Below, piece by piece: positions 1-64,000 of a DNA stretch of 64,000 bases. A model generated the notes under the pieces. That model ran no database searches. It saw only the letters and a program-made list of their open reading frames with translations, and was not told the DNA's origin. This DNA comes from Arenicola marina (Eukaryota; Annelida; Polychaeta; Arenicolidae). Made by a program: the position numbers and the translations under genes. The stretch's first letter is position 1, and each line of letters begins with the position of its first letter. The DNA lies in contig OZ025265.1 in assembly GCA_964019135.1 (NCBI GenBank), positions 22,481,143 to 22,545,142 on the forward strand, given 5' to 3'.

Positions 1-1356
1 ACCTGAGTAGTCTGGAACGTTGAGATCCAGCTTGATCCACCTTCTGGATCTGATGAGGAACATGAGGAGTTCCATATCACGGCTTACTACAGCCAGGTAA
101 AGGATCGTCCGGCCGCTTCGGGAGTCCCCCTCGTTGACGTCATATCCGACGGAATCGCCAAGTAGATGGCGCACCACGGCGTAATGACGCCAGGCCGCCG
201 CTAGGTGGAGACACGAGAGGCCGTCGTAATTCAAAATGCCGCCATCTTGGGGGATATTACGGACTGGGAGAGTGTATCGAATCTGTCCCACTTCTGAACG
301 GCGCACTGGTCGCGTCAGAGCGACCGCGCATTCAAAGTCCCCCAAGCGGCATGCCCAGTGCAGTGGCGTGTTGCCATGGCGATCTACCACTTCGACGCTG
401 GCGCCCTTAGCAACCAACAGTCTCACTAAGTTTGGTTGGTGGGTCAGGACAGCTAAGTGCAACGGCGTCTGCATTCGCAAATTTTGTCTGTCCAACCATC
501 TGGATTCGTCCGTTAGACGGAGAATGCGCTCTATGGCGTCTACGTTGTCATTGACCACCGCCAGGTGGAGATTGTTGTCGCCATCCTCGTCACGGCCATA
601 TATGGTTGTCGGGTACATCTCTAACTCTCTGTACAAAACGGGTTGCCGCATGGCAGAGAGGCTAACGTTGAAGCGTACTTCGTTAGAAGCGTCAGTAATT
701 TTTTGCCAAGCCGCGCGAGGAGTTGGGTTCATATCTTCTAATGGCATATCCTGGGTTTCACAGGGTAGAGCGGAGTTGGAGTCCCTTCCAGGCTGAAAAC
801 ATGCGGTCTGACTTACACTGCCAGGAAGGTTGCTCGGGTAGGAATGGTAGCCATCGTGCAATGTCAAAGTCGCGACGCCGTATGCGAGGCATCCGACTGC
901 GGGGTTCTGTGCGCGAGAATCAGAATCCGAATCAGAATCAGAGTCCGCCATTCTTATCACGTGATGACCACCCGCGTCCCGCAAGGTGTCGCTGCACGTC
1001 ACGTGTCGCGGCGTCTCAGTCATTGTGGAACGGGTCGCAACGTATCCGGAGTGCACAATCCTTCCTGGATCAGCGCTGAAGTCCGGATCAGCCCTGAAGC
1101 CCGGATCAGCGCTGAAGCCCGGATCAGCGCTGAAGCCCGGATCAGCGCTGAAGCCCGGATCAGCCCTGAAGCCCGGATCAGCGCTGAAGTCCGGATCAGC
1201 CCTGAAGCTCGGATCAGCGCTGAAGCCCGAAGCGTCGTGGTAGGGACAGAAATAATGTTCCACATTCTCCTCCATATAGGTCGCCACGTCCGGTGAATCA
1301 GCGGCAATTTTGTTCCTGTCAGACGCCGAAAATCGTCTTCTTTTGGGATTAGACAT
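1..1356 (-). CDS. IkB-like ankyrin-repeat protein, copy A (C-terminus off the left edge)
   Basis: This is the left-edge copy of the IkB-like gene described fully at 58,292..59,779. Codons 1 to 452 of 495 are in the window and align with the right-hand copy at a constant offset of 58,423 bases, with no indel and no stop. The start is the ATG at 1,356, in a good context (CACC before ATG). The visible part holds the N-terminal basic start (MSNPKRRRFS), the 6-residue repeats (18-bp DNA repeat at 1,067..1,228), an Asp/Ser-rich stretch and most of the ankyrin domain. Substitutions seen relative to the other copy include D to H near residue 41, G to R near 109, C to S near 180 and R to K near 317. 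The last ankyrin repeat and acidic tail lie outside the window. By family it would bind and retain Rel/NF-kappaB factors in the cytoplasm; that role is inferred from homology only. Confidence 0.85.
   Translation of the reverse strand, partial: MSNPKRRRFSASDRNKIAADSPDVATYMEENVEHYFCPYHDASGFSADPSFRADPDFSADPGFRADPGFSADPGFSADPGFSADPGFRADPDFSADPGRIVHSGYVATRSTMTETPRHVTCSDTLRDAGGHHVIRMADSDSDSDSDSRAQNPAVGCLAYGVATLTLHDGYHSYPSNLPGSVSQTACFQPGRDSNSALPCETQDMPLEDMNPTPRAAWQKITDASNEVRFNVSLSAMRQPVLYRELEMYPTTIYGRDEDGDNNLHLAVVNDNVDAIERILRLTDESRWLDRQNLRMQTPLHLAVLTHQPNLVRLLVAKGASVEVVDRHGNTPLHWACRLGDFECAVALTRPVRRSEVGQIRYTLPVRNIPQDGGILNYDGLSCLHLAAAWRHYAVVRHLLGDSVGYDVNEGDSRSGRTILYLAVVSRDMELLMFLIRSRRWIKLDLNVPDYSG
1067..1228. 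repeat. 18-bp coding minisatellite in IkB-like copy A
   Basis: Nine 18-bp units (core GGATCAGCGCTGAAGCCC on the plus strand) lie in frame inside the IkB-like coding sequence. On the minus strand they encode six-residue units of the form GFSADP/GFRADP. The unit number is the same (nine) in the copy at 59,490..59,651. Confidence 0.9.
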
Positions 1357-1856
1357 GGTGAAACTGTAAATAAAATACAATTCTGGAATATTCGGCAAAA
1401 ACAAAATTGGTGCATTTGTTAAGTAATGCTTAAATTCTGAATGCAATGACACATACAATTGAATTTTTTTTTTTTATTATTATAGAATTTCGATATAACG
1501 TAAATACCCGAAGAAATTAGGGAAACGAAAGCCAACTTGTCAACGCAATTGCTTAAACCATGACATTAATGCGATTTAGATATTCTTATTTGTGGACCAG
1601 TATTTGATATTACGTGGCACGATAAAATCCCCCAAGTTATCGCTCACACAAGAAAGATTATATCCCTATTATATATGCTTGACCCACGCATATACGCTTG
1701 AGCGATAATAGGGATCATGTCAGAAAGTGCTGGATCACCGCAAATCGAAACCTTAGGCCAGCGTTTGATATTGATATAGTTTATGGCTATCCATGAATGC
1801 CTGATCATATATTGCAGTGAGCGCACAGTACGGCTGATAAACATATCATTACTTAC
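1357..1856 (-). other. 5' intron of IkB-like copy A
   Basis: This is the proposed intron between a non-coding first exon and the single coding exon. The donor is TTGG|GTAAGT with the exon ending at 1,857. The acceptor is ATTTACAG with the coding exon starting at 1,363, seven bases before the ATG (so 1,357..1,362 is 5' UTR). The intron contains a palindromic foldback element (about 1,635..1,737). It is otherwise AT-rich with no coding signal. No transcript evidence is available, so the splice is predicted from consensus only. Confidence 0.5.
1635..1737. repeat. Palindromic foldback element (arm motif TATTATCGCTCA), copy A
   Basis: The arms TTATCGCTCACACAAG and CTTGAGCGATAATAGGGAT face each other and could form a long hairpin; an inner palindrome lies around a GACCC-type loop. 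The outer left arm seen in the copy at 30,580..30,695 is missing here. The same element lies at about 60,060..60,160, and a single arm lies at about 16,016..16,055 and 43,844..43,885. It is a MITE-like dispersed foldback repeat; the superfamily is not determined. Confidence 0.7.
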
Positions 1857-2040
1857 CCAAGGCGTGCTTCCAATGGACATAAACTGCACCCCAATGACAG
1901 ACTGCAGAATTTCCGCCTGCAGTATCTTCCTGGGAAGACAACCATACAATATATCAATAGTATTGTGAGCTCCGCACATATTATGGCTTTAAGGAGCGCC
2001 CTCTGTCGGTGGTACGCACTTCAGCGAGGCGTTATTACGT
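1857..2040 (-). other. Putative non-coding first exon of IkB-like copy A
   Basis: The segment ends at a strong donor (GTAAGT) at 1,856/1,855 and begins somewhere downstream of the kappaB pair; the transcription start is not defined, so 2,040 is approximate. It contains a short open frame starting at an ATG at about 1,979. That frame does not continue into the IkB frame after splicing and would be an upstream ORF. Closely related segments exist at about 29,073..29,240, 30,822..30,980 and 60,281..60,470. Confidence 0.4.
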
Positions 2041-2076
2041 TGTGTATTCCCGGCATAAAAAGACAATGTGAAACTT

Positions 2077-2098
2077 GGGAAATCCCAAGGAAAGCCCC
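2077..2098 (-). promoter_or_regulatory. Adjacent kappaB-like sites in the IkB-like promoter, copy A
   Basis: Two decamers match the GGGRNNYYCC consensus: GGGAAATCCC at 2,077..2,086 (palindromic) and, on the minus strand, GGGGCTTTCC at 2,089..2,098. Their starts are 12 bp apart. They lie about 720 bp upstream of the ATG and just upstream of the putative first exon. An AT-rich CTTTTTATG stretch follows some 20 bp further downstream. Feedback control of IkB genes by NF-kappaB is established for the family; binding here is inference. Confidence 0.6.
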
Positions 2099-2149
2099 AC
2101 GTCAGCAATCCCACCTACCGCTGAGCGTTTCACAGCGCCATCGCCTGGA

Positions 2150-4645
2150 AGACCGACCTTTCCCCCCAGCTGCACTATAACACTCTGAGCTCCTGGTAGA
2201 CGGACCTCCCCCCCCCCAGCTGGACTGTAACACTCTGAGCTCCTGGGAGACCGACCAGCCAACCAGCTGGACTGTAACTCTCTGAACTCCTGGGAGACCG
2301 ACCAGCCAACCAGCTGGACTGTAACACTCTGTCCTCCTGGGAGACCGACCAGCCAACCAGCTGGACTGTAACACTCTGACCCCCTGGGAGACCGACCAGC
2401 CAACCAGCTGGACTGTAACACTCTGAACTCCTGGGAGACCGACCAGCCAACCAGCTGGACTGTAACACTCTGACCTCCTGAGACACCGACCAGCCAACCA
2501 GCTGGACTGTAACACTCTGGCCTCCTGGGAGACCGACCAGCCAACCAGCTGGACTGTAACACCCTGAGCTCCTGGGAGACCGACCAGCCAACCAGCTGGA
2601 CTGTAACACTCTGACCTCCTGGGAGACTGACCAGCCAACCAGCTGGACTGTAACACTCTTAACTCCTGGGACACCGACCAGCCAACCAGCTGGACTGTAA
2701 CACTCTGAGTTCCTGGGAGACCAACCAGCCAACCAGATGGACTGTAACAGTCTGACCTCCTGGGAGACCGACCAGCCAACCAGCTGGACTGTAACACTCT
2801 GAGTTCCTGGGAGACCGGCCAGCCAACCAGATGGACTGTAACACTCTGAGCACCTGGGAGACCGACCAGCCAACCAGCTGGACTGTAACACTCTGACCTC
2901 CTGGGAGACGGACCAGCCAACCAGCTGGACTGTAACACTCTGGCCTCCTGGGAGACCGACCAGCCAACCAGCTGGACTGTAACACTCTGACCTCCTGGGA
3001 GACCGACCAGCCAACCAGCTGGACTGTAACACTCTGACCTCCTGGAAGACCGGCCAGGGAACCAGCTGAACTGTAACACTCTAACCTCCTGGGAGACCGA
3101 CCAGCCAACCAGCTGGACTGTAACACTCTGAGTTTCTGGGAGACCGACCAGCCAACCAGCTGGACTGTAACACTCTGAGCACCTGGGAGACCGGCCAGCC
3201 AACCAGCTGGACTGTAACACTGTGAGCACCTGGGAGACCGACCAGCCAACCAGCTGGACTGTAACACTCTGAGCACCTGGGCGACCGACCAGCCAACCAG
3301 CTGGACTGTAACACTCTGACCTCCTGGGAGACCGGCAAGGGAACCAGCTGAACTGTAACACTCTAACCTCCTGGGAGACCGACCAGCCAACCAGCTGGAC
3401 TGTAACACTCTGACCTCCTGGGAGACCGGCCAGGGAACCAGCTGGACTGTAACACTCTGAGTTCCTGGGAGACCGACCAGCCAACCAGATGGACTGTAAC
3501 TGTCTGACCTTCTGGGAGACCGACCAGCCAACCAGCTGGACTGTAACACTCTGAGTTCCTGAGAGACCAATCAGCCAACCAGCTGGACTGTAACACTCTG
3601 ACCTCCTGGGAGACCGACAAGCCAACCAGCTGGACTGTAATACTCTGAACTCCTGAGAGACCGGCCAGCCAACCAGCTGGACTGTAACACTCTGAGTTCC
3701 TGGGAGGCCGACCAGCCAACCAGATGGACTGTAACAGTCTGACCTCCTGGGAGACCGACCAGCCAACCAGCTGGACTGTAACACTCTGAGTTCCGGGGAG
3801 ACCGGCCAGGGAACCAGCTGGACTGTAACACTCTGACCTCCTGAGAGACCGACCAGCCAACCAGCTGGACTGTAACACTCTGAGTTCCTGGGAGACCGGC
3901 CAGGGAACCAGCTGGACTGTAACACTCTAAGCACCTGGGCGACCGACCAGCCAACCAGCTGGACTGTAACACTCTGACCTCCTGGGAGACCGGCCAGGGA
4001 ACCAGCTAAACTGTAACACTCTAACCTCCTGGGAGACCGACCAGCCAACCAGCTGGACTGTAACACTCTGACCTCCTGGGAGACCGACAAGCCAACCAGC
4101 TGGACTGTAATATTCTGAACTCCTGAGAGACCGGCCAGCCAACCAGCTGGACTGTAACACTCTGAGTTCCTGGGAGGCCGACCAGCCAACCAGATGGACT
4201 GTAACAGTCTCACCTCCTGGGAGACCGACCAGCCAACCAGCTGGACTGTAACACTCTGAGTTCCGGGGAGACCGGCCAGGGAACCAGCTGGACTGTAACA
4301 CTCTGACCTCCTGGGAGACCGACCAGCCAACCAGCTGGACTGTAACACTCTGAGTTCCTGGGAGACCGGCCAGGGAACCAGCTGGACTGTAACACTCTTA
4401 GCTCCTGGGAGACCGACCAGCCAACCAGCTGGACTGTGACACTCTGAGCTCCTGGGAGACCGACCAGCCAACCAGATGGACTGTAACAGTCTGACCTCCT
4501 GGGAGACCCACCAGCCAACCAGCTGGACTGTAACACTCTGAGCTCCTGAGAGACCGACCAGCCAACCAGCTGGACTGTAACACTCTTAGCTCCTGGTAGA
4601 CCAGCCAGCCAACCAGCTGGACTGTAACACACTGTAACACTCTGA
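2150..4645. repeat. 47-bp minisatellite array A
   Basis: About 52 head-to-tail units of 47 bp with the core CCAACCAGCTGGACTGTAAC run from the IkB promoter side outward. Each unit carries a CCAGCTGG palindrome. Because 47 is not a multiple of three and the minus-strand unit has no stop codon, long open frames up to 789 codons appear. They all spell the same 47-residue cycle and are judged artefacts. Variant units recur in register (for example blocks near 3,611 and 4,081, ten units apart), so blocks of units have been duplicated internally. The promoter-proximal units carry a CCCCCCC variant. Confidence 0.95.
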
Positions 4646-4649
4646 CCAC

Positions 4650-5440
4650 ATGCCTTCGGGAATGTGGTCGAATCAAGAAAGACGACATATTCCGGTGAAA
4701 AGTGACAATATTGGTTATACAATGACCCGATTACACTATAACCAGATTCTGTGCCAAGTTGAACTTTCTATGGTTATTTTGGGTTATATAGGGGTACTAA
4801 ATAACATAGGTGGCATAGCTCTCTATGCCTTTGGGAATGTGGTAGAATCCAGAAAGAAGACATATTTTGGTGAAAAAGTGACAATATTGGTTATACAATG
4901 ACACGGTTACACTATAACCAAATTCTGTGCCAAGTTGAACTTTCTAAGGTCATTTTGGGTTATATTGGGCTACTAAATAACATAGGTGGCATAGCTCTCT
5001 ATGCCTTTGGGAATGTGGTAGAATCCAGAAAGACGAGATAGTTCGGAGAAAAAGTGACAATATTGGTTATGCAATGACACGTTTACACTATAACCAGATT
5101 CTGTGCCAAGTTGAACTTTCTAGGGTAATTTGGGGTTATATTGGGCTACTAAATAACATAGGTAGCATACCTCCCTATGCTTTTGGGAATGTGGTAGAAT
5201 CCAGAAATACGACCTATTTCGGTGAAAAAGTTACAATATTGGTTATACAATGACACGGTTACACAATAACCCAATTCTGTGCCAAGTTGAACTTTCTAGG
5301 GTCATTTTGGGTTATATTGGGCTACTAAATAACATAGGTGGCATAGCTCTCTATGCCTTTGGGAATGTGGTGGAGGCCAGAAAATGACACATTTCGGTGA
5401 AAAAGAGACAATGGTGGTTATACAATGACACGGTTTCACT
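4650..5440. repeat. 176-bp satellite, copy A
   Basis: About 4.5 tandem units begin at ATGCCTT(T/C)GGGAATGTGG, with starts at about 4,650, 4,825, 5,001, 5,177 and 5,353. The units are AT-rich and non-coding. Unit B keeps only about 1.5 units (33,330..33,600), so the array has contracted or expanded since the duplication. Confidence 0.9.
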
Positions 5441-5449
5441 ATAACGGGA

Positions 5450-5830
5450 GCTTATACCGGTTGTGCTATTGTTGGTTATCTTGGGCTATGTCGAATTATT
5501 TTGAGTGTATATGTCGTATCTTCTCGTCTTGTCAAATTTAATCAGGGTCGATAATAACAGTATGTGTCTCGAATAGCCTGTGACCTCGCACCAACCTGCA
5601 CAACCAGCACTGTCACACCGGACGCCTAGAGGTTCACTCTGGTGACCCCGGACGGGTCTGAAAACCTCACGATCGTATCCTGGTCACGGCACCAAATGTA
5701 GTATTTGTGACGCTCGCATTTAAGGTGCGCGTGTGTGAGGTATATGACTCAGAACTGTATGTGTAATTCGAGAAGCTAGTTAGTCGCGAATCGATGCCTG
5801 GGTAAATGGGTTTCGTTTTTGACCTAGCAT
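5450..5830 (-). mobile_element. LTR-retrotransposon fossil fragment, copy A
   Basis: Read on the minus strand, an LTR-like stretch ends in ...TACA at about 5,697. It is followed two bases later by a primer-binding-site-like motif TGGTGCCGTGACC (5,682..5,694) and then by leader-like sequence to about 5,450. The layout is that of a BEL/Pao or Ty3/gypsy type element. Only this end piece remains; there are no gag or pol parts, so it is a broken fossil. It is present in both 28-kb units and so is older than the duplication. The outer LTR border is not defined. Confidence 0.45.
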
Positions 5831-5859
5831 GCAGACCTCCAGGTTCACATTTCAGGGGC

Positions 5860-5990
5860 CGGCTCGATAGATCAGTGAGTGGCCACCTGAGAGCCTAACG
5901 GTACGTGGATCAGCCTTTCGAGCCCCACTGTGGCCATGTCTGTGTCGTCGCAGGAAAAAGATCCCATGTGTTTGTGTGACGTCAAATGTA
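5860..5990 (+). mobile_element. SINE head fragment, copy A
   Basis: The stretch matches the tRNA-derived head of the SINE at 25,522..25,796. The shared text includes CACCTGAGAGCCTAACGG and a TTCGAGCCCCA B-box region, but the body and tail are missing. It is a decayed partial copy, also present in unit B (34,010..34,150). Confidence 0.55.
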
Positions 5991-6119
5991 GGTCGGCGTT
6001 GCATTGTGGGTAAACCAGTCCTGTATTTACGCCTCGGCGCTGGGTGCCTCTGCCCTCTTTAGATGCGCGAGACCTGCCACTGATCAAAACATAGTCAGTC
6101 TGTTTCAAGTGTTTCGAGC

Positions 6120-6582
6120 GCTCTCTGCCTTCGACTCACTCCGCTACAAGGTTTTTCTGCGTCAGGCCAATAGGCTATACTGAAGGCCTGGGATACGCCG
6201 CGACGAGCTAAATAGAAACAGTTTATACGACTCAACGGCTGCCACGGAGCGTCAACACCCGCGTCAAGGCCTTGTATTTGCAAAACTAATGGCTGAATCT
6301 CCACATCAATCACATGCCCGCCTTATACGAACATTTGTGAAACATTTACACTTACATTAACTACTTTCGAAGCAAGACTTACCACTATTTACTGTTACAG
6401 GGCAACGTTTGGCACTCGCCACGCAAATTTACTCGATTAGCCAGTTTTGGGTGTGGAAATTTCACCACTTCGGCACTAGGGGCGCTGTTTCATTGCTCAC
6501 TCTCCGTCGTAGAGGGTGGTTTTAGCCTTCTCCTATTGGCCTGACGCAAAAACAACGTGCTCCGCTAGGGCTCCATTATATC
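6120..6582. repeat. Inverted-repeat region, copy A
   Basis: A segment near 6,145..6,180 (TTTTTCTGCGTCAGGCCAAT) is repeated in inverse orientation near 6,530..6,565 (ATTGGCCTGACGCAAAAAC). This frames about 350 bp of sequence without a coding signal. It may be an old non-autonomous element; the family is unknown. Confidence 0.45.
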
Positions 6583-6585
6583 TCT

Positions 6586-7034
6586 GGGTGAGTTCGGGTA
6601 TGCGAGCGGAGTAGTCGGACTCTGCCGAGTGCAAAACCGAACGCGGATATTGTGTTCCAATAACGCGGTCACGTGGTACATTTTACTCCCGAACCTTACT
6701 CCCCATCCAGAGGAGGATCACGAGGATTACCAACATGGCGTCCAGGCCCAACAATACGCAAAAAAGATATTAAGGAGTACTTCGAGCTGCCAAAATTTTG
6801 TAAATAATATTATAACAACTAGAATAAAATAATGAACACAAGACGCATCCGTTGATTTTTTTTATGGTACTGTTTAAAGATTTTAATGATTTGTGCAGTT
6901 CAGCAAGTGCAACATTCACGCGGACCGCGGATTTTGCGTTCGGTTTATCTTGATCCGCACATGAGCGGAAAGTATGAGTGCGCATGCTCCAAATATCTGC
7001 GCCGATTACTCCGATCGCATATCCGAACTCGACC
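6586..7034. mobile_element. MITE inserted only in unit A (449 bp)
   Basis: Terminal inverted repeats of about 33 bp begin GGGTGAGTTCGGGTATGCGA and end TCGCATATCCGAACTCGACC. The element is bounded by TCT at 6,583..6,585 and 7,035..7,037. Unit B has the uninterrupted site (TATATCTCTGTTGCC at about 34,740), so a 3-bp target duplication and an insertion after the 28-kb duplication are directly visible. There is no transposase gene. A Harbinger-like origin would fit a 3-bp duplication, but the family is not proven. Confidence 0.85.
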
Positions 7035-7169
7035 TCTGTTGCCGCCTACATCCTCAATGCATTTCACACTCGCTCGTCAGGGCGGCGCTGCACAAACTAA
7101 TAGGAAAGATGCGTCGCGCATTTCTGCACATTAGTGTCGGGGACCCAGCCTAAGCCTAATAATTTCAAT

Positions 7170-7330
7170 TAAAACTTTTTCGAAAGGGTACAAGATGTTT
7201 TTTGCTGTAATAAATATACTGCGCTCGTTATTTTTGTATGCTTTATTCTTGAAAATTGTAATAATAGAAGAAATTACTGCTGTTTTGACCGCTTTTCAAG
7301 AATCTGGAAATGTGCCCCCGGCCGACAGCC
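7170..7330. repeat. Dispersed repeat (GAAAGGGTACAAG family), locus 1 in unit A
   Basis: Sequence from TTTTTCGAAAGGGTACAAG to CCCCCGGCCGACAG is related to a second locus at 27,395..27,600 and to the unit B loci at 34,880..35,080 and 54,320..54,520. Here about 100 bp after the CCGGCCGACAG motif is missing relative to unit B. It is probably a decayed transposable element. Confidence 0.55.
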
Positions 7331-7339
7331 CCCGGCCGA

Positions 7340-8068
7340 CTGAATTATAGCAGCGCAGGAATGTATTTTGGGCTTAATGTTCTGTGAACTTTTGCTGGTT
7401 GCTGTCTCCTTGGGTTTGAGATTAATAATACTAACTCACGCATTACGCTGCCCGGTAGTTTAATCCCGTATTATAACTATGCATAGTGGCGATGCGAGCT
7501 ATTCGGTGCTGCAGTAACGGTGCTGCACTACAATTACGCCCCACCCCTCTTCGTCCTCCCAAGAACTACGACGTGTGTGACATACTGAACCACATGATCA
7601 AACTGCACAATTTGTTCTGTTTCGGACAGATCAGATTTCGGTTACTAAAGTCACTATGCATCATAAAGCAAAACTAAGAATCATCAGTCATATGATAACA
7701 CTGTTAATCTGAGTGATATAATTATTCGTGTAAATGATACGTTTTATTACAGTTAAACATTTAATAGTTGGAGTCTTATTCTCCAACTTTCATTCGAACA
7801 TTTATATCTCTTAGTAATACCAATACCAGTGAAATTTTCTTAACAGATGATAAGATGACAATATTAATGTCGATAACTATTTCTGACCGTGTTGTAAAAT
7901 CTCACCCAAAAGGCCTTTATGAAAAGGACATTCGTAAACAGTGTTCACACTTGACACTTCAGTTTCAGATATTCATGACAGTGTTCTATAATGATACAAT
8001 TATTGAATGAAACATTGAATGCGTTAGCCCAAAAATCATTTGCAGCAATACGAACACGTACTGTTAAC
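7340..8068. other. No gene or repeat recognised (unit A)
   Basis: AT-rich sequence almost identical to 35,145..35,876 in unit B. The short open frames here have no recognisable domain and no splice-supported context. I see nothing functional. Confidence 0.5.
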
Positions 8069-8069
8069 A

Positions 8070-8240
8070 AGCCGGAAGGTCTACCTCCAAACGGGCAGGA
8101 TAAAGATCCCATGTCTTGCTTCGCAAAGAGTGGGGGGTTACCCCCGGGGACATGGCTCCACTCTCCCTTCCTTCTCCCATTGACGTGATGCGACCAAAAG
8201 TGGTTAAAGCGTCCTGAATATATAACCAACCAACCACCTT
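8070..8240 (+). mobile_element. SINE body and tail, 5'-truncated, copy A
   Basis: This matches the body and tail of the SINE at 25,522..25,796: it starts GGTCTACCTCCAAACGGGCA and ends in the ATATATAACCAACCAACC tail. The tRNA-derived head is absent. It is also present in unit B (35,879..36,046), so it predates the duplication. Confidence 0.75.
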
Positions 8241-8244
8241 CAAA

Positions 8245-9269
8245 CGGACGTCCTGTTTTTTCGCAAATTCTATCACAATATAAATCCGGACAAGTCTATC
8301 ATACATTTACTAGTCTATTAATATGTTTTATTGTTACAGCTTTCCTAAACGATGGAACAGGAGTGAGAACCATAGGGCCGACTCCGCCTCTTACCACTTT
8401 CTGCTGATGCAAAGTTGCGATTTCCTAATTATCCGATACAATTGATATATGATCAAGCTTTTCTGAGGAAGTAATTTAACATCCGCCGCTCTATCCGAAT
8501 GCGACATCTGTGTTCACATACCTTTTCAATTGTTCTATTAAATTATTACAAAATATAAAGTCATAACTAAATGGAATTACTTTTTTCGCATTAACAGTAA
8601 ACGTTATTCTGAACAAATTCCGCGACCTACTCTAGCGAGACATCCGTAAATAGCATAAGATCAAAGTATCTCAAATGTTATTTCCCAACACAAACAATGT
8701 CGGTCTTATCGACGTTCAGCCACAAACATAACAAGTAAACATAACAATTCCTCCGTGATCTTCATCACACTTGCAAGAAATTTCTTAATCACTCCCCCCC
8801 AAGAGTGTCCTTAAAAATGTCATAGTGAAAAAACTATACATAGCGGGCGCTATAATCTTTTCTTGGTACGTGGATAATATTTGACACAGATATACATATC
8901 ACAAATAAACCATATGCGTAAGCAACATCTGACACAAATGTACATCCTTCAAAAGACAGGTGTGCGTAATTTTTAACTAGCATAATTAAAGATTTATGGC
9001 AGCGCTACTTTGACCACATTATCGTCGATATTTTGCTAAGTACAGAAGGCATCTTCGTGCCACTATATTTGTGAAACACAAAGTTGATTCAAACAAGAAA
9101 CTGGGTGTCGCGCCCGACATCATTTCAGCGAAGCTTTGAATGTTTCCTGTATATCGTTATCTAAGAAGATAACAAAAACCACGCATCCACTCACATTTGG
9201 AAACGCGTAGTACATGATGCCCACCACATGCAGAATGGTTTATATATATATTCTAGTCTACCCTTAAGT
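8245..9269. other. 3' flank of synthetase gene A; nothing recognised
   Basis: AT-rich sequence downstream of the minus-strand acyl-CoA synthetase stop codon. It is expected to hold the 3' UTR, but I could not place a convincing polyadenylation signal. It has no coding signal. Confidence 0.5.
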
Positions 9270-9691
9270 CTAAAGCTTGCTCTTGGACGCTTGTTCTCTG
9301 AGCAGCCGTCGGAGCAGCTTGCCGCTGGGCAGCTTGGGGATGGCGTCCACAAAGATGACTCCCCCTCTCAGCCACTTGTAATAAGACGCACGCTCTGGAA
9401 AATAACATTATAGGGTTGGTGTCAACTTATCTTTTAGTTCAAAGTTAAAACCATTGACCTCCGCCTTGGTTATTTCTGGGATCATTGCATATGAGAGTTA
9501 TTTGGAAATTACTCTATTATTTCATGTAAATTTTCAGGCTGCACATAGATATCTGGGGTCGAGGGGGTGTATATGGTATTCATGGTTGAGTGATAGGCAG
9601 TGACTTCAAGTCAACGAAGACCGACAATCAGAATACAAGTACGCAAGAAAGCACATGCGTTTTATTTCCTTATGATGTCATTTCCCTCTTT

Positions 9692-9758
<67 letters not shown>

Positions 9759-12700
9759 GATTAACCCTTTCTATGTATGCAGTGTAACTCAGGTATGTAA
9801 GCAGGCGGTCACAGGAGAATAACATGGGGCTACACTTCATTAGGAGCGTCACCAATTGTTTAGCGGGCGGAAACGATGACGCTTAGAGAGCTATTTGTGA
9901 CGCGTCATTACATGTTATACAGTTAAAACAGAACATCAAGAGTTGATGTGAAATTTTAGCCGAATGAGCTCCCCGTAACAATACTTACTACCGACAGGAG
10001 AGTCTACACTAAAACACGCTTGAACTAAGTCTACAACATAAGGTTCACAGTCTGGACATCCTGCCTTACCCTCACTACCCCACCCCCCGCCTCCCACCAC
10101 ACTCACACCCCCTGGAGGAATTTGTGATGAGATCCAGGCTGACATCAAGATATGTTGTAATATGTTCTAATATGACATAGATGTTCCGTTGTAAGCTATC
10201 ATTTTGATATTTGAGTGCGGGTGAAGGGAAAACTACTTGTCGTTTTGGTTTTACTGAACACGATGTCTCGTGCCTACCCCCCGCGCAAACCCCCCCGCCC
10301 TCCACCCCCCCCCCCCCCACCTCACCCCTAGATCATTGTCTACCTTGTACGAAGTCCGCGATGTCCTTCTCCGTGACCTTGTTCCCTGGCTGTCTGACCA
10401 CGTAGGCCCGGGGCAGCTCGCCCGCCATCTTGTCTGGGACGCCAATCACACACACGTCGGCTACATCCGGGTGTTCCAGGATCATCGCCTCCATCTCTGC
10501 TGGCGCCACCTAACGACAAGCAATCCGATTAAACATTAAATTGAGTAAAAGGTGAAAAATGAAGCTGGCATTACTAATACTTAATATGATACCGTCAGAC
10601 GTAAAAGATTCCCACCTTCCTCAGGCGCTTTATTGGAATAATAATACTGTAATGACGCTTGCTAGACATGTCCAGAAGAACGTGTATCTATTTTTAAGGT
10701 TGTTTCATGACTGTATTTGGCAACGCTGGTGAACACCATGTGGCGCGTACCTGGAATGCTTTGTACTTGATGAGTTCTTTGATCCGATCCACGATGTAGA
10801 AGTAACCGTCATCGTCGTAATATCCAATATCACCTGACAATCCATAAAATCATTCACAGGGTCAAAAAGCCATTGCAAAGCCTTACATTAGTAAGTACAT
10901 TAGTCAATAGTCAAGTTTGAAGTGCTGAAACCAGATACTCACTGTGTAACAAATCATCTCTCTGTAAGTTGCAAATTTCGATGTGAGATCTTAGATATGG
11001 ATGACAGCAAAACTGGAGTGTGCACGACAACGGGTCTGAAGTCTCACGATATATTTAAATGGAATGCCGATATCTCTGAAGACTTTAGCTTGCATGTTTC
11101 AGAGTCTATAGAATCTATAGAGTCTATAGTGAGTTTGAAAGCATATTTAATGAATATTGCAATACAAATAACACAGACGAGCTCGTCAAACAGATAGTCG
11201 ATACTCTGCAGCTCAGTGGGAGTGCGATACCTAGACCAGCCAGGCGTACAAAAATGAGAGTTCGCGTACAGCAGAGTCAGCCTGAGTGGTGGGATGCAGA
11301 CTGCAGTCGCGCAAAGCAACACAAACTAGATATATGCTGGACCTCTTTCGCGTTTCAAATTCGCAAGATTATCCTAAGGAATATAAGGGAGCTCGAAGAA
11401 TATTTAAAAACTTTTGTAAAAGTATAAAGCTACTAAATGCACGGGCCTTACGGAAGTCATTGAGAGATAGCTGTGCCGAATGTACGACCTTGTGGCGTTG
11501 TATCCAGCGATTGAACAGTAACAGTAGGAGTATTTCTAGCATCAAACCCGAAGAATGGAAAGAATACTTCGCAAATCTATTAAATGTGCCGACTGCGAAA
11601 ACAGATTCTGTTTTTTTAGAAAGAGGTTTTATCCACCCTAGATGATCATGATAATGTATGTATTAAGTGTGATGTTGAACAGGTAGAGAGTTTGGAAAGA
11701 GATCGTGTGAATAGAGTTTTTGATGCTGAGGAAATACTAGGTTGTATATGACCAATGGCAAAGCTGCAGGTTACGACGCAATACCGAATGAAATGTTGAA
11801 AGGGGTTGCCGAACTGTTGTTACCATATCTTGTTCGACTGCCTAATCTGATGCTGGAAACGGGGAAATTTCCGAAAGACTGGTGTCAAGCCCTGATATTG
11901 CCGCTAAATAAGAAAGGATCACGGTCTGACATGGGAAATTATAGAGGTATATCCTTATTGTCTGCCCTCAGTAAGCTATTCACAAAATTAATCAACGAGA
12001 GATGAACTGTATGTGTGGGTCGACCAGAACGAGTTACGGTCAGAAGAGCAGGCGGGATATAGAAAAGGATATTCGACTTGCGATCAAATATTTGCCTTAT
12101 AGTCCATAATTCAAAAGTATGTAACGACAGAGAAAGGCACGTGTTTTATCCTTTTTATTGATTTTTCAAAGGCCTTCGACAGCATGCCTCATAGTCTGTT
12201 ATAGTTTAGTCTACTAGGTAAAGGTATTCATGGTAATATAATGACGGTTATTCGCGATATGTACGCTAACTTGAAATCATGTATTAAGACTCATTCTAGT
12301 CTCTGGCTGTTTGCTTTATATATAGAAGAGTATTTATCCATGTTATCAAATTCTAACTGCCTGCGTAAGCAATGATGCCCCAAACATAAAATCCCTCATG
12401 TTTGCCGATGATTTAGCAAACTGCGCGGATACTGTAGGACGTCTCCAGCTAACGATAAATATCTTAGAGGCATATTGTAGGAAGTGGAGTTTAAAAGCGA
12501 ATATGAACAAAACGCAAGTAATGGTATTTCAGAGAGGAGGAACAGTTAAAGCAAATGAACGATGGTTTTTCAATGGTGAACGGTTGAAAGTTGTATGGTC
12601 GTATAAATATTGAGGGTTAGTATTAACTAGCACACTCAGATGGTCGAAAGCTGTTTCTACATTGACTGGTCAAGCCAACACGGCATTGGCCTCTATCTAC

Positions 12701-15700
12701 AAGATTGATAAGAAACTCAACGGTCTACCTATAGAAGCAGCATTTACTTGATTTGATCGAATTATTGTGCCAATTCTCACGTATGGAGCCGACATCTGGG
12801 GTTATCAAGAGTATAAGAAAATCGAGAAAGTCCAAGTTAGGTTTTGAAAAAGATTATTAGGACTACCGAAGTCAACATCGGACGCCGCCGCATTAGGTGA
12901 ATGTGGCAGGTTACCTTTAGCAAAAATTTACAATTTTAAGTGTATTAAGTACTGGTTAAAGATATTACGGATGCCAAATAATAGGTATGTCAAAAGCTGT
13001 TATAACATTTTTAAAGAATTTGACAAAGTATATCATCCTGGGCTAGCTCAGTGAAGGCTCTGTTGCATAAATATGTATTTAATGATGTATGGATAAACCA
13101 ATCAGTGTATGACAAAAGTTTGCTGAGCTAAACCAGAGATTAGAAACCTGTTTCATTGAAGAGTGGCTTATGAAGGTTAGCGATCAAAGTCGCCTTAGTG
13201 TATTTTGTACAGTTAAGGACCAACTATCCTTGGACTTAGAAACTCTCTTTCGTGTTTTAGATGCTCAGCTCATAGCCTCTCTATTGAATTAGGTCCCTGT
13301 GATGGAACGTTACTTGAAAACAGAATTTGTAAATACTGTGCTGTAAGACATGTCGTTGTTATAGAAGATGAATACCACGTGTTATTGTGTTGCCCGAAGT
13401 TCATGGATATCAGACTTTTATATATAGAAACCGCTTTTTGTGATCCCCAAACATAGGGAACTTTATTATTTTGATGTCAAGTGGAGATATGTTTACCCTA
13501 AGAAAATTAGCGATGTTTGTGCATACTTTAGAAAAACGTGTCCGTGCGCAGCCGTAAATTTAAGAATACGGAAACTATATTATTTTGTGACAAATGTATT
13601 TATGTTCATTGTTATGTCCCATGGGCCTGAAGGCCTTTTGGCAAATATATAAACTACCTACTACATAAAAAAGGATAAGTTATTATGGGTTCAACGTATG
13701 CGATATTCTGTATATTTGAATATATTATATTATGAATATATTATGAATATAATATGTCTCATTATCAACTACTCAATGAAGCGCTATGGTGTGTCGCGGG
13801 GAGTAGGGGGGGGGGGTAGACAGTCATAAGAGCAAGAAACTATGTAGAAGTATCTTCATGGAGATAAGGTAAACAAAAACCGGCGTTAGGGAGGAAACTC
13901 AAGAAAAAACATTGTGGAAATTCATGCGGTTAAGAGATTATGGAGAGTTTTAGAGTAAGACTGATAGTCCTCAATGCTAAGAGAATAACATCGTGGATAT
14001 ATTCCCTAGGCTAAGAGAAAGAACGTAATTGAATTTCATGATGACAAAGTATTATTAAGGATCGCCAAGGGGCGAAGAGAAAGGAACACATGGTTTGTTA
14101 TCTGTGGCCTTATAAGGCTGTGTGTGGACAGCGCGTCTCTTGACCTACCTGTGTGGACCCATCCCTCCTTGTCTATGGTCTGGGCCGTGGCCTGCGGGTT
14201 GTTGAGGTACCCCATCATAACATGAGGACCTCTCAGGCAGATCTCACCCCGCTGGTCCGGGGCCAGCATCACCCCACTGTCGGGATTAATCACCTGTCCA
14301 GGGGTAGAGAGGACATAGCTATGTATCATAGAGTGATTAGTTGGACGAATTAGCCTCTGTCGGTCATATGGCGATAGTGGGAAGTGTCAATGTAAAGAGT
14401 AGAACGCTAGAACTTCTGTAGACCATATCCTTTTACGTTGTGTGTATACTCAGGACGCCTTAACCAGTTGTGGTCATTGGTCTGTGACCCTCTGGATATA
14501 ACTCCCCCACCCCCCCCCCCCTGGATATAAAATGGTCCATAAATACGCATGGTCTTCGTAATTATATCGCGTTCTAAAAATAGCCCTGACCTTTGCCTCG
14601 CCCCCGGGGATCACCTTGCCGACACTCCCCGATTTGATATGGCCGTCTTGGATTGTCTTCGCGACAACGGCACCGCTGGTTTCAGTCATGCCGTAGGCTA
14701 CAATGTAATAATAATATTAATAATAATATTAATAATATTAACAATAATATTAATAATATTAACAATAATATTAATAATATTAATAATAATATTAATAATA
14801 TTAATAATAATATGAATAATATTAATAATAATATTTCTAATGCCTGTTTAGTACGAAGGTAAAATTATAAATAAATTCCTGCCTGGTACCTGGCCAACGA
14901 TACAGTCCATATAACTAGGCTGGTTCCAGCGAACATATCGGTTCCCGGCTCCAAGCGTGCTGTGGAATTTCTGCGGAATGTATGTTTTGCGGTATCGAGC
15001 TTGCAAGACCATACTGTCGACTGGCTGGTTCCTGGCCCCAAGCTAGAAAGTCTATCCTGTCGACTGGCTGGTTACTGGCCCCAAGTTAGTCTATCCTGTC
15101 AGCTGGCTGGTTCCTGGCCTCAAGTTAGAATGTCTATCCTGTCGACTGGCTGGTTCGTGGCCCCAAGTTAGAAAGTATATCCTGTTGACTGGCTGGTTCC
15201 TGACCTCAAGTTAGAATGTCTATCCTGTCGACTGGCTGGTTCCTGGCCCCACGTAACAAAGTCTATCCTGTCGACTGACTGGTTCCTGGCCCCAATTTAG
15301 ATAGTCTATCCTGTCGACTGGCCGATTCCTCAAGTAAAAATGTCTATTTCGTCGACGTATACGAATAGAAACAAGAAGAATAAGAAAAAAATAGTGTTTG
15401 GCTTGCCATACATTGTCATACTATACGATACAAAAAAAAATCGACATCCGCGCGTCATGGCCGCGATCACAGGCGATAATAGGGGCCAGTTAAGTGTCGT
15501 AAAGCTGAAGTAAAAATGACACTCTTCCCGCGACTGGCGGAACGCCGTCTGGTGGGAGATCGACGTTTGCAAACGCGCCAGTTCCTGACTCAAACTCGTT
15601 TTTTTGTTGTTGTTATTTGTCATATAAGAAACTGGAACTTTTATTTCTTGTTTAAAAGTCATGCGTTTAATGTCAACTGATTTCCAATATAAGTAGATTG

Positions 15701-18700
15701 ATGTATTTTTTATACCACTTTTCATGAATATTTACAGCGACAATTATTTCAGCCTGTGGTTGGCTCCGCCCGTCAGTTCATCAGTTGAGTTGTTGTCAAG
15801 TGTTTACTGATGTCAGATTGTCAACTCAGCGCCAAATCACTCGTTGACGATGTCTGCTTGTCAGTCACTGATCAAATTCATAGTGATCGGGTATTGTTGA
15901 GATTTAAGGTTAGTATTTTCATATAAAACCCGGTGTCAGTCATTGATCGAATTCATAGTGATAGGCTAATAGGGTATTGTTAAGATTGAAGGTTAGTATT
16001 TTCATATAAAACCCGGTGATCCTGCAGTTTCTGACCTCTTCTCTATTATCGCTCACACAAGCAGATACTTGACAGTTTGGGCTAATTTTGATCGTAAATT
16101 GCACTAAATTTGAAGTTTTACGCTTAAACTGTTAAAAGCTATTTACTTTTAAGGGCCCCAAAATAAGTATATCTAAACATGTTAGAAATAAGGCTAAGCT
16201 AACATGATTCTAAATCATCAAAATAAAACCTACACTCCAAATAATAGCAATAGACTTGAATAGTGATTTGAACTGTGAATATAACTGTCTTCTCTGTCCC
16301 TCCCCTCCAACCAAACATGTACCTTTTCTCACAAGCTGTATTCTCGGCTTACACTGTCACAATTAACACCAGACAATATCACAAGTATTCAACACCTGGG
16401 AGTGGAATTTTTTTCAGAATTTTTCACTCTCAGTCTGCATGGTACTTTGTCACATTAAAAAAATGCCCTCCGCCTCTGAAATGTACATTTTGAAAAGTTT
16501 ATTTGAGAGTAATTAATTAAACAAGAGATTTATTCCATATTGTTTACAGTTATTATTTTCTATTTTTGACACCTTTTGCTTTCTTTTGACACCTCAGGAT
16601 AGTTCGGATTTATTCATAAATATATATCACTCATATGTGGTTTAAAAAGAGTACCCAGTTATATTAAAGTTTCAAGTCGATTTATTCTATAGTTATATGT
16701 TTTAATTAATGCCATTATTACTATTTGTAATAAGATGCAGAATGTACTGGTAAGCTTATATATTTTATTTGCCGGAAGCCAATATTCCAATTTTTATGGT
16801 GTCCCGGTATAATAATATTCCTAGCCCAAAACGGGTTTTCCTGCCAGAAGAGTGTAGATTACCATTAGGCATTTTAAAACAATATAGCCCTTACAAATAT
16901 TTGTATATGCAGTTTATTTGGGTATGGAAATCAAGTATATCACCAGCCTTCTCATTGCATATATTGCTAGGATGTCAAAAACTAACCAAATACAGAATGA
17001 AATTCTCTAAACTCAACAGCCTCTCTTAAAATGTCAGGCTTCGAGTATATTTACAAAATGGTAGTACTTTGAAGATGTACTTTGTATTGTTAACCTCCCC
17101 TTGCTAACAAAGAATTAAGATTTTAATCAAAAAGGCCAATGAAACAACAATAATAGTTTTAATGGAAGTGATATAGGAACGTCCAATTAATATAATATTT
17201 TTTTTATGGACATGTTTAAACTTTTTGGTCAGATTGGGGCATTAGCTGTGGAAGGGTGTACTTTTCTTCTGAACTGAATTAGATTAATTATGAGTAAAAA
17301 AGTACTGGTAATATGATTAATTATAGGCCCAAGTAAGTACCTGGTACTGTATTCCTCTGGATATGATTCTAAGCCCAAATATTATCGCATGGATATTTTA
17401 ACAACTAAGCCCTCCATCAATTAAAAAACTCAATATATAAAAACATCATTTCTATAGATAGATAAGATATTTCAATATCCAGCTTTAAGAATATAAACTA
17501 CCGGTATTTCAGCTGATACAGCAGCTATAAGACTAGCTGCAGTTGGTACAACAGCTTTGACAATTACATTAATATTGAATGTGGGTGAGCTCGCAACTTA
17601 GGCAATGCCTATTCATATTAATATTGATCTCCAAAAATAATTGATGATATCAAAATAACACCAAAATAAGAACAGATATCCTGTACCACGCTTACCAAGG
17701 CTACGACCTCTCATAGAAGGATTGCTTAATCCCCCGGAGACATGGCTCCACTCTACTTTGACCCTTCCCATTGTCGCAATATGCCATATCAATCAACCAA
17801 CCGACCAACCTTGTCCTATAGCGGGATCGCGAAATAAAGTCTTGAACTCTTGTTCCGTTTCCTTCTTAGTGTTCCCACCGCCAGTAATGACGTAGCGGAT
17901 ACTGCTGACGTCATAGCGGGCGACCAATGGCGACTTGACCATGAGAACAATGAGCGGAGGCGGAAATGCCATCGATAGTGGCTGTAATAGGCCAAAGTAT
18001 AGGACCCTTATTATTGTCAAGGTCGCTGTAATAGGTCAAAGAACAGGACAGACATTATTGTCACCGCGGCTGTAATAGGCCAAAGTATAGGACCCTTATT
18101 ATTGTCAAGGCCGCTGTAATAGGTCAAAGCACAGGACAGACATTATTGTCACCGCGGCTGTAATAAGCCAAAGTACAGGACATACATTATTGTCAAGGCC
18201 GCTGTAATAGGCCAAATTACAGGACAAACATTATTGTCACCGTGGCTGTAATAGGCCAAAATACAGGACATACATTATTGTCACCGTGGCTGTAATATGC
18301 CAAAGTACAGAACAGACATTATTTTCACCGCGGCTGTAAAAGACCAACATGCAGGACCCTGATTATTGCCACATCGGATGTAACAGGCCAAAGTACATGG
18401 CTCCAATTATTGTCACGGCTGCTGTAATAGGTCAAATTACAGGACCCTGATTATTGTTACGGCGGCTGTAATAGGCCAAAGTAAAGACCCTGATTATTGT
18501 TACTGTGGCTATAATATTCAAAGTACGTGGCTCTAATTATTGTCTCAGCGGATGTAACAAGCCAAAGTACATGGCTCCAATCACTGTCACGACGGCTGTA
18601 ATAGGCCTAAGTACTGGACCCTGATTGTTGTCACTGTGGCTGTAATATTCAAAGTACATGGCTCAAATTATTGTCGTTGCGGCTATAATACTCATATCTT

Positions 18701-21580
18701 GGTGCCCCATATCTATATATAGCATGTCAGATCAGGTGAACGATGAAGCGTTGTTGCATTATTATATGGAGTATATTGGGATGTTGTGTCCCGAGATATT
18801 GTTTTAGTACAACAGAGCTTGTTTCAATTCTTCTGTAATGCGATATGTCATTGTGTTGTGCAAACCTTGCATGAAAACTTAAAAATAAAATATATAAATT
18901 AAAAAAAAAATGCTGTACAAACCTTGTACTTTTCGATGGCCGCGAGAACTTGCTCGAAGTCAAACTTAGGGAACATGACTTGCTGGACGCCGTTAACAAA
19001 CCTGAAGAATCCACCGTCGGCGAGACCCGCTAAGTGGTACATAGGGAAGCAAGCGATATTCGTTTCCCCCTCGGGAATAACGTCTGCCATGGCGATTAAC
19101 TCCGCCAAGATGTTCCGGTGGGAGAGGACGACGCCCTTGGGGGGTCCCGTGGTGCCGCTGCTGAACAGAATCAGGGCCGGCCAAGTGGCCGTGTCCGTGG
19201 TCCTGTCCCACTCAGCGTCCCGCCACTCACCGGGGTGCGACTGCAGTGACGTCAGCGTGACGTCATCGTCAGCGCCGCCCGCCACGTTGTGGTCATTATC
19301 GCTGACGATGACTTGAATCTGAATTAATTGGATGGAAAGAATATAGTAAAATTAAGAAAAGTAATATATATATACATATATATATATTATATACATGTAT
19401 ATATATAACAGGACTGTATCTTGTATTGTCATGTCCATTCTCGCAGCATGCATGATTCCTCTATCGAAGAACGATTCATTGTGTCAGAATATCACATCCG
19501 AAACTGGACAAGCGCTTAAGTCCCATTCTGTTCACTGTCGGACTTCATTGACTCACTAAATATGTAGTTATATCCCCCCAATATAAATTTGCATCACAGC
19601 TGGAGCTCTTTCACAAGTTCCACCGCGCAACTAAGATATCCTCTTTACCTGCTGGTCACCCATATTGATAGCCTCTCTGACAACCGGAAGTAGCTGCGGC
19701 TCCGTAAATACAAAGCGGGGTCGAAGGTCCCTGAGATAATGCTTCAACTCGTCTGCAAAAACAAGCCACGGATAAGCGTGATTTCACTGATAACAAACTA
19801 ATCATTGAGAGATTAATAAGAGATGAAGCATTTCTTAGTGGTCCGAATAATACGGTTGACTTGAGCATGACCATCTCCAGGCATGGTATGCATATCTCCG
19901 ATTCGTTTTCTTTGAGAAACATTAAGGATAGGTTGTTAAGAATAATCTATTAGAGTGAGTGAAGCAATTTTAATTAGATTAGTGTAAGTAACCAATGGGA
20001 GTATTGATCATCGTGTTGTTTTATTTGTTTAACGATTGGGCCAAATCTCCGTGCCGTTGCCTAGTATTTTACTTCCGCTTTTCCTGATTGTGAGTTGTTT
20101 TTGAGCGAAAAAACTTCCGCTGTATTAACTAATATGTAAGTAGATGAAAATAAGCCTGAAAATAACGCTAGGCTTACTTTAATGCAACCCACGAACGGTA
20201 TTGCATGTAACCGACATTTATGTACATCTTGAACAAAGCTCACACCCTCCTGATGTTTTCTGCTGTTTTGTATACCAACAGAAAAAATAAGACCTTGATC
20301 TTCATATTCCCAATGACACTTTAGAATAATGACCTTGACCCCCAATGACGCTTATCGAAGCCGAATGATCTTGACCCCCACTGACACTTATAGAAGCAGA
20401 ATGACCTTGACCCCCAATGACGCTTATAGAAGCAGAATGACCTTGACCTACATGCGGTGCTGGCCGGGTTGAGGGTGCTGACTGTCCCTCCAGCCATCAG
20501 AGCCCCGTACATCACACACAGGAAGTCCGCAGAATTCGTCTTCAGGAACGCTATGGTGTCACCCTTGCGCATCTGCAGTTTGTTCTGTAGACCGTTGGCC
20601 GTTCTGTTCGAAATATCGCAGATGTCGTTGAAGGTGTATGTGCGACCATTTCCCTTGTCAATCTGCGAACAAGAAAATGCTAGCAGCGTAAGGCTTTCAC
20701 ATTTATTAGCCTATATTCTGTATTGCCTGGCCCTGTTTGAACATACCCATCGTAACGGAAAGCATGTGTCATAATATTAAAAAGAATACAACAATATTAG
20801 AGAGATTTGACTCAAATATCATTTAAATATTAAGAGATACTACGAAGAATTTGAAGGGCGTCAGTGTATGTTATGTTGAAGATTGTTATTATTATGTCAT
20901 TTAATATTTGATGTCTGTCAGTTAAAACGAACAAAAAAAAACATATATATCACCATATGTATGAGCTGCTTTGTAATAAGATGGTATATACCATAATAAT
21001 ATACATTCATTATATCCCTTAATACTTCATAGAAAAAATTACCTGAACAATTTTGGCACTCCAATAATAATGTGTTAATTGTTACTACAGCAGATAATAT
21101 AAATAAATAAGGCTTACCCATGAAAACAAATATTAAGATATGTGAGGATGAACCAAATTTTTCATTTGATCGTTGTCATGGTATGAGAAAAACAGCCACG
21201 AAATAGAGAATCGCATATAAATACATGTTGTTTTGAAGAGAAAAGCGATTAGTAAAAGAAAATGCAATACTAAACATTTATTCCTGTCTTCATTTGAGAA
21301 GAGGGGGGCGGTAGCGTAATTCAGCAAGAGTCAGTGTTAAAGTGGGGTTCTCCAGAAGGGGAGGATGCAGTCGTATCCATGTCCTCGGTCCGCTTACGTT
21401 GTCATCCTCTCCTCATTATTGCTCCTCTGACTGCACTGCTCCAGTCACAATAAAACCACGTGTTAATCTAGTACCTACCACACACGTCTTATTGCCATGT
21501 TTTCGGCCCTCTGAGATGACGTATTGGTGAACAGGTACATCCGGGACCTTGAGGGATGGACCTCGTAACACGCGCGCCAT
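9270..21580 (-). CDS. 4CL/luciferase-like peroxisomal acyl-CoA synthetase, copy A (10 exons)
   Basis: The minus-strand exons in reading order are 21580..21479, 20662..20452, 19752..19649, 19318..18923, 17981..17810, 14697..14591, 14293..14149, 10833..10751, 10509..10344 and 9394..9270. All borders are GT-AG, the phases join, and the total is 536 residues plus stop, normal for the ANL adenylate-forming family. Motifs seen: the P-loop signature [10 protein letters not shown] at 192-201, YGMTETSG at 330-337, the hinge/A7-A8 stretch [16 protein letters not shown] at 425-440, and the C-terminal PSGK with the catalytic-type Lys 521. The last residues are SKL (534-536), a canonical type 1 peroxisomal signal. 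The start ATG has A at -3 and G at +4 (GAAAATGG). By family the enzyme activates a carboxylic acid with ATP and transfers it to CoA; the substrate is not known, and luciferase-type activity cannot be told from sequence. Intron 7 holds a broken LINE. Confidence 0.95.
9694..9758. repeat. (TA)n microsatellite in intron 9 of synthetase A
   Basis: About 65 bp of near-perfect TA dinucleotide repeat. The matching place in unit B (about 37,515..37,528) has only a few repeats, so it is a length-variable microsatellite. Confidence 0.95.
10930..13675 (+). mobile_element. Broken, 5'-truncated LINE in intron 7 of synthetase A
   Basis: This is a non-LTR retrotransposon on the strand opposite to the host gene. 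Recognisable pieces, in order: the end of an endonuclease-like domain ([15 protein letters not shown]), reverse transcriptase fingers/palm ([15 protein letters not shown] near 11,745 and [22 protein letters not shown] near 11,937), [10 protein letters not shown] near 12,150, the FADD catalytic motif near 12,400, and a post-RT segment with [20 protein letters not shown] near 12,780. It has several stops and frameshifts (for example the stop ending the FADD frame near 12,611) and a small copy-A deletion near 12,360. The same main lesions occur in unit B, so the element was dead before the duplication. The clade is not resolved (jockey/CR1-like type). Confidence 0.85.
14703..14836. repeat. AAT/AATATT microsatellite next to the exon 6 acceptor, copy A
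   Basis: About 130 bp of TAATAATAT-type repeats begin within six bases of the exon 6 splice acceptor (exon start 14,697). The upstream part of intron 5, where a polypyrimidine tract would be expected, is therefore mostly this repeat as read on the minus strand. It is also present at 42,524..42,657. Confidence 0.9.
15016..15345. repeat. 43-bp minisatellite in intron 5 of synthetase A
   Basis: About 7.5 tandem units of about 43 bp with the core GTCGACTGGCTGGTTCCTGG. The matching array in unit B is 42,837..43,165. It is non-coding. Confidence 0.9.
15870..16055. repeat. Two-unit direct repeat plus one arm of the foldback element, copy A
   Basis: The text from TTCATAGTGAT to ATATAAAACCCGGTG occurs twice in tandem (about 80 bp apart). 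It is followed at 16,016..16,055 by a single arm of the foldback element (GCAGTTTCTGACC then TATTATCGCTCACACAAG). The rest of intron 5 (16,060..17,730) is AT-rich and shows nothing I recognise. Confidence 0.6.
17731..17810 (+). mobile_element. SINE tail abutting the exon 5 donor, copy A
   Basis: The text GGAGACATGGCTCCACTCT followed by CCAACCGACCAACC matches the 3' body and (AACC)n tail of the SINE family, with an internal deletion. The tail ends exactly at the exon 5 border (exon 17,810..17,981), so the donor read on the minus strand, CAAG|GTTGGTCGG, is made of tail sequence. The same arrangement holds in unit B (45,558..45,637). Confidence 0.7.
17979..18690. repeat. 44-bp minisatellite containing the exon 5 acceptor, copy A
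   Basis: About 16 units of 44 bp with the core GGCTGTAATAGGCCAAAGTA fill the intron 4 side of exon 5. On the minus strand each unit reads TTGGCCTATTACAG|CC, a splice-acceptor-like sequence. The first unit supplies the real exon 5 acceptor (exon start 17,981). The array is also present at 45,806..46,560 with about one more unit. Confidence 0.85.
20329..20450. repeat. 36-bp repeat abutting the exon 2 donor, copy A
   Basis: About 3.4 units of 36 bp (core GAAGCAGAATGACCTTGACC) begin immediately inside intron 2 at the exon 2 donor. The period is a multiple of three, and the exon 2 frame stays open through the array. Unspliced reading would therefore add repeated [12 protein letters not shown]-like peptides before a stop. 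The array is also at 48,186..48,307. Confidence 0.8.
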
Positions 21581-22980
21581 TTTCTGCCAATAGTCAAATC
21601 AAGGTCAAGGTCATGTTAATTGAATTTGGACACACGGTCACATTTGTTTGCAAGTGGACCAAGAAATTTATCTTGGGACGAGCAAATGGGGTAGGACAAA
21701 ACATGACCCAGGACTGCAGTTCACTCTGCTTACCAACTGAGCTAGTGCTGCTTTATAGGTAAATTGACTACACAAACAGTGTTTCCTTTAATCGTGAAAA
21801 TAGAAATGATATATTTATGTCCTTAAAGTTGCACATTGAGCTCTTTCCCGCCAAAACTAACGAGGTCAAAATGAGGTCTTTGAATCGTCCAAAATTTCTT
21901 TTGTCTATATTCCACGCTTGCCAGACCGCCAAATGGAGTCTCCTAGCTTTACCCGTGAGATCAATTTACCAGAGGTTTTCAGCTTAGTTGTAAACGTCAT
22001 CAGTTTGTGTGCTTCGCCATGCTTTGTTATGTTTAATAGGTTTCTGAATTCATAGAACAGTCGAGTTTTGTGCAAATTTTGATATATATATCGCCTGGGC
22101 TTAGATTTGGCGGGAAACGCTCGACAAGCAGCTATAAATATAATAAGGTCCTTACATACAAATATGTATGGTGCAATACATAAAAAGGCATGTTGGCTTT
22201 CTTGTGTAATACGTAATCAATTGTTCGGTATTGCTGCCGTATTTGAAAATGAAGGGCTGCGACAACATGTCTATCGCCCTGCAAACCTTCTGTTTTTTAA
22301 CTATTATAACTAGTTGAGCCTTTTCCGTGAATTGTGTTTGAGAATGGGGGAGTATGGGAATTTCCTTTTCGGTGTCGAGTTCCGTAGAACCCGCCTGGAA
22401 CAGTAGTGCCATGTGGTGAAGGCATCAGCCATGCGTAACAACGACAAAAGTCTGCCCGCCACGCGTGCATGATTTTGAATGGCTGGTATACGGAATTAGG
22501 CAATGATTTGAAAATAAGCAAACCTCCCCCATTGTCCTTCATCACTTGAAGATAACTTCTGAACCACTTTGAGATTATTCCATACTGGACTTGTGTATCC
22601 TATGTGATGCTATAACCTGATAACAGTGTCAGCCTTTCAGACCCGGGATGTCTGAAGGTCAGTGTTTGCATCGTGTGTTTTTATAGTTTCTGTAAGAGTT
22701 ACATAAGTGGCACGCGCAGCGAGGTGGGGTCGCTTGCTGATAACCCATCCGTTTGGAAGTCGGTTGGCGCGCAGTCTGAATTTGTGAACTGTTTAGACAC
22801 TTCCAGACACTTTGTCATGAATGTCAGTGTCTATTTTAGATGCCGTTTTTAACCACACATTTTTGTCACTGTCTAATGTAGATGCCTTTTTAACCCACAA
22901 ATTCTGTCATTGTTCATTTTAGATGCCTTTTTAACCAAAAAATTCTTTCTCAATGACCACAAAATCGGGCCCTTTTCTCT
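21581..22980. other. Upstream region of synthetase gene A
   Basis: This should contain the promoter and 5' UTR of the minus-strand synthetase gene, but no TATA box or other core element stands out. The part from about 22,315 to 23,150 is missing from unit B, where an AT-rich 45-bp stretch takes its place (about 50,303..50,347). No coding signal is seen. Confidence 0.45.
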
Positions 22981-22994
22981 CGCTCTCCAGTTGC

Positions 22995-23455
22995 TCTCTA
23001 TCGCCGGGGCGGCACACACCCACCACTGTACTAATGTAGTGCCCATCCGGGCCTATATCATGCAAAACCAGCCCAACTGCACTGTCAGCGCTACCCATCG
23101 AATGAATGAGGACAAACATCTGTAAGTGCATTTTTACCCCTCAATCCGTAGTGCTGGTGACCTGTACGATACAAAACCAGCACACCTTATAGCGCCACCT
23201 ATCGAATGAATGAACACAAAGATCTTCAAGCTTAGTTTTATCCCCCAAGTCGTGCTACTCGTGACCTATATCATGCAAAACGAGTGCAACTGTCAGCACT
23301 ATCTGATGAATGAACGCCTAAATCTCTAAGTGCACTTTGAGCGGGAGTTTGACCCCGCAAGCCGTAGTGCTGGTGACCTATATCATACAAAACAAGTAGG
23401 CCTAGGCCTACAACTGTCAACGCCATGTATCGAATGAACGAACGATAACATGTCT
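22995..23455. repeat. About 110-bp degenerate tandem repeat, unit A
   Basis: About four imperfect units share ATCGAATGAATGA, TCATGCAAAACCAG-like and TAGTGCTGGTGACC text. Unit B retains about three (50,347..50,660). It is non-coding. Confidence 0.7.
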
Positions 23456-23481
23456 AAAGAGCGCAGTTTTACCAAAGATTA

Positions 23482-23664
23482 CAGGGGCGGATCCAGGGGG
23501 GGAGGGCAACCCGACCCCGTCCCCCCCCCTTTTAGGGCTGAAACTTATAAAATTTATACCACTTACCATATGAAAGCCAAAACCGCCCCCCCCCCCTATC
23601 CAGTATATCTGGATCCGACCCTGGAAACGGCCCTCCCTATCCAGATTTTTTGGATCCGCCCCTG
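23482..23664. mobile_element. MITE with CAGGGGCGGATCC ends, locus 1 unit A
   Basis: The terminal inverted repeats are CAGGGGCGGATCCA and GGATCCGCCCCTG. The interior has C- and G-homopolymer runs and a second inverted pair (CCCTATCCAG...GGATCC). The flanks GATTA and GACTA (GATTA and GATTA in unit B) suggest a 5-bp target duplication. It has no coding capacity. Confidence 0.75.
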
Positions 23665-24530
23665 GACTATGCAAGGTAGGCCTACTGTAAGCAAGGTACT
23701 TGTATTAGTACGAGCGGCGGTACCCGCTGTACTTACTCTGAGCGCAGTTATGCGCAGCCCGCCACCTCGCTTGAGGTATTTATAATACATAACACAGCCT
23801 GCGACAGACATGGCCCAAACAAATTCACGGCACACTTACCCTGGGAGTTTGTTTGTCAACCGGTCGTAAAGTTGTTATCGTCGCATGAAATTTTCGGCTT
23901 CTGAGCTTTTTTCGATGATATCCAGGTCTGTGGGTGACAAGCGTGTCTAGGTGGGCAGCTGACCTTTACTGTTAACTGAGGCGCCGATCGACACTGTCTT
24001 GTCACTGACGTCCGATGAAGTAGGTCGTAGGTTGTATTACATGTTGGAGAGCTGCCGGGGGTGTCGAGGGGGGGGGGGGGGGAGTTACTCGCCATATTAT
24101 ATAAGCCTATAGGCCTGTAGTATTTTTGTTCTTTTGGAAAGGAGGGGTGGGGGGGGGGGGTAACTGGCAGGTACTAGCCATATTATATATATATAGATGC
24201 ATTTTTTTTTCTTTTACAATGTGTGGGGCGGGGGGGGGGAGGGGGGGGGGTTACTATAGTCGCCACGGAAACTCTCCGGACAATGACATTTTCTAATTAT
24301 TTGTTTACTGTACGAGTTGAGGACGAAATCTATGCATTTTCCTTACCTAAGGACTGAGGCAAGTCTGAACAATCGATCTGTAGTTCGATTCCTATCCTCT
24401 CAATACATGACCTGCCATGCTATTTAAAAGAGCAGACGATGTTGTTTTTTATCGTTCTCTCGTCAGTCGTGCAACGGTAAAGGTCATCCAACTGCCACCT
24501 GATTGGTTCAAAATCTAGGTCAGGTTGGCA
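23665..24530. other. Homopolymer-rich intergenic DNA, unit A
   Basis: Long G runs occur near 24,068..24,082, 24,148..24,160 and 24,226..24,250. Their lengths differ in unit B. I see no gene here. Confidence 0.5.
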
Positions 24531-24910
24531 AAGTCCATCGCGTCATTTGACGAGGGTACCGAGGTTGAATGCAATGGTCAGGGGGGTAGTGGTTGATCTG
24601 CTCTACCCACATTTGCAGAAGGCGTTTGCTTTGACTCCAAGTTTAGCCTCAATTGATAATATATTGATTTCAAGTTCACTCTGGGTCACTTTAGGTATGC
24701 GTCGATGCTTAAAAACAGAGTTAATTATAAAACGCTACAAAGGAATTCAAACCCATGACCCCTTACATATAATGACCCAAAAGAACGGAAATAACACCGG
24801 GATGGTCGCATAGGCATGTGCCGTGACTGAGAGTAACCCCCCTCCCCTGCCCGCGGCGCAAGGGCACAACATCAAGTTTGTCATATTACAGGCTCACGGT
24901 GTGTCCAATA

Positions 24911-25258
24911 GGGTCTGTAAGTGACGTCACAGACAGCGCGCGTTCACCTCCAGCGAATCCGGTTTTGGGTACATGCCACTTCACCGCCCCATATACATAA
25001 CACGGGGAGCTCTTTGTAATTGCGTGAAACGCACAAAAAAACCAGCGTCGTTCGATTTAAAACTAGTATGGTATGGAGGTACAGCCCCAAACATTTACTC
25101 CACATGGTTTTCAACTCTAACAGTGCATTCATATCCAAAACATCACCGAGTCTAGTTTGACGCCCATAGTAAAGTATAGGGACCCGCTGACTCGTTGTAC
25201 CCAGAATGGTTGTTTCTAGAGGTGAGCGCGCGCTGTCTGTGACGTCACTTACATACCT
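24911..25258. mobile_element. MITE present only in unit A (about 348 bp)
   Basis: Long inverted termini share GTAAGTGACGTCACAGACAG and then GCGCGCG. Unit B has CCAATGTGGACC at the matching place (about 52,171), with none of this DNA. The flanks allow a 2-bp target duplication, TA or AT. The TA reading would suggest a Tc1/mariner-type element but requires a 2-bp loss in unit B. There is no transposase. Confidence 0.8.
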
Positions 25259-25521
25259 TATGTGGACCCAACGCTATGGAAGGCCGTTTGGAGATTAAAT
25301 TCCCGAAAGAGAAATCTGTGCCAGCTAATATTGATGAAACGTGACGATTTGGTGTAGTTTTGTTGTATATCCTGGCGGCGTGGTCCTCATTAGAATAGGT
25401 ATGAGCTAACGTTTACATGCGTTTGATGAAATCAAGAATTAAATGTCTAAATGGCGCGTCATATGATTGCAAATGTGGTTGTTGTCAGTCAGGCGTAGTG
25501 ACACCAGAAGTAGGTCAGAGG

Positions 25522-25796
25522 CATGGTTGGATGGCTGTATATTCAGGACACTTTAACCACTTTTTGTCATATCGCGTCAATGGGAGAAGGAAAGGAGAGT
25601 GGAGCCATGTCTCCGGGGATAACCCCATACTCTTTGCGAAGAAAGACATTGGATCTTTATCCTGCCCGTTTGGAGGTAGACCTTCCCACATACACGGCCA
25701 CATCGGGGCTCGAACCACCGATCCACGTGCCGTTAGGCTCTCAGGTGACCAGAACACTCAATGCGAGCGCTCTAACCCGCTGAGCTACCGGGCCTG
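25522..25796 (-). mobile_element. tRNA-derived SINE, near full length, unit A
   Basis: Read on the minus strand, the head starts CCCGGTAGCTCAGCGGGTTA, with an A box (TAGCTCAGCGGG) and a perfect-looking B box (GGTTCGAGCCCC). An unrelated body follows and ends at TCCTGAATATACAGCCATCC. The head looks like a tRNA, but it lacks a foldable anticodon arm and acceptor complement, so it is not a tRNA gene. Other fragments of the family lie at 5,860, 8,070 and 17,731 and in unit B. Confidence 0.8.
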
Positions 25797-25799
25797 CCC

Positions 25800-26355
25800 C
25801 AGCTGGCCCCTGTAATTATTAGTTACATGAATATGGAGTCATTGAACAAGCCTATTAATACACAAAAACTGTTGCTCCAAGCTGATCATGATATGCACCA
25901 TTACCCAAAGCCATGACTACAATATCTTATAATATTGATGCTAAAATGTGCTTATGACGATATTGCACCATTGGTGGAAACCGTTATTATGTAAAACAAC
26001 TATATGTTGATGATTTATGGACACTACTACCATCGATATTCAATAAGTTAGTAGAATACTGCTTTAACTTCGCACTGTGGCTGCTGTTGCAAGAAAACTG
26101 CAACTTATACGAGAGATATATTGATTTCTCAGTTCTGTAGGGTAATACCAAAGGAAGGATTGGTCAACCAATAAAATTGAGTAATCGTTAAATTGTGCAC
26201 AAAAAAGATAAGGAAATAAAAGTTCCATAAATAGTCCCGAAAAATTATTTCACAATATATTCATATTTAAAATAATTCTTTAAATATGCTTGAAAATATT
26301 TACTCCTGTAAATATTGTGTTTAAACAAAGAACTGAGATGGTCTTAGTGGCTTCA
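25800..26355. other. AT-rich DNA, nothing recognised (unit A)
   Basis: This contains no open frame of note and no repeat that I can place. It is almost identical to 52,735..53,268 in unit B. Confidence 0.5.
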
Positions 26356-26357
26356 CT

Positions 26358-26527
26358 GATATACGACCACGGTACGCCTACCCCGTAGTGGTCGTATATT
26401 TAGACCCCTTTCTGCGACCGCGTACGATTTGCGACCACGTCGTGCAACCGATGTATGGAGGGCGTATCGTATACGGCCACGATACGACCGACGTATATTT
26501 TACGACCGCTTGGTGCAACCGGCCCCA
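26358..26527. repeat. Foldback element built on CGACCAC motifs, unit A
   Basis: TATACGACCAC and GTGGTCGTATA form a short hairpin. The outer sequence CCGGTTGCACCAAGCGGTCG is echoed inside as CGGTTGCACGACGTGGTCGC. It looks like a small non-autonomous element with nested inverted repeats; the family is unknown. The unit B copy is about 53,270..53,440. Confidence 0.5.
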
Positions 26528-26999
26528 GGCCATGAGTGGAGGACGTAAAAAATAAGCCACGCCGCACTGTAGGCTAAATTTAGACCAAGCACCCACAGTG
26601 GGACGGGGGGGAGGGGGGGGGGCGTGACCGATTGCCCGGAGTGATACCCTAATTTGAAGCGTGAAGCGCCCCCCCCCCCCCCCGCCACCACTCATTCTCA
26701 TTTTAGGAGCGTGGGAAGGGGAGAAGGGGGGCGGTCCTTTTATAACCCCCCCCCTACCCTGCATCATCATTTTGTGAAGACCCTCCCCCCTCTTCCTTAT
26801 CCGTTCGTCTCTTTTTTTTGCTATGATTTCGTAGGTCGATATTATCATTGATGATACGTATCAGGCGCCAGACTTGCCACTCTTAAGCCTGCTGTTTACC
26901 AGTCTTTGGTCCGCCTTTTGCCACTCTTTGGTGCGCGTATTCAGCTACAGAAAAAAAACGTGATTGGTATTTTCATATGATTACGTTAACCTTAACATA

Positions 27000-27187
27000 C
27001 AGGGGCGGATCCAGAAAATCTGGATAGGGAGGGCCGGTTTCAGGGTCCGAACCAAATATGCTGGATAGGGGGGGTGGGGGGGGGGGGGCGGTTTTGGCTT
27101 TCCTATGTTAAATGATATAAATGATATAAATTTCCGCCCTAAAAGGGGGGTGGGGGGGTCGCTCCCCACCCGCAGGATCTGCCCCTG
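27000..27187. mobile_element. MITE with CAGGGGCGGATCC ends, locus 2 unit A
   Basis: The termini are CAGGGGCGGATCCAG and GGATCTGCCCCTG, and the flanks ACATA and ACGTA are again consistent with a 5-bp target duplication. It is the same family as 23,482..23,664 but inserted elsewhere. It is also present in unit B at 53,912..54,109. Confidence 0.75.
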
Positions 27188-27394
27188 ACGTACCCATGAT
27201 AATAACATTATATTTCTCACATTATATTATAATATTCGCGAAGCGTCCGCGCTTCACGAGGTAGGCATTTATTAGCTTTCAGAGAATAGACCGTTCCAGG
27301 GGAAATTCTGGCAAGCGCGTGTTTCGGGTGAACTCGAGCTCGCTCTTAACCTGAAAATCAGACGTTAATGCCATGAGACAGTCTGAACGATCGA

Positions 27395-27600
27395 CATTAA
27401 CATTTTTGAAAGGGTACAAGGTGTTTTGGCTGTATTTCGTTATTTATATGTTTTATTCTTGAGAATTATAATGATGCCACAAACTACAGCTAACAGTTTT
27501 TGAAGAATCTTGAAATTTTTCCCCCGGCCGACATCAGCGGTAAAAGCGGGCTTGCTTAGCGCCACATTGCGGGGAGCTTGCAAAGCTAATTCATCATCGG
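27395..27600. repeat. Dispersed repeat (GAAAGGGTACAAG family), locus 2 in unit A
   Basis: This matches 7,170..7,330 and the longer 34,880..35,080, sharing CCCGGCCGACATCAGCGGTA and a following GCGCCAC-TGCGGGGAG stretch. It is probably a decayed transposable element. Confidence 0.55.
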
Positions 27601-28857
27601 TATTACACTGGAGAGGTAAGTGTCGCCGTTCCGCTGGTGTAGTAGACGAACTGAAATACGACCGTGCATTAGCCACTAGAGAAAATATACTTTTTTATGG
27701 TGCTTGTGAGTGATATTTGCCATAGCTTGGCCTATTGGCAAGCATACCTGGACAGGCACACACACAGGTTCAGGTTACGCCTCATAGGGCTATACAGTTC
27801 TCGCGATCGGGCCGCGAGACTTCAGTCTTGGGGGCAAATAAACACACGTGCTCCATGTTGAAGTATAGGCCTCTATAAGTCAATTGCTTTCCAGGTTTAT
27901 TCTAAAGACTTGGAAGGTATACGTTAAATATTTGGAGGCGATGAAGCGCAGAACTTTGGGAATATACAAGGAAAAATCTCCTCTTCAAAACACTCGAAAG
28001 CTAAAAAAAGCGTTGTAAATTTGGCCCTGCACCCGGGCTTTCGCGAGTTCTCCAAACAGCGAGTGACGTCACAGAGTTTCACGTGCCTCCGCGGTAACAA
28101 AAATGGCGAGAGCAAGTGGTGACATGTACAGCTTAAAAAACTAATAACACGGCCGTGAAAACCCTACTTAAAGCATGCACGCCGGCATGGGCCACATCTG
28201 AAGGGATATATGGCTGATCCATCATAAAGTCATGTGGGTATCTAGCTTTGTAGCATGGTATGACCTAAGTAGTGCAAAAATAACCTTTTCTCTATTCATC
28301 TAGTGGGACCAGCATCTGTGTCAATATTTTGGTTGCAATTTGTTTATGTTAGTTTATTGATTTGTACAATGTTGACAGAACATTCGTATTGAGCATGCCG
28401 ATTATTTCTTTTCGTTCTGGGATCGATTACGACGGATACAATATCTACAGTTTCTATTTGTGATACAGTGTGGCGACATCTGGAGACAGGAAGTACGACA
28501 GCCAAGCCTGGAATTACGCAGCGTTGCGCCCCTCAATGCCCCAAATTAGCCAAACGAAACGTACTAGATCCAATACTAATGATTCCGTGGCAACAAATAT
28601 GTCATTAATCGAGGGACACCACCACACTGGGTGGATGCTCTAACGAGAAGGAACGGCTGCTTCTGCGTCAGTTACCAAGGAAACAGACACAAGATCAAAC
28701 CCGCCGTTGTGTTACCCACAAACTGGGAACATTTTTCTTTTCGTTAGACTTACTTATGCAGCAATTTTCGCCTAAAAAAGATTATGGACTTTTAGACTGT
28801 TTTACTTTCCTAATAATTTGAAAATATATTTGCATTCTCATATCTATGTTTATGTTT
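27601..28857. other. Unit A segment before the 37-bp array; no gene recognised
   Basis: A TGACGTCA element and an ATG (AACAAAAATGGCGAGAGC, about 28,095..28,112) resemble a promoter and start, but no protein follows. About 2.2 kb present in unit B (55,041..57,238) is missing after the AAGTG at 28,114..28,118. The remainder (28,119..28,857) matches 57,239..57,974. Confidence 0.45.
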
Positions 28858-28976
28858 ATCGTCCGTGTCATCGTCCGTGTCATCGACTGACATATCGACG
28901 CCATTTATCGTCCGTGTCATCGACTGACATATGGACGTCATTTATCGTTGGTGGAATCGTTCGTGTCATCGACTGA
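28858..28976. repeat. 37-bp minisatellite remnant and deletion junction, unit A
   Basis: About three units of the 37-bp repeat (core GTGTCATCGACTGACATAT) are found here. In the complete locus (57,975..58,330) this repeat runs into the 3' end of the IkB-like gene. At 28,976/28,977 the repeat joins intron sequence directly (GACTGA|GCGTTTG), so the whole coding exon is missing. Confidence 0.85.
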
Positions 28977-29330
28977 GCGTTTGATATTGATATAGTTTAT
29001 GGCTATCCATGAATGCCTGATCATATATTGCAGTGAGCGCACAGTACAACTGATAAACATATCATTACTTACCCAAAGCGTGCCTCAAATGGACATAAAC
29101 TGCACCCCAATGACAGACTGTAGAATTTCCGCCTGCAGTATCTTCCTGGGAAGACAACCATACAATATATCAGTAATATTGTAAGCTCCGCACATATTAT
29201 GGCAATAAGGAGCGCCCTCTGTCGGTGGTACGCCCTTCAGCAAGGCGTTATTACGTTGTGTATTCCCGGCATAAAAAGACAATGTGAAACTTGTGAAATC
29301 CCACGGAAAGCCCCACGTCAGCAATCCGAC
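28977..29330 (-). pseudogene. Orphan IkB-like promoter and first exon, remnant B1
   Basis: This holds the distal part of intron 1, the first exon with an intact donor (GTAAGT, exon end 29,073) and the promoter region, but no coding exon follows because of the deletion at 28,976. The first kappaB-like decamer is altered (GTGAAATCCC, 29,293..29,302). The second (GGAAAGCCCC on the plus strand, 29,305..29,314) is kept. Any transcript from here would not encode IkB. Confidence 0.7.
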
Positions 29331-29359
29331 TTACCGCTGAGCGTTTCACAGCGCCATAG

Positions 29360-29943
29360 CCTGGGAGACCGACCTTCCCCCCCAGCTGCACTATAACACT
29401 CTGAGCTCCTGGGAGACCGACCTTCCCCCCCAGCTGGACTGTAACACTCTGACCTCTTGGGAGACCGACCAGCCAACCAGCTGGATTGTAACACTCTGAC
29501 CTCCTGGGAGACCGACCAGCCAACCAGCTGGACTGTAACACTCTGACCTCCTGGGAGACCGACCAGCCAACCAGCTGGCCTGTAACACTCTGACCTCCTG
29601 GGAGACCGACCAGCCAACCCGCTGGACTGAAACACTCTGAGCTCCTGGGAGACCGGCCAGCCAACCAGCTGGACTGTAACACTCTGACCGCCTGGGAGAC
29701 CGACCAGCCAACCAGCTGGACTGTAACACTCTGACCTCCTGGGAGACCGACCAGCCAACCAGCTGGACTGTAACACTCTGTCCTCCTGGGAGACCGACCA
29801 GCCAACCAGCTGGACTGTAACACTCTGACCTCCTGGGAGACCGACCAGCCAACCAGCTGGACTGTAACACTCTGACCTCCTGGGAGACCGACCAGCCAAC
29901 CAGCTGGACTGTAACACTCTGACCTCCTGGGAGACCGACCAGC
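29360..29943. repeat. 47-bp minisatellite array B1
   Basis: About 12 units of the same 47-bp repeat as 2,150..4,645 start with two promoter-proximal CCCCCCC variant units. The array breaks off at 29,943 into sequence matching the IkB 5' intron (compare 1,485 onward). Confidence 0.95.
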
Positions 29944-30719
29944 CGATATAACGATATAACGTAAAAGAGAAGAAATAAATGAAACGAAAGCCAACTTGTC
30001 AACGCAATTGTTTAAACCATAACATGAATGCGATTTAGATATTCTTATTATTTTGTGGACCAGTATTTTATATTACTTATCACGATTAAATCCCCCATGT
30101 TAATGATGATCAAATGCATTGAACTCTTACAGCGGAACACATATACTTATACATATATATTGCATCTTCCATTCAACCATCGCTGTCAACTAAAACCTCA
30201 CTTAACATTGTCATCAATGCTATCACCAGTCATTACCACCACCATCACCATCCCCACCACGACCACCATACCCACCATACCCACCATCACCATCACCACC
30301 AGTATCACCATCGTCACCATAACTATCGCCATCACCATCACCATCAGCATATTAACACCAGTACCCCATTATCATCCCACCATCATCACCACCGTCACCA
30401 TTATCGCTGCCTCCCCCAACATGACTCCCATCACCATCACCACCGTCTTCACCATCAACCCCATGGTACCAGATGAACTAATCTGATTATCATGGTAATA
30501 ATTAGGAGTTGCTTATAATGAATATTATTACCATTTATCACACTCAGCTGAAAAACATAATGGCAAATCGGGTGTTTTTGCAGTTTCTGCCATAATCCCT
30601 ATTATCGCTCACACAAGAAAGATCATATCCCTATTATATATGCTTGACCCAAGCATATGCGCTTGAGCGATAATAGGGATCAGGTCAGAAACTGCTGGAT
30701 CACCGCAAATCGAAACTTT
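29944..30719. other. Duplicated 5'-intron segment with CAT/CAC microsatellite
   Basis: 29,944..30,105 matches 1,485..1,635 of the IkB 5' intron. About 30,229..30,480 is a degenerate (CAC/CAT)n tract. 30,580..30,695 is a more complete copy of the palindromic foldback element, with both outer arms (GCAGTTTCTG and CAGAAACTGC). The 30,110..30,590 stretch is absent from copies A and C. Confidence 0.7.
30580..30695. repeat. Palindromic foldback element, fullest copy
   Basis: The nested arms are GCAGTTTCTG...ATCCCTATTATCGCTCA on the left and TGAGCGATAATAGGGAT...CAGAAACTGC on the right, with an inner palindrome ATGCTTG-ACC-CAAGCAT. This copy defines the extent of the element seen truncated at 1,635, 60,060, 16,016 and 43,844. 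Confidence 0.75.
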
Positions 30720-31080
30720 TTGTCAGCGTTTGATATTGATATAGTTTATGGCTATCCATGAATGCCTGATCATATATTGCAGTGAACGCACAGTACAGCT
30801 GATAAACATATCATTACTTACCCAAGGCGTGCCTCAAATGGACATAAACTGCACCCCAATGACAGACTAGAATTTCCGCCTGCAGTATCTTCCTGGGAAG
30901 ACAACCATACAATATATCAGTAATATTGTAAGCTCCGCACATATTATGGCAATAAGGAGCGCCCTCTGTCGGTGGTACGCACTTCAGCGAGGCGTTATTA
31001 CGTTGTGTATTCCCGGCATAAAAAGACAATGTGAAACTTGGGAAATCCCACGGAAAGCCCCACGTCAGCAATCCGACTTA
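30720..31080 (-). pseudogene. Orphan IkB-like promoter and first exon, remnant B2
   Basis: This is a second copy of distal intron 1, the first exon (donor intact, exon end 30,822) and the promoter. Both kappaB-like sites are intact: GGGAAATCCC at 31,040..31,049 and GGAAAGCCCC (plus strand) at 31,052..31,061. No coding exon follows downstream on the minus strand before the 29.9-kb array, so it is a promoter without its gene. Confidence 0.7.
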
Positions 31081-31104
31081 CCGCTGAGCGTTTCACAGCG
31101 CCAT

Positions 31105-33328
31105 AGCCTGGGAGACCGACCTTCCCCCCCAGCTGCACTATAACACTCTGAGCTCCTGGGAGACCGACCTTCCCCCCCAGCTGCACTATAACACTCTGAG
31201 CTCCTGGGAGACCGACCTTCCCCCCCAGCTGGACTGTAACACTCTGACCTCCTGGGAGACCGACCAGCCAACCAGCTGGACTGTAACACTCTGACCTCCT
31301 GGGAGACCGACCAGCCAACCAGCTGGACTGTAACACTGTGACCTCCTGGGAGACCGACCAGCCAACCAGCTGGTCTGTAACACTCTGACCTCCTGGGAGA
31401 CCGACCAGCCAACCAGCTGAACTGTAACACTCTGACCTCCTGGGAGACCGACCAGCCAACCAGCTGGACTGTAACACTCTGACCTCCTGGGAGACCGACC
31501 AGCCAACCAGCTGGACTGTAACACTCTGACCTCCTGGGAGACCGACCAGCCAACCAGCTGGCCTGTAACACTCTGAGCACCTGGGAGACCGACCAGCCAA
31601 CCAGCTGGCCTGTAACACTCTGAGCACCTGGCAGACCGGCCAGCCAACCAGCTGGCCTGTAACACTCCGACCTCCTGGGAGACCGACCAGCCAACCAGCT
31701 GGACTGTAACACCCTGACCTCCTGGGAGACCGACCAGCCAACCCGATGGACTGTAACACTCTGAGCACCTGGGAGAACGGCCAGCCAACCCGATGGACTG
31801 TAACACTCTGAGCTCCTGGGAGACCGACCAGCCAACCAGCTGGACTGTAACACTCTGACCTCCTGGGAGACCGACCAGCCAACCCGATGGACTGTAACAC
31901 TCTGAGCTCCTGGGAGACCGACCAGCCAACCAGCTGGACTGTAACACTCTGACCTCCTGGGAGACCGACCAGCCAACCAGCTGGACTGTAACACTCTGAC
32001 ATCCTGGGAGACCGACCAGCCAACCCGATGGACTGTAACACTCTGACCTCCTGGGAGACCGACCAGCCAACCAGCTGGACGGTAACACTCTGAGCTCCTG
32101 GGAGACCGACCAGCCAACCAGCTGGACTGTAACACTCTGACCGCCTGGGAGACCGACCAGCCAACCCGATGGACTGTAACACTCTGAGCTCCTGGGAGAC
32201 CGACCAGCCAACCCGCTGGACTGTAACACTCTTAGCTCCTGGGAGACCGACCAGCCAACCAGCTGAATTGTAACACTCTGACCTCCTGGGAGACCGACCA
32301 GCCGACCAGCCGGACTGTAACACTCTGACCTCCTCGGAGACCGACCAGCCAACCCGATGGACTGTAACACTCTGACCTCCTGGGAGACCGACCAGCCAAC
32401 CCGATGGACTGTAACACTCTTAGCTCCTGGGAGACCGACCAGCCAACCAGCTGGACTGTAACACTCTGACCTCCTGGGAGACCGACCAGCCAACCAGCTG
32501 GACTGTAACACTCTGAGCTCCTGGGAGACCGACCAGCCAACCCGATGGACTGTAACACTCTTAGCTCCTGGGAGACCGACCAGCCAACCAGCTGGACTGT
32601 AACACTCTGACCGCCTGGGAGACCGACCAGACAACCAGCTGGACTGTAACACTCTGAGCTCCTAGGAAACCGACCAGCCAACCAGCTGGACTGTAACACT
32701 CTGAGCTCCTGGGAGACCGACCAGCCAACCAGCTGGACTGTAACACTCTGAGCACCTGGGAGACCGACCAGCCAACCAGCTGGACTGTAACACTCTGAGC
32801 TCCTAGGAGACCGACCAGCCAACCCCCTGGACTGTAACACTCTTAGCTCCTGGGAGACCGACCAGCTAACCAGCTGGACTGTAACACTCTTAGCTCCTGG
32901 GAGACCGACCAGCCAACCAGCTGGACTGTAACACTCTGAGCTCCTGGGAGACCGACCAGCCAACCAGCTGGACTGTAACACTCTGAGCTCCTAGGAGACC
33001 GATCAGCCAACCAGCTGGACTGTAACACTCTTAGCTCCTAGGAGACCGACCAGCCAACCAGCTGGACTGTAACACTCTTAGCTCCTGGGAGACCGACCAG
33101 CCAACCAGCTGGACTGTAACACTCTGAGCACCTGGGAGACCGACCAGCCAACCAGCTGGACTGTAACACTCTGACCTCCTAGGAGACCGACCAGCCAACC
33201 CGCTGGACTGAAACACTCTGACCTCCTGGGAGACCGACCAGCCAACCAGCTGGACTGTAACACTCTGAGCTCCTGGGAGACCGACCAGCCAACCAGCTGG
33301 ACTGTAACACACTGTAACACTCTGAACA
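31105..33328. repeat. 47-bp minisatellite array B2
   Basis: About 47 units of the 47-bp repeat start with three CCCCCCC variant units at the promoter side. It ends with the same CTGTAACACACTGTAACAC junction into the 176-bp satellite as array A. The long minus-strand open frames here (up to 488 codons) are the same 47-residue cycle and are not counted as genes. Confidence 0.95.
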
Positions 33329-33329
33329 C

Positions 33330-33600
33330 ATGCCTTCGGGAATGTGGTCGAATCCAGAAAGACGACATATTTCGGTGAAAAAGTGACAATATTGGTTATA
33401 AAATGACCCGATTAGACTATAACCAGATTTTGTGCCAAGTTGAACTTTCTAGGGTTATTTTGGGTTATATAGGGGTACTAAATAACATAGGTGTCATAGC
33501 TCTCTATGCCTTTGAGAATGTGGTGGAGGCCAGAAAATGACACATTTCGGTGAAAAAGAGACAATCGTGGTTATACAATGACAAGGTTTCACTATAACGG
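33330..33600. repeat. 176-bp satellite, contracted copy B
   Basis: About 1.5 units of the satellite that has about 4.5 units at 4,650..5,440, with the same flanking sequence on both sides. Confidence 0.85.
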
Positions 33601-33609
33601 GAGCTTATA

Positions 33610-33990
33610 CCGGTTGTGCTGTTGTTGGTTATCTTGGGCTTAAATAAATAATGTCGAATTATTTTGAGTGTATATGTCGTATCTTCTCGTCTTGTCAAAT
33701 TTAATCAGGGTCGATAATAAAAGTATATGTCTCGAATAGCCTGCGACCTCGCACCCACCTGCACAACCAGCACTGTCACTCCGGACGCCTAGAGGTTCAC
33801 TCTGGTGACCCCGGACGGGTCTAGAAACCTCACGATCGTATCCTGGTCACGGCACCAAATGTAGTATTTGTGACGCTCGCATTTAAGGTGCGCGTGTGTG
33901 AGGTATATGACTCAGAACTGTATTAATTCGAGAAGCCAGTTAGTCGCGAATCGATGCCTGGGTAAATGGGTTTCGTTTTTGACCTAGCAT
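33610..33990 (-). mobile_element. LTR-retrotransposon fossil fragment, copy B
   Basis: This is the second copy of the fragment at 5,450..5,830: an LTR end at about 33,860, with the primer-binding-site-like motif at 33,845..33,857. It is a broken fossil with no coding parts, shared by both units. Confidence 0.45.
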
Positions 33991-34009
33991 GCAGAGCTCC
34001 AGGTTCACA

Positions 34010-34150
34010 TTTCAGGGGCCGGCTCGATAGATCAGTGAGTGACCACCTGAGAGCCTAACGGTACGTGGATCAGCCTTTCGGGCCCCACTGTGGCCATGTC
34101 TGTGTAGTCGCAGGAAAAAGATCCCATCTGTTTGTTTGACGTCAAATGTA
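34010..34150 (+). mobile_element. SINE head fragment, copy B
   Basis: Counterpart of 5,860..5,990, with the same decayed tRNA-like head. Confidence 0.5.
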
Positions 34151-34269
34151 GGTCGGCTTTGCATTGTGGGTAAACCAGTCCTGTATTTACGCCTCGGCGC
34201 TGGGTGCCTCTGCCCTCTTTAGATGCGCGAGACCTGCCACTGATCACAACATAGTCAGTCTGTTTCAAG

Positions 34270-34745
34270 TGTTTCGAGCGCTCTCTGCCTTCGACTCACT
34301 CCGCTACAAGGTTTTTCTGCGTCAGGCCAATAGGCTATGCTGAAGGCCTGGGATACGCCGCGACGAGCTAAATAAGAACAGTTTATACGACTCAACGGCT
34401 GCCACGGAGCGTCAACACCCGCTTCAACGCCTTGTATTTGCAAAACTAATGGCTGAATCTCCACATCAATCACATGCCCGCCTTCTACGAACATTTGTGA
34501 AACATTTACACTTACATTAACTACTTTCGAAGCAAGACTTACCACTATTTACTGTTACAGGGCAACGTTTGGCACTCGCCACGCAAATTTACTCGATTAG
34601 CCAGTTTTGGGTGTGGAAACTTCACCACTTCGGCGCTAGGGGCGCTGTTTCATTGCTCACTCTCCGTCGTAGAGGGTGGTTTTAGCCTTCTCCTATTGGC
34701 CTGATGCAAAAAAAGCGTGCTCCGCTAGGGCTCCATTATATCTCT
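34270..34745. repeat. Inverted-repeat region, copy B (MITE empty site at right end)
   Basis: Counterpart of 6,120..6,582. The sequence TATATCTCTGTTGCCGCC near 34,740 is the uninterrupted target of the MITE found at 6,586..7,034 in unit A. Confidence 0.55.
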
Positions 34746-34879
34746 GTTGCCGCCTACATCCTCAATGCATTTCACACTCGCTCGTCAGGGCGGCGCTGCG
34801 CAAACTGATAGGAAAGATGCGTCGCGCATTTCTGCACATTAGTGTCGGGGACCCAGCCTAAGCGTAATCATTTCAATTA

Positions 34880-35080
34880 AAACTTTTTTGAAAGGGTACA
34901 AGATGTTTTTTGCTGTAATAAATATACAGCGCTCGTTATTTTTGTATGCTTTATTCTTGAAAATTGTAATGATAGAAGAAATTACAGCTGATTTGACCGC
35001 TTTTCAAGCATCTGGAAATGTGCCCCCGGCCGACAGCAGCGGTAAAAGCGGAGCTTGCGTGGCGCCACCGTGCGGGGAGA
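34880..35080. repeat. Dispersed repeat (GAAAGGGTACAAG family), locus 1 in unit B
   Basis: A longer version of 7,170..7,330. It keeps the AGCAGCGGTAAAAGCGGAGC stretch and the following 70 bp, which are deleted in unit A. Confidence 0.55.
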
Positions 35081-35878
35081 TTGGGTCTTGAGCTGTTTTA
35101 AGTTCGTCTTTGAGTCTGTGGTGTTCATTATCTACTAGCAATTGACTGAATTATAGCAGCGCAGGAATGTATTTTGGGCTTAATGTTCTGTGAACTTTTG
35201 CTGGTTGCTGTCTCCTTGGGTTTGAGATTAATAATACTAACTCACGCATTACGCTGCCCCGTAGTTTAATCCCGTATTATAACTATGCATAGTGGCGATG
35301 CGAGCTATTCGGTGCTGCAGTAACGGTGCTGCACTACAATTACGCCCCACCCCTCTTCGTCCTCCCAAGAACTACGACGTGTGTGACATACTGAACCACA
35401 TGATCAAACTGCACAATTTGTTCTGTTTCGGACAGATCAGATTTCGGTTACTAAAGTCACTTTGCATCATAAAGCAAAACTAAGAATCATCAGTCATATG
35501 ATAACACTGTTAATCTGAGTGATATAATTATCCGTGTAAATGGTACGTTTTATTACAGTTAAACATTTAATAGTTGGAGTCTTATTCTCCAACTTTCATT
35601 CAAACATTTATATCTCTTAGTAATACCAATACCAGTGAAATTTTCGTAACAGATGATAAGATGACAATATTAATGTCGATAACTATTTCTGACCGTGTTG
35701 TAAAATCTCACCCAAAAGGCCTTTATAAAAAGGACATTCGTAAACAGTGTTCACACTTGACACTTCAGTTTCAGATATTCATGATAATGTTCTATAATGA
35801 TACAATTATTGAATGAAACATTGAATGCGTTAGCCCAAAAATCATTTGCAACAATACGAACACGTACTGTTAACAAGC

Positions 35879-36046
35879 CGGAAGGTTTACCTCCAAACGG
35901 GCAGGATAAAGATCCCATGTCTTGCTTCGCAAAGAGTGGGGGGTTACCCCCGGGGACATGGCTCCACTCTCCCTTCCTTCTCCCATTGACGTGATACGAC
36001 CAAAAGTGGTTAAAGCGTCCTGAATATATAACCAACCAACCACCTT
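35879..36046 (+). mobile_element. SINE body and tail, 5'-truncated, copy B
   Basis: Counterpart of 8,070..8,240 with the same truncation point and AACCAACC tail. Confidence 0.75.
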
Positions 36047-36049
36047 CAA

Positions 36050-37090
36050 ACGGACGTCCTGTTCTTCGCAAATTCTATCACAATATAAATCGGGACAAGT
36101 CTATCATACATTTACTAGTCTATTAATATGTTTTATTGTTATAGCTTTCCTAAACGATGGGACAGGAGTGAGAACCATAGGGCCGACTCCGCCTCTTACC
36201 ACTTTCTGCTGATGCAAAGTTGCGATTTCCTAATTATCCGATACAATTGATATATGATCAAGCTTTTCTGAGGAAGTGATTTAACATCCGCCGCTCTATC
36301 CGAATGCGACATCTCTGTACACACACCTTGTCAATTGTTCTATTAAATTATTACACAATATAAGGTCATAACTTAATGGAATTACTTTTTTCGCATTACC
36401 AGTAAACGTTATTCTCCACACAGAACAAATTCCGCGACCTACTCTAGCGAGACATCCGTAAATAGCATCAGATCATAGTATCTCAAATGTTATTTCCCAA
36501 CCCAAACAATCTCGGTCTTATCGACGTCCAGCCACAAACATAACAAGTAAACATAACAATTCCTCCGTGATCTTTATCACACTTCAAAATATTTTTTCTC
36601 AATCACTCCATGTTGATCCCCAAGAGTGTCCTTAAAATTGTCATAGTGAAAAAACTATACATAGCGGGCGCTTTAATCTTTGCTTGGTACGTGGATAATA
36701 TTTGACACAGATATACATATCACAAATAAACCATATGCGTAAGCAACATCTGACACAAATGTACATCCTTCAAAAGACAGGTGTGCGTAATTTTTAACTA
36801 GCATAATTAAAGATTTATGGCAGCGCTACTTTGACCACATTATCGTCGATATTTTGCTAAGTACAGAAGGCATCTTCGTGGCACTATATTTGTGAAACAC
36901 AAAGTTGATTCAAACAAGAAACTGGGTGTCGCGCCCGACATCATTTCAGCGAAGCTTTGAATGTTTCCTGTATGTCGTTATCTCAGAAGATAACAAAAAC
37001 CACGCATCCACTCACATTTGGAAACGCGTAGTACATGATGCCCACCACATGCAGAATGGTTTATATATATATTCTAGTCTACCCTTAAGT
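36050..37090. other. 3' flank of synthetase gene B; nothing recognised
   Basis: AT-rich, nearly identical to 8,245..9,269. No polyadenylation signal was placed with confidence. Confidence 0.5.
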
Positions 37091-40000
37091 CTAAAGCTTG
37101 CTCTTGGACGCTTGTTCTCTGAGCAGCCGTCGGAGCAGCTTGCCGCTGGGCAGCTTGGGGATGGCGTCCACAAAGATGACTCCCCCTCTCAGCCACTTGT
37201 AATAAGACGCACGCTCTGGAAAATAACATTATAGGGTTGGTGTCAACTTATCTTTTAGTTCAAAGTTAAAACCATTGACCTCCGCCTTGGTTATTTCTGG
37301 GATCATTGCATATGAGAGTTATTTGGAAATTACTCTATTATTTCATGTAAACTTTCAGGCTGCACATAGATATCTGGGGTCGAGGGGGTGTATATGGTAT
37401 TCATGGTTGAGTGATAGGCACTGACTTCAAGCCAACGAAGACCGACAATCAGAATACAAGTACGCAAGAAAGCACATGCGTTTTTTTTCCTTATGATGTC
37501 ATTTCCTTCCTTCTTACATATATATCTGATTAACCCTTTCTATTTATGCAGTGTAACTCAGGTATGTAAGCAGGCGGTCACAGGAGAATAACTCGGGGCT
37601 ACACTTCATTAGGAGCGTCACCAATTGTTTAGCGGGCGGGAACGATGACGCTTAGAGAGCTATTTGTGACGCGTCATTACATATTATACAGTTAAAACAG
37701 AACATCAAGGGTTGATGTGAAATTTTAGAAGGGGCGAGAGGGGTGGGGGTCCATTTTTTGGCCGAATGAGCTCCCCGTAACAATACTTACTACCGACAGG
37801 AGAGTCTACACTAAAACACGCTTGAACTAAGTCTACAAAATAAGGTTCACAGTCTGAACATCCTGCCTTACCCTCACTGCCCCACCCCCCGCCTCCCACC
37901 ACACTCACACCCCCTGGAGGAATTTGTGATGAGATCCAGGCTGACATCCAAATATGTTGTAATATGTTCTAATATGACATAGATGTTCCGTTGTAAGCTA
38001 TCATTTTGATATTTGAGTGCGGGTGAAGGGAAAACTACTTGTCGTTTTGGTTTTACTGAACACGATGTCTCGTGCCTACCCCCCGCGCAAACCCCCCCGC
38101 CCTCCACCCCACCCCCCACCTCACCCCTAGATCATTGTCTACCTTGTACGAAGTCCGCGATGTCCTTCTCCGTGACCTTGTTCCCTGGCTGTCTGACCAC
38201 GTAGGCCCGGGGCAGCTCGCCCGCCATCTTGTCTGGGACGCCAATCACACACACGTCGGCTACATCCGGGTGTTCCAGGATCATCGCCTCCATCTCTGCT
38301 GGCGCCACCTAACGACAAGCAATCCGATTAAACATTAAATTTAGTAAAAGGTGAAAAGTGAAGCTGGCATTACTAATACTTAATATGATACCGTCAGACG
38401 TAAAAGATTCCCACCTTCCTCAGGCGCTTTATTGGAATAATAATACTGTAACGATGCTTGCTAGACATGTCCAGAAGAACGTGTATCTATTTTTAAGGTT
38501 GTTTCATGACTGTATTTGGCAACGCTGGTGAACACCATGTGGCGCGTACCTGGAATGCTTTGTACTTGATGAGTTCTTTGATCCGATCCACGATGTAGAA
38601 GTAACCGTCATCGTCGTAATATCCAATATCACCTGACAATCCATAAAATCATTCACAGGGTCAAAAAGCCATTGCTAAGCCTTACATTAGTAAGTACATT
38701 AGTCAATAGTCAAGTTTGAAGTGCTGAAACCAGATAATCACTGTGTAACAAATCATCTCTCTGTAAGTTGCAAATTTCGATGTGAGATCTTAGATATGGA
38801 TGACAGCGAAACTGGAGTGTGCACGACAACGGGTCTGAAGTCTCACGATATATTTAAATGGAATGCCGATATCTCTGAAGACTTTAGCTTGCATGTTTCA
38901 GAGTCTATAGACTCTATAGAGTCTATAGTGAGTTTGAAAGCATATTTAATGAATATTGCAATACAAATAACACAGACGAGCTCGTCAAACAGATAGTCGA
39001 TACTCTGCAGCTCAGTGGGAGTGCGATGCCTAGACCAGCCAGGCGTACAAAAATGAGAGTACGCGTACAGCAGAGTCAGCCTGAGTGGTGGGATGCAGAC
39101 TGCAGTCGCGCAAAGCAACACAAACTAGATATATGCTGGACCTCTTTCGCGTTTCAAATTCGCAAGATTATCCTAAGGAATATAAGGGAGCTCGAAGAAT
39201 ATTTAAAAACTTTTGTAAAAGTATAAAGCTACTACATGCACGGGCCTTACGGAAGTCATTGATAGATAGCTGTGCCGAATGTACTACCTTGTGGCGTTGT
39301 ATCCAGCGATTGAACAGTAACAGTAGGAGTATTTCTAGCATCAAACCCGAAGAATGGAAAGAATACTTCGCAAATCTATTAAATGTGCCGACTGCGAAAA
39401 CAGATTCTGTTTTTTTAGAAAGAGGTTTTATCCACCCTAGATGATCATGATAATGTATGTATTAAGTGTGATGTTGAACAGGTAGAGAGTTTGGAAAGAG
39501 ATCGTGTGAATAGAGTTTTTGATGCTGAGGAAATACTAGGTTGTATATGACCAATGGCAAAGCTGCAGGTTACGACGCAATACCGAATGAAATGTTGAAA
39601 GGGGTTGCCAAACTGTTGTTACCATATCTTGTTCGACTGCCTAATCTGATGCTGGAAACGGGGAAATTTCCGAAAGACTGGTGTAAAGCCCTGATATTGC
39701 CGCTAAATAAGAAAGGATCACGGTCTGACATGGGAAATAATAGAGGTATATCCTTATTGTCTGCCCTCAGTAAGCTATTCACAAAATTAATCAACGAGAG
39801 ATGAACTGTATGTATGGGTCGACCAGAACGAGTTACGGTCAGAAGAGCAGGCGGGATATAGAAAAGGATATTCGACTTGCGATCAAATATTTGTCTTATA
39901 GTCCATAATTCAAAAGTATGTAACGAAAGAGAAAGGCACGTGTTTTATCCTTTTTATTGATTTTTCAAAGGCCTTCGACAGCATGCCTCATAGTCTGTTA

Positions 40001-43000
40001 TAGTTTAGTCTACTAGGTAAAGGTATTCATGGTAATATAATGACGGTTATTCGCGATATGTACGCTAACTTGAAATCATGTATTAAGACTCATTCTAGTC
40101 TCTGGCTGTTTTTTGCTTTATATATAGAAGAGTATTTATCCATGTTATCAAATTCTAACTGCCCAGGTATCTGCGTAAGCAATGATGCCCCAAACATAAT
40201 ATCCCTCATGTTTGCCGATGATTTAGCAAACTGCGCGGATACTGTAGGACGTCTCCAGCTAACGATAAATATCTTAGAGGCATATTGTAGGAAGTGGAGT
40301 TTAAAAGCGAATATGAACAAAACGCAAGTAATGGTATTTCAGAGAGGAGGAATAGTTAAAGCAAATGAACGATGGTTTTTCAATGGTGAACGGTTGAAAG
40401 TTGTATGGTCGTATAAATATTGAGGGTTAGTATTAACTAGCACACTCAGATGGTCGAAAGCTGTTTCTACATTGACTGGTCAAGCCAACACGGCATTGGC
40501 CTCTATCTACAAGATTGATAAGAAACTCAACGGTCTACCTATAGAAGCAGCATTTACTTGATTTGATCGAATTATTGTGCCAATTCTCACGTATGGAGCC
40601 GACATCTGGGGTTATCAAGAGTATAAGAAAATCGAGAAAGTCCAAGTTAGGTTTTGTAAAATATTATTGGGACTACCGAAGTCAACATCGGACGCCGCCG
40701 CATTAGGTGAATGTGGCAGGTTACCTTTAGGAAAAATTTACAATTTTAAGTGTATTAAGTACTGGTTAAAGATATTACGGATGCCAAATAATAGGTATGT
40801 CAAAAGCTGTTATAACATTTTTAAAGAATTTGACAAAGTATATCATCCTGGGCTAGCTCAGTGAAGGCTCTGTTGCATAAATATGTATTTAATGATGTAT
40901 GGATAAACCAATCAGCGTATGACAAAAGTTTGCTGAGCTAAACCAGAGATTAGAAACCTGTTTCATTGAAGAGTGGCTTATGAAGGTTAGCGATCAAAGT
41001 CGCCTTAGTGTATTTTGTACAGTTAAGGTCCAACTCTCCTTGGACTTAGAAACTCTCTTTCGTGTTTTAGATGCTCAGCTCATAGCCTCTCTATTGAATT
41101 AGGTCCCTGTGATGGAACGTTACTGGAAAACATAATTTGTAAATACTGTGCTGTAAGACATGTCGTTGTTATAGAAGATGAATACCACGTGTTATTGTGC
41201 TGCCCGAAGTTCATGGATATCAGACTCTTATATATAGAAACCGCTTTTTGTGATCCCCCAACATAGGGAACTTTATTATTTTGATATCAAGTGGAGATAT
41301 GTTTACCCTAAGAAAATTAGCGATGTTTGTGCATACTTTAGAAAAACGTGTCCGTGCGCAGCCGTAAATTTAAGAATACGGAAACTATATTATTTTGTGA
41401 CAAATGTATTTATGTTCATTGTTATGTCCCATGGGCCTGAAGGCCTTTGGGCAAATAAATAAACTACCTACTACATAAAAAAGGATAAGTTATTATGGGT
41501 TCAACGTATGCGATATTCTGTATATTTGAATATATTATATTATGAATATATTATGAATATAATATGTTTCATTATCAACTACTCAATGAAGCGCTATGGT
41601 GTATCGCGGGGAGTAGGGGGGGGGGGCGGGTAGACAGTCATAAGAGCAAGAAACTATGTAGAAGTATCTTCATGGAGATAAGGTAAACAAAAACCGGCGT
41701 TAGGGAGGAAACTCAAGAAAAAACATTGTGGAAATTCATGCGGTTAAGAGATTATGGAGAGTTTTAGAGTAAGACTGATAGTCCTCAATGCTAAGAGAAT
41801 AACATCGTGGATATATTCCCTAGGCTAAGAGAAAGAACGTAATTGAATTTCATGATGACAAAGTATTATTAAGGATCGCCAAGGGGCGAAGAGAAAGGAA
41901 CACATGGTTTGTTATCTGTGGCCTTCTAAGGCTGTGTGTGAACAGCGCGTCTCTTGACCTACCTGTGTGGACCCATCCCTCCTTGTCTATGGTCTGGGCC
42001 GTGGCCTGCGGGTTGTTGAGGTACCCCATCATAACATGAGGACCTCTCAGGCAGATCTCACCCCGCTGGTCCGGGGCCAGCATCACCCCACTGTCGGGAT
42101 TAATCACCTGTCCAGGGGTAGAGAGGACATAGCTATGTATCATAGAGTGATTAGTTGGACGAATTAGCCTCTATCGGTCATATGGCGATAGTGGGAAGTG
42201 TCAATGTAAAGAGTAACGCTAGAACGCTAGAACTTCTGTAGGCCATATCCTTTAGGTTGTGTGTATACTCAGGACGCCTTAACCAGTTGTGGTCATTGGT
42301 CTGTGACCCTCTGGATATAACTCCCCCACCCCCCCCCCCCCCTGGATATAAAATGGTCCATAAATACGCATGGTCTTCGTAATTATATCGCGTTCTAAAA
42401 ATAGCCCTGACCTTTGCCTCGCCCCCGGGGATCACCTTGCCGACACTCCCCGATTTGATATGGCCGTCTTGGATTGTCTTCGCGACAACGGCACCGCTGG
42501 TTTCAGTCATGCCGTAGGCTACAATGTAATAATAATATTAATAATAATATTAATAATATTAACAATAATATTAATAATATTAACAATAATATTAGTAATA
42601 TTAATAATAATATTAATAATATTAATAATAATATGAATAATATTAATAATAATATTTCTAATGCCTGTTTAGTACGAAGGTAAAATTATATATAAATTCC
42701 TGCCTGGTACCTGGCCAACGATACAGTCCATATAACTAGGCTGGTTCCAGCGAACATATCGGTTCCCGGCTCCAAGCGTGCTGTGGAATTTCTGCGGAAT
42801 GTATGTTTTGCGGTATCGAGCTTGCAAGACCATACTGTCGACTGGCTGGTTCCTGGCCCCAAGCTAGAAAGTCTATCCTGTCGACTGGCTGGTTACTGGC
42901 CCCAAGTTAGATAGTCTATCCTGTCAGCTGGCTGGTTCCTGGCCTCAAGTTAGAATGTCTATCCTGTCGACTGGCTGGTTCGTGGCCCCAAGTTAGAAAG

Positions 43001-46000
43001 TATATCCTGTCGACTGGCTGGTTCCTGACCTCAAGTTAGAATGTCTATCCTGTCGACTGGCTGGTTCCTGGCCCCACGTAACAAAGTCTATCCTGTCGAC
43101 TGACTGGTTCCTGGCCCCAATTTAGATAGTCTATCCTGTCGACTGGCCGATTCCTCAAGTAAAAATGTCTATTTCGTCGACGTATACGAATAGAAACAAG
43201 AAGAATAAGAAAAAAAATAGTGTTTGGCTTGCCATACATTGTCATACTATACGATACAAAAAAAAAATCGACATCCGCGCGTCATGGCCGCGATCACAGG
43301 CGATAATAGGGGCCAGTTAAGTGTCGTAAAGCTGAAGTAAAAATGACACTCTTCCCGCGACTGGCGGAACGCCGTCTGGTGGGAGATCGACGTTTGCAAA
43401 CGCGCCAGTTCCTGACTCAAACTCGTTTTTTTGTTGTTGTTATTTGTCATATAAGAAACTTGAACTTTTATTTCTTGTTTAAAAGTCATGCGTTTAATGT
43501 CAACTGATTTCCAATATAAGTAGATTGATGTATTTTTTATACCACTTTTCATGAATATTTACAGCGACAATTATTTCAGCCTGTGGTTGGCTCCGCCCGT
43601 CAGTTCATCAGTTGAGTTGTTGTCAAGTGTTTACTGATGTCAGATTGTCAACTCAGCGCCAAATCACTCGTTGACGATGTCTGCTTGTCAGTCACTGATC
43701 AAATTCATAGTGATCGGGTATTGTTGAGATTTAAGGTTAGTATTTTCATATAAAACCCGGTGTCAGTCATTGATCGAATTCATAGTGATAGGCTCATTTG
43801 GTATTGTTAAGATTGAAGGTTAGTATTTTCATATAAAACCCGGTGATCCTGCAGTTTCTGACCTCTTCCCTATTATCGCTCACACAAGCAGATACTTGAC
43901 AGTTTGGGCTAATTTTGATCGTAAATTGCACTAAATTTGAAGTTTTACGCTTAAACTGTTAAAAGCTATTTACTTTTAAGGGCCCCAAAATAAGTATATC
44001 TAAACATGTTAGATCTAAGGCTAAGCTAACAGGATTCTAAATCATCAAAATAAAACCTACACTCCAAATAATAGCAATAGACTTGAATAGTGATTTGAAC
44101 TGTGAATATAACTGTCTTCTCTGTCCCTCCCCTCCAACCAAACATGTACCTTTTCTCACAAGCTGTATTCTCGGCTTGCACTGTCACAATTAACACCAGA
44201 CAATATCACAAGTATTCAACACCTGGGAGTGGAAATTTTTTCAGAATTTTTCACTCTCAGTCTGCATGGTAATTTGTCACTTTAAAAAAATGCCCTCCGC
44301 CTCTGAAATGTACATTTTGAAAAGTTTATTTGAGAGTAATTAATTAAACAAGAGATTTATTCCATATTGTTTACAGTTATTATTTTCTATTTTTGACACC
44401 TTTTGCTTTCTTTTGACACCTCAGGATAGTTCGGATTTATTCATAAATATATATCACTCATATGTGGTTTAAAAAGAGTACCCAGTTATATTAAAGTTTC
44501 AAGTCGATTTATTCTATAGTTATATGTTTTAATTAATGCCATTATTACTATTTGTAATAAGATGCAGAATGTACTGGTAAGCTTATATATTTTATTTGCC
44601 GGAAGCCAATATTCCAATTTTTATGGTGTCCCGGTATAATAATATTCCTAGCCCAAAACGGGTTTCCCTGCCAGAAGAGTGTAGATTACCATTAGGCATT
44701 TTAAAACAATATAGCCCTTACAAATATTTGTATATGCAGTTTATTTGGGTATGGAAATCAAGTATATCACCAGCCTTCTCATTGCATATGTTGCTAGGAT
44801 GTCAAAAACTAACCAAATACAGAATGAAATTCTCTAAACTCAACAGCCTGTCTTAAAATGTCAGGCTTCGAGTATATTTACAAAATGGTAGTACTTTGAA
44901 GATGTACTTTGTATTGTTAACCTCCCCTTGCTAACAAAGAATTAAGATTTTAATCAAAAAGGCCAATGAAACAACAATAATAGTTTTAATGGAAGTGATA
45001 TAGGGACGTCCAATTAATATAATATTTTTTTTATGGACATGTTTAAACTTTTTGGTCAGATTGGGGCATTAGCTGTGGAAGGGTGTACTTTTCTTCTGAA
45101 CTGAATAAGATTAATTATGAGTAAAAAAGTACTGGTAATATGATTAATTATAGGCCCAAGTAAGTACCTGGTACTGTATTCCTCTGGATATGATTCTAAG
45201 CCCAACTATTATCGCATGGATATTTTAACAACTAAGCCCTCCATCAATTAAAAAACTCAATATATAAAAACATCATTTCTATAGATAGATAAGATATTTC
45301 AATATCCAGCTTTAAGAATATAAACTACCGGTACTTCAGCTGATACAGCAGCTATAAGACTAGCTGCAGTTGGTACAACAGCTTTGACAATTACATTAGT
45401 ATTGAATGTGGGTGAGCTCGCAACTTAGGCAATGCCTATTCATATTAATATTGATCTCCAAAAATAATTGATGATATCAAAATAACACCAAAATAAGAAC
45501 AGATATCCTGTACCATGCTTACCAAGGCTACGACCTTTCATAGAAGGATTGCTTAATCCCCCGGAGACATGGCTCCCCTCTACCTTGACCCTTCCCATTG
45601 TCGCAATATGACATATCAATCAACCAACCGACCAACCTTGTCCTATAGCGGGATCGCGAAATAAATTCTTGAACTCTTGTTCCGTTTTCTTCTTGGTGTT
45701 CCCACCGCCAGTCAAGACGTTGCGGATACTGCTGACGTCATAGCGGGCGACCAATGGCGACTTGACCATAAGGACAATCAGCGGAGGCGGAAGTGCCATC
45801 GATAGTGGCTGTAATAGGCCAAAGTATAGGACCTTATTATTGTCAAGGCCGCTGTAATAGGTCAAAGCACAGGACAGACATTATTGTCACCGCGGCTGTA
45901 ATAAACCAAAGTACAGGACATACATTATTGTCACCGTGGCTGTAATAGGTCAAAGCACAGGACAGACATTATTGTTACCGCGGCTGTAATAAGCCAAAGT

Positions 46001-49000
46001 ACAGGACATACATTATTGTCAAGGCCGCTGTAATAGGCCAAATTACAGGACAGACATTATTGTCACCGTGGCTGTAATATGCCAAAATACAGGACATACA
46101 TTATTGTCACCGTGGCTGTAATAGGCCAAAGTACAGAACATACATTATTGTCACCGTGGCTGTAATATGCCAAAGTACAGAACAGACATTATTGTCACCG
46201 CGGCTGTAATAGTCCAACGTGCAGGACCCTGATTATTGCCACATCGGATGTAACAGGCCAAAGTACATGGCTCCAATTATTGTCACGGCTGCTGTAATAG
46301 GTCAAATTACAGGACCCTGATTATTGTTACGGCGGCTGTAATAGGCCAAAGTAAAGACCCTGATTATTGTTACTGTGGCTATAATATTCAAAGTACGTGG
46401 CTCTAATTATTGTCTCAGCGGATGTAACAAGCCAAAGTACATGGCTCCAATTATTGTCACGACGGCTGTAATAGGCCTAAGTACTGGACCCTGATTGTTG
46501 TCACTGTGGCTGTAATATTCAAAGTACATGTCTCAAAGTATTGTCGTTGCGGCTATAATACTCATATCTTGGTGCCCCATATCTATTCATAGCATGTCAG
46601 ATCAGATGAATGATGAAGCGTTGTTACATTATTATATGGAGTATATTGGGATGTTGTGTCCCGAGATATTGTTTTAGTACAACAGAGTTTGTTTCAATTC
46701 TTCTGTAATGCGATATGTCATGGTGCTGTACGAACCCTGCATAAAAACATGGAAATAAAATATATAAATTAAAAAAGAAAATGCTGTACGAACCTTGTAC
46801 TTTTCGATAGCCGCGAGAACTTGCTCGAAGTCAAATTTAGGGAACATGACTTGCTGGACGCCGTGAACAAACCTGGCGAATCCACCGTCGGCGAGACCCG
46901 CTATGTGGTACATAGGGAAGCAAGCGATATTTGTTTTCCCCTCGGGAATAACGTCTGCCATGGCGATTAACTCCGCCACGATGTTCCGGTGAGAGAGGAC
47001 GACGCCCTTGGGGGGTCCCGTGGTGCCGCTGCTGAACAGAATCAGGGCCGGCCAAGTGGCCGTGTCCGTGGTCCTGTCCCACTCAGCGTCCCGCCACTCT
47101 CCGGGGTGCGACTGCAGTGACGTCAGCGTGACGTCATCGTCAGCGCCGCCCGCCACGTTGTGGTCATTATCGCTGATGATGACTTGAATCTGAATTAATT
47201 GGATGGAAAGAATATAGTAAAATTAAGAATAGTAATATATATATACATATATATATGTAACAGGACTGTATCTTGTATTGTCATGTCCATTCTCGCAGCA
47301 TGCATGATTCCTCTATCGAAGAACGATTCATTGTGTCAGAATATCACATCCGAAACTGGACAAGCGCTTAAGTCCCATTCTGTTCACTGTCGGACTTCAT
47401 TGACTCACTAAATATGTAGTTATATCCCCCCAATATAAATTTGCATCACAGCTGGAGCTCATTCACAAGTTCCACCGCGCAACTAAGATAAAATATCCTC
47501 TTTACCTGCTGGTCACCCATATTGATAGCCTCTCTGACAACCGGAAGTAGCTGCGGCTCCGTAAATACAAAACGGGGTCGAAGGTCCCTGAGATAATGCT
47601 TCAGCTCGTCTGCAAAAACAAGCCACGGATAAGCGTGATTTCACTGATAACAAACTAATCATTGAGAGATTAATAAGAGATGAAGCATTTCTTAGTGGTC
47701 CGAATAATACGGTTGACTTGAGCATGACCATCTCCAGGCATGGTATGCATATCTCCGATTCGTTTTCTTTGAGAAACATTAAGGATAGGTTGTTAAGAAT
47801 AATCTATTAGAGTGAGTGAAGCAATTTTAATTATATTAGTGTAAGTAACCAATGGGAGTATTGATCATCGTGTTGTTTTATTTGTTTAACGATTGGGCCA
47901 AATCTCCGTGCCGTTGCCTAGTATTTTACTTCCGCTTTTCCTGATTGTGAGTTGTTTTTGAGCGAAAAAACTTCCGCTGTATTAACTAATATATAAGTAG
48001 ATGAAAATAAGCCTGACAATAACGCTAGGCTTACATTAATGGAATCCACGAACGGTATTGCATGTAACCGACATTTATGTACATCTTGAACAAAGCTCAC
48101 ACCCCTCCTGATGTTTCTGCTGTTTTGTATACCAACAGAAAAAATAAGACCTTGATCTTCATATTCCTAATGACACTTTAGAATAATGACCTTGACCCCC
48201 AATGACGCTTATCGAAGCCGAATGATCTTGACCCCCAATGACACTTATAGAAGCAGAATGACCTTGACCCCCAATGACGCTTATAGAAGCAGAATGACCT
48301 TGACCTACATGCGGTGCTGGCCGGGTTGAGGGTGCTGACTGTCCCTCCAGCCATCAGAGCCCCGTACATCACACACAGGAAGTCCGCAGAATTCGTCTTC
48401 AGGAACGCTATGGTGTCACCCTTGCGCATCCGCAGTTTGTTCTGTAGACCGTTGGCCGTTCTGTTCGAAATATCGCAGATGTCGTTAAAGGTGTATGTGC
48501 GACCATTTCCCTTGTCAATCTGCGAACAAGAAAATGCTAGCAGCGTAAGACTTTCACGTGTATTAGCCTATATTCTGTATTGCCTGGCCCTGTTTGAACA
48601 TACCCATCGTAACGGAAAGCATGTGTCATAATATTAAAAAGAATACAACAATATTAAAGATTTGACTCAAATATCATTTAAATATTAAGAGATACTACGA
48701 AGAATTTGAAGAGCGTCAGTGTATGTTATGTTGAAGATTGTTATTATTATGTCATTTAATATTTGATGTCTATCAGTTAAAACGAACAAAAAAAACATAT
48801 ATATCACCAAATGTATGAGCTGCTTTGAAATAAGATGGTATATACCATAATAATATACATTCATTATATCTCTTAATACTTTATAGAAAAAAATACCTGA
48901 ACAATTTTGGCACTCCAATAATAATATGTTAATTGTTACTACAGCAGATAATATCAATAAATAATGTTTACCCATGAAAAAAAAAATATGAGAGGATGAA

Positions 49001-49428
49001 CCAAATTTTTCATTTGATCGTTCTCATGGTATGAGGAAAACAGCCACGAAATAGAGAATCGCATATAAATACATGTTGTTTTGAAGAGAAAAGCGATTAG
49101 TTAAAGAAAATGCAATACTAAACATGTATTCCTGTCTTCATTTGAGAAGAGGGGGGCGGTAGTGTAATTCAGCAAGAGTCAGTGTTAAAGTGGGGTTCTC
49201 CAGAATAGGAGGATGCAGTCGTATCCATGTCCTCGGTCGGCGTACGTTGTCATCCTCTCCTCATTATTGCTCCTCTGACTGCACTGCTCCAGTCACAATA
49301 AAACCATGTGATAATCTAGTACCTACCACACACGTCTTATTGCCATGTTTTCGGCCCTCTGAGATGACGTATTGGTGAACAGGTACATCCGGGACCTTCA
49401 GGGGTGGACCTCGTAACACGCGCGCCAT
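37091..49428 (-). CDS. 4CL/luciferase-like peroxisomal acyl-CoA synthetase, copy B (10 exons)
   Basis: The minus-strand exons in reading order are 49428..49327, 48519..48309, 47609..47506, 47189..46794, 45808..45637, 42518..42412, 42107..41963, 38632..38550, 38308..38143 and 37215..37091. Every exon has the same length and phase as in copy A, giving 536 residues ending in SKL. All core motifs ([38 protein letters not shown]) are unchanged. By eye exons 6 to 10 are identical to copy A, while exons 4 and 5 carry about ten amino-acid changes. These include HLAGL to [14 protein letters not shown] to [12 protein letters not shown] to GKT, NILAE to NIVAE, and IRYVITGGG to IRNVLTGGG. The changes lie between the P-loop and the YGMTE motif, the part that forms the acyl pocket in this family. 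Both copies appear functional; a shift in substrate is possible but unproven. Confidence 0.95.
38729..41480 (+). mobile_element. Broken, 5'-truncated LINE in intron 7 of synthetase B
   Basis: Counterpart of 10,930..13,675. It keeps slightly more sequence: a T-run and an 8 to 9-bp segment near 40,110 and 40,165 are intact here and shortened in unit A. The palm piece around [18 protein letters not shown] (near 40,210) is therefore in one 127-codon frame. It is otherwise broken by the same stops as unit A, and is inactive. Confidence 0.85.
42524..42657. repeat. AAT/AATATT microsatellite next to the exon 6 acceptor, copy B
   Basis: Counterpart of 14,703..14,836, directly upstream (in gene sense) of exon 6. 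Confidence 0.9.
42837..43165. repeat. 43-bp minisatellite in intron 5 of synthetase B
   Basis: Counterpart of 15,016..15,345 with about the same unit number. Confidence 0.9.
45558..45637 (+). mobile_element. SINE tail abutting the exon 5 donor, copy B
   Basis: Counterpart of 17,731..17,810. The (AACC)n-type tail again forms the intronic side of the exon 5 donor. Confidence 0.7.
45806..46560. repeat. 44-bp minisatellite containing the exon 5 acceptor, copy B
   Basis: About 17 units. The same core as 17,979..18,690, with the first unit providing the exon 5 acceptor. Copy number and internal variant order differ slightly from unit A. Confidence 0.85.
48186..48307. repeat. 36-bp repeat abutting the exon 2 donor, copy B
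   Basis: Counterpart of 20,329..20,450. Confidence 0.8.
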
Positions 49429-50346
49429 TTTCTGCCAATAGTCAAATCAAGGTCAAGGTCATGTTAATTGAATTTGGACACACGGTCACATTTGTACGCA
49501 TATGGACCAAGAAATTGGTCTTGGGACGAACAAATGGGGTTGGACAAAACATGACCCAGGACTGCAGTTCACTCTGCTTACCAACTGAGCTAGTGCTGCT
49601 TTATAGGTAAATTGACTACACAAACAGTGTTTCCTTTAATCGTGAAAATATAAATGATATATTTATGTCCTTAAAGTTGCATATTGAGCTCTTTCCCGCC
49701 AAAACTAACGAGGTCAAAATGAGGTCTTTGAATCGTCCAAAATTTCTTTTGTCTATATTCCACGCATGCCAGACCGCCAAATGGAGTCTCTTAGCCTTGC
49801 CCGTGGGATCAATGTACCAGAGGTTTTCAACTTAGTTGTAAACGTCATCAGTTTGTGTGCAAATAAGAATCAGTCTTTGAATCGTCCAAAATTTCTTTTG
49901 TCTATATTCCACGCTTGCCAGACCGCCAAATGGAGTCTCCTAGCCTTACCCGTGAGATCAATTTACCAGAGGTTTTCAGCTTAGTTGTAAACGTCATCAG
50001 TTTGTGTGCTTCGCCATGCTTTGTTATGTTTAATAGGTTTCTGAATTCATAGAACAAAACAGTCGAGTTTTGTGCAAATTTTGATATATATATCGCCTGG
50101 GCTTAGATTTGGCGGGAAACGCTCGACAAGCAGCTATAAATATAATAAGATCCTTACATACAAATATGTATGGTGCAATACATAAAAAGGCATGTTGGCT
50201 TTCTTGTGTACTACGTAATCAATTGTTCGGTATTGCTGCCGTATTTGAAAATTAAGGGCTGCGACAACATGTCTATCGCCCTGCAAACCTTCTGTTTTTT
50301 TACTATTATAATATAATATGGTATATAATATAATGGTATATAATAT
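49429..50346. other. Upstream region of synthetase gene B
   Basis: Expected to hold the promoter, but no core element is evident. A 149-bp direct duplication is present only here: AATCGTCCAAAATTTCTTTT starts at 49,731 and again at 49,880. About 840 bp present in unit A (22,315..23,150) is replaced by a short TATAATATGG-rich stretch near 50,310..50,347. Confidence 0.5.
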
Positions 50347-50660
50347 GGTGACCTGTACGATACAAAACCAGCACACCTTATTGCGCCACCTATCGAATGA
50401 ATGAACACAAACATCTTCAAGCTTAGTTTTACCCCCAAGTCGTGCTTCTCGTGACCTATATCATGCAAAACGAGTACAACTGTCAGCACTATCTGATGAA
50501 TGAACGCCTAAATCTCTAAGTGCACTTTGAGCGGGAGTTTGACCCCGCAAGCCGTAGTGCTGGTGACCTATATCATACAAAACAAGTAGGCCTAGGCCTA
50601 CAACTGTCAACGCCATGTATCGAATGAACGAACGATAACATGTCTAAAGAGCGCAGTTTT
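50347..50660. repeat. About 110-bp degenerate tandem repeat, unit B
   Basis: Three imperfect units; counterpart of 22,995..23,455 with the first unit(s) lost. Confidence 0.65.
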
Positions 50661-50671
50661 ACCAAAGATTA

Positions 50672-50853
50672 GAGGGGCGGATCCAGGGGGGGAGGGCAAC
50701 CCGACCCCGCCCCCCCCCCCTTTTAGGGCTGAAACTTATAAAATTTATACCACTTAACATAGGAAAGCCAAAACCGCCCCCCCCCTATCCAGTATATCTG
50801 GATCCGACCCTGGAAACGGCCCTCCCTATCCAGATTTTCTGGATCCGCCCCTG
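50672..50853. mobile_element. MITE with CAGGGGCGGATCC ends, locus 1 unit B
   Basis: Counterpart of 23,482..23,664. The flanks are GATTA on both sides here, which supports a 5-bp target duplication. Confidence 0.75.
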
Positions 50854-50859
50854 GATTAT

Positions 50860-51740
50860 GCAAGGTAGGCCTACTGTAAGCAAGGTACTTGTATTAGTAC
50901 GAGCGGCGGTACCCGCTGTACTTACTCTGAGCGCAGTTATGCGCAGCCCGCCACCTCGCTTGAGGTATTTATAATACATAACACAGCCTGCGACATACAT
51001 GGCCCAAACAAATTCACGGCACACTTACCCTGGGAGTTTGTTTGTCAACTGGTCGTAAAGTTGTTATCGTCGCATGAAATTTTCGGCTTCTGAGCTTTTT
51101 TCGATGATATCCAGGTCTGTGGGTGACAAGCGTGTCTAGGTGGGCAGCTGACCTTTACTGTTAACTTAGGCGCCGATCGACACTGTCTTATCACTGACGT
51201 CCGATGAAGTAGGTCGTAGGTTGTATTACATGTTGGAGAGCTGCCGGGGGTGTCGAGGGGGGGGGGGGGGTGGAGGTAGGGGAGTTACTCGCCATATTAT
51301 ATAAGCCTATAGGCCTGTAGTATTTTTGTTCTTTTGGAAAGGAGGGGTGGGGGGGGGGGGGGGGGTAACTGGCAGGTACTAGCCATATTATATATATATA
51401 GATGCATTTTTTTTTCTTTTACAATGTGTGGGGCGGGGTGGGGGGAGGGGGGGGGGTTACTATAGTCGCCACGGAAACTCTCCGGACAATGACATTTTCT
51501 AATTATTTGTTTACTGTACGAGTTGAGGACGAAATCTATGCATTTTCCTTACCTAAGGACTGAGGCAAGTCTGAACAATCGATCTGTAGTTCGATTCCTA
51601 TCCTCTCAATACATGACCTGCCATGCTATTTAATAGAGCAGACGATGTTGTTTTTTATCGTTCTCTCGTCAGTCGTGCAACGGTAAAGGTCATCCAACTG
51701 CCACCTGATTGGTTCAAAATCTAGGTCAGGTTGGCAAAGT
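50860..51740. other. Homopolymer-rich intergenic DNA, unit B
   Basis: Counterpart of 23,665..24,530. The G-run lengths differ between units (near 51,257, 51,350 and 51,430). No gene is seen. Confidence 0.5.
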
Positions 51741-52429
51741 CCATCGCGTCATTTGACGAGGGTACCGAGGTTGAATGCAATGGTTAGGGGGGTAGTGGTT
51801 GATCTGCTCTACCCACATTTGCAGAAGGCGTTTGCTTTGACTCCAAGTTTAGCCTCAATTGATAATATACTGATTTCAAGTTCACTCTGGGTCACTTTAG
51901 GTATGCGTCGATGCTTAAAAACAGAGTTAATAATAAAACGCTACAAAGGAATTCAAACCCATGACCCCTTACAGAGATGTAAATCGATCCGTCTTGATTT
52001 TGAACAACGTCTGTTCTCTGTCCTTAACTCATATTATGACCCAAAAGAACGGAAATAACACCGGGATGGTTGCCTAGGCATGTGCCGTGACTGAGAGTAA
52101 CCCCCCTCCCCTGCCCGCGGCGCAAGGGCACAACATCAAGTTTGTCATATTACAGGCTCACGGTGTGTCCAATGTGGACCCAACGCTATGGAAGGCCGTT
52201 TGGAGATTAAATTCCCGAAAGAGAAAGCTGTGCCAGCTAATATTGATGAAACGTGACGATTTGGTGTAGTTTTGTTGTATATCCTGGCGGCGTGGTCCTC
52301 ATTAGAATAGGTTTGAGCTAACGTTTACATGCGTTTGATGAAATCAAGAATTAAATGTCTAAATGGCGCGCCATATGATTGCAAATGTGGTGTTGTCAGT
52401 AAGGCGTAGTGACACCAGAAGTAGGTCAG

Positions 52430-52698
52430 AGCCATAGTTGGATGGCTGTATATTCAGGACGCTTTAACCACTTTTTGTCATATCGCGTCAATGGGAGAAG
52501 GAATGGAGAGTGGAGCCATGTCTCCGGGGATAACCCCATACTCTTTGCGAAGACAGACATGGGATCTTTATCCTGCTTGTTTGGAGGTAGACCTTCCCAC
52601 ATACACGGCCACATCGGAGCTCGAACCACCGATCCACGTGCCGTTAGGCTCTCAGGTGACCAGAACACTCAATGCGAGCGCTCTAACCCGCTGAGCTA
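52430..52698 (-). mobile_element. tRNA-derived SINE, near full length, unit B
   Basis: Counterpart of 25,522..25,796 with A and B boxes kept. Confidence 0.8.
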
Positions 52699-53269
52699 CC
52701 GGGCCTGCCCCAGCTGGCCCCTGTAATTATTAGTTACATGAATATGGAGTCATTGAACAAGCCTATTAATACACAAAAACTGTTGCTCCAAGCTGATCAT
52801 GATATGCACCATTACCCAAAGCCATGACTACAATATCTTATAATATTGATGCTAAAATGTGCTTATGACAATATTGCACCATTGGTGGAAACCGATATTA
52901 TGTAAAACAACTATATGTTGATGATTTATGGACACTACTGGCATAGATATTCAATAAGTTAGTAGAATACTGCTTTAACTTTGCACTGTGGCTGCTGTTG
53001 CAAGAAAACTGCAACTTATACGAGGGATATATTGATTTCTCAGTTCTGTAGGGTAATACCAAAGGAAGGATTGGTCAACCAATAAAATTGAGTAATCGTT
53101 AAATTGTGCACAAAAAAGATAAGGAAATAAAAGTTCCATAAATAGCCCCGAAAAATTATTTCACAATATATTCATATTTAAAATAATTCTTTAAATATGC
53201 TTGAAAATATTTACTCCTGTAAATATTGTGTTTAAACAAAGAACTGAGATGGTCTTAGTGGCTTCACTG

Positions 53270-53440
53270 ATATACGACCACGGTACGCCTACCCCGTAGT
53301 GGTCGTATATTTAGACCCCCTTCTGCGACCGCGTACGATTTGCGACCACGTCGTGCAACTGACGTATGGAGGGCGTATCGTATACGGCCACGATACGACC
53401 GACGTAAATTTTACGACCGCTTGGTGCAACCGGCCCCAGG
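53270..53440. repeat. Foldback element built on CGACCAC motifs, unit B
   Basis: Counterpart of 26,358..26,527. Confidence 0.5.
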
Positions 53441-53911
53441 CCATGAGTGGAAGACGTCAAAAATAAGCCACGCCGCACTGTAGGCTACATTTAGACCCAG
53501 CACCCACAGTGGGACGGGGGGGGAGGGGGGGGGGTGACCGATTGCCCGGAGTGATACCCTAATTTGAAGCGTGAAGCACACCCCCCCCCCCCCCGCCACC
53601 ACTCATTCTCATTTTAGGAGCGTGGGAAGGGGAGAAGGGGGCCGGTCCTTTTATAACCCCCCCCCCCACCCTACATCATCATTTTGTGAAGACCCCCCCC
53701 CCTCTTCCTTATCCGTTCGTCTCTTTTTTTTGCTATGATTTCGTAGGTCGATATTATCATTGATGATACGTATCAGGCGCCAGACTTGCCACTCTTAAGC
53801 CTGCTGTTTACCAGTCTTTGGTCCGCCTTTTGCCACTCTTTGGTGCGCGTATTCAGCTACAGAAAAAAAACGTGATTGTTATTTTCATATGATTACGTTA
53901 ACCTTAACATA

Positions 53912-54109
53912 CAGGGGCAGATCCAGAAAATCTGGATAGGGAGGGCCGGTTCCAGGGTCGGAACCAAATATGCTGGATAGGAGGGGTGGCATGGTGGGGG
54001 GGGGGGGGGGCGGTTTTGGCTTTCCTATGTTAAATGATATAAATGATATAAATTTCCGCCCAAAAAGGGGGGTGGGGGGGTCGCTCCCCACCCGCAGGAT
54101 CTGCCCCTG
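53912..54109. mobile_element. MITE with CAGGGGCGGATCC ends, locus 2 unit B
   Basis: Counterpart of 27,000..27,187, with a slightly longer G run inside. Confidence 0.75.
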
Positions 54110-54319
54110 ACGTACCCATGATAATAACATTATATTTCACACATTATATTATAATATTCGCGAAGCGTCCGCGCTTCACGAGGTAGGCATTTATTAGCTT
54201 TCAGAGAATAGACCGTTCCAGGGGAAATTCTGGCAAGCGCGTGTTTCGGGTGAACTCGAGCTCGCTCTTAACCTGAAAATCAGACGTTAATGCCATGAGA
54301 CAGTCTGAACGATCGACAT

Positions 54320-54520
54320 TAACATTTTTGAAAGGGTACAAGGTGTTTTGGCTGTATTTCGTTATTTATATGTTTTTTTCTTGAGAATTATAATGATGCC
54401 ACAAACTACAGCTAACAGTTTTTGAAGAATCTTGAAATTTTTCCCCCGGCCGACATCAGCGGTAAAAGCGGGCTTGCTTAGCGCCACCTTGCGGGGAGCT
54501 TGCAAAGCTAATTCATCATC
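54320..54520. repeat. Dispersed repeat (GAAAGGGTACAAG family), locus 2 in unit B
   Basis: Counterpart of 27,395..27,600. Confidence 0.55.
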
Positions 54521-55040
54521 GGTATTACACTGGAGAGGTAAGTGTCGCCGTTCCGCTGGTGTAGTAGACGAACTGAAATACGACCGTGCATTAGCCACTA
54601 GAGAAAATATACTTTTTTATGGTGTTTGTGAGTGATATTTGCCATAGCTTGGCCTATTGGCAAGCATACCTGGACAGGCACACACACAGGTTCAGGTTAC
54701 GCCTCATAGGGCTATACAGTTCTCGCGATCGGGCCGCGAGACTTCAGTCTTGGGGGCAAATAAACACACGTGCTCCATGTTGAAGTATAGGCCCCTATAA
54801 GTCAATTGCTTTCCAGGTTTATTCTAAAGACTTGGAAGGTATACGTTAAATATTTGGAGGCGATGAAGCGCAGAACTTTTGGAATATACAAGTAAAAATC
54901 TCCTCTTCAAAACACGCGAAAGCTAAAAATAGCGTTGTAAATTTGGCCCTGCACCCGGGCTTTCGCGAGTTCTCCAAACAGCGACTGACGTCACAGAGTT
55001 TCACGTGCCCCCGCGGTAACAAAAATGGCGAGAGCAAGTG

Positions 55041-57238
55041 ATCGACTTAACCATTCCGCCGTAAAAATGTGCCGTGCATGGAGTAACAACACACCGATGC
55101 GTTATTAAATCACATGGTAAAGGTAAAATAAGACCAGTTGGATGTTTTCGTATCACTTTTGGATCACGAAAAGACCAAGCTTCATCATTCATTGTAAGTT
55201 TTCTGTTTGAAGCGTTGCGCCAACGTTGACACCGGAGAGAATCCGTGTGACATCATAATGCCTCGTTTTCGTAGGATATACAAAAAACGTTAGTTTCTCA
55301 CCCGTGTTGTCCCATCGTAACAAATATTCGTCATTGTGATGGCGCAAACGAATGAAAAATATGTCGTCTATCCGTTTTGTGCAGCTATATTTCTTAAATA
55401 TTCTTAGTCATATCGCTAGGCCTTCCGCAATGGACCCACCACTCGGCTCTTGCGCAAATAGTCTGGTTCCCAATCTCTCTCTTTGCGTAACATACACGTC
55501 ACCCCTACGTCACAGATAGTCAGGATACCAGTGTGCGCAGTGATTCTAAACTCGTTCCAAACACGTGCTTCGTTTGTTTGTCCCCAAAATGAGTAAACCG
55601 GAATTGTAGGCGAACGAGAGATTATAGCCCTATTGGCTTTCCCGCTGGACTGAACCTGTCATAGCGCACGCAGCTCCTCAACGATGGCCAGTGTGCCTCA
55701 GATGCAAGAAATTAAAGTCAGACGTTATGATTACTTTACTCCCAATGTTCAGCATCCAACGGTGAATGTCTGACGTCGCACACGGTATCCTCGTTAAATA
55801 AATATATTTAAACCAATTGCGCATGAGCACCAACGTCAAAACAACACCATTCGCGTGGTGGCGCTTCGTACACCGAGCCATTGACACGCGATAAGCGAAA
55901 CGCCACCTGGCGAAAGCCGCTGGTGAAGAATGACAAAATACAAAATGGCGCGATCAATGACAAGAAATTCTAATATTAACAAACTTCAAAAGAATCTTTT
56001 GGTTCATTTTTTCGATAAATATGAACTTTATGTATCATAGTACAACATTACAAGGGTTTTATGCATCGTATACCCTTAAGAACACTTAGTCGCCCACGCA
56101 AACAAACCATACACCAGCCCCTTAATACAATGTACTTAATACATTGCTGGATTCGGGGGGGGGGGGGGGGAGGTTCCGCGGTAAAGCCCCCATTTTTCCG
56201 TGCCAAACCCGCTAGGAACGGGTATTTTCCTGCAGCCCGCTATGCAGAACGCACATATTCAGAGAAGCCCCTTCGCACCCCCCCCCCTCTGTCGTCGCAA
56301 GTTTTACAATATCCGCTCTATATTTTTCATAATGAATGTTCGCTCTCTGCGGCATCAAGGCATCAACCTGGTGAACATAATTTATTTCTCAAGAGTTTCT
56401 CAACATAGGGCCTACACATATACATATACAAATGTAATACATGCAGTGATTTAACATCAAAGTCGTGACGAAACATCTGCAGATCTCCAACAGCGACATT
56501 TTAAGTTCTCGCTGACATGAAAAACAACGTGAACGCCGGTGTGAAGTACATGTTGCCATGGTTACGTACAGTGTACCAAGCAGGAATCCACATGTTTCTC
56601 AAAACAACAGCAAAAAGCAAAGGAACATTAGAATAGGTGAAGTGAATCCAAGGGGGGGGGGGGGGGGGGAGGGGGGGCACCGCATATAGTTAGGTATAAC
56701 TTTTTTTCTCTTTTTTTTTCTCTGAATCCCCGAAGCAGAAATCAATAATTTGTCTCGATGTGCCTACTCCTCCAAATTCTTTCTACGGCAAGGGGCGGCA
56801 CACCCCCCACCACTGTAGATAATGTAGTGCCGATCCCCCCTCTCCCCCCAAGAGTGAATCATTTTTACTTCACACGCGTAGACAAGGAAGAAAACAAATT
56901 CTTCTCCAGTGACCTGAAGGTCCGTTGTGCACCCTATGTTGGCACTTCGCAAGGTTTGCTACATGCTACTATTGTGGGCTGAAATAAACCAAGACATCGC
57001 CATTTTAATGAACTTCTTAATTATATTATATGAGGTTAAATAGGCTTTTCTGAAACTCTATTATACGTTAATTTTGTCAATTTCCATCATGGCTTTGGCT
57101 TAAGGTAAGCAACCCATAATAAGTCTGCGATTTGGAGCAGACCTCGGTAAACATCGGCAAACATCGGCGGGCGGTAGCCCCGAGATTTTATACAGTCTTA
57201 ATGAAACAAAGCAGGAATAAAACACAGCAAAAGAAGTG
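55041..57238. other. 2.2-kb segment present only in unit B
   Basis: This stretch is bounded by AAGTG on both sides (55,036..55,040 and 57,234..57,238). Unit A has a single AAGTG at the junction, so unit A most likely lost it by microhomology deletion. It contains long G and C runs (near 56,154, 56,278 and 56,652) and short open frames with no recognised domain. No gene could be supported. Confidence 0.6.
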
Positions 57239-57974
57239 GTGATATGTACAGCTTAAAAGACTAATAACACGGCCGCGAAAACCCTACTTAAAGCATGCAT
57301 GCCGGCATGGGCCACATCTGAAGGGATATATGGCTGATCCATCATAAAGTCATGTGGGTATCTAGCTTTGTAGCATGGTATGACCTAAGTAGTGCAAAAA
57401 TAACCTTTTCTTGATTCATCTAGTGGGACCAGCATCTGAATCAATATTTTGGTCGCAATTTGTTTATGTTAGTTTATTGATTTGTACAATGTTGACAGAA
57501 CATTCGTATTGAGCATGCCGATTATTTCTTTTCGTTCTGGGATCGATTACGACGGATACAATATCTACAGTTTCTATTTGTGATACAGTGTGGCGACATC
57601 TGGAGACAGGAAGTACGACAGCCAAGTCTGGAATTACGCAGCGTTGCGCCCCTCAATGCCCCAAATTAGCCAAACGAAACGTACTAGATCCAATACTAAT
57701 GATTCCGTGGCAACAAATATGTCATTAATCGAGGGACACCACCACACTGGGTCGATGCTCTAACGAGAAGGAACGGCTGCATCTGCGTCAGTTACCAAGG
57801 AAACAGACACAAGATCAAACCCGCCGTTGTGTTACCCGCAAACTGGGAAAATTTTTCTTTTCGTTAGACTTACTTATGCAGCAATTTTCGCCTAAAAAAG
57901 ATTATGGACTTTTAGACTGTTTTACTTTCCTAATAATTTGAAAATATATTTACATTCTCATATCTATGTCTATG
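57239..57974. other. DNA downstream of IkB-like copy C; nothing recognised
   Basis: Nearly identical to 28,119..28,857 and without a coding signal. It may hold the 3' UTR of the minus-strand IkB-like gene. Confidence 0.45.
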
Positions 57975-58330
57975 TTTATCGTCCGTGTCATCTTCCGTGT
58001 CATCGACTGACATATCGACGCCATTTATCGTCCGTGTCATCGACTGACATATGGACGTCATTTATCGTCGGTGGCATCGTCCGTGTCATCGACTGACATA
58101 TGGACGTCAGTTATCGCCCGTGTCATCGACTGACATATCGACGTCCTTTATCGTCCGTGCCATCGACTGACATATGGACGTCAGTTATCGTCCGTGTCAT
58201 CGACTGACATATCGACGTCATTTATCGTCCGTGTCATCGACTGACATATCGACGTCAGTTATCGTCCGTGTCATCGACTGACATATCGACGTCATTCATC
58301 GTCCGTGTCATCGTCTGACATATCGACGTC
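57975..58330. repeat. 37-bp minisatellite overlapping the IkB-like 3' end
   Basis: About nine to ten units with the core GTGTCATCGACTGACATATC. The array crosses the stop codon at 58,292, so the acidic C-terminus (DDVDMSDDDTDDE) is encoded by the innermost unit. Since 37 is not a multiple of three, units beyond the stop are out of register with the coding frame. Confidence 0.9.
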
Positions 58331-59779
58331 ATCGGTGTAGCTACCCAGATTGGCCCCTAGGTGTCTCAGCAGGTCTGCCACGCGGTCGTGGCCACAGATC
58401 TGGGCCGCTCGCCGTGGAGTCACACCTGAGTAGTCTGGAACGTTGAGATCCAGCTTGATCCACCTTCTGGATCTGATGAGGAACATGAGAAGTTCCATAT
58501 CACGGCTTACTACAGCCAGGTAAAGGATCGTCCGGCCGCTTCGGGAGTCCCCCTCGTTGACGTCATATCCGACGGAATCGCCAAGTAGATGGCGCACCAC
58601 GGCGTAATGACGCCAGGCCGCCGCTAGGTGGAGACACGAGAGGCCGTCGTAATTCAAAATGCCGCCATCTTGGGGGATATTACGGACTGGGAGAGTGTAT
58701 CGAATCTGTCCCACTTCTGAACGGCGCACTGGTCGCGTCAGAGCGACCGCGCATTCAAAGTCCCCCAAGCGGCATGCCCAGTGCAGTGGCGTGTTGCCAT
58801 GGCGATCTACCACTTCGACGCTGGCGCCCCTAGCAACCAACAGTCTCACTAAGTTTGGTTGGTGGGTCAGGACAGCTAAGTGCAACGGCGTCTGCATTCG
58901 CAAATTTTGTCTGTCCAACCATCTGGATTCGTCCGTTAGACGGAGAATGCGCTCTATGGCGTCTACGTTGTCATTGACCACCGCCAGGTGGAGATTGTTG
59001 TCGCCATCCTCGTCACGGCCATATATGGTTGTCGGGTACATCTCTAACTCTCTGTACAAAACGGGTTGCCGCATGGCAGAGAGGCTAACGTTGAAGCGTA
59101 CTTCGTTAGAAGCGTCAGTAATTTTTTGCCAAGCCGCGCGAGGAGTTGGGTTCATATCTTCTAATGGCATATCCTGGGTTTCACAGGGTAGAGCGGAGTT
59201 GGAGTCCCTTCCAGGCTGAAAACATGCGGTCTGACTTACACAGCCAGGAAGGTTGCTCGGGTAGGAATGGTAGCCATCGTGCAATGTCAAAGTCGCGACG
59301 CCGTATGCGAGGCATCCGACTGCGGGGTTCTGTGCGCGAGAATCAGAATCAGAATTAGAATCAGAGTCCGCCATTCTTATCACGTGATGACCACCCGCGT
59401 CCCGCAAGGTGTCGCTGCACGTCACGTGTCGCGGCGTCTCAGTCATTGTGGAACCGGTCGCAACGTATCCGGAGTGCACAATCCTTCCTGGATCAGCGCT
59501 GAAGTCCGGATCAGCCCTGAAGCCCGGATCAGCGCTGAAGCCCGGATCAGCGCTGAAGCCCGGATCAGCGCTGAAGCCCGGATCAGCCCTGAAGCCCGGA
59601 TCAGCGCTGAAGTCCGGATCAGCCCTGAAGCTCGGATCAGCGCTGAAGCCCGAAGCGTCGTCGTAGGGACAGAAATAATGTTCCACATTCTCCTCCATAT
59701 AGGTCGCCACGTCCGGTGAATCAGCGGCAATTTTGTTCCTGTCAGACGCCGAAAATCGTCTTCTTTTGGGATTAGACAT
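58292..59779 (-). CDS. IkB-like ankyrin-repeat protein, copy C (complete, 495 aa, single coding exon)
   Basis: The uninterrupted frame from the ATG at 59,779 (CACCATGT context) gives 495 residues. An upstream in-frame ATG at 59,959 lies beyond a good acceptor (ATTTACAG, exon start 59,786) and is probably intronic. Regions: basic MSNPKRRRF; nine six-residue GFSADP-type repeats at about 44-98; Asp/Ser-rich MADSDSNSDSDS at 136-147; six ankyrin repeats at about 257-478, with the typical TPLHLAV, NTPLHWAC and SCLHLAA helices and an insertion in repeat 3 as in IkB proteins; acidic tail 483-495. This matches the IkB/Cactus family, which masks Rel/NF-kappaB dimers in the cytoplasm. A canonical DSGxxS phosphodegron is not evident; DASGFSADPS at 41-50 is the nearest look-alike. 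A single coding exon is unusual for IkBs. A plain ankyrin protein is the alternative. Confidence 0.85.
   Translation of the reverse strand: MSNPKRRRFSASDRNKIAADSPDVATYMEENVEHYFCPYDDASGFSADPSFRADPDFSADPGFRADPGFSADPGFSADPGFSADPGFRADPDFSADPGRIVHSGYVATGSTMTETPRHVTCSDTLRDAGGHHVIRMADSDSNSDSDSRAQNPAVGCLAYGVATLTLHDGYHSYPSNLPGCVSQTACFQPGRDSNSALPCETQDMPLEDMNPTPRAAWQKITDASNEVRFNVSLSAMRQPVLYRELEMYPTTIYGRDEDGDNNLHLAVVNDNVDAIERILRLTDESRWLDRQNLRMQTPLHLAVLTHQPNLVRLLVARGASVEVVDRHGNTPLHWACRLGDFECAVALTRPVRRSEVGQIRYTLPVRNIPQDGGILNYDGLSCLHLAAAWRHYAVVRHLLGDSVGYDVNEGDSRSGRTILYLAVVSRDMELLMFLIRSRRWIKLDLNVPDYSGVTPRRAAQICGHDRVADLLRHLGANLGSYTDDVDMSDDDTDDE
59490..59651. repeat. 18-bp coding minisatellite in IkB-like copy C
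   Basis: Nine in-frame 18-bp units, as in copy A at 1,067..1,228. Confidence 0.9.
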
Positions 59780-59786
59780 GGTGAAA

Positions 59787-60280
59787 CTGTAAATAAAATA
59801 CAATTCTGGAATATTCGGCAAAAACAAAATTGGTGCATTTGTTAAGTAATGCTTATATTCTGAATGCAATGACACATACAATTGAAATTTTTTTTTTTTA
59901 TTATTATAGAATTTCGATATAACGTAAATACCCGAAGAAATTAGGGAAACGAAAGCCAACTTGTCAACGCAATTGCTTAAACCATGACATTAATGCGATT
60001 TAGATATTCTTATTTGTGGACCAGTATTTGATATTACGTGGCACGATAAAATCCCCCAAGTTATCGCTCACACAAGAAAGATTATATCCCTATTATATAT
60101 GCTTGACCCACGCATATACGCTTGAGCGATAATAGGGATCATGTCAGAAAGTGCTGGATCACCGCAAATCGAAACCTTAGGCCAGCGTTTGATATTGATA
60201 TAATTTATGGCTATCCATGAATGCCTGATCATATATTGCAGTGAGCGCACAGTACGGCTGATAAACATATAATTACTTAC
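59787..60280 (-). other. 5' intron of IkB-like copy C
   Basis: The donor GTAAGT lies at 60,280 and the acceptor ATTTACAG ends at 59,787. It contains the truncated palindromic foldback element at about 60,060..60,160. Counterpart of the copy A intron; predicted from consensus only. Confidence 0.5.
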
Positions 60281-60470
60281 CCAAGGCGTGCTTCCAATGG
60301 ACATAAACTGCACCCCAATGACAGACTGCAGAATTTCCGCCTGCAGTATCTTTCTGGGAAGACAACCATACAATATATCAGTAATATTGTGAGCTCCGCA
60401 CATATTATGGCAATAAGGGGGCGCCCTCTGTCGGTGGTACGCACTTCAGCAAGGCGTTATTACGTTGTGT
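60281..60470 (-). other. Putative non-coding first exon of IkB-like copy C
   Basis: Counterpart of 1,857..2,040. The 5' limit is unknown. Confidence 0.4.
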
Positions 60471-60501
60471 ATTCCCGGCCTAAAAAGACAATGTGAAACT
60501 T

Positions 60502-60523
60502 GGGAAATCCCACGGAAAGCCCC
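60502..60523 (-). promoter_or_regulatory. Adjacent kappaB-like sites in the IkB-like promoter, copy C
   Basis: GGGAAATCCC at 60,502..60,511 and, on the minus strand, GGGGCTTTCC at 60,514..60,523. Spacing and order are the same as in copy A. Homology to the other units stops about 13 bp further upstream, so the pair is the last conserved element before the satellite junction. Confidence 0.6.
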
Positions 60524-60536
60524 ACGTCAGCAATCC

Positions 60537-63500
60537 CAGTGTAACATGACCAGCTGTCCCCCCATGACAGCGTGTCCCCCCTGCAGTTCGGGTATACGCG
60601 CGGAGGAGGTCACTAGTTATGAGAGGGACACATTTTCATGGGCTGAATATACCTTGAGCGGGGGTGGGCATGTTGTCATGGGTTGAATATAGCTATGACC
60701 AGAGCCTTTAGCCTAGCATGAGATCACCCATTTACGTGGGTTAAGGGACATAGGGAGGGGGGGGGGGACCTGCTGTCACCGGTTAAAATACAGCCATGAC
60801 CAGGTGTCCCCTTAGTTTAGCATTGGATCACTGATCCAGGTGGGTTAAGGGATAGAGAGAGGGGGGGACATGTTGTCATGGGTTAATTATAGCTATGACC
60901 AGATTTCCCCTTAGCTTAGCACGGGCTTACCGATATATGTGGGTTAAGGGACATCGGGAGGGGGGGGGGGGACATCCTGTCACGGGTTAATATACAGCCA
61001 TGACCAAATGTCCCCTTAGTTTAGCATTGGACCACACATCCCGGTGGGTTAAGGGACCCCGGAAGGCGGGGGGGGGGGACGTGTCATCATGGGTTGATTA
61101 TAGCGATGACCACATGTCCCCTTATTCTAGCACGACATTACCCATATAAGTGGGTTAAGGGATATGGGCAGGGGGGGGGGACATGCTGTCACGGGGTAAC
61201 ATGACCAGGCGTCCCCCCATGACAGCGTGTCCCCCCTGCAATTTGTATGTATGCGCGCATATTAGGGCACTAGTTATGGGGGGACACATTGTCATGGGCT
61301 GAATATATCTTAAGATACATGGGGAGGGGGGGGGGGGACATCCTGTCACGGGTTAATATACAGCCATGACCAAATGTCCCCTTAGTTTAGCATTGGACCA
61401 CACATCCCGGTGGGTTAAGGGACCCCGGAAGGCGGGGGGGGGGGGGACGTGTCGTTATGGGTTGATGATAGCGATGACCACATGTTCCCTTATTCTAGCA
61501 CGAAATTACCCATCTAAGTGGGTTAAGGGATATGGGCAGGGGGGGGGGACATGCTGTCACGGTGTAACATGACCAGCCGTCCCCCCATGACAGCGTGTCC
61601 CCCCTGCAATTCTAATGTATACGTGCAAATGAGGACACTAGTTATGGGGGGACATGTTGCCATGGGTTGAACATAGATATGACCAGATGCCCCCTTACTA
61701 TAGCACGAGATTAGCGATCAATGTGGGTTGAGGGACATGGGCGGGGGGGGGGGACATGCTGTCACGGTGTAACATGACCAGCCGTCCCCCCATGACAGCG
61801 TGTCCCCCCTGCAATTCTAATGTATACGTGCAAATGAGGACACTAGTTATGGGGGGACATGTTGCCATGGGTTGAACATAGATATGACCAGATGCCCTCT
61901 TGCTAAAGCACGAGATTAGCGATCTATGTGGGTTGAGGGACATGGGCGGGGGGGGGACATGCTGTCACGGTGTAACATGGGCAGGCGGGGGGGGGGCATA
62001 CTGTCACGGGTAAAAATACAGCCATGACCAGGCGTCCCCTTGGAATAGCATTGGATCGTTGATCCAAGTGGGTTCAGGGACATATGGTAAGGGTAGGTGG
62101 CATGGTGTCATGGGCCTAATTTAGCTCTGACCAGGTCTCCCTTTAGAGTAGCAGGGAATTACCGAGGGTTAAGGGATATGGGAATTGGGGGGGGGACATG
62201 TTATCACGGGTTAAAATACAGCCATGACCAGGTGTCCCCTTAGTTTAGCATTGGATCACTGATCCATGTGGGTTAAGGGATAGAGAGAGGGGGGGGACAT
62301 GTTGTCATGGGTTAATTATAGCTATGACCAGATGTCCCCTTAGCTTAGCACGGGCTTACCGATATATGTGGGTTAAGGGACATGGGGAGGGGGGGGGAGA
62401 CATCCTGTCACGGGTTAATATACAGCCATGACCAAATGCCCCCTTACTTTAGCATTGGACCACACATCCCGGTGGGTTAAGGGGCCCCGGAAGGCGCGGG
62501 GGCGGGGGGACGTGTCGTCATGGGTTGATTATAGCGATGACCACATGTCCCCTTATTCTACACGAAATTACCCATATAAGTGGGTTAAGGGATATGGGCA
62601 GGGGGGGGGGACATGCTGTCACGGGGTAACATGACCAGGCGTCCCCCCATGACAGCGTGTCCCCCCTGCAATTTTTATGTATGCGCGCATATTAGGCACT
62701 AGTTATGGGGGGATACATTGTCATGGGCTGATTATATCTTAAGATACATGGGGAGGCGGGGGGGGGGGACATACTGTCACGGGTAAAAATACAGCCATGA
62801 CCAGGCGTCCCCTTGGAATAGCATTGGATCGTTGATCCAAGTGGGTTCAGGGACATATGGTAAGGGTAGGTGGCATGTTGTCATGGGCCTAATTTAGCTC
62901 TGACCAGGTCTCCCTTTAGCTTAGCAGGGAATTACCGAGGGTTAAGGGATATGGGAATTGGGGGGGGGGGACATGTTATCACGGGTTAAAATACAGCCAT
63001 GACCAGGTGTCCCCTTAGTTTAGCATTGGATCACTGATCCAGGTGGGTTAAGGGATAGAGAGAGGGGGGGACATGTTGTCATGGATTAATTATAGCTATG
63101 ACCAGATGTCCCCTTAGCTTAGCACGGGCTTCCCGATATATGTGGGTTAAGGGACATGGGGATGGGGGGGGGGGACATCCTGTCACGGGTTAATATACAG
63201 CCATGACCAAATGTCCCCTTACTTTAGCATTGGACCACACGTCCCGGTGGGTTTAGGGACCCCGGAAGGCGGGGGGGGGACGTGTCGTCATGGGTTGATT
63301 ATAGCGATGACCACATGTCCCCTTATTCTAGCACGAAATTACACATATAAGTGGGTTAAGGGATATGGGCAGGGGGGGGGGGACATGCTGTCACGGGGTA
63401 ACATGACCAGGCGTCCCCCCATGACAGCGTGTCCCCCCTGCAATTTTTATGTATGCGCGCATATTAGGGCACTAGTTATGGGGCGACACATTGTCATGGG

Positions 63501-64000
63501 CTGAATATATCTTAAGATACATGGGGAGGGGGGGGGTGGGGACATCCTGTCACGGGTTAATATACAGCCATGACCAAATGTCCCCTTAGTTTAGCATTGG
63601 ACCACACATCCCGGTGGGTTAAGGGACCCCGGAAGGCGGGGGGGGGGACGTGTCGTTATGGGCTGATGATAGCGATGACCACATGTTCCCTTATTCTAGC
63701 ACGAAATTAAACATCTAAGTGGGTTAAGGGATATGGGCAGGGGAGGGGGGACATGCTGTCACGGTGTAACATGACCAGCCGTCCCCCCAAGACAGCGTGT
63801 CCCCCCTGCAATTCTAATGTATACGTGCAAATGAGGACACTAGTTATGGGGGGACATGTTGCCATGGGTTGAACATAGATATGACCAGATGCCCCCTTAC
63901 TATAGCACGAGATTAGCGATCTATGTGGGTTGAGGGGACATGGGCGGGGGGGGGACATGCTGTCACGGTGTAACATGACCAGCCGTCCCCCCATGACAGC
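60537..64000. repeat. G-rich complex satellite with higher-order structure
   Basis: Basic units of about 120 bp combine GTGGGTTAAGGGACATGG, a run of 7 to 14 G, ACATGCTGTCACGG and CATGACCAGATGTCCCCTTA. Marker text ATGACAGCGTGTCCCCC recurs near 60,564, 61,219, 61,588, 61,792, 62,649, 63,421, 63,789 and 63,992. The 369/204-bp spacing pattern repeats after about 2.2 kb, and other blocks repeat after about 0.77 and 1.43 kb. The array runs off the right edge. Open frames here are short and contain the G runs; none is credible as a gene. Confidence 0.9.

Follow-up and report, generated by a model that had tools for sequence, protein, structure and literature searches.

A divergence mosaic in a four-gene array of 4CL/luciferase-like acyl-CoA synthetases of Arenicola marina, probably left by exchange among the copies

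Two tandem paralogues of putative acyl-CoA synthetases (copies A and B) differ as a mosaic along their length in the window, i.e., the 64,000-nucleotide stretch of A. marina contig OZ025265.1 analyzed here. We consider it likely that this mosaic results from repeated non-allelic homologous exchange in a four-gene array and that the strong contrast in exons 4 and 5 is an older patch. On this reading, the exon 4–5 pattern is a commonplace case of concerted evolution, a known process. The initial annotation, which singled out positions 45637–47189 (in copy B, exactly the span between the lower exon 5 coordinate and the upper exon 4 coordinate), had proposed either conversion or selective diversification. 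The former agrees with our results, but diversifying selection does not, given a Ka/Ks of 0.42.

The contig carries four tandem copies of the gene (0, A, B, and C), each with a full-length frame of 536 codons in its aligned exons. Copies A and B lie inside the window, which contains no N letters, and the two further paralogues, 0 and C, lie just beyond its edges. Copy C is beyond a gap of 200 Ns (window coordinates 64384–64583) that separates it from B. In array order, two sequence types alternate, 0/B and A/C. The aligned cores of the duplicated units, 7338–22012 for copy A and 35144–49860 for copy B (both plus strand), match at 96.8% over 14805 columns. At the junction of the A and B units (29360–33314), 47-bp minisatellite arrays are found at 29360–29944 and 31107–33314. 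The 47-bp array is also present at 2144–4634, where it precedes A, and ahead of copy C outside the window. A simple duplication of the pair 0 and A into B and C without later exchange was rejected, as B is A-like in 41.5–45.5 kb and has a 47-bp array at its left flank, for which no match of at least 300 bases was found left of copy 0 among the matches listed.

The copy B gene (37091–49428, minus strand) was spliced by hand into ten exons: 49327–49428, 48309–48519, 47506–47609, 46794–47189, and 45637–45808 (exons 1–5) and 42412–42518, 41963–42107, 38550–38632, 38143–38308, and 37091–37215 (exons 6–10). The copy A gene (9270–21580, minus strand) was also spliced into ten exons: 21479–21580, 20452–20662, 19649–19752, 18923–19318, and 17810–17981 (exons 1–5) and 14591–14697, 14149–14293, 10751–10833, 10344–10509, and 9270–9394 (exons 6–10). 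The exon lengths are identical between A and B, the nine introns of each are all GT-AG, and both polypeptides consist of 536 amino acid residues with SKL at the C-terminus.

Domain matches, which refer to the copy B protein only, were PF00501 (E 2.8e-80, 270.4 bits, cut-off 29.9) and PF13193 (E 2.6e-19, 70.3 bits, cut-off 24.5). The translations of the copies, of which that of B was also aligned to 4CL, contain SSGTTGxPKG, a motif around D-R-x-K, and PKLPSGK, which we take to be the P-loop, the core motif, and the site of the C-terminal lysine, respectively. Judged by sequence, copies 0, A, B, and C are 4CL/luciferase-like acyl-CoA synthetases of the ANL superfamily with putative ligase activity. 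Similar to the array proteins, firefly luciferase ends in SKL, and a peroxisomal location of the array proteins is probable. PDB entries 3a9u, 6k4c, and 7kyd, which represent 4-coumarate:CoA ligase, beetle luciferase, and CG6178-type acyl-CoA synthetases, were matched over nearly the full length (E 4.5e-107, 1e-106, and 5.2e-103), and an AMP-binding and a C-terminal domain are common to these enzymes and the array proteins. Different from the 4CL and luciferase systems, however, the array is an animal tandem family. Moreover, the array proteins possess Ala236 and Ile303 (A and C), Leu303 (B), or Met303 (0) in place of Tyr236 and Lys303 of Pt4CL1; thus, the substrates of plant 4CL are not implied.

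Between A and B, exons 6–10 (626 nt) show no difference, exons 4 and 5 (568 nt) show 22 differences (12 in exon 4 and 10 in exon 5) with 11 replaced codons, and exons 1–3 (417 nt) show 6, of which 2 are replacements. Of the 13 codons replaced overall, 11 are thus in exons 4 and 5. The initial annotation had read no difference in exons 6–10 and about 23 differences with roughly ten protein changes in exons 4 and 5, all very near to our counts, and the motifs that it named for the latter exons were correct in the A and B translations. The longest difference-free coding run covers 655 of 1611 sites, a length that random shuffling of the 28 differences reached once in 100,000 trials, and the uneven spread is not due to chance. 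Nevertheless, exons 6–10 need not be regarded as unusually identical. The raw comparison of these exons (0/626) with introns (86/7721, P = 0.003) does not allow for constraint. The local intron rate predicts 1.6 synonymous changes, and the probability of observing none is then 0.20, or 0.04 when replacements at an omega of 0.3 are also counted. Once constraint is allowed for, the zero differences need no extra cause.

A two-state HMM on the A-B alignment identified a divergent block at 45516–46998 of copy B, whose counterpart in A is 17689–19127. The block takes in exon 5 and the adjoining end of intron 5, intron 4 including its minisatellite, and the 3′ part of exon 4, inside which it ends; 10 of the 12 exon 4 differences are within this part (46794–46998). 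The HIGH state covers 45516–46230 and 46504–46998, leaving a low stretch (46231–46503) within the minisatellite. The A-B divergence in the block is about 5% and is the same in introns (21/353 sites, minisatellite left out) and exons (20/371; P = 0.75), which rules out exon-specific change in exons 4 and 5. The contrast originally described for these exons holds for the counts but is not exon-specific, as the introns are equally diverged and exon 4 contributes no more than its 3′ part to the peak. Seven HIGH tracts were found between A and B, four of which (36274–36690, 37417–37690, 47987–48143, and 49718–49860) contain no gene exon, and the divergence of other non-coding peaks ranged from 4 to 8%. 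Exons 6–9 are in a low-divergence block at 37691–45515 (0.94%, 73/7763) and exon 10 is in an adjacent low block at 36691–37416 (4/726).

Comparisons with copies 0 and C showed that the nearest relative of B changes along the gene. In 41.5–45.5 kb, B differs from A at 30 of 3997 sites and from 0 at 172 of 3905. In the block 45516–46998, B differs from 0 at 26 of 1483 sites and from A at 66 of 1438, and A differs from C at 1 of 1439. With the minisatellite and 44.0–44.5 kb left out, B agrees with A against 0 at 91 sites and with 0 against A at 11 in the former region, and at 7 and 31 sites, respectively, in the block (156:15 and 12:52 with both included). This switch is highly significant (Fisher 2e-15; none of 2000 permutations gave as large a max-chi), with the break between 45459 and 45516. 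The 156 informative sites form 14 runs, compared to 79 expected (0 of 20,000 shuffles). The likeness of B to A does not continue throughout the region further left: in 38.9–41.5 kb, B sides with 0 rather than A at 18 sites and with A rather than 0 at 13, and the 0-B divergence in 39–40 kb is 0.2–0.6%. A and C differ at 22 of 9442 sites over 38.75–48.25 kb, and 0 and A at 5 of 2054 over 48.1–50.3 kb. The unrooted quartet split (0,B versus A,C) is constant over 41.6–48.0 kb (71 consecutive informative sites) while branch lengths change. As the split is unchanged, the mosaic leans on distances and on the assumption of equal intron mutation in neighboring kilobases.

Our preferred explanation is that non-allelic homologous exchange, i.e., gene conversion and perhaps also unequal crossing-over, repeatedly copied tracts between the units. 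In 41.5–45.5 kb, which contains exons 6 and 7 and most of intron 5, B would have been homogenized with the A/C lineage, and around exons 1 and 2, A would have been homogenized with 0. To the left of 41.5 kb, where little divergence separates any of the copies, the history would be mixed. In the 1.5-kb exon 4–5 block, B would have kept or received the copy-0 type, the other type being common to A and C. If tracts were copied across the array in this way, the exon 4–5 contrast would be an unhomogenized remnant or an imported tract that bears the older 4–5% divergence of two lineages, rather than a focus of accelerated protein change. However, 0 and B are 98.2% identical in the block, and an exchange between them there would not be recent. 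In line with gene conversion, we found contiguous tracts, introns included, in which similarity and nearest relative change, with the caveat of the constant split, and candidate partner sequences on the contig itself, namely the tandem copies 0 and C. The mosaic with two other copies, the block edge inside exon 4, and the equally raised introns all favor the conversion alternative of the initial annotation. From these patterns we infer conversion rather than crossing-over, the direction of transfer, and a remnant or an import.

Very unlikely, in our view, is an assembly artefact in which haplotypes or collapsed reads were joined in tandem, the copies being alleles or chimaeras. It would fit the pairwise likeness of 0 to A and of B to C, the N gap between B and C, and the near identity of A and C over 9 kb. 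However, A and B are on one unbroken sequence, since the window has no N, the unit junctions vary in length and content, and the divergence is a mosaic, whereas that of alleles should be uniform.

A 44-bp minisatellite occupies most of intron 4 in copy B (45807–46560, 17.2 units) and is also present in copy A (17980–18690, 16.2 units). On the minus strand of intron 4, TATTACAG motifs number 14 in B and 12 in each of 0, A, and C. The exon 5 acceptor sits in the last unit of the copy B minisatellite. In copy 0, the dinucleotide at this acceptor is AA. A literature search on minisatellite splice acceptors matched nothing, which does not show absence from print. The minisatellite is at the center of the divergent block, where a local mutation hot spot might have raised divergence around exons 4 and 5. 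This extremely improbable explanation was rejected on pairwise distances: all pairs should be raised, but 0 and B differ less in the block (26/1483) than in 41.5–45.5 kb (172/3905), and A and C differ there at 1 of 1439 sites.

Classical diversifying selection, by which replacements in exons 4 and 5 were fixed faster than neutral, is highly improbable. The 11 codons replaced in 568 nt and an A-B Ka/Ks that is larger in exons 4 and 5 (0.42, also for in-block codons alone) than in exons 1–3 (0.15) are in its favor, but Ka/Ks is below 1, and the 13 replacement and 9 synonymous changes, compared to a neutral expectation of 77:23, deviate in the purifying direction (one-sided P = 0.049; 0.060 for in-block codons only). 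Intron divergence is raised as much. In-block replacements (12/291 sites) are not above neighboring introns (21/353, P = 0.37); nor are they significantly below, so in-block constraint is weak or power is low. Equal intron divergence without an excess of replacements, the result that the initial annotation itself had named as a refutation, was thus observed, and its suggestion that selection diversified exons 4 and 5 is not supported on these grounds, with no significant enrichment at the pocket either.

Seven pocket positions were taken from the available parts of PMC4916118, PMC5239791, and PMC5495494 and mapped by sequence alignment. One of the 11 changed residues is on these positions (P = 0.35) and 2 of 11 are within one residue (P = 0.21); a first test with six positions, without the luciferase Ala317 position, gave P = 0.31 and 0.19. 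The published positions are spread over exons 4, 5, and 6. Exons 4 and 5 had been called pocket-forming, which is correct in that they contain pocket positions, but exon 6 does so too, and its pocket codons 331, 338, and 339 (aligned with Pt4CL1 331, 337, and 338) are the same in A and B.

It is also possible, though unlikely, that selection acts as a barrier to conversion (Teshima-Innan model), keeping two pocket types apart so that the exon 4–5 peak, introns included, persists. The alternation of types 0/B and A/C along the array and the concentration of replaced codons in exons 4 and 5 are consistent with such a barrier. Moreover, position 303, which differs among the copies, aligns with Pt4CL1 Lys303 and, by offset, corresponds to Pp4CL1 Met306, whose mutation alters substrate use according to the available part of PMC5239791, and changed position 235 adjoins the pocket Tyr236 position. 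A C13 paralogue shares I235 and A244 with 0/B, which suggests that L235 and F244 arose in A/C. It has Ile303 as in A/C, however, so the changes are not confined to one of the two types. Among 18 sites that split 0/B from A/C in codons 157–328, polarization with the C13 paralogue assigned 7 as A/C-derived, 3 as 0/B-derived, and 8 as undecided, revealing no clear one-sided burst. Further points against the barrier are equally high peaks in non-coding DNA, the lack of significant enrichment at pocket positions, and the Ka/Ks of 0.42. The model calls for a peak on functional replacements with low surrounding non-coding divergence, whereas the block introns (21/353) are as diverged as its exons (20/371).

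As far as the accessible portions of the reports go, human red/green opsin exon 5 (PMC3924837) and Drosophila transporter pair CG18281/CG17637 (PMC2588116) are likewise homogenized duplicates with a local peak that includes protein changes, a pattern which speaks for the barrier. Different from these cases, however, the array shows as much divergence in the introns of the block as in its exons, whereas the introns that flank the opsin peak remain low (PMC3924837). In addition, further peaks of the array are in non-coding DNA, and a single genome is concerned. There is some small chance that two enzyme specificities (0/B and A/C) alternate along the chromosome and that selection keeps the exon 4–5 block distinct as conversion continually removes differences on either side of it, the block being a pocket cassette shuffled between near-identical synthetases. 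If true, the array would offer a naturally occurring pocket swap among acyl-CoA synthetases, from which candidate specificity residues could be read off directly.

Exchange within the array, our preferred reading, has a parallel in GOT1p1/GOT1p2 of Tigriopus californicus, for which the portion of PMC3728101 available to us describes similarly alternating regions of high and low divergence between paralogues. There, as here, exchange of diverged tracts gives new protein combinations; several populations were compared in that work, and one genome with four copies in ours. A literature search found no title on an annelid synthetase array or on synthetase conversion, which does not show absence from print. 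With its four copies, the array clearly illustrates how conversion can mimic exon-targeted selection between paralogues, and it warns that exon-level contrasts in young duplicates need to be interpreted with their introns and the other array members in view.

The window (C20:22481143-22545142, in a genome of 867 Mb) contains a tandem segmental duplication, the two units of which (7338-22012 and 35144-49860) were 96.8% identical in a self-comparison of the window. Each unit contains one synthetase gene, A (9270-21580) or B (37091-49428), on the minus strand with ten exons and 536 codons. The polypeptides of A and B both end in SKL, which we take to be a peroxisomal signal. In a domain search, the B protein gave E values of 2.8e-80 for the AMP-binding domain and 2.6e-19 for the C-terminal domain belonging to it. 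Its closest solved structure was poplar 4CL (3a9u, E 4.5e-107), and the other top solved relatives were an ancestral beetle luciferase (6k4c) and Drosophila CG6178 (7kyd). The top NCBIfam match, a long-chain-fatty-acid--CoA ligase subfamily, scored 377.8 bits, below the cut-off of 476 bits. Thus, no substrate was assigned to the synthetase. Related synthetases were also clustered elsewhere on the same contig (24865597-24944668, at least five exon-4 matches), and a cluster at C14:10.95-11.06 Mb had at least seven matches to AMP-binding, whose long open frames suggest single-exon genes. A mitochondrial contig of the genome, on our own reading of its protein genes other than cox1, has the order nad3, tRNA-Ser, nad2, cox1, tRNA-Asn, cox2, tRNA-Asp, atp8, tRNA-Tyr, tRNA-Gly, and cox3, presumably the annelid ground pattern, which makes the host probably an annelid.

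As claimed in the initial annotation, exons 6-10 of A and B were identical (0/626 differences), whereas exons 4-5 differed at 22 of 568 positions with 11 codons replaced, close to the 23 differences and ten replacements first estimated. Exons 1-3 had 6/417 differences and 2 replaced codons. The longest identical coding run was 655 sites, which was equalled in 1 of 100,000 shuffles. At the local intron rate (86/7721), 1.6 synonymous changes are expected in exons 6-10, for which the probability of zero is 0.20; P was 0.04 when replacements were allowed at omega 0.3 and 0.003 for the raw contrast with introns without constraint.

In 250-bp bins, the A-B divergence was about 1% over 37.7-45.5 kb (positions of B), then up to about 5%, dropped near 47 kb and was higher again at 48.0 kb and past 48.75 kb. 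A two-state HMM on the A-B alignment (rates 1.0 and 5.0%, 2 delta lnL 102.6) identified seven HIGH tracts, of which four contained no exon of the gene and one spanned exon 1. The tracts at 45516-46230 and 46504-46998 span exon 5, the 3' part of exon 4 and portions of the intervening intron 4. Because the left edge of this block is in intron 5, 121-178 bp beyond exon 5, and its right edge is within exon 4, its coincidence with exons 4-5 is only approximate and a matter of breakpoints. A 44-bp minisatellite (45807-46560 in B, 17980-18690 in A) occupies most of intron 4 and reaches exon 5. Its unit consensus includes TATTACAG, of which intron 4 holds 12-14 copies; thus, the exon-5 acceptor is the final unit of the array. 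Over 45516-46992, A and B differed at 20/371 exon positions, 21/353 intron positions outside the minisatellite (P = 0.75 between these two) and 25/708 minisatellite positions. The A-B contrast is not specific to exons.

Diversifying selection on exons 4-5, one of two explanations first suggested, was not borne out when rates were compared along the gene with introns included, as intron divergence was equal. By NG86, exons 4 and 5 had a Ks of 0.072, a Ka of 0.031 and a ratio of 0.42, and replacements made up 13/22 changes, whereas 77% would be expected in the absence of constraint (one-sided P = 0.049). For the 125 in-block codons, the values were 0.101, 0.042, and 0.42 (one-sided P = 0.060). 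In-block replacements (12/291 sites) were compared with introns (21/353; P = 0.37). Given this comparison and the ratio of 0.42, the block has no excess of replacements; strong constraint was likewise not demonstrated. Selection opposing conversion can likewise leave a divergence peak between duplicates that are otherwise homogenised (PMC3924837, PMC2588116, PMC3728101, PMC3924832). Synonymous and linked sites are raised as well in that model, so that equal intron divergence alone does not exclude it. We consider this unlikely here, since flanking introns are high, unlike those of the opsins (PMC3924837), and peaks in non-coding DNA are just as high.

Pocket positions were transferred by sequence alignments to solved relatives plus offsets (Pp4CL1 minus 3; luciferase via a shared motif, a numbering that we assume). 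Substrate-site positions in the literature are 236, 306, 331, 337, and 338 for Pt4CL1 (as cited in PMC4916118) and 239, 243, 306, 308, 309, 332, and 334 for Pp4CL1 (PMC5239791), and include 245, 247, 251, 316, and 317 for luciferase (PMC5495494). The corresponding codons of exons 4-5 are 234, 236, 240, 303, 305, 306, and 307. Mapped by sequence to these positions, 1 of the 11 replaced codons is on a pocket position (303; P = 0.35) and 2 are at most one residue away (235 and 303; P = 0.21). The earlier placement of the A-B changes in the acyl pocket would therefore hold for codon 303, with 235 beside it; one or two replacements could affect the pocket, but no enrichment was apparent at the seven mapped positions.

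When this genome was searched at the DNA level with the block, four full-length tandem matches were found, at 22467331 (copy 0), 22498815 (A), 22526642 (B), and 22564793 (C), and a four-copy alignment was built with 60 kb fetched from each side of the window. Over 41.5-45.5 kb, A and B differed at 30/3997 positions and 0 and B at 172/3905, part of which is due to a short stretch of other sequence in copy 0 at about 44.25-44.35 kb. Over 45516-46998, the differences were 26/1483 for 0-B, 64/1439 for 0-A, 66/1438 for A-B and 1/1439 for A-C. A and C differed at only 22/9442 positions over 38.75-48.25 kb, and 0 and A at 5/2054 over 48.1-50.3 kb. Between 45459 and 45516, the nearest relative of B changes from A (91 vs. 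11 sites) to 0 (31 vs. 7; Fisher 2e-15; 0/2000 permutations), counts that omit the minisatellite and 44.0-44.5 kb; with both, B=A to B=0 sites were 156:15 and 12:52. The informative sites of the four copies formed 14 runs against 79 expected (0/20,000 shuffles). The unrooted split 0B|AC was unchanged across 41.6-48.0 kb (71 consecutive sites), and thus it is branch lengths and the rooted relation that change at the switch. Among sites where 0 and A differ, B shared the base of 0 at 18 and that of A at 13 over 38.9-41.5 kb; over 35.7-38.9 kb, the two counts were 18 and 51. Thus, it is only in exons 6-7 that B stands out as A-like; the four copies are all close to one another around exons 8-10. 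Of 18 sites separating the 0/B from the A/C type and polarised against a paralogue on C13, 7 were derived in A/C, 3 in 0/B and 8 undecided. No N occurs anywhere in the window, and the sequence that carries A and B is therefore unbroken. A 200-N scaffold gap at window coordinate 64384-64583, just right of the window, is between B and C, and claims using C are therefore weaker than those using 0, A, and B.

At the exon-5 acceptor of copy 0 (window coordinate -13503), AA is in place of AG and the frame is otherwise open. The Ka/Ks of exons 6-10 of copy 0 was 0.70 to A and B and 0.35 to C. From its sequence, copy 0 may be mis-spliced or decaying. Intron 7 contains a putative decayed LINE-like reverse-transcriptase element on the plus strand (38900-41460 in B, about 11100-13650 in A). 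At the unit junctions are 47-bp minisatellite arrays at 2144-4634 (52.9 units), 29360-29944 (12.4 units), and 31107-33314 (46.9 units), with another ahead of copy C (about 67810-70375); none was found left of copy 0 among the matches listed (at least 300 bases). A 2.1-kb stretch, 99% identical between 1-2113 (0-A interval) and 58424-60538 (B-C interval), flanks array units.

The four-copy mosaic, with the switch of B at 45459-45516, supports local gene conversion, the other explanation first suggested. The data are best read as non-allelic gene conversion that recurred within the array, perhaps plus unequal crossing-over, for which the 47-bp arrays before A, B, and C would be plausible sites. 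The A-B difference in exons 4-5 would then be a fragment of an older divergence between the 0/B and A/C types.
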